From positions 1 to 35,167 of the forward strand of contig JANWJQ010000015.1 in NCBI GenBank assembly GCA_025451875.1: a stretch of 35,167 nt of DNA, read 5' to 3'. A model generated the notes under the pieces. That model saw only the letters and a program-made list of their open reading frames with translations, searched no databases and was not told the origin of the DNA. This document shows positions 1 to 35,167 of the stretch, one piece after another. This stretch comes from Rhizomicrobium sp. GTDB lineage: Bacteria > Pseudomonadota > Alphaproteobacteria > Micropepsales > Micropepsaceae. The number at the start of each line of letters is the position of its first letter. Within the stretch, counting starts at the first letter, position 1. A program made the translations under genes and the position numbers.

Positions 1-385
1 GGTCTGAGCTTCCTCCCGCACCGCCTAACAAAAATGTTTTCGACGGTGCCTTGTGATAGCCCCGTAATACGGCAGCGCACAAAACGACACCAGGCATTGA
101 ATTTCCAATAGTACATTTTCACAGTTTTGTACTTTCGAAAAGCGTGAGAATGGCGAAGATAAACGAACCGAAACGCTCCACCTGTGAACACTTAGAACGA
201 CCCCTATGTACAGAATGTGGTATATTCTGTTCACTAGCAGGTCGATGGAACAACCGAGGAGTTGCTGTCGAATTCTGATCAAAAAAATTCAACTGAAGGC
301 CGGAGGAGAGTTATCGTGTGGCTCCGGGGCCCGTCGCGTCAATTGTTCATGAACTCGATCAAATCTTCGAACGAGAGTATCACCG
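1..385. other. Left-end stretch without a recognisable gene
   Basis: No open frame here has convincing protein character. The one structure seen is a 7-7-7 dyad at 210-230 (ACAGAAT, seven bases, ATTCTGT), which could be an operator for the short gene starting at 386. It is not supported by any other site in the window. Confidence 0.4.
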
Positions 386-622
386 ATGAAATGGCCCTCT
401 TGGCTCAAACTCCGACGCCGCAGCGAGCCGCAGCCGCCGGCATCTCCGACAGCCTGCCCCAAATGCAGCAGAGAAATGAAATTCGTGGAGAAATTCACGA
501 TGCTAGGCGATGACATCCGCACTTATCGCTGCAGTGAATGCGGGTTGGAGTACGACTTGGATTTCGGAATAGCGCTTTGGAAACTGATGTCCGATGTAAA
601 TAAAATGGACTCGGGGGAGTAG
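386..622 (+). CDS. Small zinc-ribbon-like protein
   Basis: This 78-residue protein has two Cys pairs, CPKC near residues 24-27 and CSEC near residues 50-53, spaced like a four-cysteine zinc ribbon. The N-terminus is basic (WLKLRRR) and a proline-rich linker leads to the first knuckle. The second knuckle is followed by a hydrophobic, acidic tail. Such ribbons bind one Zn and often mediate nucleic-acid or protein contacts, but no partner or function can be named. It stands alone, about 120 bases before the next gene on the same strand. The ATG at 386 is the first in frame with the knuckles; no strong ribosome binding site was seen. Confidence 0.65.
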   Translation: MKWPSWLKLRRRSEPQPPASPTACPKCSREMKFVEKFTMLGDDIRTYRCSECGLEYDLDFGIALWKLMSDVNKMDSGE

Positions 623-742
623 CGTTTACGCCATTATGAAGAACGGATTGCCGTGCAATGCGGCGGGGACACGATGAAGGTCCATCGCCGAGAATGGCGC
701 GTGGCCTGGTTTCGCATAGGGAGTTGTTAGGAGTAGCATCCC

Positions 743-1126
743 ATGGGGTTCGTCGCGAATACCATCTTCGGACCGAAGAGTGTGGTTCTGCGTGACGAAC
801 GCACTAACGGCGACTGGCGCTTTCTCTCGGTCCGCATCGGCACGAAGGGCGAAGTGATTTTCGCCGGCCACGATCTTGGAGACGGCGTTGGCTCGTTGAT
901 GGGTTACAGGGAATACGAATGGACCATGACGGTTGCGGTGCTCGATGTCCCGAATCTCGCGGCGGCGCTAAATGTCAGAGGTGCATTTGGCACGCCATGG
1001 GGCCGCAGCAGACGCCTGTTGCATGCTCTGCGGCATAGGTTCTTCGGCGGTAATGCAAGCCAGATCGGGCCCTTTCTAAAAGAGCATGGCATTCCGTCAT
1101 CGTTGTGGAACCGTGTCGGCGACTGA
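743..1126 (+). CDS. Hypothetical protein
   Basis: I do not recognise this 127-residue protein. The start is supported by AGGAG at 729-733, nine bases before the ATG. There is no signal peptide or clear membrane segment. The first half looks beta-rich (short alternating strands with DWRFLSVRIG and EYEWTMTVAVLDV). The second half is basic, with a run RSRRLLHALRHR near residues 90-101. It sits between the zinc-ribbon gene and a thiolase remnant, so the neighbourhood gives no functional hint. Confidence 0.6.
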   Translation: MGFVANTIFGPKSVVLRDERTNGDWRFLSVRIGTKGEVIFAGHDLGDGVGSLMGYREYEWTMTVAVLDVPNLAAALNVRGAFGTPWGRSRRLLHALRHRFFGGNASQIGPFLKEHGIPSSLWNRVGD

Positions 1127-1190
1127 ATCCGAAGAAAATCGAGCCAAACCCTTTGGTTGCGCTCATTGTCCCATGTGAAACCGCTTCCAA

Positions 1191-1493
1191 TCATAACCCC
1201 TCCGAAAGTCGGAACAAGGCCTTGATCGTGGGTGGAAATGCACTGATCGGGTAGGGCCACGTTTCGTGCGAAAGATGTCTGACGCCATCGACCTGTCGTG
1301 GCCCGGCCGTGCCGCGAAGCTGATGCGTCAGCTCAAAACACTGCGCCAGTCCCGTGGCACCGAGCGGATGCCCTTTGGACAGAAGACCGCCTGAGGGATT
1401 CGTCACCACACGCCCACCATAGGTGTTGTCGCCGTCCGCAATGAATTTCGCCGCCCCGCCTTCGCCGCAAAAGCCCAAGCCCATCAGTGCCAA
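1191..1493 (-). pseudogene. C-terminal fragment of a thiolase (acetyl-CoA acetyltransferase / SCP2-like)
   Basis: The reading frame contains the hallmark C-terminal thiolase stretch: [20 protein letters not shown], followed by ELTHQLRG and RQVDGVRHL. In intact thiolases the GHPLGATG segment supports catalysis and the enzyme is about 390 residues. Here only about 70 residues align before the sequence degenerates into an unrelated tail, and nothing upstream supplies the N-terminal catalytic Cys domain. It is therefore a remnant of a lipid-metabolism gene left by deletion or rearrangement, not a working enzyme. It lies opposite in strand to its neighbours. Confidence 0.8.
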
Positions 1494-1586
1494 GAAAATC
1501 GAAGGGTGGACAGCTAATTCCGACTCCCAAAACTTTTCCGGATTCGCGGCGGTGTGTATGCTCAGCCGCTCGGGGGAGGGATTCTA

Positions 1587-2000
1587 ATGAAGCTTGTTGC
1601 CCCGTGTTGCGTTGCGGTGGCTCTGGGGCTGTGCCTCGCGCCTTCGGCGCTGGCCGCCAACGTCGAGAACTTTTTCTGCAAGCGTGTGTCGGGCGGGCCG
1701 ATGTCGGATCTCGACTTCAGCGTCGACTTCGACGCGAAGATGGTCGATGTCGCAGGCTATTCCTACAACCCCTACGACCCGAGCCAAGTCACGATCACCG
1801 ACGAGCGCGTCGAATGGAGCTTCATGCGCGGCAACATGGAGCTTGATCGGAAGACGGGCGAACTCGTGTGGGATACGACGGGCGAATACGAATATCTCGA
1901 TGCGATCGGACAACCCGCCGACGATCCGGAATCGGACTACCAGGGGGTGATGCATTGCGAAAGAGCCGGCGTTCCCCGATGTCTGAATTCCGTGTTATGA
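1587..2000 (+). CDS. Secreted two-cysteine protein, outlying member of the local paralogous family
   Basis: This 137-residue protein starts with a signal peptide (MKLVAPCC..., cleavage near ALAA). The ATG at 1587 is chosen because GGGGGAGGG lies just upstream; an in-frame ATG at 1554 lacks this. The mature part has an early Cys (FFCKR), a beta-rich middle, the motif ELDRKTGEL and a late Cys (MHCERA). This is the layout of the tandem secreted family at 6987-11129. Unlike those, it lacks a C-terminal Phe and ends in CLNSVL, so the last codons may have shifted frame. The next gene begins 8 bases after its stop. Function unknown; a periplasmic or extracellular location is inferred. Confidence 0.75.
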   Translation: MKLVAPCCVAVALGLCLAPSALAANVENFFCKRVSGGPMSDLDFSVDFDAKMVDVAGYSYNPYDPSQVTITDERVEWSFMRGNMELDRKTGELVWDTTGEYEYLDAIGQPADDPESDYQGVMHCERAGVPRCLNSVL

Positions 2001-2007
2001 CGACCCT

Positions 2008-2790
2008 ATGATCACCGTCGTTTTCGACTGCGCCATCATCCTTCTCTGCCTGACACTTCTCATATACGGCATCATTCACCGCAACCGGCCGCAGGTCGGC
2101 GGCAAAATCGGACCGGTGAGCACACTCGAACCGCGAACCTTGCCGCCCGCCGGATTTTCGAAGGTGTACGCCCGTGCGATGACACTATTCGTGGGCGTCG
2201 ATGCCGCGCGCTTCGCGACCCTCGACGAATATCTGCGCGAGGGTCCCCGGCCGCGGCCGGTGCTGATGCGCATCTATCGCGTGATCGGCTGCGCGACCGA
2301 GATTGAAATCCCGGCCGAACCCGCCGATTATGAGCGCATCGATGCCGAGGAAGCGTTGGCGTTGTTGCGCGACTTGCCCGATTTGCGGCGCGTTCGACGC
2401 CTGCATTTGAGCGACGAACGCTCGTACTTCGATTCCTGGGTGCGCAGGGAAAGGGGTGAAGACTTCTTTCTCCTCGGTATCGCCACGAACTTCAGCCTGA
2501 TCGTCCTCTACAGGCCCGACCGGCGCTTCCGTCCGCTTCTCGAGCGCACGCTGCTTCACGAGTGGTTGCACCTAGTGGCCTTCGCTGCTTGGTTCGACCT
2601 CTGGCGATTTGGGCGCGCCAACCGGGCGGAGACGCTTTCACCCTCGGCCGTCGAGCCGTTGAATCTGGGCGGCCACAACGTCGCTCTCCACGAAGCCTGG
2701 TGCGATCTGGGCGAACGGCTGCTCGGCCGGGATGAGGACGAGGCAAGGCAAGCAGCACGTTCGTCGCCATTGCAAAGCATTATCTTGTGA
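2008..2790 (+). CDS. Membrane-anchored HExxH protein, putative zinc metalloprotease
   Basis: The 260-residue frame opens with one hydrophobic helix (residues 2-22, no cleavage site), so it is probably anchored in the inner membrane. At residues 184-188 it has HEWLH, the HExxH zincin signature with two zinc ligands and the general base. A downstream GGHNVALHEAWCD segment (residues 221-233) offers His or Glu as third ligand. The family is not recognised. It probably shares a transcript with the secreted protein 7 bases upstream. The 3' end looks damaged: sense-like coding continues beyond the stop (next entry), so the final 13 residues given by this frame are probably not the original ones. Confidence 0.7.
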   Translation: MITVVFDCAIILLCLTLLIYGIIHRNRPQVGGKIGPVSTLEPRTLPPAGFSKVYARAMTLFVGVDAARFATLDEYLREGPRPRPVLMRIYRVIGCATEIEIPAEPADYERIDAEEALALLRDLPDLRRVRRLHLSDERSYFDSWVRRERGEDFFLLGIATNFSLIVLYRPDRRFRPLLERTLLHEWLHLVAFAAWFDLWRFGRANRAETLSPSAVEPLNLGGHNVALHEAWCDLGERLLGRDEDEARQAARSSPLQSIIL

Positions 2791-2952
2791 CGCCGCATTG
2801 AGCGTATCCTCCGTCGCACGCCACCAAAATTCCGCAGCACGCGCTACGACGAATGGATGGCACGCGGCGAATTCATGCACGCCGAAATCGCGCCGCTCGC
2901 TTCACGGGCACAACGCGACGCAAAACCAAACTTGGACTCAGGCATAGGATGA
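2791..2952 (+). pseudogene. Displaced C-terminal part of the HExxH protein (compensating frameshifts)
   Basis: Right after the TGA at 2788-2790 the same frame continues with protein-like sequence (RRIERILRRTPP, then RYDEWMARGEF and HAEIAPLA) to a TGA at 2950-2952. Between about 2751 and 2798 the third frame reads STFVAIAKHYLVTPH, which is more natural than what the main frame gives there. One indel near 2750 and a compensating one near 2790-2798 would join all three pieces into a protein of about 310 residues. This is either a real double frameshift or sequencing error. Confidence 0.5.
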
Positions 2953-3192
2953 CCATTCGTGCTCGATGCCTTCGCGGAGGCAGAAACTGGCCTGACGTAT
3001 TTTTTTACCAGCCGGAGACGGTCGGCCGTTGGAGCCGTCTGCGGCGAGCGCGGTCACAATTCTCAATTATCGCTACTTGCCGGATCACTGTAACCAGCCA
3101 CCCATTGAACTCAGCATCGCGAAAATCCGTTTAGCGATTGTTTGCATGATATTTTCTCCGGTTCATCCCGACATGGTCCGTGGCGGTCATTC

Positions 3193-4623
3193 CTAGGAAT
3201 GGATCAATTGAATTTCCTGAATCAATGCCGCCTCAAACCCGGCGAAGGGCCGGCCATTTTCGCTGCGAAAGTCGGAGGCAATACGCAGCGCGGCGATCAT
3301 CGCGCCGTTTGCTGGCGTCAGGTCGAACCATTTCTCTGGTACGAGCGAGTAGCTACCGAACATGGCTTCGCCATTCTCGGCCAGCGGCTTTCCTGCCGCA
3401 TCCAGCGCCGTCGCGCGCCAGGCCGGATGCGTCACCCCGCTTTTGGTGGCTGCCCACAAGGACGCGCGCAGCAAACGCACTGATTTTGTCGGCGGCGCAA
3501 AAGCCAGCGTGTACGCCAGCGGCGCGCTGGCCGGCTCGATCGTTTGTGTAAGGAAGTTCTGCGCGGTAACGGAATCCACCGCCTGGCCCCGGTAAAGGGC
3601 GATGTTGCTGGCGATGATCACGGCCGAGCGCTCCGGCTCCCGCGCCGTGACGATAACGCCGTGGCGCCGCAAATAAGGGTCTGCCGCTATCGTGTAATCC
3701 GGGCCCGGAACAGAAATCCCGTCAAAGGCAATGCGTGTGCGATGCAGCCCGTCGATATAGTCGTAAAGTGCCCGGCCCGCAAAACCCGCAGCAACGAGGC
3801 CCGGCACACCGAGCGCCAATCCGGCCAGGACGCGGCGCCGGTCGCGCCTGCGCAGGGACGCTTCGATGTAAGGCACAATACGGCTGTCGCCTGAATTCCA
3901 GTCGGCCACGTGCCGCGCATAAAGAAGCCGCGCCGCCTCAAGCTGCGGGCCGGCGGGAATAAGCGCCCGCTCGCCGCGCGACCATTGCTCCGCCTCCCGC
4001 GACAAATCCTGCCACAGGCGGAATTCCTCCTCGTTGCGGCGAATGACCGGCAGGCCCAGCAGCCGGAACGCCTCTTCCAGTTGGGCGACTGGCGCGAGAG
4101 TGATGTGCGCCGAGGTGGCGCGCGCTTGCGCATCGGCGGGAAGATCGGTCTGGTTGTCTTGGGGAAACACGAACACGCTTCGCGGCGGCAAATGGGTGAG
4201 CGCCAGCGCCAGTTTGGCGGCGATACCATCGATGCGTTGCACATTACCGGCCTCGTCCAGTATTCCCGTGGCCACCAGGACAGGCGGAGAATCGTCCCCA
4301 AACTCGTGCGTCGCTTTTATCGCTGCGGCCAGGGCCAGTGCGAAGGTGAGGTCGGCGCTGCGCCCATGTATATTGAACAATTCCGCGTCCGCAGCGTAAC
4401 GCACCACCAGATGGCGGCGCAGATAATGTTCGCGATACAGAATCTCGGCGGCTCGATCAGCGCCTATTCGGGCGGAGTTTATCAGATCGTCGCTGGCATC
4501 GCTGAGTTCGACCCGGCGAAGACCGATACCCGGCGTGCCTTTACCAATTTCTGCCGTCAGCGGTGCCGCGACGCCACCGGTTCCCGGTGCGGTCAGCAGC
4601 ATCCAGATGGCGGTCACGCTCAT
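3193..4623 (-). CDS. Membrane protein with Lon (S16)-like peptidase domain
   Basis: The 476-residue protein starts at the ATG at 4623, which overlaps the upstream stop (ATGA). Residues about 70-165 resemble the proteolytic domain of Lon. GRSADLTFALALA matches Lon's GPSAG helix, with Ser89 at the nucleophile position. VATGILDEAGNVQRIDGIAAK matches the TGEITLRG...IGGLKEK segment, with Lys137 at the dyad position, and PPRSVFVFPQDNQTDL matches the following IKTVLIP...DL segment. No AAA+ domain is present. A single membrane helix (about 265-286) is followed by a beta-rich domain of about 190 residues, probably periplasmic. Its place after a sigma factor and an adaptor suggests a role in signalling or regulated proteolysis. 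Activity is inferred from the dyad only. Confidence 0.75.
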   Translation of the reverse strand: MSVTAIWMLLTAPGTGGVAAPLTAEIGKGTPGIGLRRVELSDASDDLINSARIGADRAAEILYREHYLRRHLVVRYAADAELFNIHGRSADLTFALALAAAIKATHEFGDDSPPVLVATGILDEAGNVQRIDGIAAKLALALTHLPPRSVFVFPQDNQTDLPADAQARATSAHITLAPVAQLEEAFRLLGLPVIRRNEEEFRLWQDLSREAEQWSRGERALIPAGPQLEAARLLYARHVADWNSGDSRIVPYIEASLRRRDRRRVLAGLALGVPGLVAAGFAGRALYDYIDGLHRTRIAFDGISVPGPDYTIAADPYLRRHGVIVTAREPERSAVIIASNIALYRGQAVDSVTAQNFLTQTIEPASAPLAYTLAFAPPTKSVRLLRASLWAATKSGVTHPAWRATALDAAGKPLAENGEAMFGSYSLVPEKWFDLTPANGAMIAALRIASDFRSENGRPFAGFEAALIQEIQLIHS

Positions 4624-5258
4624 GGCAGAACCGGCCCAAAGGTCACACTGAGCGCATCGCGGTTGTGCAGATCGAGGCCCGCCAGCGAAATGTCCGCATA
4701 GACCTCGCAATCCCGTACCGGCTCTTCCGCCAACACGCGCTCTTCGTTGCCCAGCGTCACGAACACCCGCGCGCACCGGCCTTCATAGGTGGCGCGGTGG
4801 TCCGGATGCACCGACAACAGCACATAACCTTTGTCGGCATCATCGGGCGCAACAAAGACCTCCAGGGTCCAAATGCCGCTCTGGCTGCGACACAAGACGG
4901 CTTTGCTGCCGGTCTCGCTTGCGGCGGCCAACAGCGCGAAGGTTTCGACCGGCGGGAATGATTGCCCGCGCGGGGTCGCACTTGGCAGCCTCGCGATAAT
5001 GGCTTCCACGAGATCGTACGGCGCGATTTCCGCAGGCAGGGTTGCAAGATAGTCCATAGCCGCCACGGCATTGAGAAAATCGCCGTGCGATGCGGCAAGC
5101 CGGTCTGCAATTTGCTCGTGCCTGAATCTGTCCAGGCCGCCGTCCAGATAGACGGCCAGCTGCGCCGGCGAAATGCCGTCCCTGGCTTTGCCCCCTTCCA
5201 AGCCGTCGGACAGCAGGGCTGCTATGGCGGGATCGCGGGAAATGGGGTTTTCGGTCAC
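4620..5258 (-). CDS. Putative anti-sigma or sigma-associated protein
   Basis: This 212-residue protein begins at a GTG (5258) with GGAAAGGAG eight bases upstream. Its N-terminal 80 residues (LAVYLDGGLDRFRHEQIADRL, then FLNAVAAMDYLATLP) have the helical layout of the anti-sigma domain of zinc-finger anti-sigma proteins, but without the Cys/His ligands. No membrane helix was seen. The C-terminal half (about 100-212) is beta-rich and may be a sensor or binding domain. It lies 19 bases after the sigma gene and overlaps the Lon-like gene by 4 bases, so the three are almost surely translated together. The anti-sigma role rests mainly on gene order. Confidence 0.6.
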   Translation of the reverse strand: MTENPISRDPAIAALLSDGLEGGKARDGISPAQLAVYLDGGLDRFRHEQIADRLAASHGDFLNAVAAMDYLATLPAEIAPYDLVEAIIARLPSATPRGQSFPPVETFALLAAASETGSKAVLCRSQSGIWTLEVFVAPDDADKGYVLLSVHPDHRATYEGRCARVFVTLGNEERVLAEEPVRDCEVYADISLAGLDLHNRDALSVTFGPVLP

Positions 5259-5277
5259 GTATCAGGCTCCTTTCCCA

Positions 5278-6342
5278 TTAGACGGACTCGAGCCAGCTTT
5301 TAATCGCCGGGTGATCGGCCAAGTGGTCCTTGAGCTTCTGGAGCACCCGCTGGCGCAATCGGTAAACCTCCTCGACCGGCTGCTGCATCAGCCGCGCGAT
5401 TTCGCGGGGCGATAAGTCGTCCGTTCCCGTCAACAACAAGCGCAGATACAGCCGTTCAGCCACCGCCAGCCCGGGCGCCAGTTCGCGGATGGCTTCCGCT
5501 GCCTTGGTGAGAGCCAGGCTTTCCTCATTTGCGAGCATTGCCGCTTCCGGGGAATGGGCGGCGGACGGGATCTCCGGCGCGGCGTCCAGCGCCATTTGCC
5601 GCGTTTCGGGCTGGTAATTGGCGGGAACCGCACGATGCAGCCGGGCCAACGCCGCCGACAGTTCGGCACGGCTCACGGCCTCCCCTTGTTGTTCGAGGAC
5701 CATGCCGGCAGCGTCCGCTGTCATGCCTCGCCACCAGACTAGCCGAAACAACTTCTGATCCTGGGGCTCTAGGCGCGCGACGACGGCCGGCAGACGGCGG
5801 CGGGCGCGGAAGCTGCGGATGAAATCGACCAGCAGCCGATCCGATAAATGCAGAACAAACCCGGCGGGACTGCCATGCCCCTGGTAGGCGTTCAATCGGC
5901 GACAATTGGCGGCCAGTAATCCCGCGCAAATCTCCTGATAGGCGTCTTGCCGGGTTTCGGTCCAAGCCGGCCCCGGCAGGCGGCGTTGCACCAGCCGGCG
6001 CAGATCGTCGCCAAACAGGGCCTCGAATGCCGGCCAGCCCTTGGCGGTATCCCTAGCCACACCGCGCAGCACGTCGCGGCCCAAGAGGTCACGCACCACA
6101 AGTGCGAGAAAGGTGTCCAGACGCGTGCGGCCGTCGAACGCCCAGAGACAGGCGAAATTCTCGGCCTGGATCGCGCCTAGGACTATTTCAAACCGGGCGC
6201 GGGCGCTGGTGTCATCGCCTGTCAGGCGGCGACAGCAAGCCCAGACTGTGTCCGCCGCACGTCGGATGACGCGCGCTTGCGCATCGGGCTCGCCAGCGAG
6301 CGCCGCGCGCAACAAACTCCGATCTTCGCTGCTGTGCTCCAA
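5278..6342 (-). CDS. ECF-like RNA polymerase sigma factor with an extra N-terminal region
   Basis: The 354-residue protein ends in a region 4-like helix-turn-helix (LSPREIARLMQQPVEEVYRLRQRVLQKL, residues about 308-338) for -35 recognition. A region 2-like segment (AYQEICAGLLAANCRRL, then GFVLHLSDRLLVDFIRSFRARRR) lies near residues 133-185. A second, weaker region 2-like segment (ACLWAFDGRTRLDTFLALVVRDLL) lies near residues 63-87. It is much longer than the usual 160-200 residue ECF factor because of this duplication and a long linker. The frame opens only at a TTG (6342) without a clear binding site, so the start is uncertain. It is first gene of the 6342-3193 unit and presumably controls it and unknown targets. 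Confidence 0.7.
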   Translation of the reverse strand: MEHSSEDRSLLRAALAGEPDAQARVIRRAADTVWACCRRLTGDDTSARARFEIVLGAIQAENFACLWAFDGRTRLDTFLALVVRDLLGRDVLRGVARDTAKGWPAFEALFGDDLRRLVQRRLPGPAWTETRQDAYQEICAGLLAANCRRLNAYQGHGSPAGFVLHLSDRLLVDFIRSFRARRRLPAVVARLEPQDQKLFRLVWWRGMTADAAGMVLEQQGEAVSRAELSAALARLHRAVPANYQPETRQMALDAAPEIPSAAHSPEAAMLANEESLALTKAAEAIRELAPGLAVAERLYLRLLLTGTDDLSPREIARLMQQPVEEVYRLRQRVLQKLKDHLADHPAIKSWLESV

Positions 6343-6666
6343 CCGCGCCGCCGCCCAATACCTGCCGGATCATAACCCAAACCGGTCGCCGTTGGGCCTA
6401 AAGTAAGGCTTTGAACGGCCCCGATAATCCTTTCAATGCCGCATCGCTTCCGCCAGGCCGCGTGGGTCCTACCCGCGAACGGTTTTTGAGGCTAGCGTAC
6501 AGCTACGCGGCTTACGCGTTCGTCCGGAGCGGCCGAATTTCACGACTGCTGTCCGGACGATTTCCGTCATGTCTCGGACACAAACTTTTCGCGCAAAATT
6601 TGGACCGTGCCCGTCTAGTCCTTGGGCTCCCACAAGGGGAGCCAGTAAAAAGGGAAGGATATAAAC
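6343..6666. other. Intergenic region between the sigma unit and the secreted-protein array
   Basis: This stretch separates the minus-strand sigma operon from the plus-strand array and must hold outward promoters for both. No protein-like frame was seen. A perfect 7-bp stem with a 5-base loop (GGCTCCC, ACAAG, GGGAGCC) lies at 6625-6643, just before AAAGGGAAGGA, the probable ribosome binding site of the gene at 6667. Confidence 0.5.
6625..6643 (+). promoter_or_regulatory. Stem-loop in the 5' leader of the 6667 gene
   Basis: Arms GGCTCCC (6625-6631) and GGGAGCC (6637-6643) pair perfectly around ACAAG. It ends some 10 bases before the purine-rich binding site of the next gene and has no T-run, so a leader structure is likelier than a terminator. 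Its role is unknown. Confidence 0.35.
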
Positions 6667-6906
6667 ATGCGATTTGGAAAAGCGATTATCCCAGCCATCC
6701 TGTTGGCAGGCCTTGCTTCAGGTGGCGCGGCATTGGCCTGGAGCACCGATGGCCATGGCAATATCCGTTGTGGTGACGCGTCCAACGCGACCGTGAAGCA
6801 GTTGGAAGACGGCTACTGGACCGCCACAAGCGCGGGCAAGCACGGCAAAGTGGGCGGCCATTTCGGCATCGAGGGCCAGGCGGCCCTCTACGCCTGCGGC
6901 GAGTAA
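6667..6906 (+). CDS. Small secreted protein with two cysteines
   Basis: This 79-residue protein has a clear signal peptide (MRFGKAIIPAILLAGLASGG, cleavage near ALA-W). The mature part of about 55 residues is Gly-rich and has two Cys (NIRCGD and YACGE), which could form one disulfide in the periplasm or outside the cell. The start is backed by AGGGAAGGA about 7 bases upstream. It is the first gene of the secreted array but does not share the DRxTG motif of the main family. Function unknown. Confidence 0.75.
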   Translation: MRFGKAIIPAILLAGLASGGAALAWSTDGHGNIRCGDASNATVKQLEDGYWTATSAGKHGKVGGHFGIEGQAALYACGE

Positions 6907-6986
6907 CTAAGCGGCTAGCTTTCACTTGTCGGCGCTGTTTGGGCGTTTGCAGATAATTTGCGCTGCAGCGATGCTCAGGAGGTCAT

Positions 6987-7421
6987 ATGAATCGTTCAAC
7001 GATTTTTATGCTGACGTGCAGTACAGTTATCGCATTGTGCCAGCCCGCCCTCGCGATTGAAAAAACGCTCATTTGTGACAACGGCCTGCGGCCGGATCAG
7101 GTCCCGCACATCACAATGGATTTGGATGAGGCGAACAGCACGGTTACCGTCAACTATCCTGCCACAAGCATCTACTACGACTCTCTACTGAAAGATACGC
7201 CTGCGCGTTCCGTCGGTCCCGTGGCAGCAGCTTTCGACCCCAAGTCTATTGTCTTCGATCTTCGTGACCAGGAGCCCGGATTTTATAAGCACTTTACCCT
7301 GGACCGGCTGACGGGCGTACTCTTGGACTATAACAGCGTTGACGCGCCGTACGACAAGGCGCCAGCGACCGACAAAGGTGTTTGGAGCTACAATTGCCAG
7401 CTCGGCACTGCCAAATTCTGA
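6987..7421 (+). CDS. Secreted two-cysteine paralog 1 of the tandem family
   Basis: The 144-residue protein has a perfect AGGAGG five bases before the ATG and a signal peptide ending near ALA-IEK. The mature domain shows the family pattern: TLICDN, a hydrophobic/acidic stretch ITMDLDEANSTVTV, VGPVAAAFDPKSIVFDL, the motif LDRLTGVLL, a late Cys (YNCQ) and a C-terminal Phe (TAKF). The two family Cys probably pair. It gives one of the cleanest views of the family and is 12 bases from the next paralog, so the two are cotranscribed. Function is unknown; periplasmic or extracellular location is inferred. Confidence 0.85.
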   Translation: MNRSTIFMLTCSTVIALCQPALAIEKTLICDNGLRPDQVPHITMDLDEANSTVTVNYPATSIYYDSLLKDTPARSVGPVAAAFDPKSIVFDLRDQEPGFYKHFTLDRLTGVLLDYNSVDAPYDKAPATDKGVWSYNCQLGTAKF

Positions 7422-7433
7422 GGGGGGATCGTC

Positions 7434-7859
7434 ATGGCCAAACATCTTGCGACTTCCAGAATCGCACAATGTCTTTTGGGGGTCGCACTCTTATTTGGAA
7501 GTGCTGCGTCCGCGTCGGCGGATCAACTTATTTTGGTTTGTCGCTCCAATGTCCTGCGAGCCCAGCAAGACGGCAGCACCGGCTATGACGACAGTTACAA
7601 GATTTATGTCGATACCACCGCGCAAACCGAGCACACAGACAACTATCCGGCGCCCTTTCCTGTCGCCATCGACAGTCAGGCTATTGCGGGACACTATCAA
7701 AATCCAGTCTTTCCGAATAGCGCCACCTTTACCCGCATAGATCGCACGACCGGCGACTATGAATTTCGGCAATGCGACGGCAGCCAATGTGGGCAACCGC
7801 CTGCGTCTTGGGTCCTGACCGACAAGGGTCATTGCGAAAAAGGCGAACAGCGGTTTTGA
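7434..7859 (+). CDS. Secreted paralog 2 of the tandem family (divergent, extra cysteines)
   Basis: This 141-residue protein begins with the shared 5' cassette (MAKHLATSRIAQC...) and a signal peptide ending near ASA-DQ. It keeps LILVC at the mature start, IDRTTGDYEF in place of IDRLTG, a late Cys (GHCEK) and the C-terminal Phe (QRF). It differs by a pair of extra Cys (QCDGSQC) after the DRxTG motif and by a poorly matching middle. The binding site GGGGGGA precedes the ATG by about 6 bases. Extra disulfide bonding is likely. Function unknown. Confidence 0.85.
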   Translation: MAKHLATSRIAQCLLGVALLFGSAASASADQLILVCRSNVLRAQQDGSTGYDDSYKIYVDTTAQTEHTDNYPAPFPVAIDSQAIAGHYQNPVFPNSATFTRIDRTTGDYEFRQCDGSQCGQPPASWVLTDKGHCEKGEQRF

Positions 7860-7895
7860 ACGACTGCCCATTTGGGGAACGTCGGAGAGCTCATT

Positions 7896-7928
7896 ATGAC
7901 CAAACTCGCGGCGGCACGGGCATTTTGA
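7896..7928 (+). pseudogene. Truncated leader remnant of a family paralog
   Basis: An ATG with a GGAG upstream opens an 11-codon frame, MTKLAAARAF then TGA. This matches the first codons of the paralogs at 7434, 9269, 9688 and 10089 (M-x-K-H/R-L-A-A-S). Nothing of the mature domain follows; the unrelated gene at 7942 starts 13 bases on. It looks like a copy erased after the leader. Confidence 0.55.
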
Positions 7929-7941
7929 GAGGAGCTTGATC

Positions 7942-8220
7942 ATGCGTCGGAAATTTAAGGGGCTGGCACTGATGCCAGCCGCCGCACTGATCGGTGCGCT
8001 GATCCTGCTCGCGCTGCCTACCTCCGCCAACGCCTATACGCTGAGTGGCGACGGCTGCAACGGCAATGGCAATGAATGCAAGGTCTGGTGCAACAACGGT
8101 TCGCTGGCCGGCTCAATGCATTGGAATGGGACGGTGTGGACGGATGGAGACAAATGGGACGCCAACAAGGATACCGAGGCCAAGAAAATCTGTGCTGCCA
8201 ACGGGACCGCCTGCGTCTAG
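7942..8220 (+). CDS. Small secreted cysteine-rich protein
   Basis: The ATG at 7942 (after GAGAGGAG) gives a 92-residue protein; an in-frame TTG six bases earlier is less likely. Residues 1-30 form a signal peptide (ALIGALILLALPTSANA-YT). The mature part of about 62 residues has five Cys (DGC, NEC, VWC, KIC and TAC) and is rich in Asn, Gly and Trp. It does not belong to the DRxTG family and interrupts its array. A small disulfide-stabilised exported protein is likely; the odd Cys number leaves one free or bridging to a partner. Function unknown. Confidence 0.8.
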   Translation: MRRKFKGLALMPAAALIGALILLALPTSANAYTLSGDGCNGNGNECKVWCNNGSLAGSMHWNGTVWTDGDKWDANKDTEAKKICAANGTACV

Positions 8221-8256
8221 CATTTGCGTCAAGCACTTTGATTACGGGGACTCGAC

Positions 8257-8640
8257 ATGAAGTGGGCCACTTCACTTGCGTTTCTGGGAATGATCGCGTT
8301 TCCGACGGCTGGCATGGCCGATACGACCACCCTTGTGTGCAACCTGTCCAACCGAGTCGGTACAGCCGAAGATGAACCCACGACGATCGAATTGAACGAG
8401 GCGCAAAGCTCGGTTGTCGTTCACTTCGGTCAAAATCACTACACTGTACCCAATTATCAGACGGAAAGGGCCGTCTCCGTTGGACCTGTGCCGGCGGTAT
8501 TCGGTGCCAATACAATTTCTTTCTCCCTTCCCTACCCAGTTTATGGGGACCCGTATGTCCTCAATCGCCTGACTGGCTTTCTCTCCAATACAACTAGCGC
8601 CGGAAATTTTACCTGCCACGCGGTCCAGAAGCAGTTTTGA
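8257..8640 (+). CDS. Secreted two-cysteine paralog 3 of the tandem family
   Basis: This 127-residue protein has a short signal peptide (cleavage near GMA-DTT), then TTLVCNL, TIELNEAQSSVVVHF, SVGPVPAVFGANTISFSL, the motif LNRLTGFL (Asn for Asp), a late Cys (FTCHA) and the C-terminal end QKQF. It is close to the 6987 and 9269 proteins in the central segment. The start does not carry the shared 5' cassette, so it was copied with a different leader or has lost it. The stop is followed at once by the cassette of the 8661 gene. Confidence 0.85.
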   Translation: MKWATSLAFLGMIAFPTAGMADTTTLVCNLSNRVGTAEDEPTTIELNEAQSSVVVHFGQNHYTVPNYQTERAVSVGPVPAVFGANTISFSLPYPVYGDPYVLNRLTGFLSNTTSAGNFTCHAVQKQF

Positions 8641-8660
8641 ACATCATTGGGGGATTTGTT

Positions 8661-9230
8661 ATGGCCAACCGTCTCGCGGTTTCCGGAACTCACGCCATCG
8701 CTGAGTTAGCTCGTCGTATGAGCGGCGGGGCGAAGGGACATATCAGGCCACTCCTTACAAGAATCGTGATGATCGTTTTTTGCGCAATGGCGAATGTTGC
8801 TCCGGGAGCGGCGCAATCACAAACCGATAATTTGATTGTGCCCGGAGTGCGTGTGGGACCCGTTACCCTAGGTATGACAGATGTCGATCTCTATAAAATG
8901 CTTGGTGATCCCGCCCGGACGGATGTCACTTCAGACGGTGCAAGAATTCACTATGTGTATTCTTCGCTCGACGTGGGTGTGGACAGGGATTCCCATATAG
9001 TAGTTGCGGTTGAAACCCATGATCCGTCTTACGCCACTGCCGAAGGAATCAAGTTCGGATCATCAAGCCTGGCGCTAATGGTCGCAAAGCTCGGACCACA
9101 AGAGGCGGGTTCCTGCGGTCCCCCTGACCTTTGTGAATACACGACCTCCAACGGCCTCCATGTGGGACTCGATAGCAGAGGGTGCGTCAGGTACCTAACG
9201 ATCGTCAAAGAGGGATTTGGCGCGTATTGA
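8661..9230 (+). CDS. Exported protein with a SmpA/BamE-like repeat fold, behind a family 5' cassette
   Basis: The ATG at 8661 sits in the same cassette (TTGGGGGATTTGTTATGGCC) as the paralogs, giving 189 residues. The first 9 residues (MANRLAVSG) match the family leader, then the protein diverges. A second hydrophobic segment (IVMIVFCAMANVAPGAAQ) looks like its own signal peptide, so the native start may have been the ATG of MSGGAKG. The mature part has VGPVTLGMTDVDLYKMLGDP and later AEGIKFGSS, the pattern of SmpA/BamE-type beta-alpha modules. It has no DRxTG motif. A probable case of cassette capture by an unrelated gene; function unknown. Confidence 0.7.
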   Translation: MANRLAVSGTHAIAELARRMSGGAKGHIRPLLTRIVMIVFCAMANVAPGAAQSQTDNLIVPGVRVGPVTLGMTDVDLYKMLGDPARTDVTSDGARIHYVYSSLDVGVDRDSHIVVAVETHDPSYATAEGIKFGSSSLALMVAKLGPQEAGSCGPPDLCEYTTSNGLHVGLDSRGCVRYLTIVKEGFGAY

Positions 9231-9268
9231 TAATAAACATCTTGGATTTCGGTGAACGGGGAATTGTC

Positions 9269-9667
9269 ATGGTCAAACGTCTGGCGGCTTCTGGAATCGC
9301 ACCATGCTTTTTGGGACTGGTTGTCCTGGTATCGGCCAGTCCTGCAGCGCTAGCCGATCCGACGACACTTATATGCGACACAACGTCGAGCAACGCCGAC
9401 GGACCCGGCACCGTCGAGCTGAATGAGGCCGATGGTGCCGTCACTCTGTACGGTCCTGCGTTTCACTACCCTACAGGCGAACACTTTCCGGGCGGACTGA
9501 TGGGCAAGTACGCTGCCAAATTTGATTCCAAGACAATTACCTTCGTAGGCCCCCCAACCATGGACACTGGAGATGCCGGCGAAAAGATAACGATCGATCG
9601 CCTGACCGGAATGTTCACGCAGAATGGCTCTACTTGGACCTGCCATGTCGGCAAAACGCAATTCTGA
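9269..9667 (+). CDS. Secreted two-cysteine paralog 4 of the tandem family
   Basis: The ATG at 9269 follows the cassette GGGGAATTGTC and gives 132 residues; upstream in-frame starts lie in the previous gene. The signal peptide (MVKRLAASGIAPCFLG...) ends near ALA-DPT. Family landmarks are TTLICDT, TVELNEADGAVTLY, AKFDSKTITF, ITIDRLTGMF, WTCHVG and the end KTQF. It is most like the next gene downstream in leader and C-terminus, which points to recent duplication. Function unknown. Confidence 0.85.
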   Translation: MVKRLAASGIAPCFLGLVVLVSASPAALADPTTLICDTTSSNADGPGTVELNEADGAVTLYGPAFHYPTGEHFPGGLMGKYAAKFDSKTITFVGPPTMDTGDAGEKITIDRLTGMFTQNGSTWTCHVGKTQF

Positions 9668-9687
9668 ACATCAATGGGGGAATTGTC

Positions 9688-10068
9688 ATGGCCAGACATC
9701 TCGCGGCTTCCGGAATCGCACATTGCTTTTTGGGAATCGCAATCCTGGCAATGTCCTGTCAGGCGGTGCTGGCCGATACGGTCACGCTTATCTGCGATAA
9801 CCCCTATCACCCGGACAATCCGCCGTTCACCCTTGAGCTAGATCAGGCACAGGGGACAGTGACGCAAACTTTTTCTGCAACTCAGTACTCGCCCGCAGGC
9901 TCGAGCAAATACGCCGCGACATTCGACGCCCGAGAAATAAAATACACCATTGGCGATTTCGCTTATGCGATAGATCGCGTAACGGGCAACCTGACGGCCA
10001 CTTCCAATCCAGGCAATCCAAGAGTCGTCATGAATTTTCCTTGCCATGTCGGCAAAACGCAATTCTGA
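9688..10068 (+). CDS. Secreted two-cysteine paralog 5 of the tandem family
   Basis: The ATG at 9688 follows the cassette CAATGGGGGAATTGTC and gives 126 residues with a signal peptide ending near LA-DTV. It has VTLICDN, LELDQAQGTVTQTF, ATFDAREIKY, YAIDRVTGNL, a late Cys (FPCHVG) and KTQF at the end. The last 7 residues and the intergenic bases after the stop are nearly identical to those of the 9269 gene. Function unknown. Confidence 0.85.
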   Translation: MARHLAASGIAHCFLGIAILAMSCQAVLADTVTLICDNPYHPDNPPFTLELDQAQGTVTQTFSATQYSPAGSSKYAATFDAREIKYTIGDFAYAIDRVTGNLTATSNPGNPRVVMNFPCHVGKTQF

Positions 10069-10088
10069 ACGTCAATGGGGGAATTGTC

Positions 10089-10223
10089 ATGACCAAACAT
10101 CTTGACGTTTCGGGAGGCGCCGGAACCCTCACAGTTACTACCGTGGCTGAATCCGAAGGCTTTCGTCGCGTAACCCAAATGGAGGTCTGTACGCAAGTTC
10201 CTGCACCACAGACAAAGTTTTGA
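10089..10223 (+). pseudogene. Internally deleted family paralog (44 codons)
   Basis: The cassette and first codons (MTKHLDVSG) are intact, and the frame ends with a Cys and a family-like C-terminus (MEVCTQVPAPQTKF). The signal-peptide core, the first Cys, the LDEA segment and the DRxTG motif are all missing. With no export signal it cannot work like its neighbours, although a 44-residue peptide could still be made from the intact binding site. It is best read as a deletion remnant. Confidence 0.6.
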
Positions 10224-10299
10224 GAGCGGAGATCTGTCGGCATAATACCGCTTTCCGAAACAACGGACGAAACGCGTCGCAACAAGAAGGGGTATTGCA

Positions 10300-10746
10300 A
10301 TGAGAGTCGCAGCACTGTTCTTCGCTTTCGGGCTCGCAATCGCAGGAACATTGGGGGCAGCGCAGGCGGCACAGGTGCGTCTGCTTTGTCGGACGGCTCC
10401 GTCAATGTCAGAGCATATTTCTGCCGACAGCCCGCCGACCATTGAATTAGACGACCAAAAAATGACTGCCACGATTCATATGCCGGCCGAACACGATATA
10501 GCTACCGGCAGCAGCGGCCCAATAACTCCGTTTACGATCGGTCCTTTTCCAGCCACTTTCACAGCGGACCTGATTACAGTTGTTGAGCCACAAGGAAGCC
10601 CGCACGCAGCTGGGACGTGTTGGATGATCTCGCGCTTAACCGGGGAAGTGCATTGGGACTACCGTTCGAGCTCTTGTTCCGAAGATGAAAGTTCGCACGA
10701 CGCATGGATGGAGTGGACCTGCTCGCCGGCTAAAGCGCAGTTCTGA
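10300..10746 (+). CDS. Secreted paralog 6 of the tandem family (four cysteines)
   Basis: The 148-residue protein has its own signal peptide (MRVAALFFAFGLAIAGTLG, cleavage near AQA-AQ) rather than the shared cassette, and a binding site AAGAAGGGG. Landmarks are VRLLCRT, PTIELDDQKMTATIHM, IGPFPATFTADLITVV, ISRLTGEVHWD (Ser for Asp), WTCSP and the end KAQF. It carries an additional Cys pair (GTCWM and SSSCSE) flanking the RLTG motif, so a second disulfide across that motif is likely. Function unknown. Confidence 0.85.
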   Translation: MRVAALFFAFGLAIAGTLGAAQAAQVRLLCRTAPSMSEHISADSPPTIELDDQKMTATIHMPAEHDIATGSSGPITPFTIGPFPATFTADLITVVEPQGSPHAAGTCWMISRLTGEVHWDYRSSSCSEDESSHDAWMEWTCSPAKAQF

Positions 10747-10775
10747 GAAATTTTGCGATGTGCGAAGGAGAAAAA

Positions 10776-11129
10776 ATGAACCGCTATATCAGTCTTTTTT
10801 TCGGTAGCTCGCTTCTGTCGATCGCCCTGACCGTCCCGGCACTTGCCGAAAAAGTCACCCTCGCATGCTCATACGGCCCAGGATTTGTGACTACTTATTT
10901 GACGATCGATACTGATGCAAAAACTGTGAAAGATCCTGTAGGCACACATCCCGCAGAAATAACGGACGGTGCTGTAACTTGGACCATGCCCGCGGACTTC
11001 GCTGGCTGGCATGTGCCCAACATCTATGATCGACAAACAGGCCAGATAACGAGTGGGTGGATGGTGTATGACGGAGAAAAAAAGGAAATGGACCCTGTGC
11101 CCTGCGTTAGAGCACAGTCTCCGTTTTAA
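10776..11129 (+). CDS. Secreted two-cysteine paralog 7 of the tandem family
   Basis: The ATG at 10776 is preceded by GAAGGAG and gives 117 residues, the shortest intact member. The signal peptide ends near ALA-EKV. It keeps VTLACSY, YLTIDTDAKTVKD, IYDRQTGQI, a late Cys (VPCVRA) and the C-terminal Phe (QSPF). The central part is shortened and reads AEITDGAVTWTMP, which resembles the outlying member at 1587 (ITDERVEWSF). This links the two loci as one family. Function unknown. Confidence 0.85.
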   Translation: MNRYISLFFGSSLLSIALTVPALAEKVTLACSYGPGFVTTYLTIDTDAKTVKDPVGTHPAEITDGAVTWTMPADFAGWHVPNIYDRQTGQITSGWMVYDGEKKEMDPVPCVRAQSPF

Positions 11130-11153
11130 TTTTTTCCTGCGAGGGCTGTACTC

Positions 11154-11337
11154 ATGAAATCGAATTCGCTCGGGCTGGGGATTATCCCTGTTGCCGCACT
11201 AGCTTTTCTCTGGTCACCCGTCGCGCGCTGAGACCATATATCTGAAATGTAGCGACTCTGTGCTCGATCTTTGCCTGCTCCCACTGGCCTTGCGCACTTC
11301 GATGGGACCAATCCCCTCTAAGTGCATCTTTCGGTAG
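11154..11337 (+). pseudogene. Frameshifted, truncated family paralog
   Basis: An ATG with CGAGGG upstream opens MKSNSLGLGIIPVAALAFLW...VAR, a signal peptide, and hits TGA at 11229-11231. In the first frame, reading from 11227, the expected mature start follows: AETIYLKCSDS, matching AEKVTLACSY of the preceding gene. That frame ends at TAG 11335-11337 without the DRxTG motif. One indel near 11226 plus loss of the 3' half explains it. The following 239 bases to the AAA+ gene show nothing clear. Confidence 0.7.
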
Positions 11338-11576
11338 GGACCACATGAGTAGTCATTTGGGTGGTCAGATAACATTTTTGCGAGGTCGACGCTCGTGAAT
11401 ACCAGCAATTATGCCAACGAAACCACTACACTCGCGGCGGCAAATAAATGGTCAAGGCGTGTTGCCAACTTTGTCGGTAGAGGCGTCGGCGCCAGCCGAG
11501 GACGTCTGGATTGAAATGTTTGCATCTTACCGTTCCAGATCATGATGTATTGATCTAGCTTGGCTCCGGAAAGCCG

Positions 11577-14500
11577 ATGGGGTCGGGGATGCTGGAAAGC
11601 TTTGTCTCGTACGCGCTTGCGGCTGCCATCGTAATCGGCTTCATCGTGTGGCGCGAACGGCGCAAACAGAAGGCCGCTGTCGAAAAGGCTCCCAGCGAAT
11701 TGGAGAGCGTGGGCGGTCCGCTGCAGCGTTTGACCGGGTCGATAGAGACCTTTGCGCGCAAGACTGTGCACCCGAGAGAATTGCTCGATTGTCCTGAATT
11801 CCGCGAAGCCGTGACGCTCCTCAAGCAAGATAACGTGAGCATCGATACAGTACGGCAATATGCGATGACGGGAAACGTCTATCTCGCCTCCGCCGCATTC
11901 GAGGCCCTGACGACAAGATCGGAACGGCAGTCGTTGTTCAACGCGATCATGATGCATTTTCGAAATCTCGAGCCCGACGTCATACATTACGCACTTCGAT
12001 TCTTCACGAGTTTCGATGCGCGGCCACCGGTCGGAGGACCGGTGGCGTTGGCCGAGGCTTGGTGGGGTTCGCGCGTGACGCTCGCGGACAGCTTTCGCGA
12101 CTATTTTTCGGCGCGCGAGAAGCTCGGCGATGCAGCGGAATTCGGCACGTATCTCGATTGGAGTGCCGCTTCCAAGCCGGCGATCATCGACGCCTTTCTG
12201 TCCTACATAGACCACCCGTACGCGCGCACGTTGCGCGATCAGCTTACACAATGGCGGGGATCTCGCGTCGACTCCAGTTTTCTTAATTCATTCGGCCGCT
12301 TCTGGGCCCAGACTTCGGAAGAGGCACTCGTCACACCGAAACCCTGGAGAGAACTAGTGGATCGTGCGGAACAAGCAGTTCTTGCCTTTCCGCCGCGTTC
12401 AGTTCTGGTTACGGGCGGTCCCCGCACCGGTAAGACGTCGTTTCTCAAGATTCTCGGTGAACGGCTAATGGTCGATGGCTGGCGCGTGTTTGAAGCGAGC
12501 GCCGCCGATGTGATGGCGGGCCAGATCTATTTCGGCGAATTGGAGGGGCGTATCCGCAATCTTGTGGCCGAGCTCGATGCGGGCAAGCGTGTGGCCTGGT
12601 ATGCTGGAAATATTCTTCAGCTCGCGGAAAGCGGTACGCATCGCGGACAATCGGCAAGCGTCTTCGACCAGATCCTTCCGGCGGTGATTGCAGGCCGTCT
12701 CGTCATCTTTGCTGAAGACAGCCCCGAAGCTGTCAGCCGGCTGTTCCAATCGCGTCCATCGTTACGTACCCAGATGGAAGTCTACCGGCTCGATCCCTTC
12801 AGCGCCGAAGAGTTCAGCGACTTTCTCGAGCGTGCGGCCCGGCAAATCGAGTTCATCCGTGACAAAATGATCGGCGAAGACGCCATCACCGCGTGCCTGC
12901 AGCTGTCGCAGCAATATCTCGGCGGCACGCATTTGGCCGGGATCGGTGTCGATCTGCTGAAACGCTCGGTACAAAATGCAGCCGAAGAATACCTCGTAAC
13001 GGCGGACCATGTGCTCATGGCCGTGTCGCAGATCAGCGGCATGCCCCAAGCGATAATTGACGACAAGGAGAAGATCGATCTGGCGAGCGTGCGCCACTTC
13101 TTCAGCTCCCGTTTGATCGGCCAGGACGAGGCGATCTCGGCGGTGGTGGATCGTATCGCCATGCTAAAGGGGGGGCTCGTCGATCCCCACCGTCCGGTAG
13201 GCGTCTTTTTGTTTGCCGGGCCGACCGGAACCGGCAAGACCGAACTTGCCAAAACTCTGGCCGAATACCTATTTAGCTCGCCCGAACGCATGACCCGCCT
13301 GGACATGAGCGAATTCCAGACCCCGGATTCGACTGTTAAGATCGTTGGCGAGCGTGGTTATTCCGCAACGGACTCTCTGACGGCGCGCATCCGCAAGCAG
13401 CCCTTCTCGGTGGTGTTGCTCGATGAATTTGAAAAGGCTCACGCCAACATATGGGACCTGTTTCTTCAGGTCTTTGACGACGGTCGATTATCGGACGCAA
13501 ACGGCCACGCGGTCGATTTCCGCCATACGATCATCGTCCTCACCTCCAATCTCGGCGCGACCGGCCATCAGAGCGCGGATGTCGGCTTCATGCACAAGAA
13601 AGGCGCCTATGGCGAGGAGCAGGTCCTGCGTTCGATCTCAAGAACCTTCCGCCCCGAATTCATCAACAGGCTGGACAAGATCGTGGTGTTCAAGCCGCTC
13701 TCGCGTGAGGTGATACGCGAGATTCTTCACAAGGAATTGCGCCAGATCCTGGATCGCCGCGGTCTTCGAAATCGCGACTGGGCCGTGGAATGGGAGTCCA
13801 CCGCAATCGAATTTCTGCTCGACCGGGGCTTTTCCCCGGAGATGGGCGCCCGCCCCCTCAAGCGTGCGATTGATCAACATCTTTTGGCGCCACTGGCGGC
13901 GACTTTGGTTGAGCACCGGTTCCCCGAAGGAGATCAGTTCCTTTTCGTGCGCAGCAATGGCAAGGCCATCGAAGTTGAATTCGTCGATCCCGACGCTCCG
14001 ATGCAGGCACCCGGCGACGCGGATGGGGCGGAGCAGAACGCGCCTCTCGAGGATCCTGTCTCGCTGGCAGCCATGATCTTGCAGCCCAGCGGTGGAGCGC
14101 ACGAGCGCGCGGCTCTTGAAGCGAGTTTTGAGGCACTCGAAACCACGCTCGCCTCGCCGGATTGGATTACGCTCAAGGACCGATTGCTCCAGCAGGCCTC
14201 CGCCGCTGATATCTGGTCGCGGCCGGATCGTCACGCGCTGTTCGCGCGCATCGCGGTGATGGATAGCGTCGAGGAAGCCGCGCGGACGGCGGACCGTCTT
14301 CATCGACGCCTGACGTCTCGCGGCACGCAGCCCTCTCGTGCATCGCGCGAGCTTGTCGGGCGCCTTGCGCTCCAACTCCACGTGATCGGAGAGGGTATCA
14401 CTGACGTGCGCACGGAAGCACCGGCAGATGTGGTGATCGCCGTCGAACCGGTATTAGACGCCGGTGGCGAGGCTGGACTGAGTGAGGAATGGTGCGGGCG

Positions 14501-14921
14501 CCTGGCGCGGATGTATCGCCAATGGGCAGAACGCCGTCGAATGCAGTTCGAAGACATGACGCCGCCTTCAAACGACAGAGATGCACTACTGCATGTGAAC
14601 GGCTTTGGCGCCTTCCGCACACTCGAAAACGAGGCAGGGTTGCATGTGTTGGAGGATGCGGTAACCGGGCTGCGCAGCGTTGCACGGGTCAAGATCACTC
14701 GCGGTCCACAAGAAGAGCCGCGCGGCCATGAAGCCTATCGAACTTATTCGGCCCTCCTCGCGCTCGCGGACGACCCTATCTCCATTGTCCGCCGTTACCG
14801 CGAAAAACCTGCGCCGTTGGTGCGCGATGCGCGTGGCGGTTGGCGCACCGGCCGGTTCGAAGCCGTTCTCTCTGGAGACTTTGATCTTTTTGGACATGTG
14901 AGAGTGTCAAGCACCGATTGA
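11577..14921 (+). CDS. Membrane-anchored ClpB-like AAA+ protein fused to a release factor 2-like domain lacking GGQ
   Basis: The 1114-residue protein has an N-terminal membrane helix (about 9-24). A first AAA+ module has Walker A GGPRTGKTS near residue 280, but its Walker B position (VAWYAGNILQL) lacks the acidic pair. A second, Clp-type module is complete: GPTGTGKTE near 548, VVLLDEFEKAH near 612 and FRPEFINRLDKIVVF near 690, then the D2 small domain. The ClpB middle coiled coil is absent. Residues about 840-1114 resemble RF2: a helical N-domain, LARMYRQWAERRRMQFED, NGFGAFRTLENEAGLHVLE, and a tail VRDARGGWRTGRFEAVLSGD. The GGQ catalytic domain and SPF codon-reading motif are missing. A ribosome-linked unfoldase is a plausible inference. 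ATG 11589 is an alternative start. Confidence 0.85.
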   Translation: MGSGMLESFVSYALAAAIVIGFIVWRERRKQKAAVEKAPSELESVGGPLQRLTGSIETFARKTVHPRELLDCPEFREAVTLLKQDNVSIDTVRQYAMTGNVYLASAAFEALTTRSERQSLFNAIMMHFRNLEPDVIHYALRFFTSFDARPPVGGPVALAEAWWGSRVTLADSFRDYFSAREKLGDAAEFGTYLDWSAASKPAIIDAFLSYIDHPYARTLRDQLTQWRGSRVDSSFLNSFGRFWAQTSEEALVTPKPWRELVDRAEQAVLAFPPRSVLVTGGPRTGKTSFLKILGERLMVDGWRVFEASAADVMAGQIYFGELEGRIRNLVAELDAGKRVAWYAGNILQLAESGTHRGQSASVFDQILPAVIAGRLVIFAEDSPEAVSRLFQSRPSLRTQMEVYRLDPFSAEEFSDFLERAARQIEFIRDKMIGEDAITACLQLSQQYLGGTHLAGIGVDLLKRSVQNAAEEYLVTADHVLMAVSQISGMPQAIIDDKEKIDLASVRHFFSSRLIGQDEAISAVVDRIAMLKGGLVDPHRPVGVFLFAGPTGTGKTELAKTLAEYLFSSPERMTRLDMSEFQTPDSTVKIVGERGYSATDSLTARIRKQPFSVVLLDEFEKAHANIWDLFLQVFDDGRLSDANGHAVDFRHTIIVLTSNLGATGHQSADVGFMHKKGAYGEEQVLRSISRTFRPEFINRLDKIVVFKPLSREVIREILHKELRQILDRRGLRNRDWAVEWESTAIEFLLDRGFSPEMGARPLKRAIDQHLLAPLAATLVEHRFPEGDQFLFVRSNGKAIEVEFVDPDAPMQAPGDADGAEQNAPLEDPVSLAAMILQPSGGAHERAALEASFEALETTLASPDWITLKDRLLQQASAADIWSRPDRHALFARIAVMDSVEEAARTADRLHRRLTSRGTQPSRASRELVGRLALQLHVIGEGITDVRTEAPADVVIAVEPVLDAGGEAGLSEEWCGRLARMYRQWAERRRMQFEDMTPPSNDRDALLHVNGFGAFRTLENEAGLHVLEDAVTGLRSVARVKITRGPQEEPRGHEAYRTYSALLALADDPISIVRRYREKPAPLVRDARGGWRTGRFEAVLSGDFDLFGHVRVSSTD

Positions 14922-14958
14922 AAACGGGGCGGCCTAAGCTGCAAGTTGGAGAAATTTC

Positions 14959-15429
14959 ATGGCGACGAGTTCCGACGATTTGGAAAAGCGTCAAACCGAG
15001 CTCACCGCCGCGCTCCTAAGCGCTGCCCGGGACGGACTGATCGAACCTGTACATTCGCTGCTTGGTCGTGGCGCACCAATAAATGCCCATGATCGCGCCG
15101 GCCGGACAGCCGTTATGTGGGCGGCGACCAACCGGCAATTCGCGGTGGCTACGCTCCTGCTCGACCGGGGGGCAATCGTCGATGCCCTGGCGCTGGCTCA
15201 GTTCGACGAATGGCTATGCTGGCTCGATGCACAATCCGAGCAGGCCTATGAGAAAATGTGCGATGCGACCAATAGCACCGCGGCTACGGGCCACTATTCC
15301 AACGCAAAAGAGTTTCTGCACGATGCAATATCCCTCGCACGCCGGCTCAAGCAGCAGAAGGCCGAAGCGCGACTGAAGACCAAACTAGATCACATCAAAG
15401 CCGTTTTCCGGACTCAGTTTCCGGCTTGA
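14959..15429 (+). CDS. Ankyrin-repeat protein
   Basis: This 156-residue protein begins with TTGGAGAAA before the ATG and lies 37 bases after the AAA+ gene, probably in the same transcript. Residues about 15-80 hold two ankyrin repeats: LLSAARDGLIEPVHSLLGRG then AGRTAVMWAATNRQFAVATL, each followed by the loop typical of the fold. The C-terminal half is helical and charged, ending in a basic coiled-coil-like stretch (SLARRLKQQKAEARLKTKLD). There is no signal peptide, so it is cytoplasmic. It could present clients or a partner to the AAA+ protein, an idea based only on gene order. Confidence 0.8.
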   Translation: MATSSDDLEKRQTELTAALLSAARDGLIEPVHSLLGRGAPINAHDRAGRTAVMWAATNRQFAVATLLLDRGAIVDALALAQFDEWLCWLDAQSEQAYEKMCDATNSTAATGHYSNAKEFLHDAISLARRLKQQKAEARLKTKLDHIKAVFRTQFPA

Positions 15430-15556
15430 TGCAATTGCCGATGCACACCTAGTTCCCCGCGGCTGAAACGCCCATGCATTGTCCGCTAGCAATGAACCCA
15501 TTTCGATTGCATGTCGGGCGCGTGAGTGCCGCGCCGCGCAACGAGGACAACAGGCA

Positions 15557-16147
15557 TCAGCGGCGCTTGATCTTTATCGTGGCTCGAATTTTGTTAAAGC
15601 GACTGAGCAATGATCCGAGATCAAACGGCCTTTCGTCTTTCGCGATTTCGCCACCTGGAGTCGCATAGGCTACGAAGTAGTGCACCGCCAAACACGGCTT
15701 CAATGACAATACATAGACAAAGTCTTCGTACGAATACCACCCGCCGGGATCGCTGCCCGACATGTGCGCGAAGGTGGGCGCCTCCTTGTCGACACCACTT
15801 TCGTAGTCCGGTGGTTGCTGTGCGAGGAAATTTTCCGCTGTGCATGCATTTGCATAGCGAGGCAAAACTTCAACGGCCAATTCCGTCTGACCATTTTGCA
15901 GCGTCGTATAGGGTTGAAGATCGATGGATGGTTTCAGTCCGAGTCCTTCTATTCTCGCACGATTGCCGTCGTTGTCGGGATAATTCAAATCGGCGAAATT
16001 GGGATCGGCCACCCAGTCAGATGGATAGGAAATTGAAAATCCCCGCCCGTCGTGGAATGTGGTCCAACGCGCCGCAATCGAAGCGTTTGTCGAAAACAAA
16101 AACAATAAGCACGTCAAAACCGCCTTGCTTCTCAATCCGATATTCAC
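15557..16147 (-). CDS. Exported hypothetical protein
   Basis: The 196-residue protein starts at a GTG (16147) with GAAGGG eight bases upstream. A signal peptide (SKAVLTCLLFLFSTNASIAA) is followed by WTTFHDGRGFSISYPSDWVADP, an opening typical of PsbP/Mog1-fold exported proteins whose first strands read 'F.. G...YP..W'. Two Cys (NACTAE and KPCLAV) may pair. It is transcribed away from the ankyrin gene and ends 127 bases from it, convergent. No function can be named. Confidence 0.75.
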   Translation of the reverse strand: MNIGLRSKAVLTCLLFLFSTNASIAARWTTFHDGRGFSISYPSDWVADPNFADLNYPDNDGNRARIEGLGLKPSIDLQPYTTLQNGQTELAVEVLPRYANACTAENFLAQQPPDYESGVDKEAPTFAHMSGSDPGGWYSYEDFVYVLSLKPCLAVHYFVAYATPGGEIAKDERPFDLGSLLSRFNKIRATIKIKRR

Positions 16148-16592
16148 TGCGAAGCCCTTCCCGCTGCATTATCTCGTCGAACCACGGGGCCAGCCAACAG
16201 ACCGATGTGTAAACGGAAGCGATGAACCATTGGATCGCCTCATCACGCAAATCCCCAAGGCAACTTATCCAAACCACCGTGAACGACCGTCGACTGATGA
16301 CAACTATATCGATGTTTTGAACCACAAGACAGCGGTCCCATTGTCGACTTTGTCGGGCGCTATCCGTGCCGAAACCCGCCGAAGTGAGTGAATTGGTCGA
16401 GTTTTCATCGCACTTGCCACAATAGACCATGCGATATGCTGCGTTGCAGTGCCACGATGTTTGCTCCGGAAATGCCTTTCATCGCGCCAAGCTTTGAATG
16501 GTCTCAGAAGCGATCTAGTGTCGGTTCCGATCTGAAACGTTCGAACACGCTGGAGTGGCAGCGTCGCTTTCGCGATCGAAGGGAAATTTTCC
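16148..16592. other. Stretch without a confident gene
   Basis: This region lies between the divergent genes at 16147 and 16593 and presumably carries their promoters. A minus-strand frame (16017-16430) and a plus-strand frame (16059-16391) both overlap the start of the exported protein and lack binding sites. The minus frame has one hydrophobic stretch (SFTVVWISCLGDL) but resembles nothing known, so I leave both out. Confidence 0.45.
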
Positions 16593-16850
16593 ATGCATGA
16601 CAGCACGCTTCTCGGTGTCGATGCGTTATGCCTCGTGTTGCTGGCCCAAAATATTTACACAAGCGCGCGGCGATGGCTCTCCGTCGCCTATGCTCTCGTG
16701 GGGTTTGTGATTCCGATCGTGTTGAGCATCATCCCGATTTTTGTTTTCAACGCGGATATCGATACGGTCGGCACTGCGGTCTCCGTGACCAGTCCGATCG
16801 CGGCGGTCATCGGCGCGTTCATTCCGCCGAGCAGGGAAAAGCGCGCATGA
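16593..16850 (+). CDS. Small two-helix membrane protein
   Basis: The 85-residue protein has GAAGGGAAA about 9 bases before the ATG. It has a weakly hydrophobic N-terminal helix (STLLGVDALCLVLLAQNIY), a strong helix (LSVAYALVGFVIPIVLSIIP) and a third hydrophobic segment near VTSPIAAVIGAFIPP, ending in a basic tail SREKRA. Topology with two to three membrane passes is likely. It ends 118 bases before the convergent WD40 gene. Family and function are not recognised. Confidence 0.6.
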   Translation: MHDSTLLGVDALCLVLLAQNIYTSARRWLSVAYALVGFVIPIVLSIIPIFVFNADIDTVGTAVSVTSPIAAVIGAFIPPSREKRA

Positions 16851-16967
16851 GAACCACGCAACTCGGCACTACGCTACATCGCATTACGACACCATCACGC
16901 CAGCACGGATTCACTTGATCGCCGGCTGTCGTGCTCAAGCCGTGGGCTCTCCTTCGCAAAGTAGACA

Positions 16968-18209
16968 TCACTCAACGGACCGGCATGTCTCGAGCCCTCT
17001 TTTCATAGCAAGCACTGAGAATCGAGCCGACCAGATCCGCGCCGTGTTGTCGGCTGATGCCGTGACGATGCATCTACCATTGGGCGAATAAAAGGCTGCG
17101 TTGACGAAACTGTTGTGTCCCGAAAGAACCGCGATCTGAACGCCGGTGGCGGCGTCCCAAATACGCGCCGATTTGTCGTCTGATGCGGTCAGCACGCGCA
17201 TGCCGTCAGGCGAATAGACAACAGACTCCACGAAGTTGTTATGCCCAACCAGAATTTCGAGGCAGCGGCCAGTGATGGCATCCCAGATGCGCACGGTGCC
17301 ATCAAATGACGCGGTCGCGATGCGCGCGCTGTTTGGCGAAAAGGCCGCGGAGCTGACCACGTTCGAGTGCCCGGACAGCATTAGGAGCGCCATGCCCGTG
17401 TCGGCGTCCCAGAGCCGTGCCGTCTTGTCGTCCGAGGTCGTGACGATGACTTTCCCGTCCCGCGAATAGGCGGCGAAAATCACATGATCCCGGTGGCCCG
17501 CGAGCACAGTGAGTTGCCGTCCCGTCGCCGCATCCCAGATACGCGCCGTATCGTCGTCCGACACGGTGACGACCCGGCGCCCGTCCGGCGAGAATATCGC
17601 CGACCAGACGCGATCGCGGTGACCGGACAGTACTGCCAGCGGAGCGCCTGTCGCCGCGTTCCAGATGCGTGCGGTTTTATCCAGCGAGGCAGTCACAATG
17701 CGGGCGCCATCCGCGGAATATGCCGCCGTCTCCACGATGCCATGGTGTCCGGCGAGCACCGCGTGTTGCTTTCCCGTGGCCGCATCCCAGATGCGGGCCG
17801 TATTGTCGGCCGAGCTGGTAACGACGTACCTGCCGTCGGGCGAAAAGGCGGCCGAAGTTACATAGTCTTTGTGTCCCGACAATACAGCGCGCTCCGCCCC
17901 CGTCGCCGCGTTCCAGACCCGCGCGGTTCTGTCCTGCGAAGCCGTGACGATCCATTTTCCATCCGGCGAATAGGCCCCAGACCAGACAGCCGCCTTGTGA
18001 CCTCGGAGCAGGGAAAGCACCGTGCCATCGATGGGCACGTCCGGAATCCGATCCGCTCCCGGGCGAGACTCGGCTTGCTTTATCGTTGCAGCGAACGATG
18101 GCCGGCTCTCGCATTGCGAACCAAACACCAGAAGCGGGATGATGAAGAGGCCGGCGGGTGGGTTCCGCATCCTCGCGCCGGCGCGCTCAAGAACTTGCAG
18201 GCACCGCAT
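16968..18209 (-). CDS. Exported or membrane-anchored WD40-repeat protein (eight repeats)
   Basis: Starting at the ATG at 18209 (TAATG overlap with the upstream stop, GAAGGG before it) the protein has 413 residues; an ATG at 18170 is the alternative. A hydrophobic N-terminal segment (AGLFIIPLLVFG) suggests export or anchoring. Eight WD40 blades follow, each of the form L-x-GH...V..A..SPDG..IVTAS.D.TARIWDAATG, covering nearly all the rest. A seven- or eight-bladed propeller for protein binding is expected. The repeats are very similar to each other at protein level, which points to recent internal duplication or gene conversion. It is coupled to the membrane protein gene upstream. No catalytic domain is attached, which is unusual for bacterial WD40 proteins. 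Confidence 0.85.
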   Translation of the reverse strand: MRCLQVLERAGARMRNPPAGLFIIPLLVFGSQCESRPSFAATIKQAESRPGADRIPDVPIDGTVLSLLRGHKAAVWSGAYSPDGKWIVTASQDRTARVWNAATGAERAVLSGHKDYVTSAAFSPDGRYVVTSSADNTARIWDAATGKQHAVLAGHHGIVETAAYSADGARIVTASLDKTARIWNAATGAPLAVLSGHRDRVWSAIFSPDGRRVVTVSDDDTARIWDAATGRQLTVLAGHRDHVIFAAYSRDGKVIVTTSDDKTARLWDADTGMALLMLSGHSNVVSSAAFSPNSARIATASFDGTVRIWDAITGRCLEILVGHNNFVESVVYSPDGMRVLTASDDKSARIWDAATGVQIAVLSGHNSFVNAAFYSPNGRCIVTASADNTARIWSARFSVLAMKRGLETCRSVE

Positions 18210-19585
18210 TATCGCTCGGCCCTTCGTTTCGAAATGGGCGAATCCAGCGTGAGATAGAACAGCGAAATCAGCGCCGCGACATCCAGAAAGTACAGGTAGC
18301 GGTAGTCGCAGGCGATGGAAATAAAGAAAAACGTCAGTGTGAAGATCAGGCCACCCGTCAGCATCGCCGCGATGACGATGTCCGCATCGCGGCGGCGGTA
18401 CAGCAGAAACGCAAGCGCGCCTACCGCAAGCAGAGCCGACGCGGCGTGCGATAACAGCGGCGTGCCCAAGAATGTCGCAGCATAGTCCTTCAACGCCATG
18501 TCGCGGGCATCCATGCGCTCGGGAATGCCCAGCGCCCGCAACAGTCCAGGCGGACCATCGACGCCGGCCATATACGGCACGCATGCGCTAAGATTTGGCG
18601 CGAGAAATACCCAGCGAAATATCTCCGCGCGCGTTTTCAGGTACAAACCGGTGTGTCGAAAGGCAAGATCGCGCCATTGCTCCGCGATCGTCTCCGACTT
18701 CGCGTTGCCAAGGGCAGTAAGCAGCGATTTCGAATTCGACAGCGTATCGTTGCGCTCCGCCGAATACAGCGAAACTCCATTCGCCCGAAGATTCTTCGTC
18801 AGCGAAGGATCGCTGGCTGCCATGACATCCAGTCTGTAACCGGGCGAGGATTTCAACGCGCCCACGAGATCGTAGGTCTGCAGAAGTCGAAACTGGGCCG
18901 CTGGGCCGGTATGCCCGTGAACCCGGGGGCCGAGCAACGCCTGCGCGGCCAGTGCAACGATGGCCGCAACCGCAATTCCGGCCAACCCATACAACAAGCC
19001 GTCCCGCCCTGAGGACCGCCGTGCCGTGATCCCCGCTAATGCGACGACCGCCGGCGGCAGCAGAACGATCCCGTTTTGTCGAACGAGGGCGGCGGCCGAC
19101 AAAAGGAAAAAGCACAGGGTGAGAAGCGCGAAGCGCGGGCGCGGCAACCGCCAATAGACCGTCGCATTGACGAGACAGACATGGCCCGCAACCGCCAGGG
19201 CCGCGAACAACACATCCTTCCAGACGATGCCCGGATAGAGAAAAAATTGCGGCGATGCGATGCAAACAAAGGCGACGAGCACGGTCGCCCAATTTTTTTT
19301 GCCGGGTAGCCTCGACAGCGACAGCAACCCGCCGAAGAGCAACAGCGTATCGAATGTCACAAACAATCCGGTTCCCGGCAGAACCGCGTCAAAGATGCCG
19401 AGCAGCCAGGACATCGCGTAGGGATGCCAGTTCGCATAAACGGCCTGACGGCCCTCTAGAAGCTGGACTTCCGAGTCGTACGAGAGATGACCGGGCCAGT
19501 TGGCAATCAAGCACAAGACAAGCCCGAGACCGATGACGAGAGTCGCAAGCCAAGCCATCGATGGTATGCGGGCGTTAAGCAACAC
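18209..19585 (-). CDS. Polytopic membrane protein, GT-C glycosyltransferase-like
   Basis: The 458-residue protein starts at a GTG (19585) after GGGGAAAGG. It has about ten to twelve membrane helices. After the first helix the loop reads NWPGHLSYDSEVQLLEG, followed by NWHP. This acidic first loop with a later His-Pro is typical of lipid-linked GT-C glycosyltransferases. A large non-membrane part (about 215-330) lies between helix blocks. It may transfer sugar from a polyprenyl carrier to an exported acceptor, but substrate and acceptor are unknown. The stop overlaps the WD40 start by one base, so the two proteins are made together. Confidence 0.7.
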   Translation of the reverse strand: MLLNARIPSMAWLATLVIGLGLVLCLIANWPGHLSYDSEVQLLEGRQAVYANWHPYAMSWLLGIFDAVLPGTGLFVTFDTLLLFGGLLSLSRLPGKKNWATVLVAFVCIASPQFFLYPGIVWKDVLFAALAVAGHVCLVNATVYWRLPRPRFALLTLCFFLLSAAALVRQNGIVLLPPAVVALAGITARRSSGRDGLLYGLAGIAVAAIVALAAQALLGPRVHGHTGPAAQFRLLQTYDLVGALKSSPGYRLDVMAASDPSLTKNLRANGVSLYSAERNDTLSNSKSLLTALGNAKSETIAEQWRDLAFRHTGLYLKTRAEIFRWVFLAPNLSACVPYMAGVDGPPGLLRALGIPERMDARDMALKDYAATFLGTPLLSHAASALLAVGALAFLLYRRRDADIVIAAMLTGGLIFTLTFFFISIACDYRYLYFLDVAALISLFYLTLDSPISKRRAER

Positions 19586-19922
19586 TCACCTTTCCCCGGC
19601 ACGGCGACGGCGACTCCTGTTCATCCAGCTTGAAGCATTCGCACGGTTCAGTCTGCATCGATGATTGGGAGGCCACCGATAACCCCGCATATCGCGGGAC
19701 CCAAGCGCTTCGGTGGTTGGCAAACATCAACGAACGAGGATTCCATAGCAGCCTCAACGCGTTACCAGAGCAACCGCGATCGGAGCCGGGTGCGGATGCC
19801 GTGGGCGCTCGTTGAACATCGCAAACTCTGTTAGCCTTTTGCCATTGTCCGTCCGCGTGTCGCGCCGCATTTCGATATTTCAGACATCGATTTCATTCAG
19901 CCTTTCCGCAAAGGAGAAACCA
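19586..19922. other. Divergent promoter region of the RiPP-like locus
   Basis: The stretch separates the minus-strand membrane protein gene from the plus-strand precursor gene and must hold both promoters. Upstream in-frame starts for the precursor (for example at 19812) have no binding site. No other gene is seen. Confidence 0.5.
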
Positions 19923-20219
19923 ATGGCCGATATTCCGCCGCCGCCGCCAAAGCCGGCGATAGTCGAAATAGATAAGACCAAACAGCTAGACATGGCCGAA
20001 CGCATCAAGGCGATCCGGGTATCGTTCGCGAAGACCCGCGAATCCTTGCAGTCAGGTGCTGCGGCGGCGGGCATCCGCGTCGCGCAGGACGATTTCAACC
20101 AGGCCCTGCCGTTCCAGAACTTCAATCAGTTCACGAACTTCAACGACTTCACCAATTTCAACAACTTCACGAACTTCAACGACTTCACCAATTTCAACAA
20201 TTTCGGCAATGGCGGGTGA
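19923..20219 (+). CDS. RiPP-like precursor peptide with Phe-x-Asn/Asp repeats
   Basis: The start at 19923 is fixed by AAGGAG six bases upstream and gives 98 residues. Residues 1-9 are MADIPPPPP. A charged helical leader follows (DKTKQLDMAERIKAIRVSFAKT), with Ala/Gly-rich spacing. The last 35 or so residues are a putative core: LPFQNFNQ, then two copies of FTNFNDFTNFNN, then FGNGG. Every third residue is Phe and the third position of each triplet is Asn, Asp or Gln. Radical SAM cyclophane (triceptide) systems modify aromatic-x-x triplets of this kind, which fits the maturase gene 21 bases downstream. No signal peptide or membrane helix is present. The leader/core boundary is inferred. Confidence 0.85.
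   Translation: MADIPPPPPKPAIVEIDKTKQLDMAERIKAIRVSFAKTRESLQSGAAAAGIRVAQDDFNQALPFQNFNQFTNFNDFTNFNNFTNFNDFTNFNNFGNGG
20130..20201 (+). repeat. Tandem 36-bp repeat in the precursor core
   Basis: Two adjacent 36-bp units (20130-20165 and 20166-20201) are identical except for the last base (C or T, both AAC/AAT for Asn). Each encodes FTNFNDFTNFNN. Each unit also contains two 18-bp half-units differing at a few bases. The near-identity shows recent duplication of a coding block that sets core length. Confidence 0.9.
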
Positions 20220-20240
20220 TGCGCAACGCTGGACTCGTTC

Positions 20241-22193
20241 ATGTCTTCCGCTATCGAACGTCCTCTTGCCCGGCCGGGTAACACGATTGAAACGGCACCA
20301 CTCGGGCTGCTCGTTCTGCAGCCCACGACTTTTTGCAACATCGACTGCCGCTATTGCTATCTGAGCCAGCGATCTGAAAACCACCGGATGAGCCCACACA
20401 CCGTGCAGGCGGTCGCGCGGTTCGTCCGCGATATACCTCTGCGCGACCAACGGTTGTCCGTCGTATGGCATGCCGGCGAACCGCTGGCCGCGCCGGTGGC
20501 GTTTTATGAAACTGCATTCCGGACTCTGAAAGCCGAAGCCGGTCCGATCGAATTCGAACATCATATCCAGACCAACGCGACGTTGATCAACGACGAATGG
20601 TGCGCGCTCTTCAAGCAATGGGGGGTGCATGTCGGCGTCAGCATCGATGGTCCCAAGGCGATAAACGACGCCCATCGCGTCGATCGCGCCAATCGTGGAA
20701 CGTTCGATCGCGTGATGCGCGGCATCGCAAAGCTCCGCGAACACGGCATACCGTTCACTGTGATCGGCGTTCTGACACAGGATGCCTTGAAAGCACCTGA
20801 GGACTTCTGGGCGTTTTTCGAGACACTGGGCGCCACACAAGTCGCCTTCAACGTGGAAGAACAGGAAGGCATCAACGCCTTGTCGACGCTTACGGAAGAC
20901 GGCTATGGGGATTTTCGCCGGTTCGTCGAGCGCATCGCTGAACTGCGGCGCAGCGGCCCGAAGCTCCGCCAACGGGAATTCGACGGCATGCGGGGACATC
21001 TAACGGCGCCGCCCGGTAGCGACCTGCAACGCGCCGACAACATGCCCGGCGCAATCATCAACATAGACTTCGAAGGCAATGTGACGACGTTTTCACCGGA
21101 ATTGCTGGGCGCCGAACACGACGACTACGGAACATTTCACTGGGGCAACGTGCACCGCGATGATTGGCAGGGCGTCGTGTCTCATCCGAACTTTCGCAAA
21201 GCCTATGCCGACATATTGGCCGGCGTTGCGCTCTGCCGGGAGACATGCGCGTATTTTTCCGTCTGTGGCGGCGGCAACCCCAGCAACAAGCTCACCGAAC
21301 TCGGCACCTTTGCCGGGACGGAAACCCAATTCTGCAAGCTGCATATACAGACCTTCGCTGACGTCGTGATCGAGGAGCTTGAGCGCGAACTATCATCCGG
21401 AGATTTGAAGGAGGACGTCTTGCCGCAAAGCAATCCTGTGAACACCGGCGCATCGAAGCCCGCAAAAGAGGTGGACATCTATTTGGCGGGCGCCGGCATC
21501 GCGTTTCCCGCGCATCTGACGATCGAAACCGTGGAAATCCTCACGGCCTGCAAGCGGATCTGCACCAACCTGCAGGAATCGATGCTGACGGGATTGCCAC
21601 AGGATCTGAAGGACAAATGCATCAGCCTCTGGCCGCTCTATCAGGACGGCCGGATTCGCAGCGAAAACTACAATGACGTGTTCAACGCCATCGTCGAAAT
21701 CGCTGAGGTCGAGCGGCCGATCGCCTGGCTGACGCCCGGACATCCGGTGATATTCGACAGCGTCACGACCTCGCTTCTGAACGCGGGAAAGTTACGGGGA
21801 TGGAACGTTCGGGTCATTCCAGCGATATCTTCCATCGACACGATGCTTGCCGAGCTGGGCTTCGATCCCGCCCACGGAATGCTGATCCATGAGGCGACCG
21901 GTCTTGTGAGGCGGCGCATTCCGCTGCACCGCACGGTCGCTGCGATGCTCCTGCAGCCGGCAGTGTTCGACGTCAACGTTGCGATTATCGACGCGGGGAG
22001 CAAAGGTCCAGATCTGTCGCCGCTGCGGGACTACATTGCGGAATTTCATGCGCCGGATCACAAATGCGCGTTCATCCGGTCTTCATCCGGCTTTGGCGAG
22101 CCCGATCTTGTGACCTGGACAGCCCTGCGCGATCTTACGAACGTGCCTTACGACAGGATCGCCGGCTCGACATTGTTCGTTCCGCCCGCCTGA
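20241..22193 (+). CDS. Radical SAM/SPASM-like maturase fused to a tetrapyrrole methylase-like (borosin-type) domain
   Basis: This 650-residue protein has two enzymes in one chain. Residues about 20-250 form a radical SAM domain with the cluster motif C32-x3-C36-x2-C39 (CNIDCRYCYL), then HAGEPL and SIDGP motifs typical of peptide maturases. A Cys-rich segment near 332-345 (CRETCAYFSVCGGG) and a later Cys (TQFCKLH) resemble the SPASM auxiliary-cluster region. Residues about 410-600 match the TP-methylase fold of borosin N-methyltransferases: IYLAGAGIAFPAHLTIETVE, WPLYQDGRIRSENY, TPGHPVIF and AELGFDPAHGMLIHEA. Predicted roles are cyclophane-type cross-linking and backbone N-methylation of the precursor. 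The start at 20241 is the first ATG and lacks a strong binding site. Confidence 0.85.
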   Translation: MSSAIERPLARPGNTIETAPLGLLVLQPTTFCNIDCRYCYLSQRSENHRMSPHTVQAVARFVRDIPLRDQRLSVVWHAGEPLAAPVAFYETAFRTLKAEAGPIEFEHHIQTNATLINDEWCALFKQWGVHVGVSIDGPKAINDAHRVDRANRGTFDRVMRGIAKLREHGIPFTVIGVLTQDALKAPEDFWAFFETLGATQVAFNVEEQEGINALSTLTEDGYGDFRRFVERIAELRRSGPKLRQREFDGMRGHLTAPPGSDLQRADNMPGAIINIDFEGNVTTFSPELLGAEHDDYGTFHWGNVHRDDWQGVVSHPNFRKAYADILAGVALCRETCAYFSVCGGGNPSNKLTELGTFAGTETQFCKLHIQTFADVVIEELERELSSGDLKEDVLPQSNPVNTGASKPAKEVDIYLAGAGIAFPAHLTIETVEILTACKRICTNLQESMLTGLPQDLKDKCISLWPLYQDGRIRSENYNDVFNAIVEIAEVERPIAWLTPGHPVIFDSVTTSLLNAGKLRGWNVRVIPAISSIDTMLAELGFDPAHGMLIHEATGLVRRRIPLHRTVAAMLLQPAVFDVNVAIIDAGSKGPDLSPLRDYIAEFHAPDHKCAFIRSSSGFGEPDLVTWTALRDLTNVPYDRIAGSTLFVPPA

Positions 22194-22208
22194 CGCGGAG
22201 CCGAAGCG

Positions 22209-23057
22209 ATGGCAACGGATATTTCCGTTTTTCCGGGCGGCGGATCGCCGGTCGTGCTTTATCAACCCGGCGGCGATCTGCCCGAGCAGCGCATCCATTT
22301 GAGCCGCGGGACCTGCCCCGCGCGCGCAATCGACGAAAACCCGCCCTACTACATGGATGGCGCGCGCGTGCCGGTCCCCGACTGGAGGCCGGCGACGGCA
22401 GACGAAAATGCCGATCTCTGGTCCCGGAGCGCGCCGGCCGCGCATTGCGCCGTCGGCATCGTGCGGTTGTTCAATCCTTATATGTTGCGGCTCTTTGAAA
22501 ACCGCAGGGACATTTTTGAGAACCCGTCCGACGAAGAGACGTTGAAACACCCTTTGATGGCCCTGCTGCTCGACGTCACCGCAAAAAAAGGAATCGTCAT
22601 AAAGCACCTCCACTCCGCCAGAATGGGACGTGACGAACCCGGCCGGATCACCATGACCAAAGCCGTTGGGCAGGATGCGCGCGTCGGGCTTCATTTTGAC
22701 CGCTGGGACATGTGCCCGTTTGACGATCTGGCGAACAGCACTAATCGCGTGGCGATGAACCTGGGACCTACCGACCGATACTTTATTTTCGTGAACCAGA
22801 CGGCGGCCGGCATGTATGCGATGCTGTCAGATATCGGCGTGCAGGTGCCGCGAGATGTCGCGCCGATCGGTAAGGCGTTCATGCAGGCGTTTCCGGATTA
22901 CCCCGTCATCCGCGTGCGGCTGCAACCCGGCGAGGCCTATGTCGCGCCGACCGAAAATATCCTGCATGACGGCAGCAGCGCGGAAGTGAGCAACGTCAAC
23001 CACTATATTTCGGTTCGCGGCCGCTTCGAATTCGTGGATAATCATATCCGATGCTAA
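22209..23057 (+). CDS. Putative Fe(II)/2-oxoglutarate-dependent oxygenase of the RiPP-like locus
   Basis: The 282-residue protein begins 15 bases after the maturase, with GGAG before the ATG. A facial triad can be read as His162-x-Asp164 (GLHFDRWD) and His253 (NILHDGSS), with Arg270 or Arg272 (YISVRGRF) to bind the 2-oxoglutarate carboxylate. The segment between them (RVAMNLGPTDRYFIFVNQ and PGEAYVAPTEN) has the strand pattern of a double-stranded beta-helix. There is no signal peptide. In this context it would hydroxylate the precursor peptide, perhaps at Asn, Asp or Phe beta-carbons. The oxygenase call is from motif spacing; family membership is unconfirmed. Confidence 0.65.
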   Translation: MATDISVFPGGGSPVVLYQPGGDLPEQRIHLSRGTCPARAIDENPPYYMDGARVPVPDWRPATADENADLWSRSAPAAHCAVGIVRLFNPYMLRLFENRRDIFENPSDEETLKHPLMALLLDVTAKKGIVIKHLHSARMGRDEPGRITMTKAVGQDARVGLHFDRWDMCPFDDLANSTNRVAMNLGPTDRYFIFVNQTAAGMYAMLSDIGVQVPRDVAPIGKAFMQAFPDYPVIRVRLQPGEAYVAPTENILHDGSSAEVSNVNHYISVRGRFEFVDNHIRC

Positions 23058-23480
23058 GGGGGGCAGCTAATATCCACATCATTTTCCTCATCGCTTGGAT
23101 ACCGCCCTCCGGCACCGCAGACTCTTGCGCCGCAACCACCCCATCTGGATGGAGCCGTCGCCATGCAGTAGTCTCTACAAACCTGGCACAAAAAATGCGT
23201 CAGGCCACATCTGTCGGTGGCGTTCCCCTTGGAGGACGAAGTTGCGTCTCGTAGTAATTCGTTAGTTCCTCCAGATTTTGGGGGACACATGGATGGATTG
23301 AAAAGGAGGCGGGTTAAAATCCCAGGATTTCGGGCGATTTTTTTCGAGTCTATGATTCCTCCGGCTCCGCCAGCACATTTTGTCCTTTATTACCTATATT
23401 TCCGCTGCTGCGAAACAAATCGCAGCGGCAAAGACTCTCTCGGATGCCAGTTCGGGGGCCGTTTCGTGATGCACTATCTG
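23058..23480. other. Intergenic stretch after the RiPP-like locus
   Basis: No convincing gene. A plus-strand frame from 23217 to 23564 has no clear start signal, but its last 25 or so codons resemble pentapeptide repeats and belong to the remnant described next. No terminator hairpin was identified after the oxygenase gene. Confidence 0.4.
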
Positions 23481-23655
23481 TTCTCGAATTTGTCGGTACG
23501 ACATTCGGAGCTAGCAAATTCAGCAACAGCCGGCGCGTGCATATTATCTGTATACGGATACTAATTTAGCAGACGCGACTCTACAAGGCGCAGATATCTC
23601 TTGGTCGAGTTTCTTGTTCACTGATCTCACTAACGTAGATTTGGAACCGTTGTGA
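23481..23655 (+). pseudogene. Pentapeptide-repeat protein remnant
   Basis: In the first frame, 23563-23655 reads NLADATLQGADISWSS then FLFTDLTNVDLEPL and stop, which divides into A(D/N)Lxx pentapeptides. Just upstream, the third frame reads FSNLSVRHSELANSATAGA to a TAA at 23562-23564, which also has this flavour. A frameshift near 23556 would join them. This is the C-terminal end of a beta-helix pentapeptide protein whose 5' part is gone. Confidence 0.45.
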
Positions 23656-23678
23656 TCCGGCGGAAGCTGCGCAATCCG

Positions 23679-26228
23679 CTAGAATCGATAGTCCAATCCC
23701 GCAGACACCGCTTGGCTGGCGTAATTTCCGGTGGGAAGCGTGAGTTCCGCGTCAACGTGCAGGTCGAGTGTGCCGTCGATCTGAACCTTGAGCCCGCCGC
23801 CAACGGTCACCAGATCGCGTGCGGGCGAAAGCCCCACTTTTTGCAAGGCATTGCTGCCGCGCACAAGGCTGGCGGTCACACGGCGATCCGTCGACAGCAC
23901 TTCATGACTGTAGCGAATCCGCATGGACGGCGTGATCTGCGCATTGTCGCCGGTCAGGTAGTTCGCCGAGAGTTCGGCGCCCGCATAGGGGCGAAGCGAA
24001 TCGGTGCTATCTGATGCGAATGTCAGATCGAATGACGGCGCACCGCTTTCGCTGCCGCTATCGCGACGCAGATAGACATAGTCCAGACCGGCACTCGGCG
24101 TGAGAGAGAGCATTCCCGCGGACAAATGCTCCGCCGCTTCCACGGCGCCCGAAATCACCTGACCGTCATAGGAACTGTTCGGGGACATCTGTCCGGTAAC
24201 GGCCTGAAAGGTGCGGTGCGTTTTGAACCGGCCCTGCGTGTAGCCCACCGATGCCGCAAGCGAGAACGTATCGACGGCGTAACCGCCGTAAAGCGCAACA
24301 TTGTAGAGATCGGCGTTACCGTTAGCCCGCGCAAAAGTCTGATCCAGATCGAGGCGGCTGAAACCGCCTGCCAGACCGAGCATCAGTCCGGAGTCGTAAC
24401 GGTGGTCGATACCGCCAAGGAACCCCGCCGTTCGAGTGCTGAAATCCGGCCCGCCGGCATCGCTGTCATATTGAGCAAACTGCCCCTGCATCGTCGCCCA
24501 AATGCCGCCACGCGCACCTGCGTCCGCGCGGTGGGCGACGCGTGACAGGATATTGCCGTCGCTCTGATGCGCATTATCAATCGCGGCAGTCGTCAACGAC
24601 GTTACCACCACGTCATTCGCGGGCTGAAGCGTCAGGTCGAGCTGTTTCTGCGTGGCGGTGAAGAAGTGCATTAGCCCGGGAGCGCCGTTGTCCACCACAG
24701 TGCTGAATTGGCCTGTGATATTTCCCGCACTCAGCAGCGTGTTCACCGAAGCCAGATAAGTGCCGCTCGCATACTGCAGGTCGAGCGTGCCGCCCAGGCT
24801 CGCATTGCCGGTAACGGCAAGTTCGGATGCACCGTTCGGCCCGATGGCGATGTCCAGAACGCCATTTGCACCCTGCGTGTAGTCGCCTTTGACCGTCAGC
24901 GTGCCGATCGAGCCTCCGGGGCTCACGGTGCCGTTGTTCACCGTATTGCCGTTGATTGTGCCGTGGCCCGAAAGCGTGCCATGCGCGCGTACCCTGACAT
25001 TGCTTGCGATGCTTGCTGTCGAATGGGCCGCATCGCCGATCTGCAATGTGCCGCCATCAATTATGGTGGGACCGCGATAGGTATCGTGGCCATTTAACAC
25101 GAGGATGCCGTTGCCTGATTTCGTCAGCGCTCCGGTGCCGGAAATGTTGTTGGACCAGGTCGAATTGTAGCCCGCCGTATCGACCGCCCAGTCCATATCG
25201 AAACTGCCTGGCCCCTGCACCGCAGCGCCGACGTTCAGAAGGCCGTGGCCATAAATGCTGGGATCGCCAATCGGCGTCGCGGTGGTGAGGACCGTCTGCA
25301 CAATCTGTTCCGACGTCATGTAGGGGAACGCCTGGAGCACCAGAGCGACCGCACCGGAGACGACCGGCGCCGCCATCGAAGTGCCGGACATATAGTCATA
25401 GTTGCCGCCTGGCCCGATTCCCGTGCCGGTCGGCACGGTCGAGTAGATGTCCACGCCCGGCGCGGCGATGCACCAGGCAGCATCGATGCCGCAGCGATTC
25501 GAGAAGCTGGCGATCTGGTTGTTCGCGTCGACGGCGACGACGGCGATGAACTGTTTCTGCAGATCGGGCATGGTCTCGGGCAGGTCGGCCAAATCCCATG
25601 GCTTGGTATCACTGAAGTTGCCGGCAGCAAATACGAAGATCATGCCGTGATCCTCGGCACTCTTGAGATTGTCGTGGATGTAGTTCAGGTAATCCTGACC
25701 GTAGAAACCGACAAACGTGACCCAGCTGTTGCTGGCGATGCGCACGCCCGCGTCAACCGCTCTCTGCAGGCCGTCGAAGAATTCGGTGTTGGTCTCCAAG
25801 ACATCGAAGGACGACAGGATGTTGAATGACATGACGTTGGCGCCATAGGCGACGCCCTGCATGCCGACGCCGTCGCGATTGGCCGCGATGGTGCCAGCGT
25901 CATGCGTGCCGTGACCGCTGAGGTCCGTCAGGTCTGTCGTATCGAATAGATAGTCGTAACCGCTGAGAGTCTTGCCGGCGAATTCTGGATTCGTGGGATC
26001 GAGGCCGGTGTCGAACAGCGCGACCGTAACACCGGCGCCGGTGTAGCCAAGCGCATACGCCTCGTCGGCGTGAATCTGCGCTAGCGCGCCCGATGCATAA
26101 TACTCCGCCGTGTCGAACGAAGATGGCGAAGTCTGCGCATCCGCATGTCCCATTAGAGCCAGAAAGCTGGCTGCAAGACTTAGTCCCGCGCTCAAGCGCA
26201 CGTTTCGTCCCCAATTGCCCGCACGCAT
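23679..26228 (-). CDS. Subtilisin-like serine protease autotransporter
   Basis: The 849-residue protein has a signal peptide (MRAGNWGRNVRLSAGLSLAA..., ending near ADA-QT). The S8 peptidase domain (about 40-335) carries the full triad: Asp73 in VALFDTGLD, His106 in SGHGTHDAG and Ser near 282 in SGTSMAAP. A passenger segment follows with an autotransporter-associated beta-strand repeat (TGALTKSGNGILVLNG and the glycine-rich repeats after it). The last 280 residues are an autotransporter beta-barrel ending in LDYRF, the C-terminal aromatic signal for outer-membrane insertion. It is therefore secreted by the type V route and displayed or released as a protease. The ATG at 26228 follows GGGGGCAGG. 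An AraC-type regulator gene lies directly upstream. Confidence 0.92.
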   Translation of the reverse strand: MRAGNWGRNVRLSAGLSLAASFLALMGHADAQTSPSSFDTAEYYASGALAQIHADEAYALGYTGAGVTVALFDTGLDPTNPEFAGKTLSGYDYLFDTTDLTDLSGHGTHDAGTIAANRDGVGMQGVAYGANVMSFNILSSFDVLETNTEFFDGLQRAVDAGVRIASNSWVTFVGFYGQDYLNYIHDNLKSAEDHGMIFVFAAGNFSDTKPWDLADLPETMPDLQKQFIAVVAVDANNQIASFSNRCGIDAAWCIAAPGVDIYSTVPTGTGIGPGGNYDYMSGTSMAAPVVSGAVALVLQAFPYMTSEQIVQTVLTTATPIGDPSIYGHGLLNVGAAVQGPGSFDMDWAVDTAGYNSTWSNNISGTGALTKSGNGILVLNGHDTYRGPTIIDGGTLQIGDAAHSTASIASNVRVRAHGTLSGHGTINGNTVNNGTVSPGGSIGTLTVKGDYTQGANGVLDIAIGPNGASELAVTGNASLGGTLDLQYASGTYLASVNTLLSAGNITGQFSTVVDNGAPGLMHFFTATQKQLDLTLQPANDVVVTSLTTAAIDNAHQSDGNILSRVAHRADAGARGGIWATMQGQFAQYDSDAGGPDFSTRTAGFLGGIDHRYDSGLMLGLAGGFSRLDLDQTFARANGNADLYNVALYGGYAVDTFSLAASVGYTQGRFKTHRTFQAVTGQMSPNSSYDGQVISGAVEAAEHLSAGMLSLTPSAGLDYVYLRRDSGSESGAPSFDLTFASDSTDSLRPYAGAELSANYLTGDNAQITPSMRIRYSHEVLSTDRRVTASLVRGSNALQKVGLSPARDLVTVGGGLKVQIDGTLDLHVDAELTLPTGNYASQAVSAGLDYRF

Positions 26229-26351
26229 CCTGCCCCCAGTCGCGCCAACTTGGCCTTAATTCCAAATGGGACCGCCTCACGACAAGTCCCGCGGACAAAA
26301 CGTCAAGCGTTTCGAACGAAATGCAAAGTTGGGCGATAATGGCAAAGCGGT

Positions 26352-27443
26352 TCAAATAAGACCGGCAATCCATTCCTCGTGGCGCCGATTGCCGGCTCTG
26401 GGATCGACACCGCTCCTGGACATTGAAACGCCAAAGACGGCCCGCGCCTCGCTCGGCGACATGTCGAAGCGTTGCCGAAAGACACGCGAGAACACCGCAG
26501 AATTTGTGAAACCCCAACGATAGGCGATCGCTGAAATCTGGCTGCCCGCATTCCGCGAGGACACGATTTCCGCCATGCACTTTCGCAGCCGGAGCTCCCG
26601 GACATGACTGGCGACGCCCCCGACCGGCTCGAACAATTTATAGAGCGCAGTGCGCGAAATGCCGATGTTTCGTGCAATTGTTTCTACGGAGAGATCCGGC
26701 GCATGGAGGTTTTGACGGAGATAAAGCTGCGCGCGCAGAAGCAGAGATTGCCTTCGGCCGCTTCCGTGCCATCGGGCGCCAGTGGCGGCCTTGTTGAACG
26801 CACCGGCAATCAGTTCGATCAGCGCTCGCGCAGTGGTATCTGCCTCTGCCGCTGTCAGCGTCGGCAGCACCCTGTAAACGGATCTCAGATAATCGGCGAG
26901 CAGGTAGCCGGGACCATCTTCGATTGAAGGAAGCAACCCGTGAAATGAGTCCGGCCGCATCAACAATGGGGCAAGCCGCGTGCGCGGAATGAACACGCAC
27001 AACAGATCGAAGCTGGAATTGAAGCTGTCCATCACCTCGCCAAGATCGAAGCCCATGATCTGGCCCGGGCGATTGCGGATCGTACGGCCATGAACGCTCA
27101 TCTCGGCGCAACCCTCGAAGAACAATTCAATCATGTAGTGATCAATTCCGTCACGCGCGATCTTGAGTTGCCCGCGGTCGAATTTCTGGCGATTGGCGCG
27201 CGCCCGCGTGAACACGATATCTTCCAGAAGATAGCCCTCAATCTCGCCTGAGAACCTGTCAGCCGAATCTCTGGGATCGAGAGCCGTATCCAGAAAGACG
27301 CTCATACTCTCGTTCCAGGCGGAAAACCGCTCAGCCGGCGCGAGATCGTAAGTCGCGAACCAGGAGCTGGCCAATAGCGAACCCTGATTGCGCCTGCGGC
27401 GGGCTCGATGATGGAATTGTTGATTCTCAGGCGGCTCCGACAT
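26352..27443 (-). CDS. AraC-family transcriptional regulator
   Basis: This 363-residue protein has an N-terminal effector/dimer domain of the AraC-binding type (about 35-215, with RPGQIMGFDLGEV in its beta-barrel). The C-terminal AraC DNA-binding domain (about 255-345) has two helix-turn-helices: LSVETIARNIGISRTALYKLF and ISAIAYRWGFTNSAVFSRVF, then the family end RFDMSPSEAR. It ends 123 bases before the autotransporter start on the same strand, so that protease gene is the obvious target. The ligand cannot be read from sequence. The basic N-terminus (HHRARRRRNQG) is an unusual extension. The ATG start lacks a clear binding site. Confidence 0.9.
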   Translation of the reverse strand: MSEPPENQQFHHRARRRRNQGSLLASSWFATYDLAPAERFSAWNESMSVFLDTALDPRDSADRFSGEIEGYLLEDIVFTRARANRQKFDRGQLKIARDGIDHYMIELFFEGCAEMSVHGRTIRNRPGQIMGFDLGEVMDSFNSSFDLLCVFIPRTRLAPLLMRPDSFHGLLPSIEDGPGYLLADYLRSVYRVLPTLTAAEADTTARALIELIAGAFNKAATGARWHGSGRRQSLLLRAQLYLRQNLHAPDLSVETIARNIGISRTALYKLFEPVGGVASHVRELRLRKCMAEIVSSRNAGSQISAIAYRWGFTNSAVFSRVFRQRFDMSPSEARAVFGVSMSRSGVDPRAGNRRHEEWIAGLI

Positions 27444-28148
27444 CGTAAGATGATAGAGGGTCCCGTGCGCACTGCCAATTGCGTTCAGGCGGGTGGTTTC
27501 TGGAACGCGGCCGACGCGCCCCCACCGTATCGAATGGTTTTCACGTTGAGCATGGACGAGGAACTGCCGTCGGCGACCCGACCATCGTTTGCGATCGGTG
27601 TGATGAAATTCAGAATTTGCGTCTCGGCTATGCGATGAACATTCCTCGGTCGATCGTCATCATCTTCAGATCATTTGAAAGCCAATGAATTGAACACTGT
27701 CCACCCTATTCGTCACTTCGACGGGGGGACATGTGGATGGAATGGGATTTTAAATTGGAGAGAATACCGCGGATTCGCTCTCATCTTGGAGAGCTCCGAT
27801 ATTCGTCCGTCTCCGCCCGATCACCTACTGATGGATGGCGGCGGAAAAACAAGTTCTTCCAATAGTCGGAAGAACCTCGCGGGCGACCCGCGCACGGCGG
27901 GACTTTGCAATGCTGTCGTAGGACCGCCGAAGCGTCGCACTGAAACCTTCCGATAAGAATCAAAAGGCCTGATTGGAAGGAAAATTTAAATTTTAAGCTC
28001 CAAGGTTGTTCATAATCGCCCCGAGGCCCTTTTGGACAAGCCCGTCTTAGCGGTTCAATCAGAAATCTGACTGGTCCCGGAAGTCGGCTCTGTTCACGAG
28101 AGCCTGGCCGCGCCAGCGTCGCGAGACGCATGGTGGGAAGCCCGGTTT
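27444..28148. other. Long intergenic region upstream of the Fic locus
   Basis: About 700 bases with no frame I would call a gene; short frames on both strands lack binding sites and known motifs. It holds the divergent promoter region of the AraC gene and, at 28085-28112, one copy of a 28-base repeat found again at 30206-30233. The composition is less GC-rich than the flanking genes, consistent with acquired DNA. Confidence 0.45.
28085..28112 (+). repeat. 28-base direct repeat, copy A (left of Fic)
   Basis: This segment (CGGCTC, T/C, GTTCACGAGAGC, C/G, TGGCCGCG) matches 30206-30233 at 26 of 28 positions in the same orientation. The two copies bracket the Fic gene about 2.1 kb apart. It also contains a 6-bp inverted repeat (GGCTCT and AGAGCC). 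Confidence 0.6.
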
Positions 28149-28283
28149 CTTAAGTACCAAATTTTCGGTGATTTTACCACTTAAACCCCGAAAATTCGGC
28201 AGCAAGGCTGGATAATTCCCAGAACCCATCTCTTAACTTCCATTTATTCGGTTTTATGGTGTCTTAAACCCCAAAAAATCGGT
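28149..28283 (+). promoter_or_regulatory. Four 21-bp direct repeats, probable operator array of the Fic gene
   Basis: Copies at 28149-28169, 28180-28200, 28232-28252 and 28263-28283 fit CTTAA, three variable bases, CC, six mainly A/T bases, TCGGY. Copies 1-2 and 3-4 are each 31 bp apart (about three helical turns), and the pairs are 52 bp apart. Copy 2 contains a near-palindrome (CCGAAAATTCGG). The last copy ends 24 bases before the start codon, so bound protein would block the promoter. The AbiEi-like domain of the Fic protein is the likely ligand. Confidence 0.75.
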
Positions 28284-28307
28284 ATGCTGGCCAAGCAGGA
28301 GTCCTTA

Positions 28308-29798
28308 ATGCCCGAATTTTCCGTCGCCAACCTCCCCGAGATCTTTGTCTCCGACACCGCGATTTCCAAGCCGGTGTCGGAAGCGGTGGAGCGTGGCCAA
28401 TTGCGTCGGCTCGCCTCCCGGCTCTACAGCCGCAACCTCACGGAAGATCCCGCCAAGCTGGTCCGCCGCAACTGGTCGCGGCTGATTGCGGGCTATTACC
28501 CGGACGCCCTCATCGCCGACCGCACCGCGCTGGAGAACCAGCCGGCCGAAGACGGCTCGGTGTTTCTTATCTCCGACAAGAAGCGCGACACCAAACTGCC
28601 CGGCGTGACGTTCCGGCCGCGAAAAGGCCCGGGGCCGCTCGACAGCGACAAGCCCTTTGTGGGCGGCGCGCGCCTGTCGTCGGTGCCGCGCGCCTATCTC
28701 GAAAACATGCGCGCGTCGCGCGCGCGCGACAATCGGACTCCGCGCACGCTCACGCGCGCTGAGCTCGAGACCCGCCTGGACGCCCTCATCCGCCGTCAAG
28801 GCGAGGATGCGGCCAACAAGCTGCGCGACGAGGCACGCGCCATCGCGCCGCAGCTCGACCTGCAGAAAGAGTACGAAGAACTGAGCGCGCTCATCGGCAC
28901 TTTGCTGGGCACGCGCGACGCCAAGCTGGAAAGTCAAGCCGGCAAGGCGCGCGCGGCCGGGCACCCCTTCGATCCGGATCGGGTGCGCCTGTTCGAAACG
29001 CTGTTCCGCGCCTTGCGCGAAACCGTCTCGCCCGAACGGCCCGCGCCGGAGCGCGACGCAGACGCCAACGGCACGCTCGCCTTTTTCGAGGCTTACTTCT
29101 CGAACTTCATCGAAGGTACGGAATTTTCCGTCAAGGAAGCCGAAGACATCGTCTTCAACGGCGTCATTCCCGCCGAACGGCCGCAAGACGCACATGATGT
29201 GCTGGGCACGTTTCGCATCGTCTCGGATCAGGGCGAAATGCAACGCACGCCCAAGAACTTTGCCGAGTTCATCGACTTTCTGAGACGCCGCCACGCGATC
29301 ATCATGGAAGCGCGGCCGGATAAGAACCCGGGCAGTTTCAAGACCAAGTCCAACCAGGCCGGCATGACGGTGTTTGTGACACCGGAGCTGGTGATCGGGA
29401 CGCTGGAAAAGGGCTTCGAGTTTCTGGGCGCCTTGGCCGAACCGCTTCAAAGAGCTGCCTTCATGATGATGCTGGTGAGCGAAGTGCATCCGTTTGCCGA
29501 CGGCAATGGCCGGATTGGCCGCATCATGATGAACGCCGAGCTGGTGGCGGCCGGCCAGGAGCGCATCATCGTGCCCACCGCGTTCCGCACCGATTACCTG
29601 GGTCCGCTCAGGGCGTTCTCCCACAACGGCGAGACGGCGCCCCTGATCCGCATGCTCGATGTGGCGCAGCGCTACACGCACGGCATCGACTGGCGCAATC
29701 TGGAGAGCGCGCAAGCGATGCTGGAAAAAACCAATGCGTTTGCGCAAGGCGAGGACGCCAAGCTGCACGTCGACTGGCAGAGCTGGCCTACGAAATAG
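28308..29798 (+). CDS. Fic-domain enzyme with AbiEi-like N-terminal domain
   Basis: The start at 28308 is set by AGGAG six bases upstream; the ATG at 28284 directly abuts an operator repeat. The 496-residue protein begins with a winged-helix-like region similar to AbiEi antitoxins (SEAVERGQLRRLASRLYSRN, DPAKLVRRNWSRLIAGYYPD and IADRTALE). A helical middle follows. The Fic domain carries SNFIEG (about 265-270), matching the inhibitory (S/T)xxxE(G/N) motif. The catalytic loop HPFADGNGRIGR (about 394-405) has the His and phosphate-binding residues intact. Fic enzymes usually AMPylate a hydroxyl side chain; the target is unknown. Because inhibition motif and enzyme are on one chain, no separate antitoxin is needed. 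Confidence 0.92.
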   Translation: MPEFSVANLPEIFVSDTAISKPVSEAVERGQLRRLASRLYSRNLTEDPAKLVRRNWSRLIAGYYPDALIADRTALENQPAEDGSVFLISDKKRDTKLPGVTFRPRKGPGPLDSDKPFVGGARLSSVPRAYLENMRASRARDNRTPRTLTRAELETRLDALIRRQGEDAANKLRDEARAIAPQLDLQKEYEELSALIGTLLGTRDAKLESQAGKARAAGHPFDPDRVRLFETLFRALRETVSPERPAPERDADANGTLAFFEAYFSNFIEGTEFSVKEAEDIVFNGVIPAERPQDAHDVLGTFRIVSDQGEMQRTPKNFAEFIDFLRRRHAIIMEARPDKNPGSFKTKSNQAGMTVFVTPELVIGTLEKGFEFLGALAEPLQRAAFMMMLVSEVHPFADGNGRIGRIMMNAELVAAGQERIIVPTAFRTDYLGPLRAFSHNGETAPLIRMLDVAQRYTHGIDWRNLESAQAMLEKTNAFAQGEDAKLHVDWQSWPTK

Positions 29799-29801
29799 CC
29801 G

Positions 29802-29943
29802 CCGCCATCACCACCACCGCCATCGTCGACGACGACGACATCAACAACAACACCGTCATCATCAACGGCACCGTCGCCACCGCCAACACCATCAACGGCA
29901 TGAAGAAGAAGATGATGATGATCATCATCATGATGGTGATGGG
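29802..29943. repeat. Trinucleotide-biased low-complexity tract
   Basis: Directly after the Fic stop, about 140 bases consist almost wholly of NCA, NCG and later GAN triplets (CAC, ATC, GTC, GAC, AAC). It ends in a perfect 20-base palindrome at 29912-29931 (ATGATGATGA and its complement). Open frames across it encode runs of His/Asp, Met/Ile or Val and are composition artefacts. In the next frame the Fic gene would gain a His-rich tail. The rest of the gap to 30198 shows no gene. Confidence 0.7.
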
Positions 29944-30198
29944 TCTTGCGACAGAGGCAATGCTCGTCAGAGCCGAGACTGCATACACGCCCGGTCCACA
30001 AAAGCCCGGCCGCGCGACGCGTGACGCGCGGGTCGCACACCGCCCGCCAGCAGGTTATCAACGGACGCTTCAAGGTGCCCGCAATGTTGGAATGATCTCC
30101 GATCGGCGAGACTGGGATGGAATGCCCTCATCCGCCGGCAGGCTGATGGCCGAACATCTGCGCCAAGGATCGAAGCCCGAAGGGCGGAGACGCGAGCG

Positions 30199-30453
30199 CT
30201 AGCCGCGGCTCCGTTCACGAGAGCGTGGCCGCGGGCGAAAGCCCGCGGGGCGCGCAAGCAGATCCGCAGGCTCCACATCGAGAATCACGGCCAACTTCGC
30301 AACCATGTCTATGGTTGCGCTGTAAATTCCACGTTCCAAAACGCTCACATAAGTACGATCGATCTCAGCGTCAGCTGCAAGTGCTTCTTGCGATAGCCCC
30401 TTCGCGTGGCGCGCCTTCCGCAGATTGATCGCAAAGATCTCTCGAATATCCAT
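30199..30453 (-). CDS. XRE-family helix-turn-helix regulator
   Basis: The 84-residue protein has a Cro/CI-type helix-turn-helix: INLRKARHAKGLSQEALAAD, then IDRTYVSVLERG and the family end MVAKLAVILDVEPADLLARP. A basic tail (RPRPRSRERSRG) follows, encoded across a GC hairpin at 30229-30248 and repeat copy B. The ATG at 30453 is chosen because the domain begins there; it lies in a perfect inverted repeat and has no binding site, so the message may be leaderless or start further up. It is convergent with the Fic gene. Self-regulation is likely; other targets are unknown. Confidence 0.88.
   Translation of the reverse strand: MDIREIFAINLRKARHAKGLSQEALAADAEIDRTYVSVLERGIYSATIDMVAKLAVILDVEPADLLARPAGFRPRPRSRERSRG
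30206..30233 (+). repeat. 28-base direct repeat, copy B (right of Fic)
   Basis: Partner of 28085-28112 (26 of 28 identical). It lies in the 3' end of the XRE gene and is followed by a perfect 8-bp hairpin with a GAAA loop (30229-30248: CCGCGGGC, GAAA, GCCCGCGG). Confidence 0.6.
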
Positions 30454-30462
30454 ATTCGAGAG
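30439..30462. promoter_or_regulatory. Perfect inverted repeat over the XRE start codon, probable operator
   Basis: Ten-base arms CTCTCGAATA (30439-30448) and TATTCGAGAG (30453-30462) flank TCCA. The XRE start codon occupies 30451-30453. A homodimer bound here would block its own transcription or translation start. No second copy was noticed in the window. Confidence 0.7.
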
Positions 30463-30701
30463 GCGACAGCGTTGCTGTGTATTCCACCACGGAGTATGCC
30501 CGACAATGTGAGAAATTAGCGGATGCACCTTGGCGTCAGGAACGTCATCTGTGGTCGGTGAAGTCCCCTGGTCCGATTGAGCAGTTTCCATCGGCCAGAC
30601 ACGCACGCAAACCGCGTCAATTGATTGCTCCTTTCATTGCCCGATGCTGGCAGCGTCAGGGATATATCGATGCCGGTAGCGTGGATCGAACGCGGTGGAA
30701 A

Positions 30702-31190
30702 TTATTTTGCAAACTCTCGATATTTTCTGAAGTAGCGGTATTCGTGCCAAGTCAGCCAGATGACCACGACATCGAGCACGGTCAGCAATATGAGGAAGAT
30801 GGAGTGTGTGAAAGCATAGCGATAGATCTGATACATGATAAAGAGGGTGAATACGCCGATGGCGGTCGGGTACGCCCAAACCTTGTCCCGCAGGAGACCA
30901 GCGACCAAGACAATTTTTATAATGCCATGACTGATTAGGTAGATTGCGGCGAACCAACCGGACTGTGCAAGGAACGAAGGCAACACGTGTTGTAGGTGAG
31001 TAGCAACAAAATCGTGCGGATCCTCAACTAGTTCGTCGTGAATGAGCGTTGCCGTGACATGCACCAGCGTTCTTGGGAAGAGAAGCGCGAGGCCACCCAA
31101 AATTTCCACGACGCCGTCAAACGCCTTGAGCAAGATTCCCCAGACGAAAACCTTATGGATGGCCTTTTCTCGCTGTGTCTCGTGTAGCAT
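30702..31190 (-). CDS. DUF2127-like small membrane protein
   Basis: The ATG at 31190 follows GAGAGG and gives 162 residues; a longer in-frame start at 31316 would run into the RND gene. The opening HKVFVWGILLKAFDGVVEILGGLALLF is typical of DUF2127 proteins, with further helices at SGWFAAIYLISHGIIKIVLVAG, AYPTAIGVFTLFIMYQIYRY and the C-terminal FLILLTVLDVVVIWLTW. Four membrane passes are likely, in the inner membrane. It lies 95 bases after the RND permease on the same strand, perhaps in its operon. Function of the family is unknown. Confidence 0.82.
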   Translation of the reverse strand: MLHETQREKAIHKVFVWGILLKAFDGVVEILGGLALLFPRTLVHVTATLIHDELVEDPHDFVATHLQHVLPSFLAQSGWFAAIYLISHGIIKIVLVAGLLRDKVWAYPTAIGVFTLFIMYQIYRYAFTHSIFLILLTVLDVVVIWLTWHEYRYFRKYREFAK

Positions 31191-31284
31191 AAGAAGGCCT
31201 CTCAAAAGCCATTCCAACTCTGTATAACGATGACAACCTGCATATTCTGGTGCAGCTGCCTCTACAGGTATGCTTGCATCAATC

Positions 31285-34200
31285 TTACAGAATCTGCAGA
31301 ACGCGCTTGCGCTCAAACCGCTCCGTCAATAGCGGCATGATTATGAGGACCAGCGGCATTTGAATGATCAACCCCGAAATAATCGCAATGGCAAGGGGCT
31401 GCTGCATGGCCGAGCCCTGCCCCAGCCCAAGAGCCAAGGGGAATAACGCGAGTATCGCGGCCAACGTGGTCATTGCAATCGGACGAAATCTATTGGCGCC
31501 TGCCTGCAATCGCGCGACGCTCGTCGGGATCCCCTGCGCGATCAGCGTTTCGTATTCGGAAAAATAAAAGATAGCGACCTCGGTCACGATACCAACCACC
31601 ATGGTCATGCCCATCATGGCTGTAATGTTGAGTTCTGTTCCAGTGACCCAGAGACCCAAAAACACGGCCGGCATTGCAAGAAGCGGCATAAGAATGATCG
31701 GAATGGCGAAAGAAAAGCGCTCGTAAAGAAAAAGCAGCAGTGTAAACACCAAAAAGAACGCAGCAATGATTACCGCTATCAAGCCCTGAAAAGCAATTTG
31801 CTGCTGCTTATAAAGCCCGCCAAGCTCATAGTAGACCGATCCCGTCATCAGGCCGCTGTGATCGAGCGCCCGCTTGACGTCCGCGATCGTGCTTCCGAGA
31901 TCTCGTCCCTCGATGCGAGCTGTCACCGCGACCATCGTTTTAAGGTTCTCGCGGGTAATCTCTGGTTGTCCAGTGAGAATGCGAACCGTGGCGATCCGCG
32001 AGAGGGAGACCTTGTGACCATCCGGAGCGGCGATCAGGACATTCTTCAAATCGGGAATGGAGAGATGGCTGGCGTTCAGAGGCCAAACGCGTACGCCAAC
32101 CACCCGGTCACCCTTCTGCACTTCCGTTGCGACGGTTCCGGCTAAATAGATCTCCATCTGATTGGCAACGTCGGTGGGCGAAAGACCTTCCAAGCCGGCT
32201 CGCACAGGGTCAACGTCGATTGAGAGCCCATCGCCTGCCAGCACGACCCCGTCTTTGATTTCCGTAACACCGGAGATCTTTGAAATCAGCCGCGCCACCT
32301 TTGGTGCCAAAGCGCGCAGCTTAACTTCGTCGTCACCAAAGAGCTTTATCTCGATAGGCTGCGGGACTGCCGTTAAATCGCCAATGAGGTCCTCCATCAG
32401 CTGCGCGGTTTCAATGTTGAGACCGGGAACCTTCTGTTCCACCTGTTGTTGGATGCCTGCCATGACATCTTCAATATCGCGACGGGGGAGAGGCCTTAAG
32501 CGTATGAAGAAGTCTCCAGTATTGGCTTCCGTAAGACCTCCGCCCAATTGCGCGCCCGTCCGTCGTGAATAGGTTTGAACCTCTGGCGTCGCTCGAATGA
32601 TCTTTTCGACTTCGAGCAACATGTTATTTGTGTCAGGAAGGGACGTTCCCGGAGGCGCGATGTAGTCCAGAATAAAACCACCCTCATCCATGGTCGGCAT
32701 AAATCCCGTGCCAACCTGAAAATAAGCGAAGGAGCCAGCCGCCATAAGAACCGCAAGGCCGGCGACGACCAACAAAGGTTTCTCACGCGCCACGGTGAAC
32801 AGGTTTTTGTAGTGCCATAAGACACGTTCATAGATTGGTCCGACTTTGTGTTCGCGCTCCACATCCCGCTCATTCACAAGATAATCTGCGAGCAGAGGTA
32901 TGACGAACCAAGCAGCTATGAACGAAATGATCAGCGCGCTCGCCATGGTAAGGGACAGAGCTTTGAAGAAGGCCCCGGTCACGCCTGACAGAAACGCCAA
33001 CGGCAAGAATATGACGATTGTCGCTGATGACGATCCGGCCAATGGTCTCAGAAATTCCATGACCGCGTTGCGAATGGATTCGTGCTGATTGGTACCCGGC
33101 GCGAGCCTTCGAACGATTTGTTCAACCATTACGATCGCATCGTCGATGATGAGGCCAATGGCAGCGGCCATGCCGCCTAGAGTCATGATGTTGAAACTCA
33201 TGCCCAGCGCATAAAGCACCAGCACAGTTATCGCCAGAACGGCAGGTACAAATACAAGTACGATGCCTGTTATCTTGACGCTACGCAGAAATCCGAAGAG
33301 GACGAGAGCGGCGAGACCGATACCGATTAGGATTGCATCGCGAACGCTGCTGGCGGAGGCCAGGATGAGCTGACTTTGGTCGTACCAATTGTGAATTTGC
33401 AATCCTTGTGGCAATTTTGCGCTGTAGGTTTTTAAAGCATCAGCGACACCCTTTACGATTTGTACAGTGTTTCCATCCGGCTGCTGGAAAACCTGAACCA
33501 GCACGGCGCGACGTCCATCCGCCGTAACCAACGAATAGTTGGGCTGCGGCGCGACATGGATGATTGCGACGTCCGAGAGCCGGACAGCACCATTTGGACT
33601 GGAGCGAAGAATAGTCTGACCGATGTCGCTAATCGTGCGAAATCGCGAATCTGTGAGCGCCAAAAACAGTTTGTGCTCATCTTCGACGCGACCGACCACC
33701 TTGAGCACATTGGATTTGCCAAGCGCTGCCGTCACATCATCCAGCGTAAGACCGAAACTGGCGAGTAGTGCCGGCTCAACCGAGACGCGGTATTCGCGCA
33801 CCGCTCCGCCCTGAACATCCACCGACGCCACACCAGCAACCGCCGACAGCAGGGGTACGAGTTGATATTGGGCGATGTCGTGAAGCTGCATCTGGTCGAG
33901 CGAGCTGGATGTCAGGCTATACGCTGCGACAGGAAACACCGTCGGATTCATCTTTCGAGCGCTGAAGCTCGTGCCTTGAGGTAGATCAGGTAGAACCCGC
34001 GCGACAGCGGACTCGATCTGGAGCTCCGCGCGGTCCATATCGAGACCCCAATCGAAGCTCACAGAAAGCTCGGCGCTTCCTCGGCTGGTGGTCGAACGCA
34101 CGTCCAACACGCCTGGAACAGATCGAACAGCCTGCTCAACAGGGCGGGTGATCTGGGCGACCATGGCCTCTGCTGGCCTATCGCCCGCATCCAGAGTGAC

Positions 34201-34338
34201 GCGGACACGAGGAAACGCCACGTTCGGAAACAGAGCGACGGGCAAATTCAGGCCACTGATCACGCCCGCAATGGCGGCCACAATTAGAAGAAATAGAATT
34301 GAGCGGCGATGTCTCGACGCCCAGTGTGCCAGACCCAT
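31285..34338 (-). CDS. RND efflux transporter permease (AcrB/CzcA type)
   Basis: The 1017-residue protein is a proton-driven inner-membrane pump subunit. It has the usual order: N-terminal helix (ILFLLIVAAIAGVISGLNLPVA...), PN-PC porter domains, six helices, a second porter pair (after YFQVGTGFMPTMDEGGF) and six more helices. TM4 has GLIIDDAIVMVE near residues 395-405, the paired Asp needed for proton relay. The periplasmic start (LFPNVAFPRVRV) fits efflux of metals or small organic compounds; the substrate cannot be told. ATG 34338 is preferred; an in-frame TTG at 34344 overlaps the adaptor stop. Translation is coupled to the adaptor gene. No outer-membrane channel gene is in view. Confidence 0.92.
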   Translation of the reverse strand: MGLAHWASRHRRSILFLLIVAAIAGVISGLNLPVALFPNVAFPRVRVTLDAGDRPAEAMVAQITRPVEQAVRSVPGVLDVRSTTSRGSAELSVSFDWGLDMDRAELQIESAVARVLPDLPQGTSFSARKMNPTVFPVAAYSLTSSSLDQMQLHDIAQYQLVPLLSAVAGVASVDVQGGAVREYRVSVEPALLASFGLTLDDVTAALGKSNVLKVVGRVEDEHKLFLALTDSRFRTISDIGQTILRSSPNGAVRLSDVAIIHVAPQPNYSLVTADGRRAVLVQVFQQPDGNTVQIVKGVADALKTYSAKLPQGLQIHNWYDQSQLILASASSVRDAILIGIGLAALVLFGFLRSVKITGIVLVFVPAVLAITVLVLYALGMSFNIMTLGGMAAAIGLIIDDAIVMVEQIVRRLAPGTNQHESIRNAVMEFLRPLAGSSSATIVIFLPLAFLSGVTGAFFKALSLTMASALIISFIAAWFVIPLLADYLVNERDVEREHKVGPIYERVLWHYKNLFTVAREKPLLVVAGLAVLMAAGSFAYFQVGTGFMPTMDEGGFILDYIAPPGTSLPDTNNMLLEVEKIIRATPEVQTYSRRTGAQLGGGLTEANTGDFFIRLRPLPRRDIEDVMAGIQQQVEQKVPGLNIETAQLMEDLIGDLTAVPQPIEIKLFGDDEVKLRALAPKVARLISKISGVTEIKDGVVLAGDGLSIDVDPVRAGLEGLSPTDVANQMEIYLAGTVATEVQKGDRVVGVRVWPLNASHLSIPDLKNVLIAAPDGHKVSLSRIATVRILTGQPEITRENLKTMVAVTARIEGRDLGSTIADVKRALDHSGLMTGSVYYELGGLYKQQQIAFQGLIAVIIAAFFLVFTLLLFLYERFSFAIPIILMPLLAMPAVFLGLWVTGTELNITAMMGMTMVVGIVTEVAIFYFSEYETLIAQGIPTSVARLQAGANRFRPIAMTTLAAILALFPLALGLGQGSAMQQPLAIAIISGLIIQMPLVLIIMPLLTERFERKRVLQIL

Positions 34339-34340
34339 GG

Positions 34341-35167
34341 TCAATGCACCCGAACATGCATGCCGTCTTTGAGTGCGGCATTTCCGGAAACGACGACCTG
34401 GTCCCCCGCTTTGATCCCCTGAGAAATCAGCGCTTCATGTCCTGTGTCCAATGTAATGCGCACACCTTTGCGGTGCGCCTGATCCTGGGTTACGACAAAA
34501 ACGTATGGCCCATTTCCGTCCGTCATCAGGGCACTATGCGGCACCACAACACTTCTTATCGGAGCGAGCGCGATGTTGGCTTGAAGAACCGTGCCCAGCA
34601 CCAAGCTACTGGCCGTTCCCGCATTGACCAAAACGACAGCGTTCACGAGGCGACTTTTCGGGTCCATCATGCCGTCTATTGATTGAAGTTTGCCCCTTAA
34701 ATGGATGGACGAGTTTTGCGGTGAGTAAAGGTCTACCCCGTCGCCCGGTGCGACGCGGGCGGCATCGGATGGCTCCAGCCCGAGATCGACAACGAGCCAA
34801 TCACGCGTTGCTATGGAAGCGATAGTGGTGTTCGCCGGAACACGGTCGCCGCGCGATACGCTGACGGATGTCACAATGCCAGAAACACCCGCGCGAAGTA
34901 TCTGGGAGTCCGTTCCGGCACCGATCTGACGTTGCGCCGTGAGCGCGGTCTTCGCATCATCCAGAGATTTTATCGCGGCGGCGAGCTGACTGTTGGTGGC
35001 AAGTTGTTCCGCAAAAAGCTCGCGCGTATGCGCAAGATCTTTTTGTGCAAACGAGAGCGCCGAGCTTGCCTGCTGATACGTGACCAGCGCGCTGGGTGCC
35101 GTCCTCGCGGCGCCGATTGGATCGCCAGCCCGTACCACTTGCCCTGTTCTCGCAACGACCGACGTGA
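34341..35167 (-). CDS. RND efflux periplasmic adaptor (HlyD/MFP family), N-terminus beyond the window
   Basis: The frame is open to the window edge, so at least 275 residues are seen and the signal peptide is missing. It contains a lipoyl half-motif (TGQVVRAGDPIG), an alpha-helical hairpin (QQASSALSFAQKDLAHTREL to LDDAKTALTAQRQ), the second lipoyl half (LRAGVSGIVTSVSVSRGDRV) and a beta-barrel with a C-terminal membrane-proximal domain ending GNAALKDGMHVRVH. Such adaptors trimerise or hexamerise to join the permease to an outer-membrane channel. It overlaps the permease start by a few bases or abuts it. The GTG at 35138 is internal. Confidence 0.9.
   Translation of the reverse strand, partial: TSVVARTGQVVRAGDPIGAARTAPSALVTYQQASSALSFAQKDLAHTRELFAEQLATNSQLAAAIKSLDDAKTALTAQRQIGAGTDSQILRAGVSGIVTSVSVSRGDRVPANTTIASIATRDWLVVDLGLEPSDAARVAPGDGVDLYSPQNSSIHLRGKLQSIDGMMDPKSRLVNAVVLVNAGTASSLVLGTVLQANIALAPIRSVVVPHSALMTDGNGPYVFVVTQDQAHRKGVRITLDTGHEALISQGIKAGDQVVVSGNAALKDGMHVRVH

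Follow-up and report, generated by a model that had tools for sequence, protein, structure and literature searches.

The open reading frame at positions 11577-14921 (plus strand) of a 35,167-nt stretch from Rhizomicrobium sp. (assembly GCA_025451875.1, contig JANWJQ010000015.1; the whole stretch is hereafter called the window) almost certainly encodes a real fusion of a ClpA/ClpB-type motor with a tail derived from release factor 2 (RF2). The frame begins with ATG and is open over 1114 codons, and its coordinates and frame are exact. The product starts with a predicted membrane anchor and a helical region peculiar to the family, continues with two HSP100 AAA+ modules and is completed by an RF2 that is missing its GGQ domain (residues ~839-1106). 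The component parts are known, and the novelty is their combination; the proteins that share it are a rare yet conserved bacterial family, real and maintained, which is apparently undescribed so far, as no relevant description of an AAA/Clp-release factor fusion was found in the open-access literature searched. The features of the gene are as follows.

11577..14921, plus strand: whole gene (1114 aa), for a predicted membrane-anchored ATPase of the HSP100 type that ends in an RF2-like region (ORF and Pfam/profile matches)
11592..11648, plus strand: predicted anchor, a hydrophobic helix at the N-terminus (residues 6-24) with Arg/Lys after it; most of the protein predicted cytosolic (Kyte-Doolittle)
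11649..12341, plus strand: family-specific helical region, residues 25-255, without a Pfam family
12342..13046, plus strand: AAA+ module D1, residues 256-490 (ClpA profile match 281-778; PDB ClpA match 259-786)
12414..12437, plus strand: D1 Walker A GGPRTGKT, intact
12516..12551, plus strand: D1 pore loop AGQIYFGELEGR, aromatic residue kept
12591..12614, plus strand: D1 Walker B position VAWYAGNI, acidic pair lost
13047..13991, plus strand: AAA+ module D2 with D2-small, residues 491-805 (Pfam, profile and PDB matches, residue inspection)
13218..13241, plus strand: D2 Walker A GPTGTGKT, intact
13338..13376, plus strand: place of D2 pore loop 1, which is 3-4 residues shorter and has lost GYVG
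13410..13427, plus strand: D2 Walker B VVLLDE, intact
13668..13670, plus strand: D2 arginine finger R698
13845..13853, plus strand: D2 sensor 2 GAR, residues 757-759
13992..14090, plus strand: variable linker, residues 806-838
14091..14411, plus strand: RF2 domain-1-like helical region, residues 839-945 (profile-profile, model, structure alignment)
14412..14696, plus strand: RF2 domain-2-like region (PCRF), residues 946-1040, with the GTE tip, SPF and HTSF lost (Pfam, profile-profile)
14697..14780, plus strand: variable junction in place of RF2's GGQ domain (deleted), residues 1041-1068
14781..14894, plus strand: RF2 C-terminal (domain 4) motif RRY..PLVRD..GWRTGR..VL.GDFDL, residues 1069-1106

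Homology of the tail to RF2 was supported by several comparisons. Pfam matched the frame with AAA_2 (residues 539-702, 3e-43), ClpB_D2-small (708-787) and the release-factor domain PCRF (949-1024, 30.8 bits against a cut-off of 24), and PCRF exceeded the gathering cut-off in all eight fusion members tested. When the C-terminal 284 residues were searched alone, they matched prfB/RF2 in two stretches at 6e-10 and RF1 at just 1e-3, and a single-sequence search of the PDB returned RF2 chains at 8e-6. A profile of nine members was aligned by hhalign with 28 RF2s at 98.4% probability (E = 7.6e-15). The 220 aligned columns begin at the FW motif of RF2 domain 1, reach the C-terminal VKD...VLDGDLD and are broken once, by a gap of ~110 residues at the GGQ domain; five column-shuffled control profiles reached P = 0.04 or worse. 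A model of the tail (pLDDT 77.7, pTM 0.73), built from an alignment of the window sequence, its relative in Alphaproteobacteria bacterium REEB62 and seven true RF2s, was superimposed on E. coli RF2 (1gqe) with Z = 19.9 (265 of 276 residues paired at an rmsd of 5.1, reaching from residue 6 to residue 364 of RF2) and matched RF2 in Foldseek at 1e-11; the presence of true RF2s in its alignment makes this support for homology not fully independent. In the model, domains 1, 2 and 4 are present in the order and fold of RF2. AlphaFold run on two family sequences alone gave a pLDDT of 39 and was left out of the fold claims. An initial annotation of the locus had described a ClpB-like AAA+ protein whose C-terminal third is an RF2 without its catalytic domain, and had named a profile-profile search, a structure prediction aligned on RF2 and a better match to another family as the points on which this should turn. 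The fusion and the RF2 identity of its tail stand on Pfam, profile-profile and predicted-fold evidence, with RF2 the best match in the Pfam, profile and structure comparisons, but the part resembling RF2 takes up the last quarter of the protein and not a third.

The GGQ motif is absent from every member, its domain being represented by a deletion of ~110 residues, and column-by-column comparison with RF2 found that the elements that read the stop codon are also gone from the tail, namely the GGTE tip, HRLVR-SPFD and RRHTSF; the loss of GGQ and SPF had been claimed in the initial annotation and was seen in the members. The RF2 core residues are retained (W880, W972, MY979-980, WA983-984, G1009, E1019, H1023, R1072, Y1074, D1084, VL1097-1098, G1100 and D1103), and eighteen positions are invariant in the fusion family but unlike RF2, among them R885, D896, R911, R987, G1011, V1024, E1026, R1073, W1089, R1090 and R1093. 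As judged from sequence and model, the tail is best called a neofunctionalised pseudo-release factor, which has lost decoding and peptide release while keeping the fold.

Fusion loci were found in independent genomes, 11 in total, from five genera and two proteobacterial classes; nine are full-length and two are cut by contig ends. The fusion in REEB62 (JAGWZW010000014.1), from the same genus as the window, is 74% identical, that in a genome of another alphaproteobacterial family (G389) is 51% identical, and three genera of family f217, from another class of the phylum, carry fusions that are about 37-39% identical and are called gamma members here as a shorthand, the class name not being given by the data. 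The distribution is sparse: 2 of 69 species in the window genus, 2 of 385 in the class sample and 8 of 233 in f217, with 6 of 8 species in one f217 genus. The class figure was taken after removal of G113, a candidate fourth alphaproteobacterial member that proved to be a true RF2, with both SPF and GGQ present, truncated where its contig stops. A contig scan with the window sequence alone found no fusion relative, and with an alignment it recovered REEB62 as the sole fusion. No relative of the tail was detected in viral contigs, phages or plasmids at the thresholds used. A profile of the N-terminal region and D1 found no case of this part without the RF2-like tail in 378 genomes; the 1e-25 matches outside the family covered only the D1 part and lay in open frames of 750-904 aa, a size that ClpA and ClpB share.

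These data bear on whether the fusion could be a chance resemblance, an assembly chimera or a decaying clpB-prfB fusion, a suspicion to which the state of the window genome (an 82%-complete draft of 2.98 Mb in 172 contigs) might give rise. The same architecture recurs with open frames in the 11 loci, dN/dS between the two congeners comes to about 0.18 for the RF2-like part and 0.04 for D2, and the host carries a separate full-length RF2 of 357 aa with SPF and GGQ. The probability of such an artefact or relic is therefore negligible, the reading being refuted by the loci from independent genomes, which together with the low dN/dS indicate that the family is being maintained and is neither decaying nor confined to one genome.

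In the motor, D2 looks catalytically intact and is predicted to be the sole working ring. Walker A and B, the sensor 1 Asn, the arginine finger and sensor 2 are kept in D2 of all nine full-length members, in agreement with the earlier impression of an active-looking D2, and the Walker B acidic pair of D1 is intact in none of the nine, with one acidic residue left there in some. The ClpB label of the initial annotation holds for D2, for which ClpB is the best match, but across both rings the best match is ClpA (profile, residues 281-778; PDB ClpA, 259-786). The aromatic pore loop GYVG is absent from D2 of all nine members, and standard threading is disfavoured because of this loss. The earlier proposal that the protein may extract or unfold nascent or stalled proteins is weakened by it as regards the pull-through step. 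The state of D2 also bears on another possible role, as a membrane-tethered partner of ClpP, in which the tail would pick stalled nascent proteins and the AAA rings would feed them to the protease. An IGL/F-like tripeptide occurs at the ClpP-loop position of the alphaproteobacterial members (VGF, LGF and LGF), so that a residual ClpP loop is plausible in these members only; the gamma members have PGF, PAF or MGF at this position, and with the D2 pore loop devoid of GYVG we consider a ClpP partnership very improbable. Matches reported by PADLOC were generic AAA matches to the D2 ATPase, and no defence system was found.

A hydrophobic helix starts every member, with a Kyte-Doolittle mean of 2.09 in the window protein and a range of 1.75-2.49 over all nine; it is followed by basic residues in most of them, which by the positive-inside rule would place the ATPase in the cytosol. 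The N-terminal anchor suggested in the initial annotation is thus predicted in nine of nine members. Taken together, the profile matches and the tail model show a protein with the predicted architecture of an inner-membrane-anchored two-ring HSP100 ATPase bearing an appendage from RF2 domains 1, 2 and 4.

We propose that the tail would serve for docking or as an adaptor, delivering a client to the motor at the membrane. The motor would then remodel this client through ATP-driven movement, in which the D1 pore loops would grip and D2 would supply the drive. The likeliest client would be translational, a ribosome or nascent-chain complex held via domain 1 at the L11/GTPase-associated region, in a ribosome contact that would not involve codon reading in the A site. 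That the tail recruits such a client is the reading we favour, tentatively. Ribosome docking was put forward in the initial annotation; it is possible through domain 1, and docking in the A site in the manner of RF2 appears unlikely, less likely than had been assumed, because the residues that contact the decoding centre, where superdomain 2/4 of RF2 reads the codon (PMC6742477), are lost, so that the tail, if it touches the ribosome at all, must do so in another way than RF2. Domain 1 of RF1 contacts the N-terminal domain of L11 and RF3 (PMC3677378). It is also the least conserved domain of release factors (PMC1586002), and its retention is therefore no proof of L11 binding.

The retained domain 1, as the place where RF3 and L11 meet RF1 (PMC3677378), is also consistent with a tail that acts on the partners of RF2 (RF3, PrmC, ArfA, L11) as a decoy or a regulator, adjusting termination or rescue at the membrane as part of a stress regulon. 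In REEB62, the fusion is the third gene of a same-strand run, directly after a sigma-like and a zf-HC2 anti-sigma-like gene, and in the window the fusion has, 5-7 kb away on the opposite strand, a gene related to that sigma and a possible anti-sigma gene, which would fit such a regulon. Against this, the GGQ motif, the site of action of PrmC, is absent from the tail, and the sigma link is found in one genus only; the sigma occurs in 4 of 69 congeners, including both fusion carriers, and its presence in two congeners without the fusion rejects it as an obligate partner. We regard a decoy or regulator as improbable. The region 3193-6342 (minus strand) of the window holds the divergent sigma-like gene, the possible anti-sigma gene and an ORF weakly matching a CARF-Lon family model, in which a segment, GNVQRIDGIAAK, resembles the Lon protease domain.

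Speaking against a translational client, no translation genes were recognised among the fusion neighbourhoods inspected, where the recurrent neighbours are the sigma/anti-sigma pair, RiPP enzymes, peptidases and a MerR-TipAS regulator; in the gamma genus, these include an M12 metallopeptidase, an M19 dipeptidase and the MerR-TipAS regulator. RiPP enzymes lie within 9 kb of the fusion in three loci, those of the window, REEB62 and genome G1015. The window gene is a GrrM/OscB cyclophane radical SAM maturase (390 bits against a cut-off of 310). Its region, 19812-23057 (plus strand), comprises a small ORF ending in NFNQFTNFNDFTNFNNF repeats, the likely precursor, ahead of the maturase, which has a TP_methylase domain fused at its C-terminus, and a 282-aa ORF after it that has no Pfam or NCBIfam match. 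In REEB62, a thiopeptide-type LanB (1051 aa) and a LanC (454 aa) are encoded upstream of the fusion (L073:2285-6774, minus strand), and in G1015 a HopA1 domain is fused to a LanM-type cyclase domain (LanM C-half) about 2.7 kb downstream of it (L062:6476-8809, plus strand). The nine fusion genomes contain seven LanC genes, two of which lie near the fusion. From the number of genes and the size of the genomes, about 0.025 would be expected there; this statistic was picked after seeing the data.

This setting is relevant to the possibility that the RF2 fold now serves to bind proteins, as an adaptor that makes no ribosome contact, with a client such as a peptide precursor or another secondary-metabolism or stress client. 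We consider such an adaptor quite possible: decoding and catalytic residues have been lost and new invariants gained, the RiPP-modifying genes and the LanC excess lie close to the fusion, and the distribution is patchy and accessory. The three RiPP classes differ, however, no RiPP genes were seen near the remaining full fusion loci, and the proximity statistic is post hoc; the RiPP association is a lead only.

Several other genes surround the fusion in the window. An ankyrin-repeat ORF (14959-15429, plus strand) follows the fusion gene after 37 nt, in the same orientation, and is possibly co-transcribed with it; an ankyrin-like gene is likewise found downstream of the fusion in L062 by eye. 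Further downstream, a WD40-repeat beta-propeller protein with eight WD40 stretches is encoded at 16968-18584 (minus strand). About six small secreted proteins, each with a signal peptide and a short Cys-containing sequence, are encoded in tandem at 6987-11129 (plus strand), and several of them end in KTQF or AKF-like tails. An ORF at 28284-29798 (plus strand) contains HPFADGNGR, a Fic AMP-transferase motif recognised by eye.

Compared with known systems, the fusion falls outside the RF2, ClpA and ClpB classes because the defining features of each were tested and found wanting. Like RF2 (prfB, TIGR00020; PCRF PF03462 and RF-1 PF00472), the tail has the fold and order of domains 1, 2 and 4, the core residues and the C-terminal VKD...VLDGD motif; unlike RF2, it is without the GGQ domain, SPF, the GTE tip and HTSF, is joined to an ATPase and falls below the NCBIfam cut-off for prfB (38.6 against 370 bits). 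Like ClpA and ClpB (HSP100, TIGR02639/TIGR03346), the motor has two AAA+ modules, the D2 active-site residues and ClpB_D2-small, and it shares with ClpA the module spacing, with no insertion of ClpB size in D1. It differs from both in the predicted membrane anchor, the unrelated N-terminal region, the RF2-like tail, the loss of the D1 Walker B and D2 GYVG motifs, and scores below the NCBIfam equivalog cut-offs (309 of 1232 bits for ClpB, 299 of 993 bits for ClpA). In FtsH and other membrane-anchored AAA+ proteases, an N-terminal helix tethers an AAA+ motor to the membrane; unlike FtsH, the fusion has no protease domain, its AAA modules are of the HSP100 type and it carries the RF2-like tail.

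It is conceivable, if somewhat doubtful, that these proteins constitute a new class of membrane-bound HSP100 machine associated with ribosomes or peptide biosynthesis, with a retired release factor as the targeting subunit; if so, translation or ribosomally made peptides would be coupled to an inner-membrane ATPase. Should the tail still bind ribosomes, the fusion would provide a direct physical link between the ribosome and an HSP100 ATPase, and should it not, the fusion would plainly illustrate how a universal fold of translation is recycled as an adaptor. Few translation proteins are as conserved as the release factors, and to our knowledge their known derivatives, such as PrfH, retain the GGQ domain. 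PrfH acts on damaged ribosomes. A close parallel is this protein (RFH), likewise a release-factor relative with one domain missing and a repurposed role (PMC1586002), to which the tail model gave a weak structural match (Z 8.6). PrfH keeps GGQ and is without domain 1 (PMC1586002), whereas the fusion, as its mirror image, keeps domain 1 and loses GGQ. By a route opposite to that of PrfH, a conserved lineage has kept the body of a release factor, dropped decoding and catalysis, and joined what remained to a motor that remodels proteins at the membrane.

Follow-up and report, generated by a model that had tools for sequence, protein, structure and literature searches.

The locus analyzed here encodes a short, phenylalanine-rich repeat peptide whose neighboring maturase joins a radical SAM domain and a methylase domain in one reading frame. 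It lies at 19923-23057 on the plus strand of a 35,167-nucleotide stretch of a Rhizomicrobium sp. contig (hereafter, the window), and comprises three closely spaced genes encoding the precursor, the fusion maturase and an oxygenase, separated by gaps of 21 bases (precursor/maturase) and 15 bases (maturase/oxygenase). A preliminary description of this DNA had claimed such a layout, and the reading frames bear it out (Table 1). They also confirm three of its further claims: 1) a repetitive precursor, in which 11 of 11 core triplets start with Phe and end with Asn, Asp or Gln; 2) a CX3CX2C motif, present in the maturase as CNIDCRYC; and 3) the fusion itself, with Pfam Radical_SAM (8.6e-21) and TP_methylase (7.2e-17) matches in a single frame. 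The general assignments given there could be sharpened, the radical SAM protein to the GrrM/OscB family by profile search, the TP-methylase to a borosin N-methyltransferase by profile and sequence searches, and the Fe(II)/2OG oxygenase to a MicC-like alpha-ketoglutarate oxygenase by sequence search. The genome carries one copy of the operon.

Table 1. Features of the operon and its downstream flank, in window coordinates.
Feature	Position	Strand	Basis
Precursor gene, 98 aa: leader (residues 1-63) and core FQNFNQFTNFNDFTNFNNFTNFNDFTNFNNFGNGG	19923..20219	+	Strong Shine-Dalgarno sequence AAAGGAGAAACC before ATG
Eleven consecutive Phe-x-x triplets, proposed cyclophane sites	20112..20210	+	Core count, DNA tandem repeat
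Fusion maturase, 650 aa	20241..22193	+	ORF, Pfam, NCBIfam
Radical SAM/SPASM domain, GrrM/OscB, residues 26-382; CNIDCRYC, C-terminal SPASM cysteines	20316..21386	+	TIGR04261
Borosin-type alpha-N-methyltransferase (TP_methylase) domain, residues ~411-650; Y..R...Y trio, GHP motif	21471..22190	+	
MicC-like non-haem iron oxygenase, 282 aa; ligands H162, D164, H253	22209..23057	+	phmmer 4e-20 to PDB 9vkm
Stretch like an IS3-family 3' end, shortly after the operon	23087..23208	not assigned	

The precursor core reads, after residue 63, FQN FNQ FTN FND FTN FNN FTN FND FTN FNN FGN GG, with eight FxN, two FxD and one FxQ triplets in phase (n = 11), a regularity matched by none of 200,000 core shuffles. 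The array is also a tandem repeat at the DNA level, with 18- and 36-bp periods, and the frame remains open upstream of the ATG at 19923 to a TTG at 19812. In the leader, AERIKAIR (residues 25-32) constitutes an RIxxIR-type motif, and R[ILV]xx[ILV]R or a close form occurs in the leaders of 13 of the 15 other GrrM-linked precursors examined. A profile of this motif built without the present precursor placed it at the top of 423 window ORFs and scored every one of 2000 leader shuffles lower, the score being a modest 9.5 bits; since the motif had been chosen by eye ahead of profile building, the test counts as support and not as independent evidence. The TIGR04260 (GrrA/OscA1) profile gave no match to the precursor, and likewise misses 5 of 8 other GrrM-adjacent precursors and places a sixth below cut-off. 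A hydrophobic stretch is absent from the leader (hydropathy over 15 residues reaches at most 0.43, versus 1.55-2.24 in most relatives), and therefore an export-signal-like feature of most family members is missing here, as it is from the Nostoc and Bryobacterales precursors, both of which adjoin an oxygenase. A Pfam search of the precursor, made with no dedicated profile for the borosin-binding domain, returned no significant match and recognized no such domain.

The radical SAM part of the maturase scores 390.3 bits against the NCBIfam model of the cyclophane-forming maturase GrrM/OscB (cut-off 310), and aligns with 16 GrrM homologues at 37-42% identity. According to a review of characterised enzymes (PMC11002830), the cross-links made by OscB run from residue i to i+2, as C4(Phe)-Cbeta(Asn) or C7(Trp)-Cbeta(Asn/Asp). 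Phe-x-Asn is an OscB cross-link motif, and the precursor core supplies such motifs. In 13 relatives from other genomes, the match is confined to the radical SAM part. Most of the fetched GrrM relatives adjoin a precursor with WxN or FxN repeats, and no precursor was confidently identified beside two of them (L027 and L030). One relative from the class sample is accompanied by a precursor, FPNFPNFNNFPN..., in a style nearly identical to that of the present core (repeat sequence FPNFPNFNNFPNFPN). GrrM exceeds the TIGR04261 cut-off in only 5 of 385 class genomes, the present genome included. Because a tree of 18 maturases resolved little around the present protein, no conclusion is drawn from it. 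At seven alphaproteobacterial loci, a protein of ~250 aa with an HxPNRLNLIL...AFWE-like ending is encoded after or near GrrM; the one tested had no Pfam match, and the protein may be a pathway partner.

Neither Pfam nor NCBIfam holds a family for the third gene product. Over residues 28-263 it matches PDB 9vkm (E = 4e-20), deposited as the alpha-ketoglutarate-dependent non-haem iron oxygenase MicC, and the assignment rests on sequence because the structure model was poor (pLDDT 58) and a fold search returned no significant match. Of the HxD...H...R pattern read in this protein by the preliminary description, the metal ligands stand: H162/D164...H253 are invariant in nine family members, and GLHxD and the distal HD, within a PTE...HDGS-like stretch, are common to nine homologues. 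An arginine after the distal histidine is usual for 2-oxoglutarate binding, but the candidate for this role, the VRG arginine (R269), shows no conservation among family members, and the final R of the pattern is insecure.

A MicC-like gene adjoins a GrrM gene in Psychroserpens, Bryobacterales, Streptomyces specialis, Nostoc and Streptomyces ADI95-16, a pairing that spans Acidobacteria, Bacteroidetes, Cyanobacteria and Streptomyces. The first three pairs were among the loci fetched via the maturase; the Nostoc and Streptomyces ADI95-16 oxygenases, plasmid-borne beside grrM, were found in a search made without regard to radical SAM genes. The class sample has oxygenase homologues in two further genomes, in each case beside an XyeB/YhhB/FxsB-like, cyclophane-type maturase, and two of the six independently found homologues (Streptomyces NBC_01454 and Methylocystis) have no annotated radical SAM gene nearby. 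Because some homologues stand apart from radical SAM genes, the pairing of GrrM and oxygenase is recurrent yet not obligatory. Its recurrence across phyla supports the view that maturase and oxygenase act on one peptide, hints at a subgroup of oxidised triceptides, and gives this oxygenase family a likely substrate.

Several loci of the oxygenase family were observed in other settings. In one genome (G169), a MicC-like oxygenase is encoded directly downstream of an XyeB/YhhB/FxsB-like maturase, and a small upstream ORF repeats GGNFVSAPAMS (Phe-x-Ser); in another (G381), the same order of maturase and oxygenase is accompanied by an NFVSAPS repeat partly masked by N. The gene after one GrrM maturase (locus L039, 2634-3386, genome G280) encodes a distant MicC-like relative (hhalign probability 95.5, E 1.6e-8) that has neither the HxD nor the distal His and is possibly non-catalytic. 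On the Streptomyces sp. ADI95-16 plasmid, the neighbors of grrM and the oxygenase gene include lantibiotic dehydratase, lanthionine synthetase C-like and thiopeptide-type genes, and this may be a RiPP cluster of mixed type. The oxygenase gene of Methylocystis parvus pMpar-1 sits within a TonB receptor and iron ABC transporter gene set.

The C-terminal domain of the maturase finds its best solved relatives in MroMA1, dbOphMA, OphMA and SonM (1e-13 to 1e-6), all of which are borosin backbone N-methyltransferases; apart from these, the only solved protein matched was a uroporphyrinogen methylase, at 0.001. When fusion, GrrM and borosin sequences were aligned jointly, the methylase rows came out misplaced, and the domain was therefore folded alone and not as part of the full-length fusion. 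The resulting model (pLDDT 77), predicted from an alignment containing borosin-like rows, has borosin enzymes as all 50 of its top PDB fold matches (TM 0.79-0.85). A cobalamin-type methylase was rejected, since nearly all sequence matches and all top fold matches are borosin enzymes. As a separate observation, borosin-type methyltransferases at two other loci, L072 (G268) and L076 (G363), end in long repeat tails of (ELNDAA)n- and (EQHVTEQHE)n-like sequence, which differ from the hydrophobic cores described for borosins.

Y62, R68 and Y72 (numbered within the 245-aa domain) are invariant in comparison with four bacterial borosin-like enzymes, and the latter two match SonM R67 and Y71 by spacing, residues whose replacement in SonM by Lys and Phe, respectively, costs ~100-fold (PMC8429565). 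The GHP motif and C-terminal PP of borosin enzymes are likewise retained. Trp occupies the position of SonM Y58, and Pro that of SonM Y93 / OphMA Y98, where the Y93F change in SonM has only a ~two-fold cost (PMC8429565). This divergence, with the loss of a Tyr that contacts SAM in SonM, would fit a conventional GrrM/OscB triceptide pathway that also employs a MicC-like oxygenase and in which the methylase-type domain is inactive or is a scaffold or dimerisation module only; the recurrent set of GrrM and oxygenase, found elsewhere without a methylase domain, favors the same reading. We nevertheless consider it unlikely, since the Y-R-Y trio, GHP and PP have been kept at only ~20-25% identity to any borosin enzyme, unlike the decay of an unused domain, and since the domain carries no stops or frameshifts.

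An active methyltransferase could also target Asn/Gln side chains, the C terminus, or a different peptide altogether. The precursor has no borosin-binding domain recognized by Pfam, and the remainder of the fusion protein leaves over no domain resembling one; in PMC11395268, this domain is described as present in borosin classes 1-3 and not identified in class 4. Moreover, polar Asn abounds in the core, whereas the cores on which methylation by borosin enzymes is described are primarily hydrophobic (PMC11285071). Yet KchMA, a bacterial type III enzyme, accepts Asp too (PMC11395268), the solved close relatives by sequence and by fold are all backbone alpha-N-methyltransferases, and fusion to the precursor's own maturase points to the same peptide, all of which makes a different target rather improbable.

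The preliminary description had proposed co-occurrence of the three genes in other genomes as a check. The GrrM/oxygenase pairing recurs across phyla, but the fusion was found in no second genome searched: none appeared among 195 relatives, 398 phylum genomes and 72,556 plasmid records, nor in a methylase domain search over 385 class genomes. Across 84,980 species, a pattern scan that required exact short protein words, and would let a diverged copy escape, likewise returned no second fusion. The other genomes of the genus that were searched hold no relative near the present maturase in score and none matching its methylase domain, and the viral contigs searched hold no relative. The open literature searched described no protein that fuses a radical SAM domain to a TP-methylase, and the text and figure legends of PMC11395268 mention no radical SAM fusion among its borosin classes. 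As far as the searched genome collections and open papers show, the fusion is new, and an earlier description elsewhere is possible; the cross-linking and oxidation part is of a known kind, and the triceptide part is not new. A mis-assembly joining two unrelated genes, to which a single sighting in a draft genome (81.6% complete, 172 contigs) might point, is highly improbable given 650 codons in one continuous frame, a normal linker, even composition across the joint, tight same-strand genes on both sides, and the unlikelihood of a chance in-frame join of two RiPP-tailoring domains.

The surroundings suggest how the operon may have arrived. The IS3-like stretch begins 30 bases 3' of it (74% identity over 123 bases) and is possibly a scar of horizontal transfer. 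Copies of the segment at 23220-23330, with 78-80% identity, are present on two further contigs of this genome; horizontal gain of the operon is likely. A subtilase autotransporter gene (23679-26228, minus strand) was considered as the source of a leader protease and dropped, as it lies on the opposite strand and nothing links it to the operon. At 18209-19585 on the minus strand is a gene for a hydrophobic protein without a Pfam family, common in the genus, of which this genome has a second copy (43% identity) on contig C154.

We regard it as fairly probable that the locus encodes a triceptide pathway that has gained borosin-type N-methylation by fusion. The fuller reading, to which we assign a probability of about 0.55, is a triceptide-borosin hybrid in which one bifunctional protein both cross-links and backbone-N-methylates a single peptide, with leader recognition by the radical SAM part and subsequent action of the oxygenase. 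The GrrM/OscB domain would bind the precursor leader via the RIxxIR motif and join each core Phe, through C4, to Cbeta of the Asn (perhaps Asp) at i+2, so that the core becomes a chain of three-residue cyclophanes. The fused domain would transfer SAM-derived methyl groups to core backbone amides, and the MicC-like Fe(II)/alpha-ketoglutarate enzyme would then act oxidatively on the same core, with hydroxylation of its residues as the likeliest outcome. GrrM leader recognition would replace the borosin-binding domain, which we propose to be dispensable because the radical SAM part already holds the peptide. The analysis shows directly the gene content, the family to which each domain belongs, the conserved key catalytic residues and the recurrent linkage of GrrM and oxygenase genes; from these we infer each of the chemical steps, the sequence in which they occur, how many sites are modified and a single product bearing all three modifications. 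Because the fusion is known from a single locus, the link between methyltransferase and peptide depends on the two domains being fused and on the conserved active site, and co-conservation lends no support to a substrate for this domain.

Backbone N-methylation and side-chain macrocyclisation are among the most wanted features for stable, cell-permeable peptides. If the hybrid reading is true, a natural enzyme performs both modifications on a simple FxN repeat under the direction of one leader, which would make it a compact tool, and borosin chemistry would be separable from its usual binding domain.

Among the closest known systems, MicC (PDB 9vkm), for whose reaction no account was found in the literature searched, has the G[LM]HxD and HDGS metal-ligand motifs in common with the present oxygenase. 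The GrrM and MicC-like clusters of Nostoc, Streptomyces, Bryobacterales and Psychroserpens have both enzymes side by side, and those of Nostoc, Bryobacterales and Psychroserpens share an adjacent WxN/FxN repeat precursor; they differ in having no methyltransferase domain in the maturase or the fetched flanks. GrrM/OscB triceptides (TIGR04261; OscA/OscB, GrrA/GrrM) share the maturase family, the adjacent precursor of aromatic-x-Asn repeats and the RIxxIR-type leader. The present maturase differs from theirs in its C-terminal methyltransferase domain, not seen in 16 aligned homologues, and the precursor in having no N-terminal hydrophobic (signal-like) stretch of the kind found in most relatives. 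With the borosins (OphMA, MroMA1, SonM/SonA; types 0-XI), the locus shares the methyltransferase domain, its predicted fold and the Y-R-Y residues; here, however, no borosin-binding domain is recognized, the substrate leader is of the GrrA kind, and the methyltransferase domain is fused to a radical SAM maturase instead of to its own core peptide.

Follow-up and report, generated by a model that had tools for sequence, protein, structure and literature searches.

Cyclophane maturases and borosin methyltransferases are the closest described relatives of the enzymes considered here. According to the passages of a review that deal with OscB and XncB (PMC11002830), their links always join residues i and i+2: for Trp, OscB attaches C7 to the C-beta of Asn or Asp, and for Phe, XncB or OscB attaches C4 to the C-beta of Asn. 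Because such Phe–Asn chemistry is reported, F-x-N can be counted among the established motifs of these maturases. In the borosin methyltransferase SonM, the available part of PMC8429565 gives an efficiency decrease of about 100-fold for R67K and Y71F and of about 14-fold for Y58F, and little effect for Y93F. A fusion of a radical SAM enzyme with a borosin-type methyltransferase appears in none of the titles and abstract beginnings listed in searches of open-licence papers, which is weak evidence of absence, and is not mentioned in the available portions of three borosin papers (PMC11395268, PMC11285071 and PMC8429565).

The window analysed here, a whole stretch of 35,167 nucleotides from a Rhizomicrobium sp. 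contig, contains a precursor gene, a gene for a two-domain fusion protein that starts 21 bases after it and a probable oxygenase gene 15 bases further on, all on the same strand (Table 1). We read this locus as a triceptide pathway that includes an enzyme of borosin type, which would join two known kinds of RiPP. Because the precursor adjoins an enzyme that is predicted to join a ring-closing and a backbone-methylating half, two kinds of tailoring may act on one molecule. An earlier note on the locus had seen the array in the precursor and had overlooked both the oxygenase and the fusion to a methyltransferase.

Table 1. Features of the candidate gene cluster, in window coordinates
Feature	Coordinates	Strand	Basis
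Probable ribosome binding site AAAGGAG, 6 bases upstream of the precursor ATG	19910..19916	+	Sequence read directly; inference
Precursor peptide gene, 98 aa, ATG start	19923..20219	+	ORF and translation
Leader motif AERIKAIR, probable recognition element	19995..20018	+	Pattern match common to related precursors
Core array, 11 abutting F-x-[N/D/Q] triplets	20112..20210	+	
First 36-bp copy, FTNFNDFTNFNN	20130..20165	+	
Second 36-bp copy	20166..20201	+	One synonymous difference, at the last base
650-aa fusion of a GrrM/OscB-type radical SAM/SPASM maturase and a TP-methylase	20241..22193	+	TIGR04261; PF04055 and PF00590 over cut-off
Radical SAM/SPASM domain, residues 1–385; CxxxCxxC at C32, C36, C39	20241..21395	+	
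Borosin-like methyltransferase domain, residues 405–650; Y467, R473, Y477 kept	21453..22190	+	PF00590, PDB matches, key residues
282-aa probable Fe(II)/2-oxoglutarate oxygenase	22209..23057	+	PDB 9vkm match, iron-triad columns

The precursor gene and its core array

The core reads FQN, FNQ, FTN, FND, FTN, FNN, FTN, FND, FTN, FNN, FGN, then GG and the stop codon, with Asn (8), Asp (2) or Gln (1) at position 3. It consists solely of F-x-N/D/Q triplets without a spacer, just as the earlier note had read it; the triplets abut, where that note had called them overlapping, and there are 11 of them for its 'about ten' adjacent rings. The span it had given to the core (20100–20219) is wider than the array and includes four residues of the leader as well as the terminal GG and stop. 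Its 36-bp units are present as described and differ by a single C/T at the final base (AAC/AAT, both Asn); the 35/36 identity suggests that the duplication is fresh. Two shorter periods underlie it, one of 9 bp and an older one of 18 bp (82% match).

In the rest of the window, read in six frames, the longest [FWY]x[NDQ] run is two, and no run exceeded two in 60 first-order Markov sequences. Together with the related precursors described below, these controls rule out that the array is a product of chance or a meaningless translated repeat. At E values up to 0.1 the precursor has no match in NCBIfam, its Pfam matches all stay below cut-off, and searches of genomes found no second genome carrying this cluster.

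Triplet register and leader in related precursors

Maturase relatives were collected from one scan of genome contigs (13) and from further searches, and duplicate rows (L060, L063–L066, L069, L074, L075 and L078) were removed before counting. Uninterrupted runs of at least three triplets are found in 14 of the 22 distinct related precursors and comprise 74 triplets in total, in which position 1 is W (61) or F (13), position 3 is N (67), D (5), Q (1) or P (1), and position 2 is occupied by nine different residues. The earlier note had considered that relatives might lack the triplet register or vary position 3 freely. These counts rule out a missing register, which is kept with an aromatic residue at position 1, Asn at position 3 and a variable position 2. 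Most relatives have Trp, not Phe, at position 1; a precursor from the window's own class (G341) contains eight contiguous F-x-N triplets, FPNFPNFNNFPNFPNFPNFPNFRNF. The longest run among relatives is nine triplets (L029), against 11 in the window. No precursor was found by the search pattern used in L028, L031 and L045, and the viral contigs searched yielded no relative.

The leader pattern [RQK][LIVM]xx[IVLA]R is present in the window precursor and in 20 of the 22 related ones, and is missing in L030 and L032. Two Gly-spaced precursors (L026 and L022) were tested and pass TIGR04260, scoring 46.9 and 38.2 bits against a cut-off of 31, and this model has no match to the contiguous-type precursors of L070, L029 and L032, to the second precursor of L026 (E up to 1 for these four) or to the precursor of the acidobacterial locus G932. 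On this division, the contiguous-type precursors are kin to GrrA that lie outside its model. Gly-spaced and contiguous-triplet precursors stand side by side in L026, L033 and L068, with one maturase gene seen in each. Streptomyces specialis (genome G809) has a second GrrM-like maturase together with a precursor that ends in repeated FDNRPTWDN units (L077, 2343–2753 in the minus-strand reading of the locus).

The maturase half and probable ring formation

Residues 26–382 of the fusion match the GrrM/OscB cyclophane maturase model TIGR04261 at 390–392.5 bits (cut-off 310), and seven Cys columns (C32, C36, C39, C332, C336, C342 and C365), which include the CxxxCxxC and the SPASM cysteines, are invariant among 12 aligned maturases. 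In the structure model, the maturase half is mostly of high confidence and is the sole trustworthy half. The fusion is known from one sequence in one draft assembly that is 81.6% complete, and its 172 contigs leave room for an assembly or sequencing artefact; this is very improbable, in view of the single open frame of 650 residues, the GC3 and composition that continue evenly over the joint, and the adjacency of both partners in another phylum.

With a maturase of this family and the register kept, the earlier note's idea that each Phe links to the third residue of its triplet is supported by precedent, which stops short of showing ring formation itself. Rings are very likely in at least several triplets. 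The two F-x-D triplets and the one F-x-Q triplet of the window fall outside the Phe chemistry described in the passages of PMC11002830, and closure of every triplet is to that extent unsupported. It is rather unlikely that few triplets are cross-linked and that the remainder is a low-complexity spacer grown by slippage, a reading consistent with the Gly residues that separate the motifs in sister precursors of the TIGR04260 type and with literature passages that report no fully closed contiguous array; against it, relatives from different phyla keep positions 1 and 3 and vary at position 2.

The methyltransferase half

Residues 413–613 of the fusion match the Pfam TP_methylase family PF00590 at 62.5 bits (cut-off 27.8). 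The PDB chains nearest to the methyltransferase half are those of the fungal borosin enzymes MroMA1 (8e-14) and OphM (4e-12), followed by the bacterial SonM (2e-6). Window residues were matched to SonM by alignment and spacing, which equates R473 with R67 and Y477 with Y71 and places W464 at Y58 and P499 at Y93. All 14 aligned borosin-like rows have the equivalents of R473, Y477 and Y467, and three TP-methylases (L038–L040) that we label cobalamin-type lack these Arg and Tyr residues. Because W464 and P499 replace SonM tyrosines, the domain could have weak or altered activity; the SonM position 58 varies freely among the same 14 rows. The structure model, built with no aligned rows for this half, has pLDDT mostly below 50 here. 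The fusion polypeptide contains no core peptide, and the precursor is a separate gene.

TP-methylases use varied acceptors, and Asn or Asp occupies position 3 of the array, so the enzyme might target these side chains, a terminus or another group rather than a backbone amide nitrogen. This is quite unlikely, as borosin N-methyltransferases are much closer to the window domain than the best other TP-methylase, the uroporphyrin-III methyltransferase 1ve2 (0.004), which is the lone non-borosin member of the family in the whole-protein PDB listing. On balance, we favour methylation of the backbone nitrogen.

The methyltransferase partnership in other loci

The comparison set comprises 29 distinct GrrM-type loci besides the window, some with short flanks. 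No maturase–methyltransferase fusion was found among them, and a borosin-like methyltransferase is present in two, G932 and G1848, which belong to one acidobacterial genus and were found by way of the phylum to which a Bryobacterales (Acidobacteriota) genome belongs. In both, the methyltransferase is a separate gene, and its start and the stop of the maturase gene overlap in the sequence ATGA. The G932 locus contains, in this order, a precursor with a run of eight W-x-N/S triplets, the maturase, the methyltransferase (dbOphM 7e-19 and SonM 6e-13) and a di-haem oxidoreductase gene, with an oxygenase gene on the other strand. The first four genes are also present in G1848, where the methyltransferase is broken only by an assembly gap of Ns, and the available G1848 stretch has no oxygenase match. 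The nine aligned triplets of the two cores are the same at position 1 (9/9) and position 3 (9/9, one of them Ser) and agree at position 2 in four of nine. Since both have nine triplets, variation in array length, which the earlier note had thought probable between strains, is not seen at this distance. Nei–Gojobori dN/dS between the two loci is 0.14 for the maturase, 0.17 and 0.16 for two parts of the methyltransferase and 0.16 for the precursor. A tree pairs the methyltransferase domains of the window and G932 (88/82), a pairing clouded by a warning of long-branch joining.

These loci bear on whether the fused domain methylates at all. Rings might form while the methyltransferase half serves in dimerisation or as a peptide-holding scaffold for the long array, which would suit W464 and P499 in place of two SonM active-site tyrosines and the 27 of 29 related loci that show no methyltransferase gene in the available stretch. 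We consider this improbable given that R473, Y477 and Y467 are kept and that the separate methyltransferase of G932 and G1848 is under purifying selection (dN/dS about 0.16). Action of the methyltransferase on the window precursor is likely.

Other methyltransferase homologues lie outside these two loci. A broken-up one lies on a 4.5-kb contig (G1821) to which the window and G932 maturases have no match, and no array was seen by eye in the methyltransferase neighbourhoods inspected in Bradyrhizobium and Legionella. At L041 (1441–3135), a borosin-like methyltransferase ends in an extended tail with TEQH/AEQH-type repeats at the C terminus, which might represent several copies of a fused core.

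The probable oxygenase gene and local neighbours

Compared with the PDB, the oxygenase matches MicC (9vkm), which is named as a non-heme iron oxygenase dependent on alpha-ketoglutarate, at 4e-20 over residues 28–263, and nothing else falls below E 1. The HxD and distal His columns of the HxD...H iron triad are kept in all six aligned oxygenase sequences. Relatives occur in seven of the 29 other loci, one of them weak (L077). That the oxygenase acts on the window peptide is reasonably probable.

An S8/subtilase autotransporter gene (23679–26228, minus strand) is convergent with the oxygenase gene; it was not adopted as the leader peptidase, as its protease part has no relative in the 19 loci compared. 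An AraC regulator was also set aside as a member of the system, with matches near two of 19 loci only (L031 and L046). Upstream, on the plus strand, the window contains a series of small proteins that look exported (about 120–160 aa; 6987–11129), several of which are mutually related; 9182–9667 and 9634–10068 share 42% identity (E 5e-27), and the series is a tandem paralogue family. It is followed on the same strand by a 1114-aa ClpA/ClpB-like AAA protein (11577–14921), an odd combination in that its C-terminal part has a match to PCRF, a domain of peptide chain release factors (30.8 bits, cut-off 24). Further downstream, a His-rich repeat in an unconfirmed reading frame (29659–30024), with an 18-bp tandem repeat at 29839–29875, comes after a 504-aa ORF that is Fic-like by eye.

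Proposed pathway and its implications

Taken together, the gene content makes it somewhat probable that the three genes form a RiPP operon in which the maturase rings the array, the fused methyltransferase N-methylates the same peptide and the oxygenase hydroxylates the product. In the order of steps that we infer, the leader helix AERIKAIR would dock on the GrrM/OscB-type maturase, and in many of the 11 triplets radical SAM chemistry would connect the position-1 Phe to the beta carbon of the position-3 Asn or Asp, so that three-residue cyclophanes follow one another along the peptide. The fused domain would then N-methylate backbone amides of this peptide. The maturase, rather than a borosin leader domain, may bring the peptide to the methyltransferase, and the fused or overlapping layout would deliver a leader-bound substrate. 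The neighbouring oxygenase would finally hydroxylate the product.

A more far-reaching reading, which we advance tentatively and hold to be somewhat doubtful, is that the locus represents a hybrid class of RiPPs. A single bifunctional enzyme would then close a series of as many as ten or eleven abutting three-residue cyclophanes and also N-methylate the amides that connect them, so that the product would be a fully constrained peptide shaped like a rod. On this view the two partners would first have been encoded by overlapping genes that later fused, and the maturase would supply the recognition that otherwise comes from borosin leaders. If the proposed pathway is right, side-chain cyclophanes and backbone N-methyl groups, both prized for drug-like peptides, would co-occur in one polypeptide, with a single enzyme for making both chemistries. 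The system would also test how far abutting rings can close, would provide a search rule for more examples (aromatic-x-Asn without spacers) and would widen the range of settings that recruit borosin-type enzymes.

Comparison with known systems

The TvgABC poly-cyclopropylglycine pathway resembles the window in combining a repeat precursor with a radical SAM enzyme and an iron/2-oxoglutarate enzyme; it differs in modifying a single Val in Thr-Val-Gly-Gly repeats, and no methyltransferase is mentioned in the review passages on it (PMC11002830). The likeness of the window oxygenase to the 2-oxoglutarate oxygenase MicC is a sequence match, and function is not transferred from it. Like GrrM/OscB triceptide systems, the window has a maturase that scores above the TIGR04261 cut-off, aromatic-x-Asn motifs encoded next to a 3-CyFE and a leader motif common to precursors that pass TIGR04260. 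Unlike in those systems, its motifs abut without Gly spacers, its precursor does not match TIGR04260 and its maturase bears a methyltransferase domain. With the borosins OphMA, MroMA1 and SonM, which are nearest in the PDB, the window TP-methylase shares the conserved Arg and Tyr residues, a likeness by sequence only. Unlike in borosins, the methyltransferase is fused to a radical SAM enzyme and not to its own core peptide, and the predicted substrate, a precursor of cyclophane type, has a short leader.

Follow-up and report, generated by a model that had tools for sequence, protein, structure and literature searches.

Class II Fic proteins make up about 80% of the Fic family, yet their function and control are almost unstudied (PMC9755527). 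One of them, CccR of Yersinia pseudotuberculosis, uses an HTH domain to repress its own promoter (PMC9755527), and for another, CbFic2 of Coxiella burnetii, DNA has been reported to switch the activity from AMPylation to de-AMPylation (PMC10628234). Autorepression is also described for AbiEi, a protein with a winged HTH (wHTH) and a C-terminal domain (CTD) whose monomers bind 23-bp sites over the promoter (PMC3985639), and for Rv2827c, a two-domain wHTH plus CTD autorepressor with two pairs of 23-bp sites (PMC7319586).

Here, we analyzed a stretch of 35,167 nt from Rhizomicrobium sp. (GCA_025451875.1, contig JANWJQ010000015.1, positions 1–35,167, forward strand), referred to below as the window. 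It contains a gene whose product, by structural modeling and profile comparison, joins an AbiEi-like N-terminal half to a Fic enzyme with conserved motifs, and whose upstream region carries an array of direct repeats, one copy of which lies over the start codon. We consider it probable that this gene is a one-gene module under its own control: its AbiEi half would act as repressor by way of the phased array, and its Fic half would be autoinhibited.

Domain composition of the AbiEi-Fic protein

The features of the locus are given in Table 1. The gene start was taken as the ATG at 28308, which is backed by homologues; an in-frame alternative is the ATG at 28284.

Table 1. Positions of the features in the window and of three homologues on phage-like contigs
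Feature	Positions	Strand	Basis or remark
Pair 1 (distal), copy 1 of the operator-like direct repeat	28148..28168	+	
Pair 1 (distal), copy 2 of the operator-like direct repeat	28179..28199	+	31 bp from copy 1
O1, copy 1 of the proximal pair, at about -77	28231..28251	+	layout kept across the family
O2, copy 2 of the proximal pair, at about -46	28262..28282	+	31 bp from O1
TATGCT, weak candidate -10 hexamer directly 3' of O2	28283..28288	+	by sequence
AGGAG, Shine-Dalgarno-like	28297..28301	+	by sequence; similar motif in 27/41 homologues
O3, fifth repeat, start codon and codons 2–6	28303..28323	+	about 41 bp from O2
AbiEi-Fic fusion gene	28308..29798	+	496 aa
Winged-HTH-like segment, residues 1–45 (AbiEi N-terminal domain)	28308..28442	+	model and profile comparison
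AbiEi C-terminal-domain-like segment, residues 46–205	28443..28922	+	structure comparison
Fic fold, residues about 251–480	29058..29747	+	Pfam and structure comparison
Class II inhibitory motif SNFIEG, residues 265–270	29100..29117	+	
Fic active-site motif HPFADGNGRIGR, residues 394–405	29487..29522	+	
Homologue at L048	2986-4449		among tail genes
Homologue at L044	3001-4512		between tail-assembly and minor-tail genes
Homologue at L051	2992-4491		beside major head gene

Since the Fic half masks the N-terminal domain in a whole-protein structure search, the N-terminal domain was folded separately. Residues 1–205 alone gave a pLDDT of 92.2 (AlphaFold2), and the first match in the structure search was AbiEi (6y8q; Z 9.9 over 160 residues). 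Rv2827c (1zel) followed at Z 6.1 over 180 residues, and the chains ranking between these two were MenT-type nucleotidyltransferase-like proteins, which match residues 51–199 only. When profiles were compared with hhalign, the N-terminal profile matched DUF6088 with an E value of 1.9e-5, whereas a DeoR control gave 0.16. The first-pass annotation, made from the sequence alone, had proposed that the N-terminus resembles AbiEi, and both the structure search and the DUF6088 comparison bear this out. Pfam AbiEi models had no match among 31 family members, the PADLOC AbiEi models each matched at most 1/31 members (at about 1e-3), and the sequence models of Pfam and NCBIfam left the N-terminus unmatched, the identification coming only from fold comparison and hhalign. 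Because the curated AbiEi sequence models fail to match, we place the resemblance at the level of the modeled fold and not of curated family membership. The modeled wHTH is compact, and a first helix that appears shortened casts some doubt over its mode of DNA reading; nor is the domain strongly basic, with six K or R and five D or E in residues 1–45.

For the whole protein, the model (AlphaFold2, 19 sequences) had a pLDDT of 88.8. Residues from about 237 to 467 matched FICD in the structure search with Z about 22, and the Pfam Fic match had an E value of 5.9e-13. The protein has both sequence hallmarks of class II Fic enzymes, namely an (S/T)xxxE(G/N) motif N-terminal to the core and a Fic fold with HxFx(D/E)GNGRxxR. 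SN[FY]IEG and HPFxDGNGRxxR were kept in 51/51 full-length homologues, so that the inhibitory motif first noticed in the window's enzyme is present in all family members. The Fic half is predicted to be a protein-AMPylating enzyme whose activity is blocked by the glutamate of its own SNFIEG motif.

The direct-repeat array in the window and in homologues

Four 21-bp repeats in two 31-bp-spaced pairs had been described at first, and all of them were located as claimed, but the count is five: a further repeat, O3 (CTTAATGCCCGAATTTTCCG, 28304–28323), had been missed. It was recovered as a match to a degenerate repeat pattern and includes the ATG start codon. From repeat to repeat, the spacings are 31, 52, 31, and 41 bp, or approximately 3, 5, 3, and 4 turns of B-DNA. 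Allowing at most two mismatches, the degenerate pattern had five matches in the window versus 0.08 expected, a number reached by 0/100 shuffles. A stricter pattern was run against the whole assembly (2.98 Mb, 81.6% complete) and gave five forward and no reverse matches, all at the Fic gene; the reversed control pattern gave two and four matches (forward and reverse, respectively). Since the repeat pattern is confined to the Fic locus in this assembly, the array is apparently a local operator and not part of a regulon.

A simple scan of the window found no sigma-70 promoter, and matches of at least 5/6 to TATAAT occur at -26 to -21 in 11/41 homologues. None of the known RNA elements and tRNAs looked for was found. 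Immediately 3' of the Fic stop codon, the window contains a trinucleotide-rich low-complexity run (29798–29960; CACCACC, GACGACGAC, ATGATGATG).

We then turned to homologues, which were collected at full length by tblastn and genome searches; 51 of them, 35–92% identical, were examined, and 41 non-redundant homologue regions were used for the upstream comparison. Throughout these 41 regions the layout is kept, and the repeat sequence differs from clade to clade, for example TTGTTGACATT in L051, AAATTAACAAAAGTTTGCA in L048, CTTATGCGAAACTGAnAGACA in L025, and AAAAACACGACA in L027. The first-pass annotation had staked its proposal on repeats being found upstream of homologous Fic genes, and homologues do carry a clade-specific version of the array.

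To put numbers on this layout, we computed an anchored autocorrelation across the 41 homologues. The dominant peak was at 31 bp from about -77, with a mean excess of 5.75 of 18 and a background sd of 0.60; the next peak, at 41 bp, started at about -45 and reached the start codon. The 31-bp peak was still present in 19 representatives below 60% identity (5.45) and was absent from 107 control ORFs (maximum 0.77). Taken singly, 34/41 homologues had a 31 ± 1 bp pair at p < 0.05 versus dinucleotide shuffles, and 7/41 fell short of this level. Several distant members (L036, L022, L048, L049, and L025) have a second upstream pair with 30- to 31-bp spacing, which makes the "two pairs" a repeated theme. 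An inverted-repeat operator as in AbiE was also considered and rejected, its best excess being 2.14 versus 5.75 for direct repeats.

The best start-codon copy lies 40–43 bp from O2 in 34/41 homologues. Because this copy is degenerate, few instances are individually significant: shuffling homologue by homologue gave p < 0.05 in only 13/42, and the pooled and third-position tests are decisive. For the third-position test, the offset was picked on codon positions 1 and 2 alone, and position 3 was then scored. Third codon positions agreed with the upstream repeat in 96/205 cases (47%) at the 40- to 43-bp offset and in 46% at 72–75 bp, the O1 distance, compared with 20–32% at the remaining offsets tested (about 25% at most of them). 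This excess at the coding start therefore shows a constraint on the DNA itself, distinct from the protein constraint.

We also compared operator divergence with protein divergence by partial Mantel tests, which are confounded because codons 2–6 are themselves operator. The partial r was 0.11 (p 0.057) for the wHTH and 0.22 (p 0.0015) for Fic given the wHTH; operator divergence follows the whole protein without singling out the wHTH.

Stand-alone AbiEi_4-family genes at L076, L078, and L080 seem to have a repeat (GCTACGATA) reaching into the start codon, and such copies over the start codon may be widespread in the autoregulation of AbiEi-type genes.

Distribution and gene neighborhood

Full-length homologues occur in alpha-, beta-, and gammaproteobacteria and in Bacteroidota, on plasmids (Novosphingobium, Sphingorhabdus, Rhizobium, Variovorax, Alteromonas, Hymenobacter, and Bacteroides), and on phage contigs, with some on IMG/VR contigs; within the same genus the distribution is patchy, with homologues in 8 other genomes. 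On three different phage-like contigs, the homologue sits within a structural gene cluster (Table 1). A self-repressed gene with its own promoter inside a phage late region is usually termed a moron, and we infer that the phage-borne AbiEi-Fic homologues are morons, that is, apparently self-regulated accessory genes. For plasmids and phages alike, the cassette would represent an autonomously regulated accessory gene.

No neighboring ORF of at least 60 aa was conserved across 41 loci, and a conserved partner gene was rejected, the largest neighbor cluster covering only 3/41 loci. In the window, the three ORFs flanking the Fic gene encode AraC-type, HTH_3, and DUF2127 proteins, and no AbiEii (DUF1814) toxin gene adjoins it. 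At L023 (1950–2046) and L024 (about 1997–2253), DUF6088 (AbiEi-like) genes near two homologues have upstream elements that are inverted and not direct repeats; a neighboring DUF6088 protein as reader of the array was rejected on the grounds that these genes have palindromic elements of their own.

By L014 lies L019 (1501–2262; G005:C580), a 3' Fic-gene fragment covering residues 243–496 and 91% identical to the window gene. About 1.1 kb off and on the opposite strand, the same genome has a full AbiEi-Fic gene that is 55% identical to the window's. This arrangement suggests that, at this one site, the gene has been acquired and has decayed repeatedly.

Proposed mechanism, alternatives, and known systems

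In the mechanism that we favor, the AbiEi-like half would bind sites of about 21 bp, each probably occupied by a single protomer, by analogy with AbiEi and Rv2827c. The sites would be those at about -77, -46, and -5 (over the start codon), together with the distal pair in the window. Since their spacing is about 3 and 4 helical turns, bound protomers would align on one face of the DNA, and such a row would cover the promoter and the ribosome-binding region and so repress the gene. The Fic half would meanwhile be kept inactive intramolecularly by the SNFIEG glutamate. The array itself suggests that the gene's own protein very probably binds it and represses the gene, and the Fic half, once released, may be growth-inhibitory.

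Several other explanations were weighed against this mechanism. Repeats are common near mobile genes, and those described here might be the outcome of chance or recombination (iterons, att-like sites, or transposon remnants) with no regulatory role. However, the 31/41-bp geometry stays anchored in 41 homologues despite varying sequence, third positions are constrained at the coding start, and the controls are without signal, which makes this explanation extremely improbable. The array might instead be read by another regulator, either a host factor or the product of a neighboring gene. In that case the AbiEi-like half would have lost DNA binding and would only assist Fic, as a scaffold or by recognizing targets. 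The short and weakly basic wHTH would fit such a loss, as would an operator divergence with no specific tie to the wHTH. Nevertheless, the array accompanies the gene through phyla, plasmids, and phages with changing sequence while neighbors are unconserved, and the DUF6088 neighbors at L023 and L024 possess inverted-repeat elements of their own, so we regard an outside reader as quite improbable.

The remaining alternatives concern what the enzyme does. Class II Fic enzymes are mostly autoinhibited and many are without known toxicity, which speaks for a housekeeping or signaling AMPylator whose level is held low by autorepression. Such a non-toxic role is possible, if somewhat unlikely, given that the gene's patchy, mobile distribution, its AbiEi half, and its layout for self-repression resemble defense or addiction cargo. 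By analogy with CbFic2, binding of adjacent protomers along the array might also set the oligomer and thereby turn AMPylation off or bring about de-AMPylation, the operator acting as antitoxin. This would be in line with the reported switch of CbFic2 to de-AMPylation upon DNA binding (PMC10628234), with an array that would seat several protomers on one DNA face, and with the invariance here of the inhibitory Glu, on which de-AMPylation by CbFic2 and FICD depends. Plain repression is, however, enough to account for the array, and we consider control of the enzymatic state by DNA unlikely. About equally unlikely is a role of the DNA as an addiction or defense switch, in which one protein would be toxin, antitoxin, and repressor, and binding of neighboring protomers along the phased array, its start-codon copy included, would both silence the gene and hold Fic off or in de-AMPylation mode. 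If true, loss, dilution, or invasion of the operator DNA would free active Fic, and the gene would constitute a one-gene addiction or phage-defense device.

The AbiEi-Fic family offers a concrete candidate control element, namely a conserved phased operator with a start-codon copy, together with the fold of an AbiEi repressor, all within a single portable gene common to chromosomes, plasmids, and phages. Its clade-specific operator versions amount to a natural data set on DNA recognition by AbiEi-type proteins.

The first-pass annotation knew of no described case with this architecture. As a general statement this was too strong, as CccR and CbFic2 precede the principle, and self-repression by a class II Fic protein is already known from CccR. 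What stands is the exact architecture: an AbiEi-Fic fusion, a 31/41-bp direct-repeat array, and a start-codon copy were not found in the open-access literature searched, and the architecture, the operator, and the start-codon copy appear to be undescribed.

By structure, the closest relatives of the Fic fold are SoFic and FICD, which have an N-terminal inhibitory helix and, unlike the window protein, lack an AbiEi half; we know of no comparable operator for either. The inhibitory motif is in the same chain, with no separate small antitoxin gene conserved nearby, unlike in class I FicTA. CbFic2 likewise joins a DNA-binding domain to a class II Fic enzyme, but that domain is a C-terminal DeoR-type HTH and its operator is not defined, whereas here an N-terminal AbiEi-like half is accompanied by an array. 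CccR, too, combines an autoinhibited Fic enzyme and a DNA-binding domain in one polypeptide and represses its own promoter. In CccR, however, Fic is N-terminal and the HTH C-terminal with no AbiEi domain, while here the AbiEi-like half comes first, followed by Fic. CccR is a T6SS effector whose operator consists of just two inverted 10-bp boxes at a distance of 26 bp (PMC9755527), in contrast to direct repeats of about 21 bp, 31 bp apart, with one copy in the start codons. With AbiEi and Rv2827c, the protein shares the two-domain wHTH plus CTD fold, as far as the model goes. Those repressors are paired with a separate AbiEii/DUF1814 toxin gene, whereas here the Fic enzyme is fused, and their sites are inverted repeats with a 3- or 13-bp gap, as opposed to direct repeats with a gap of about 10 bp. 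The head-to-tail direct-repeat arrangement is thus a distinct solution from the inverted pairs of AbiEi.
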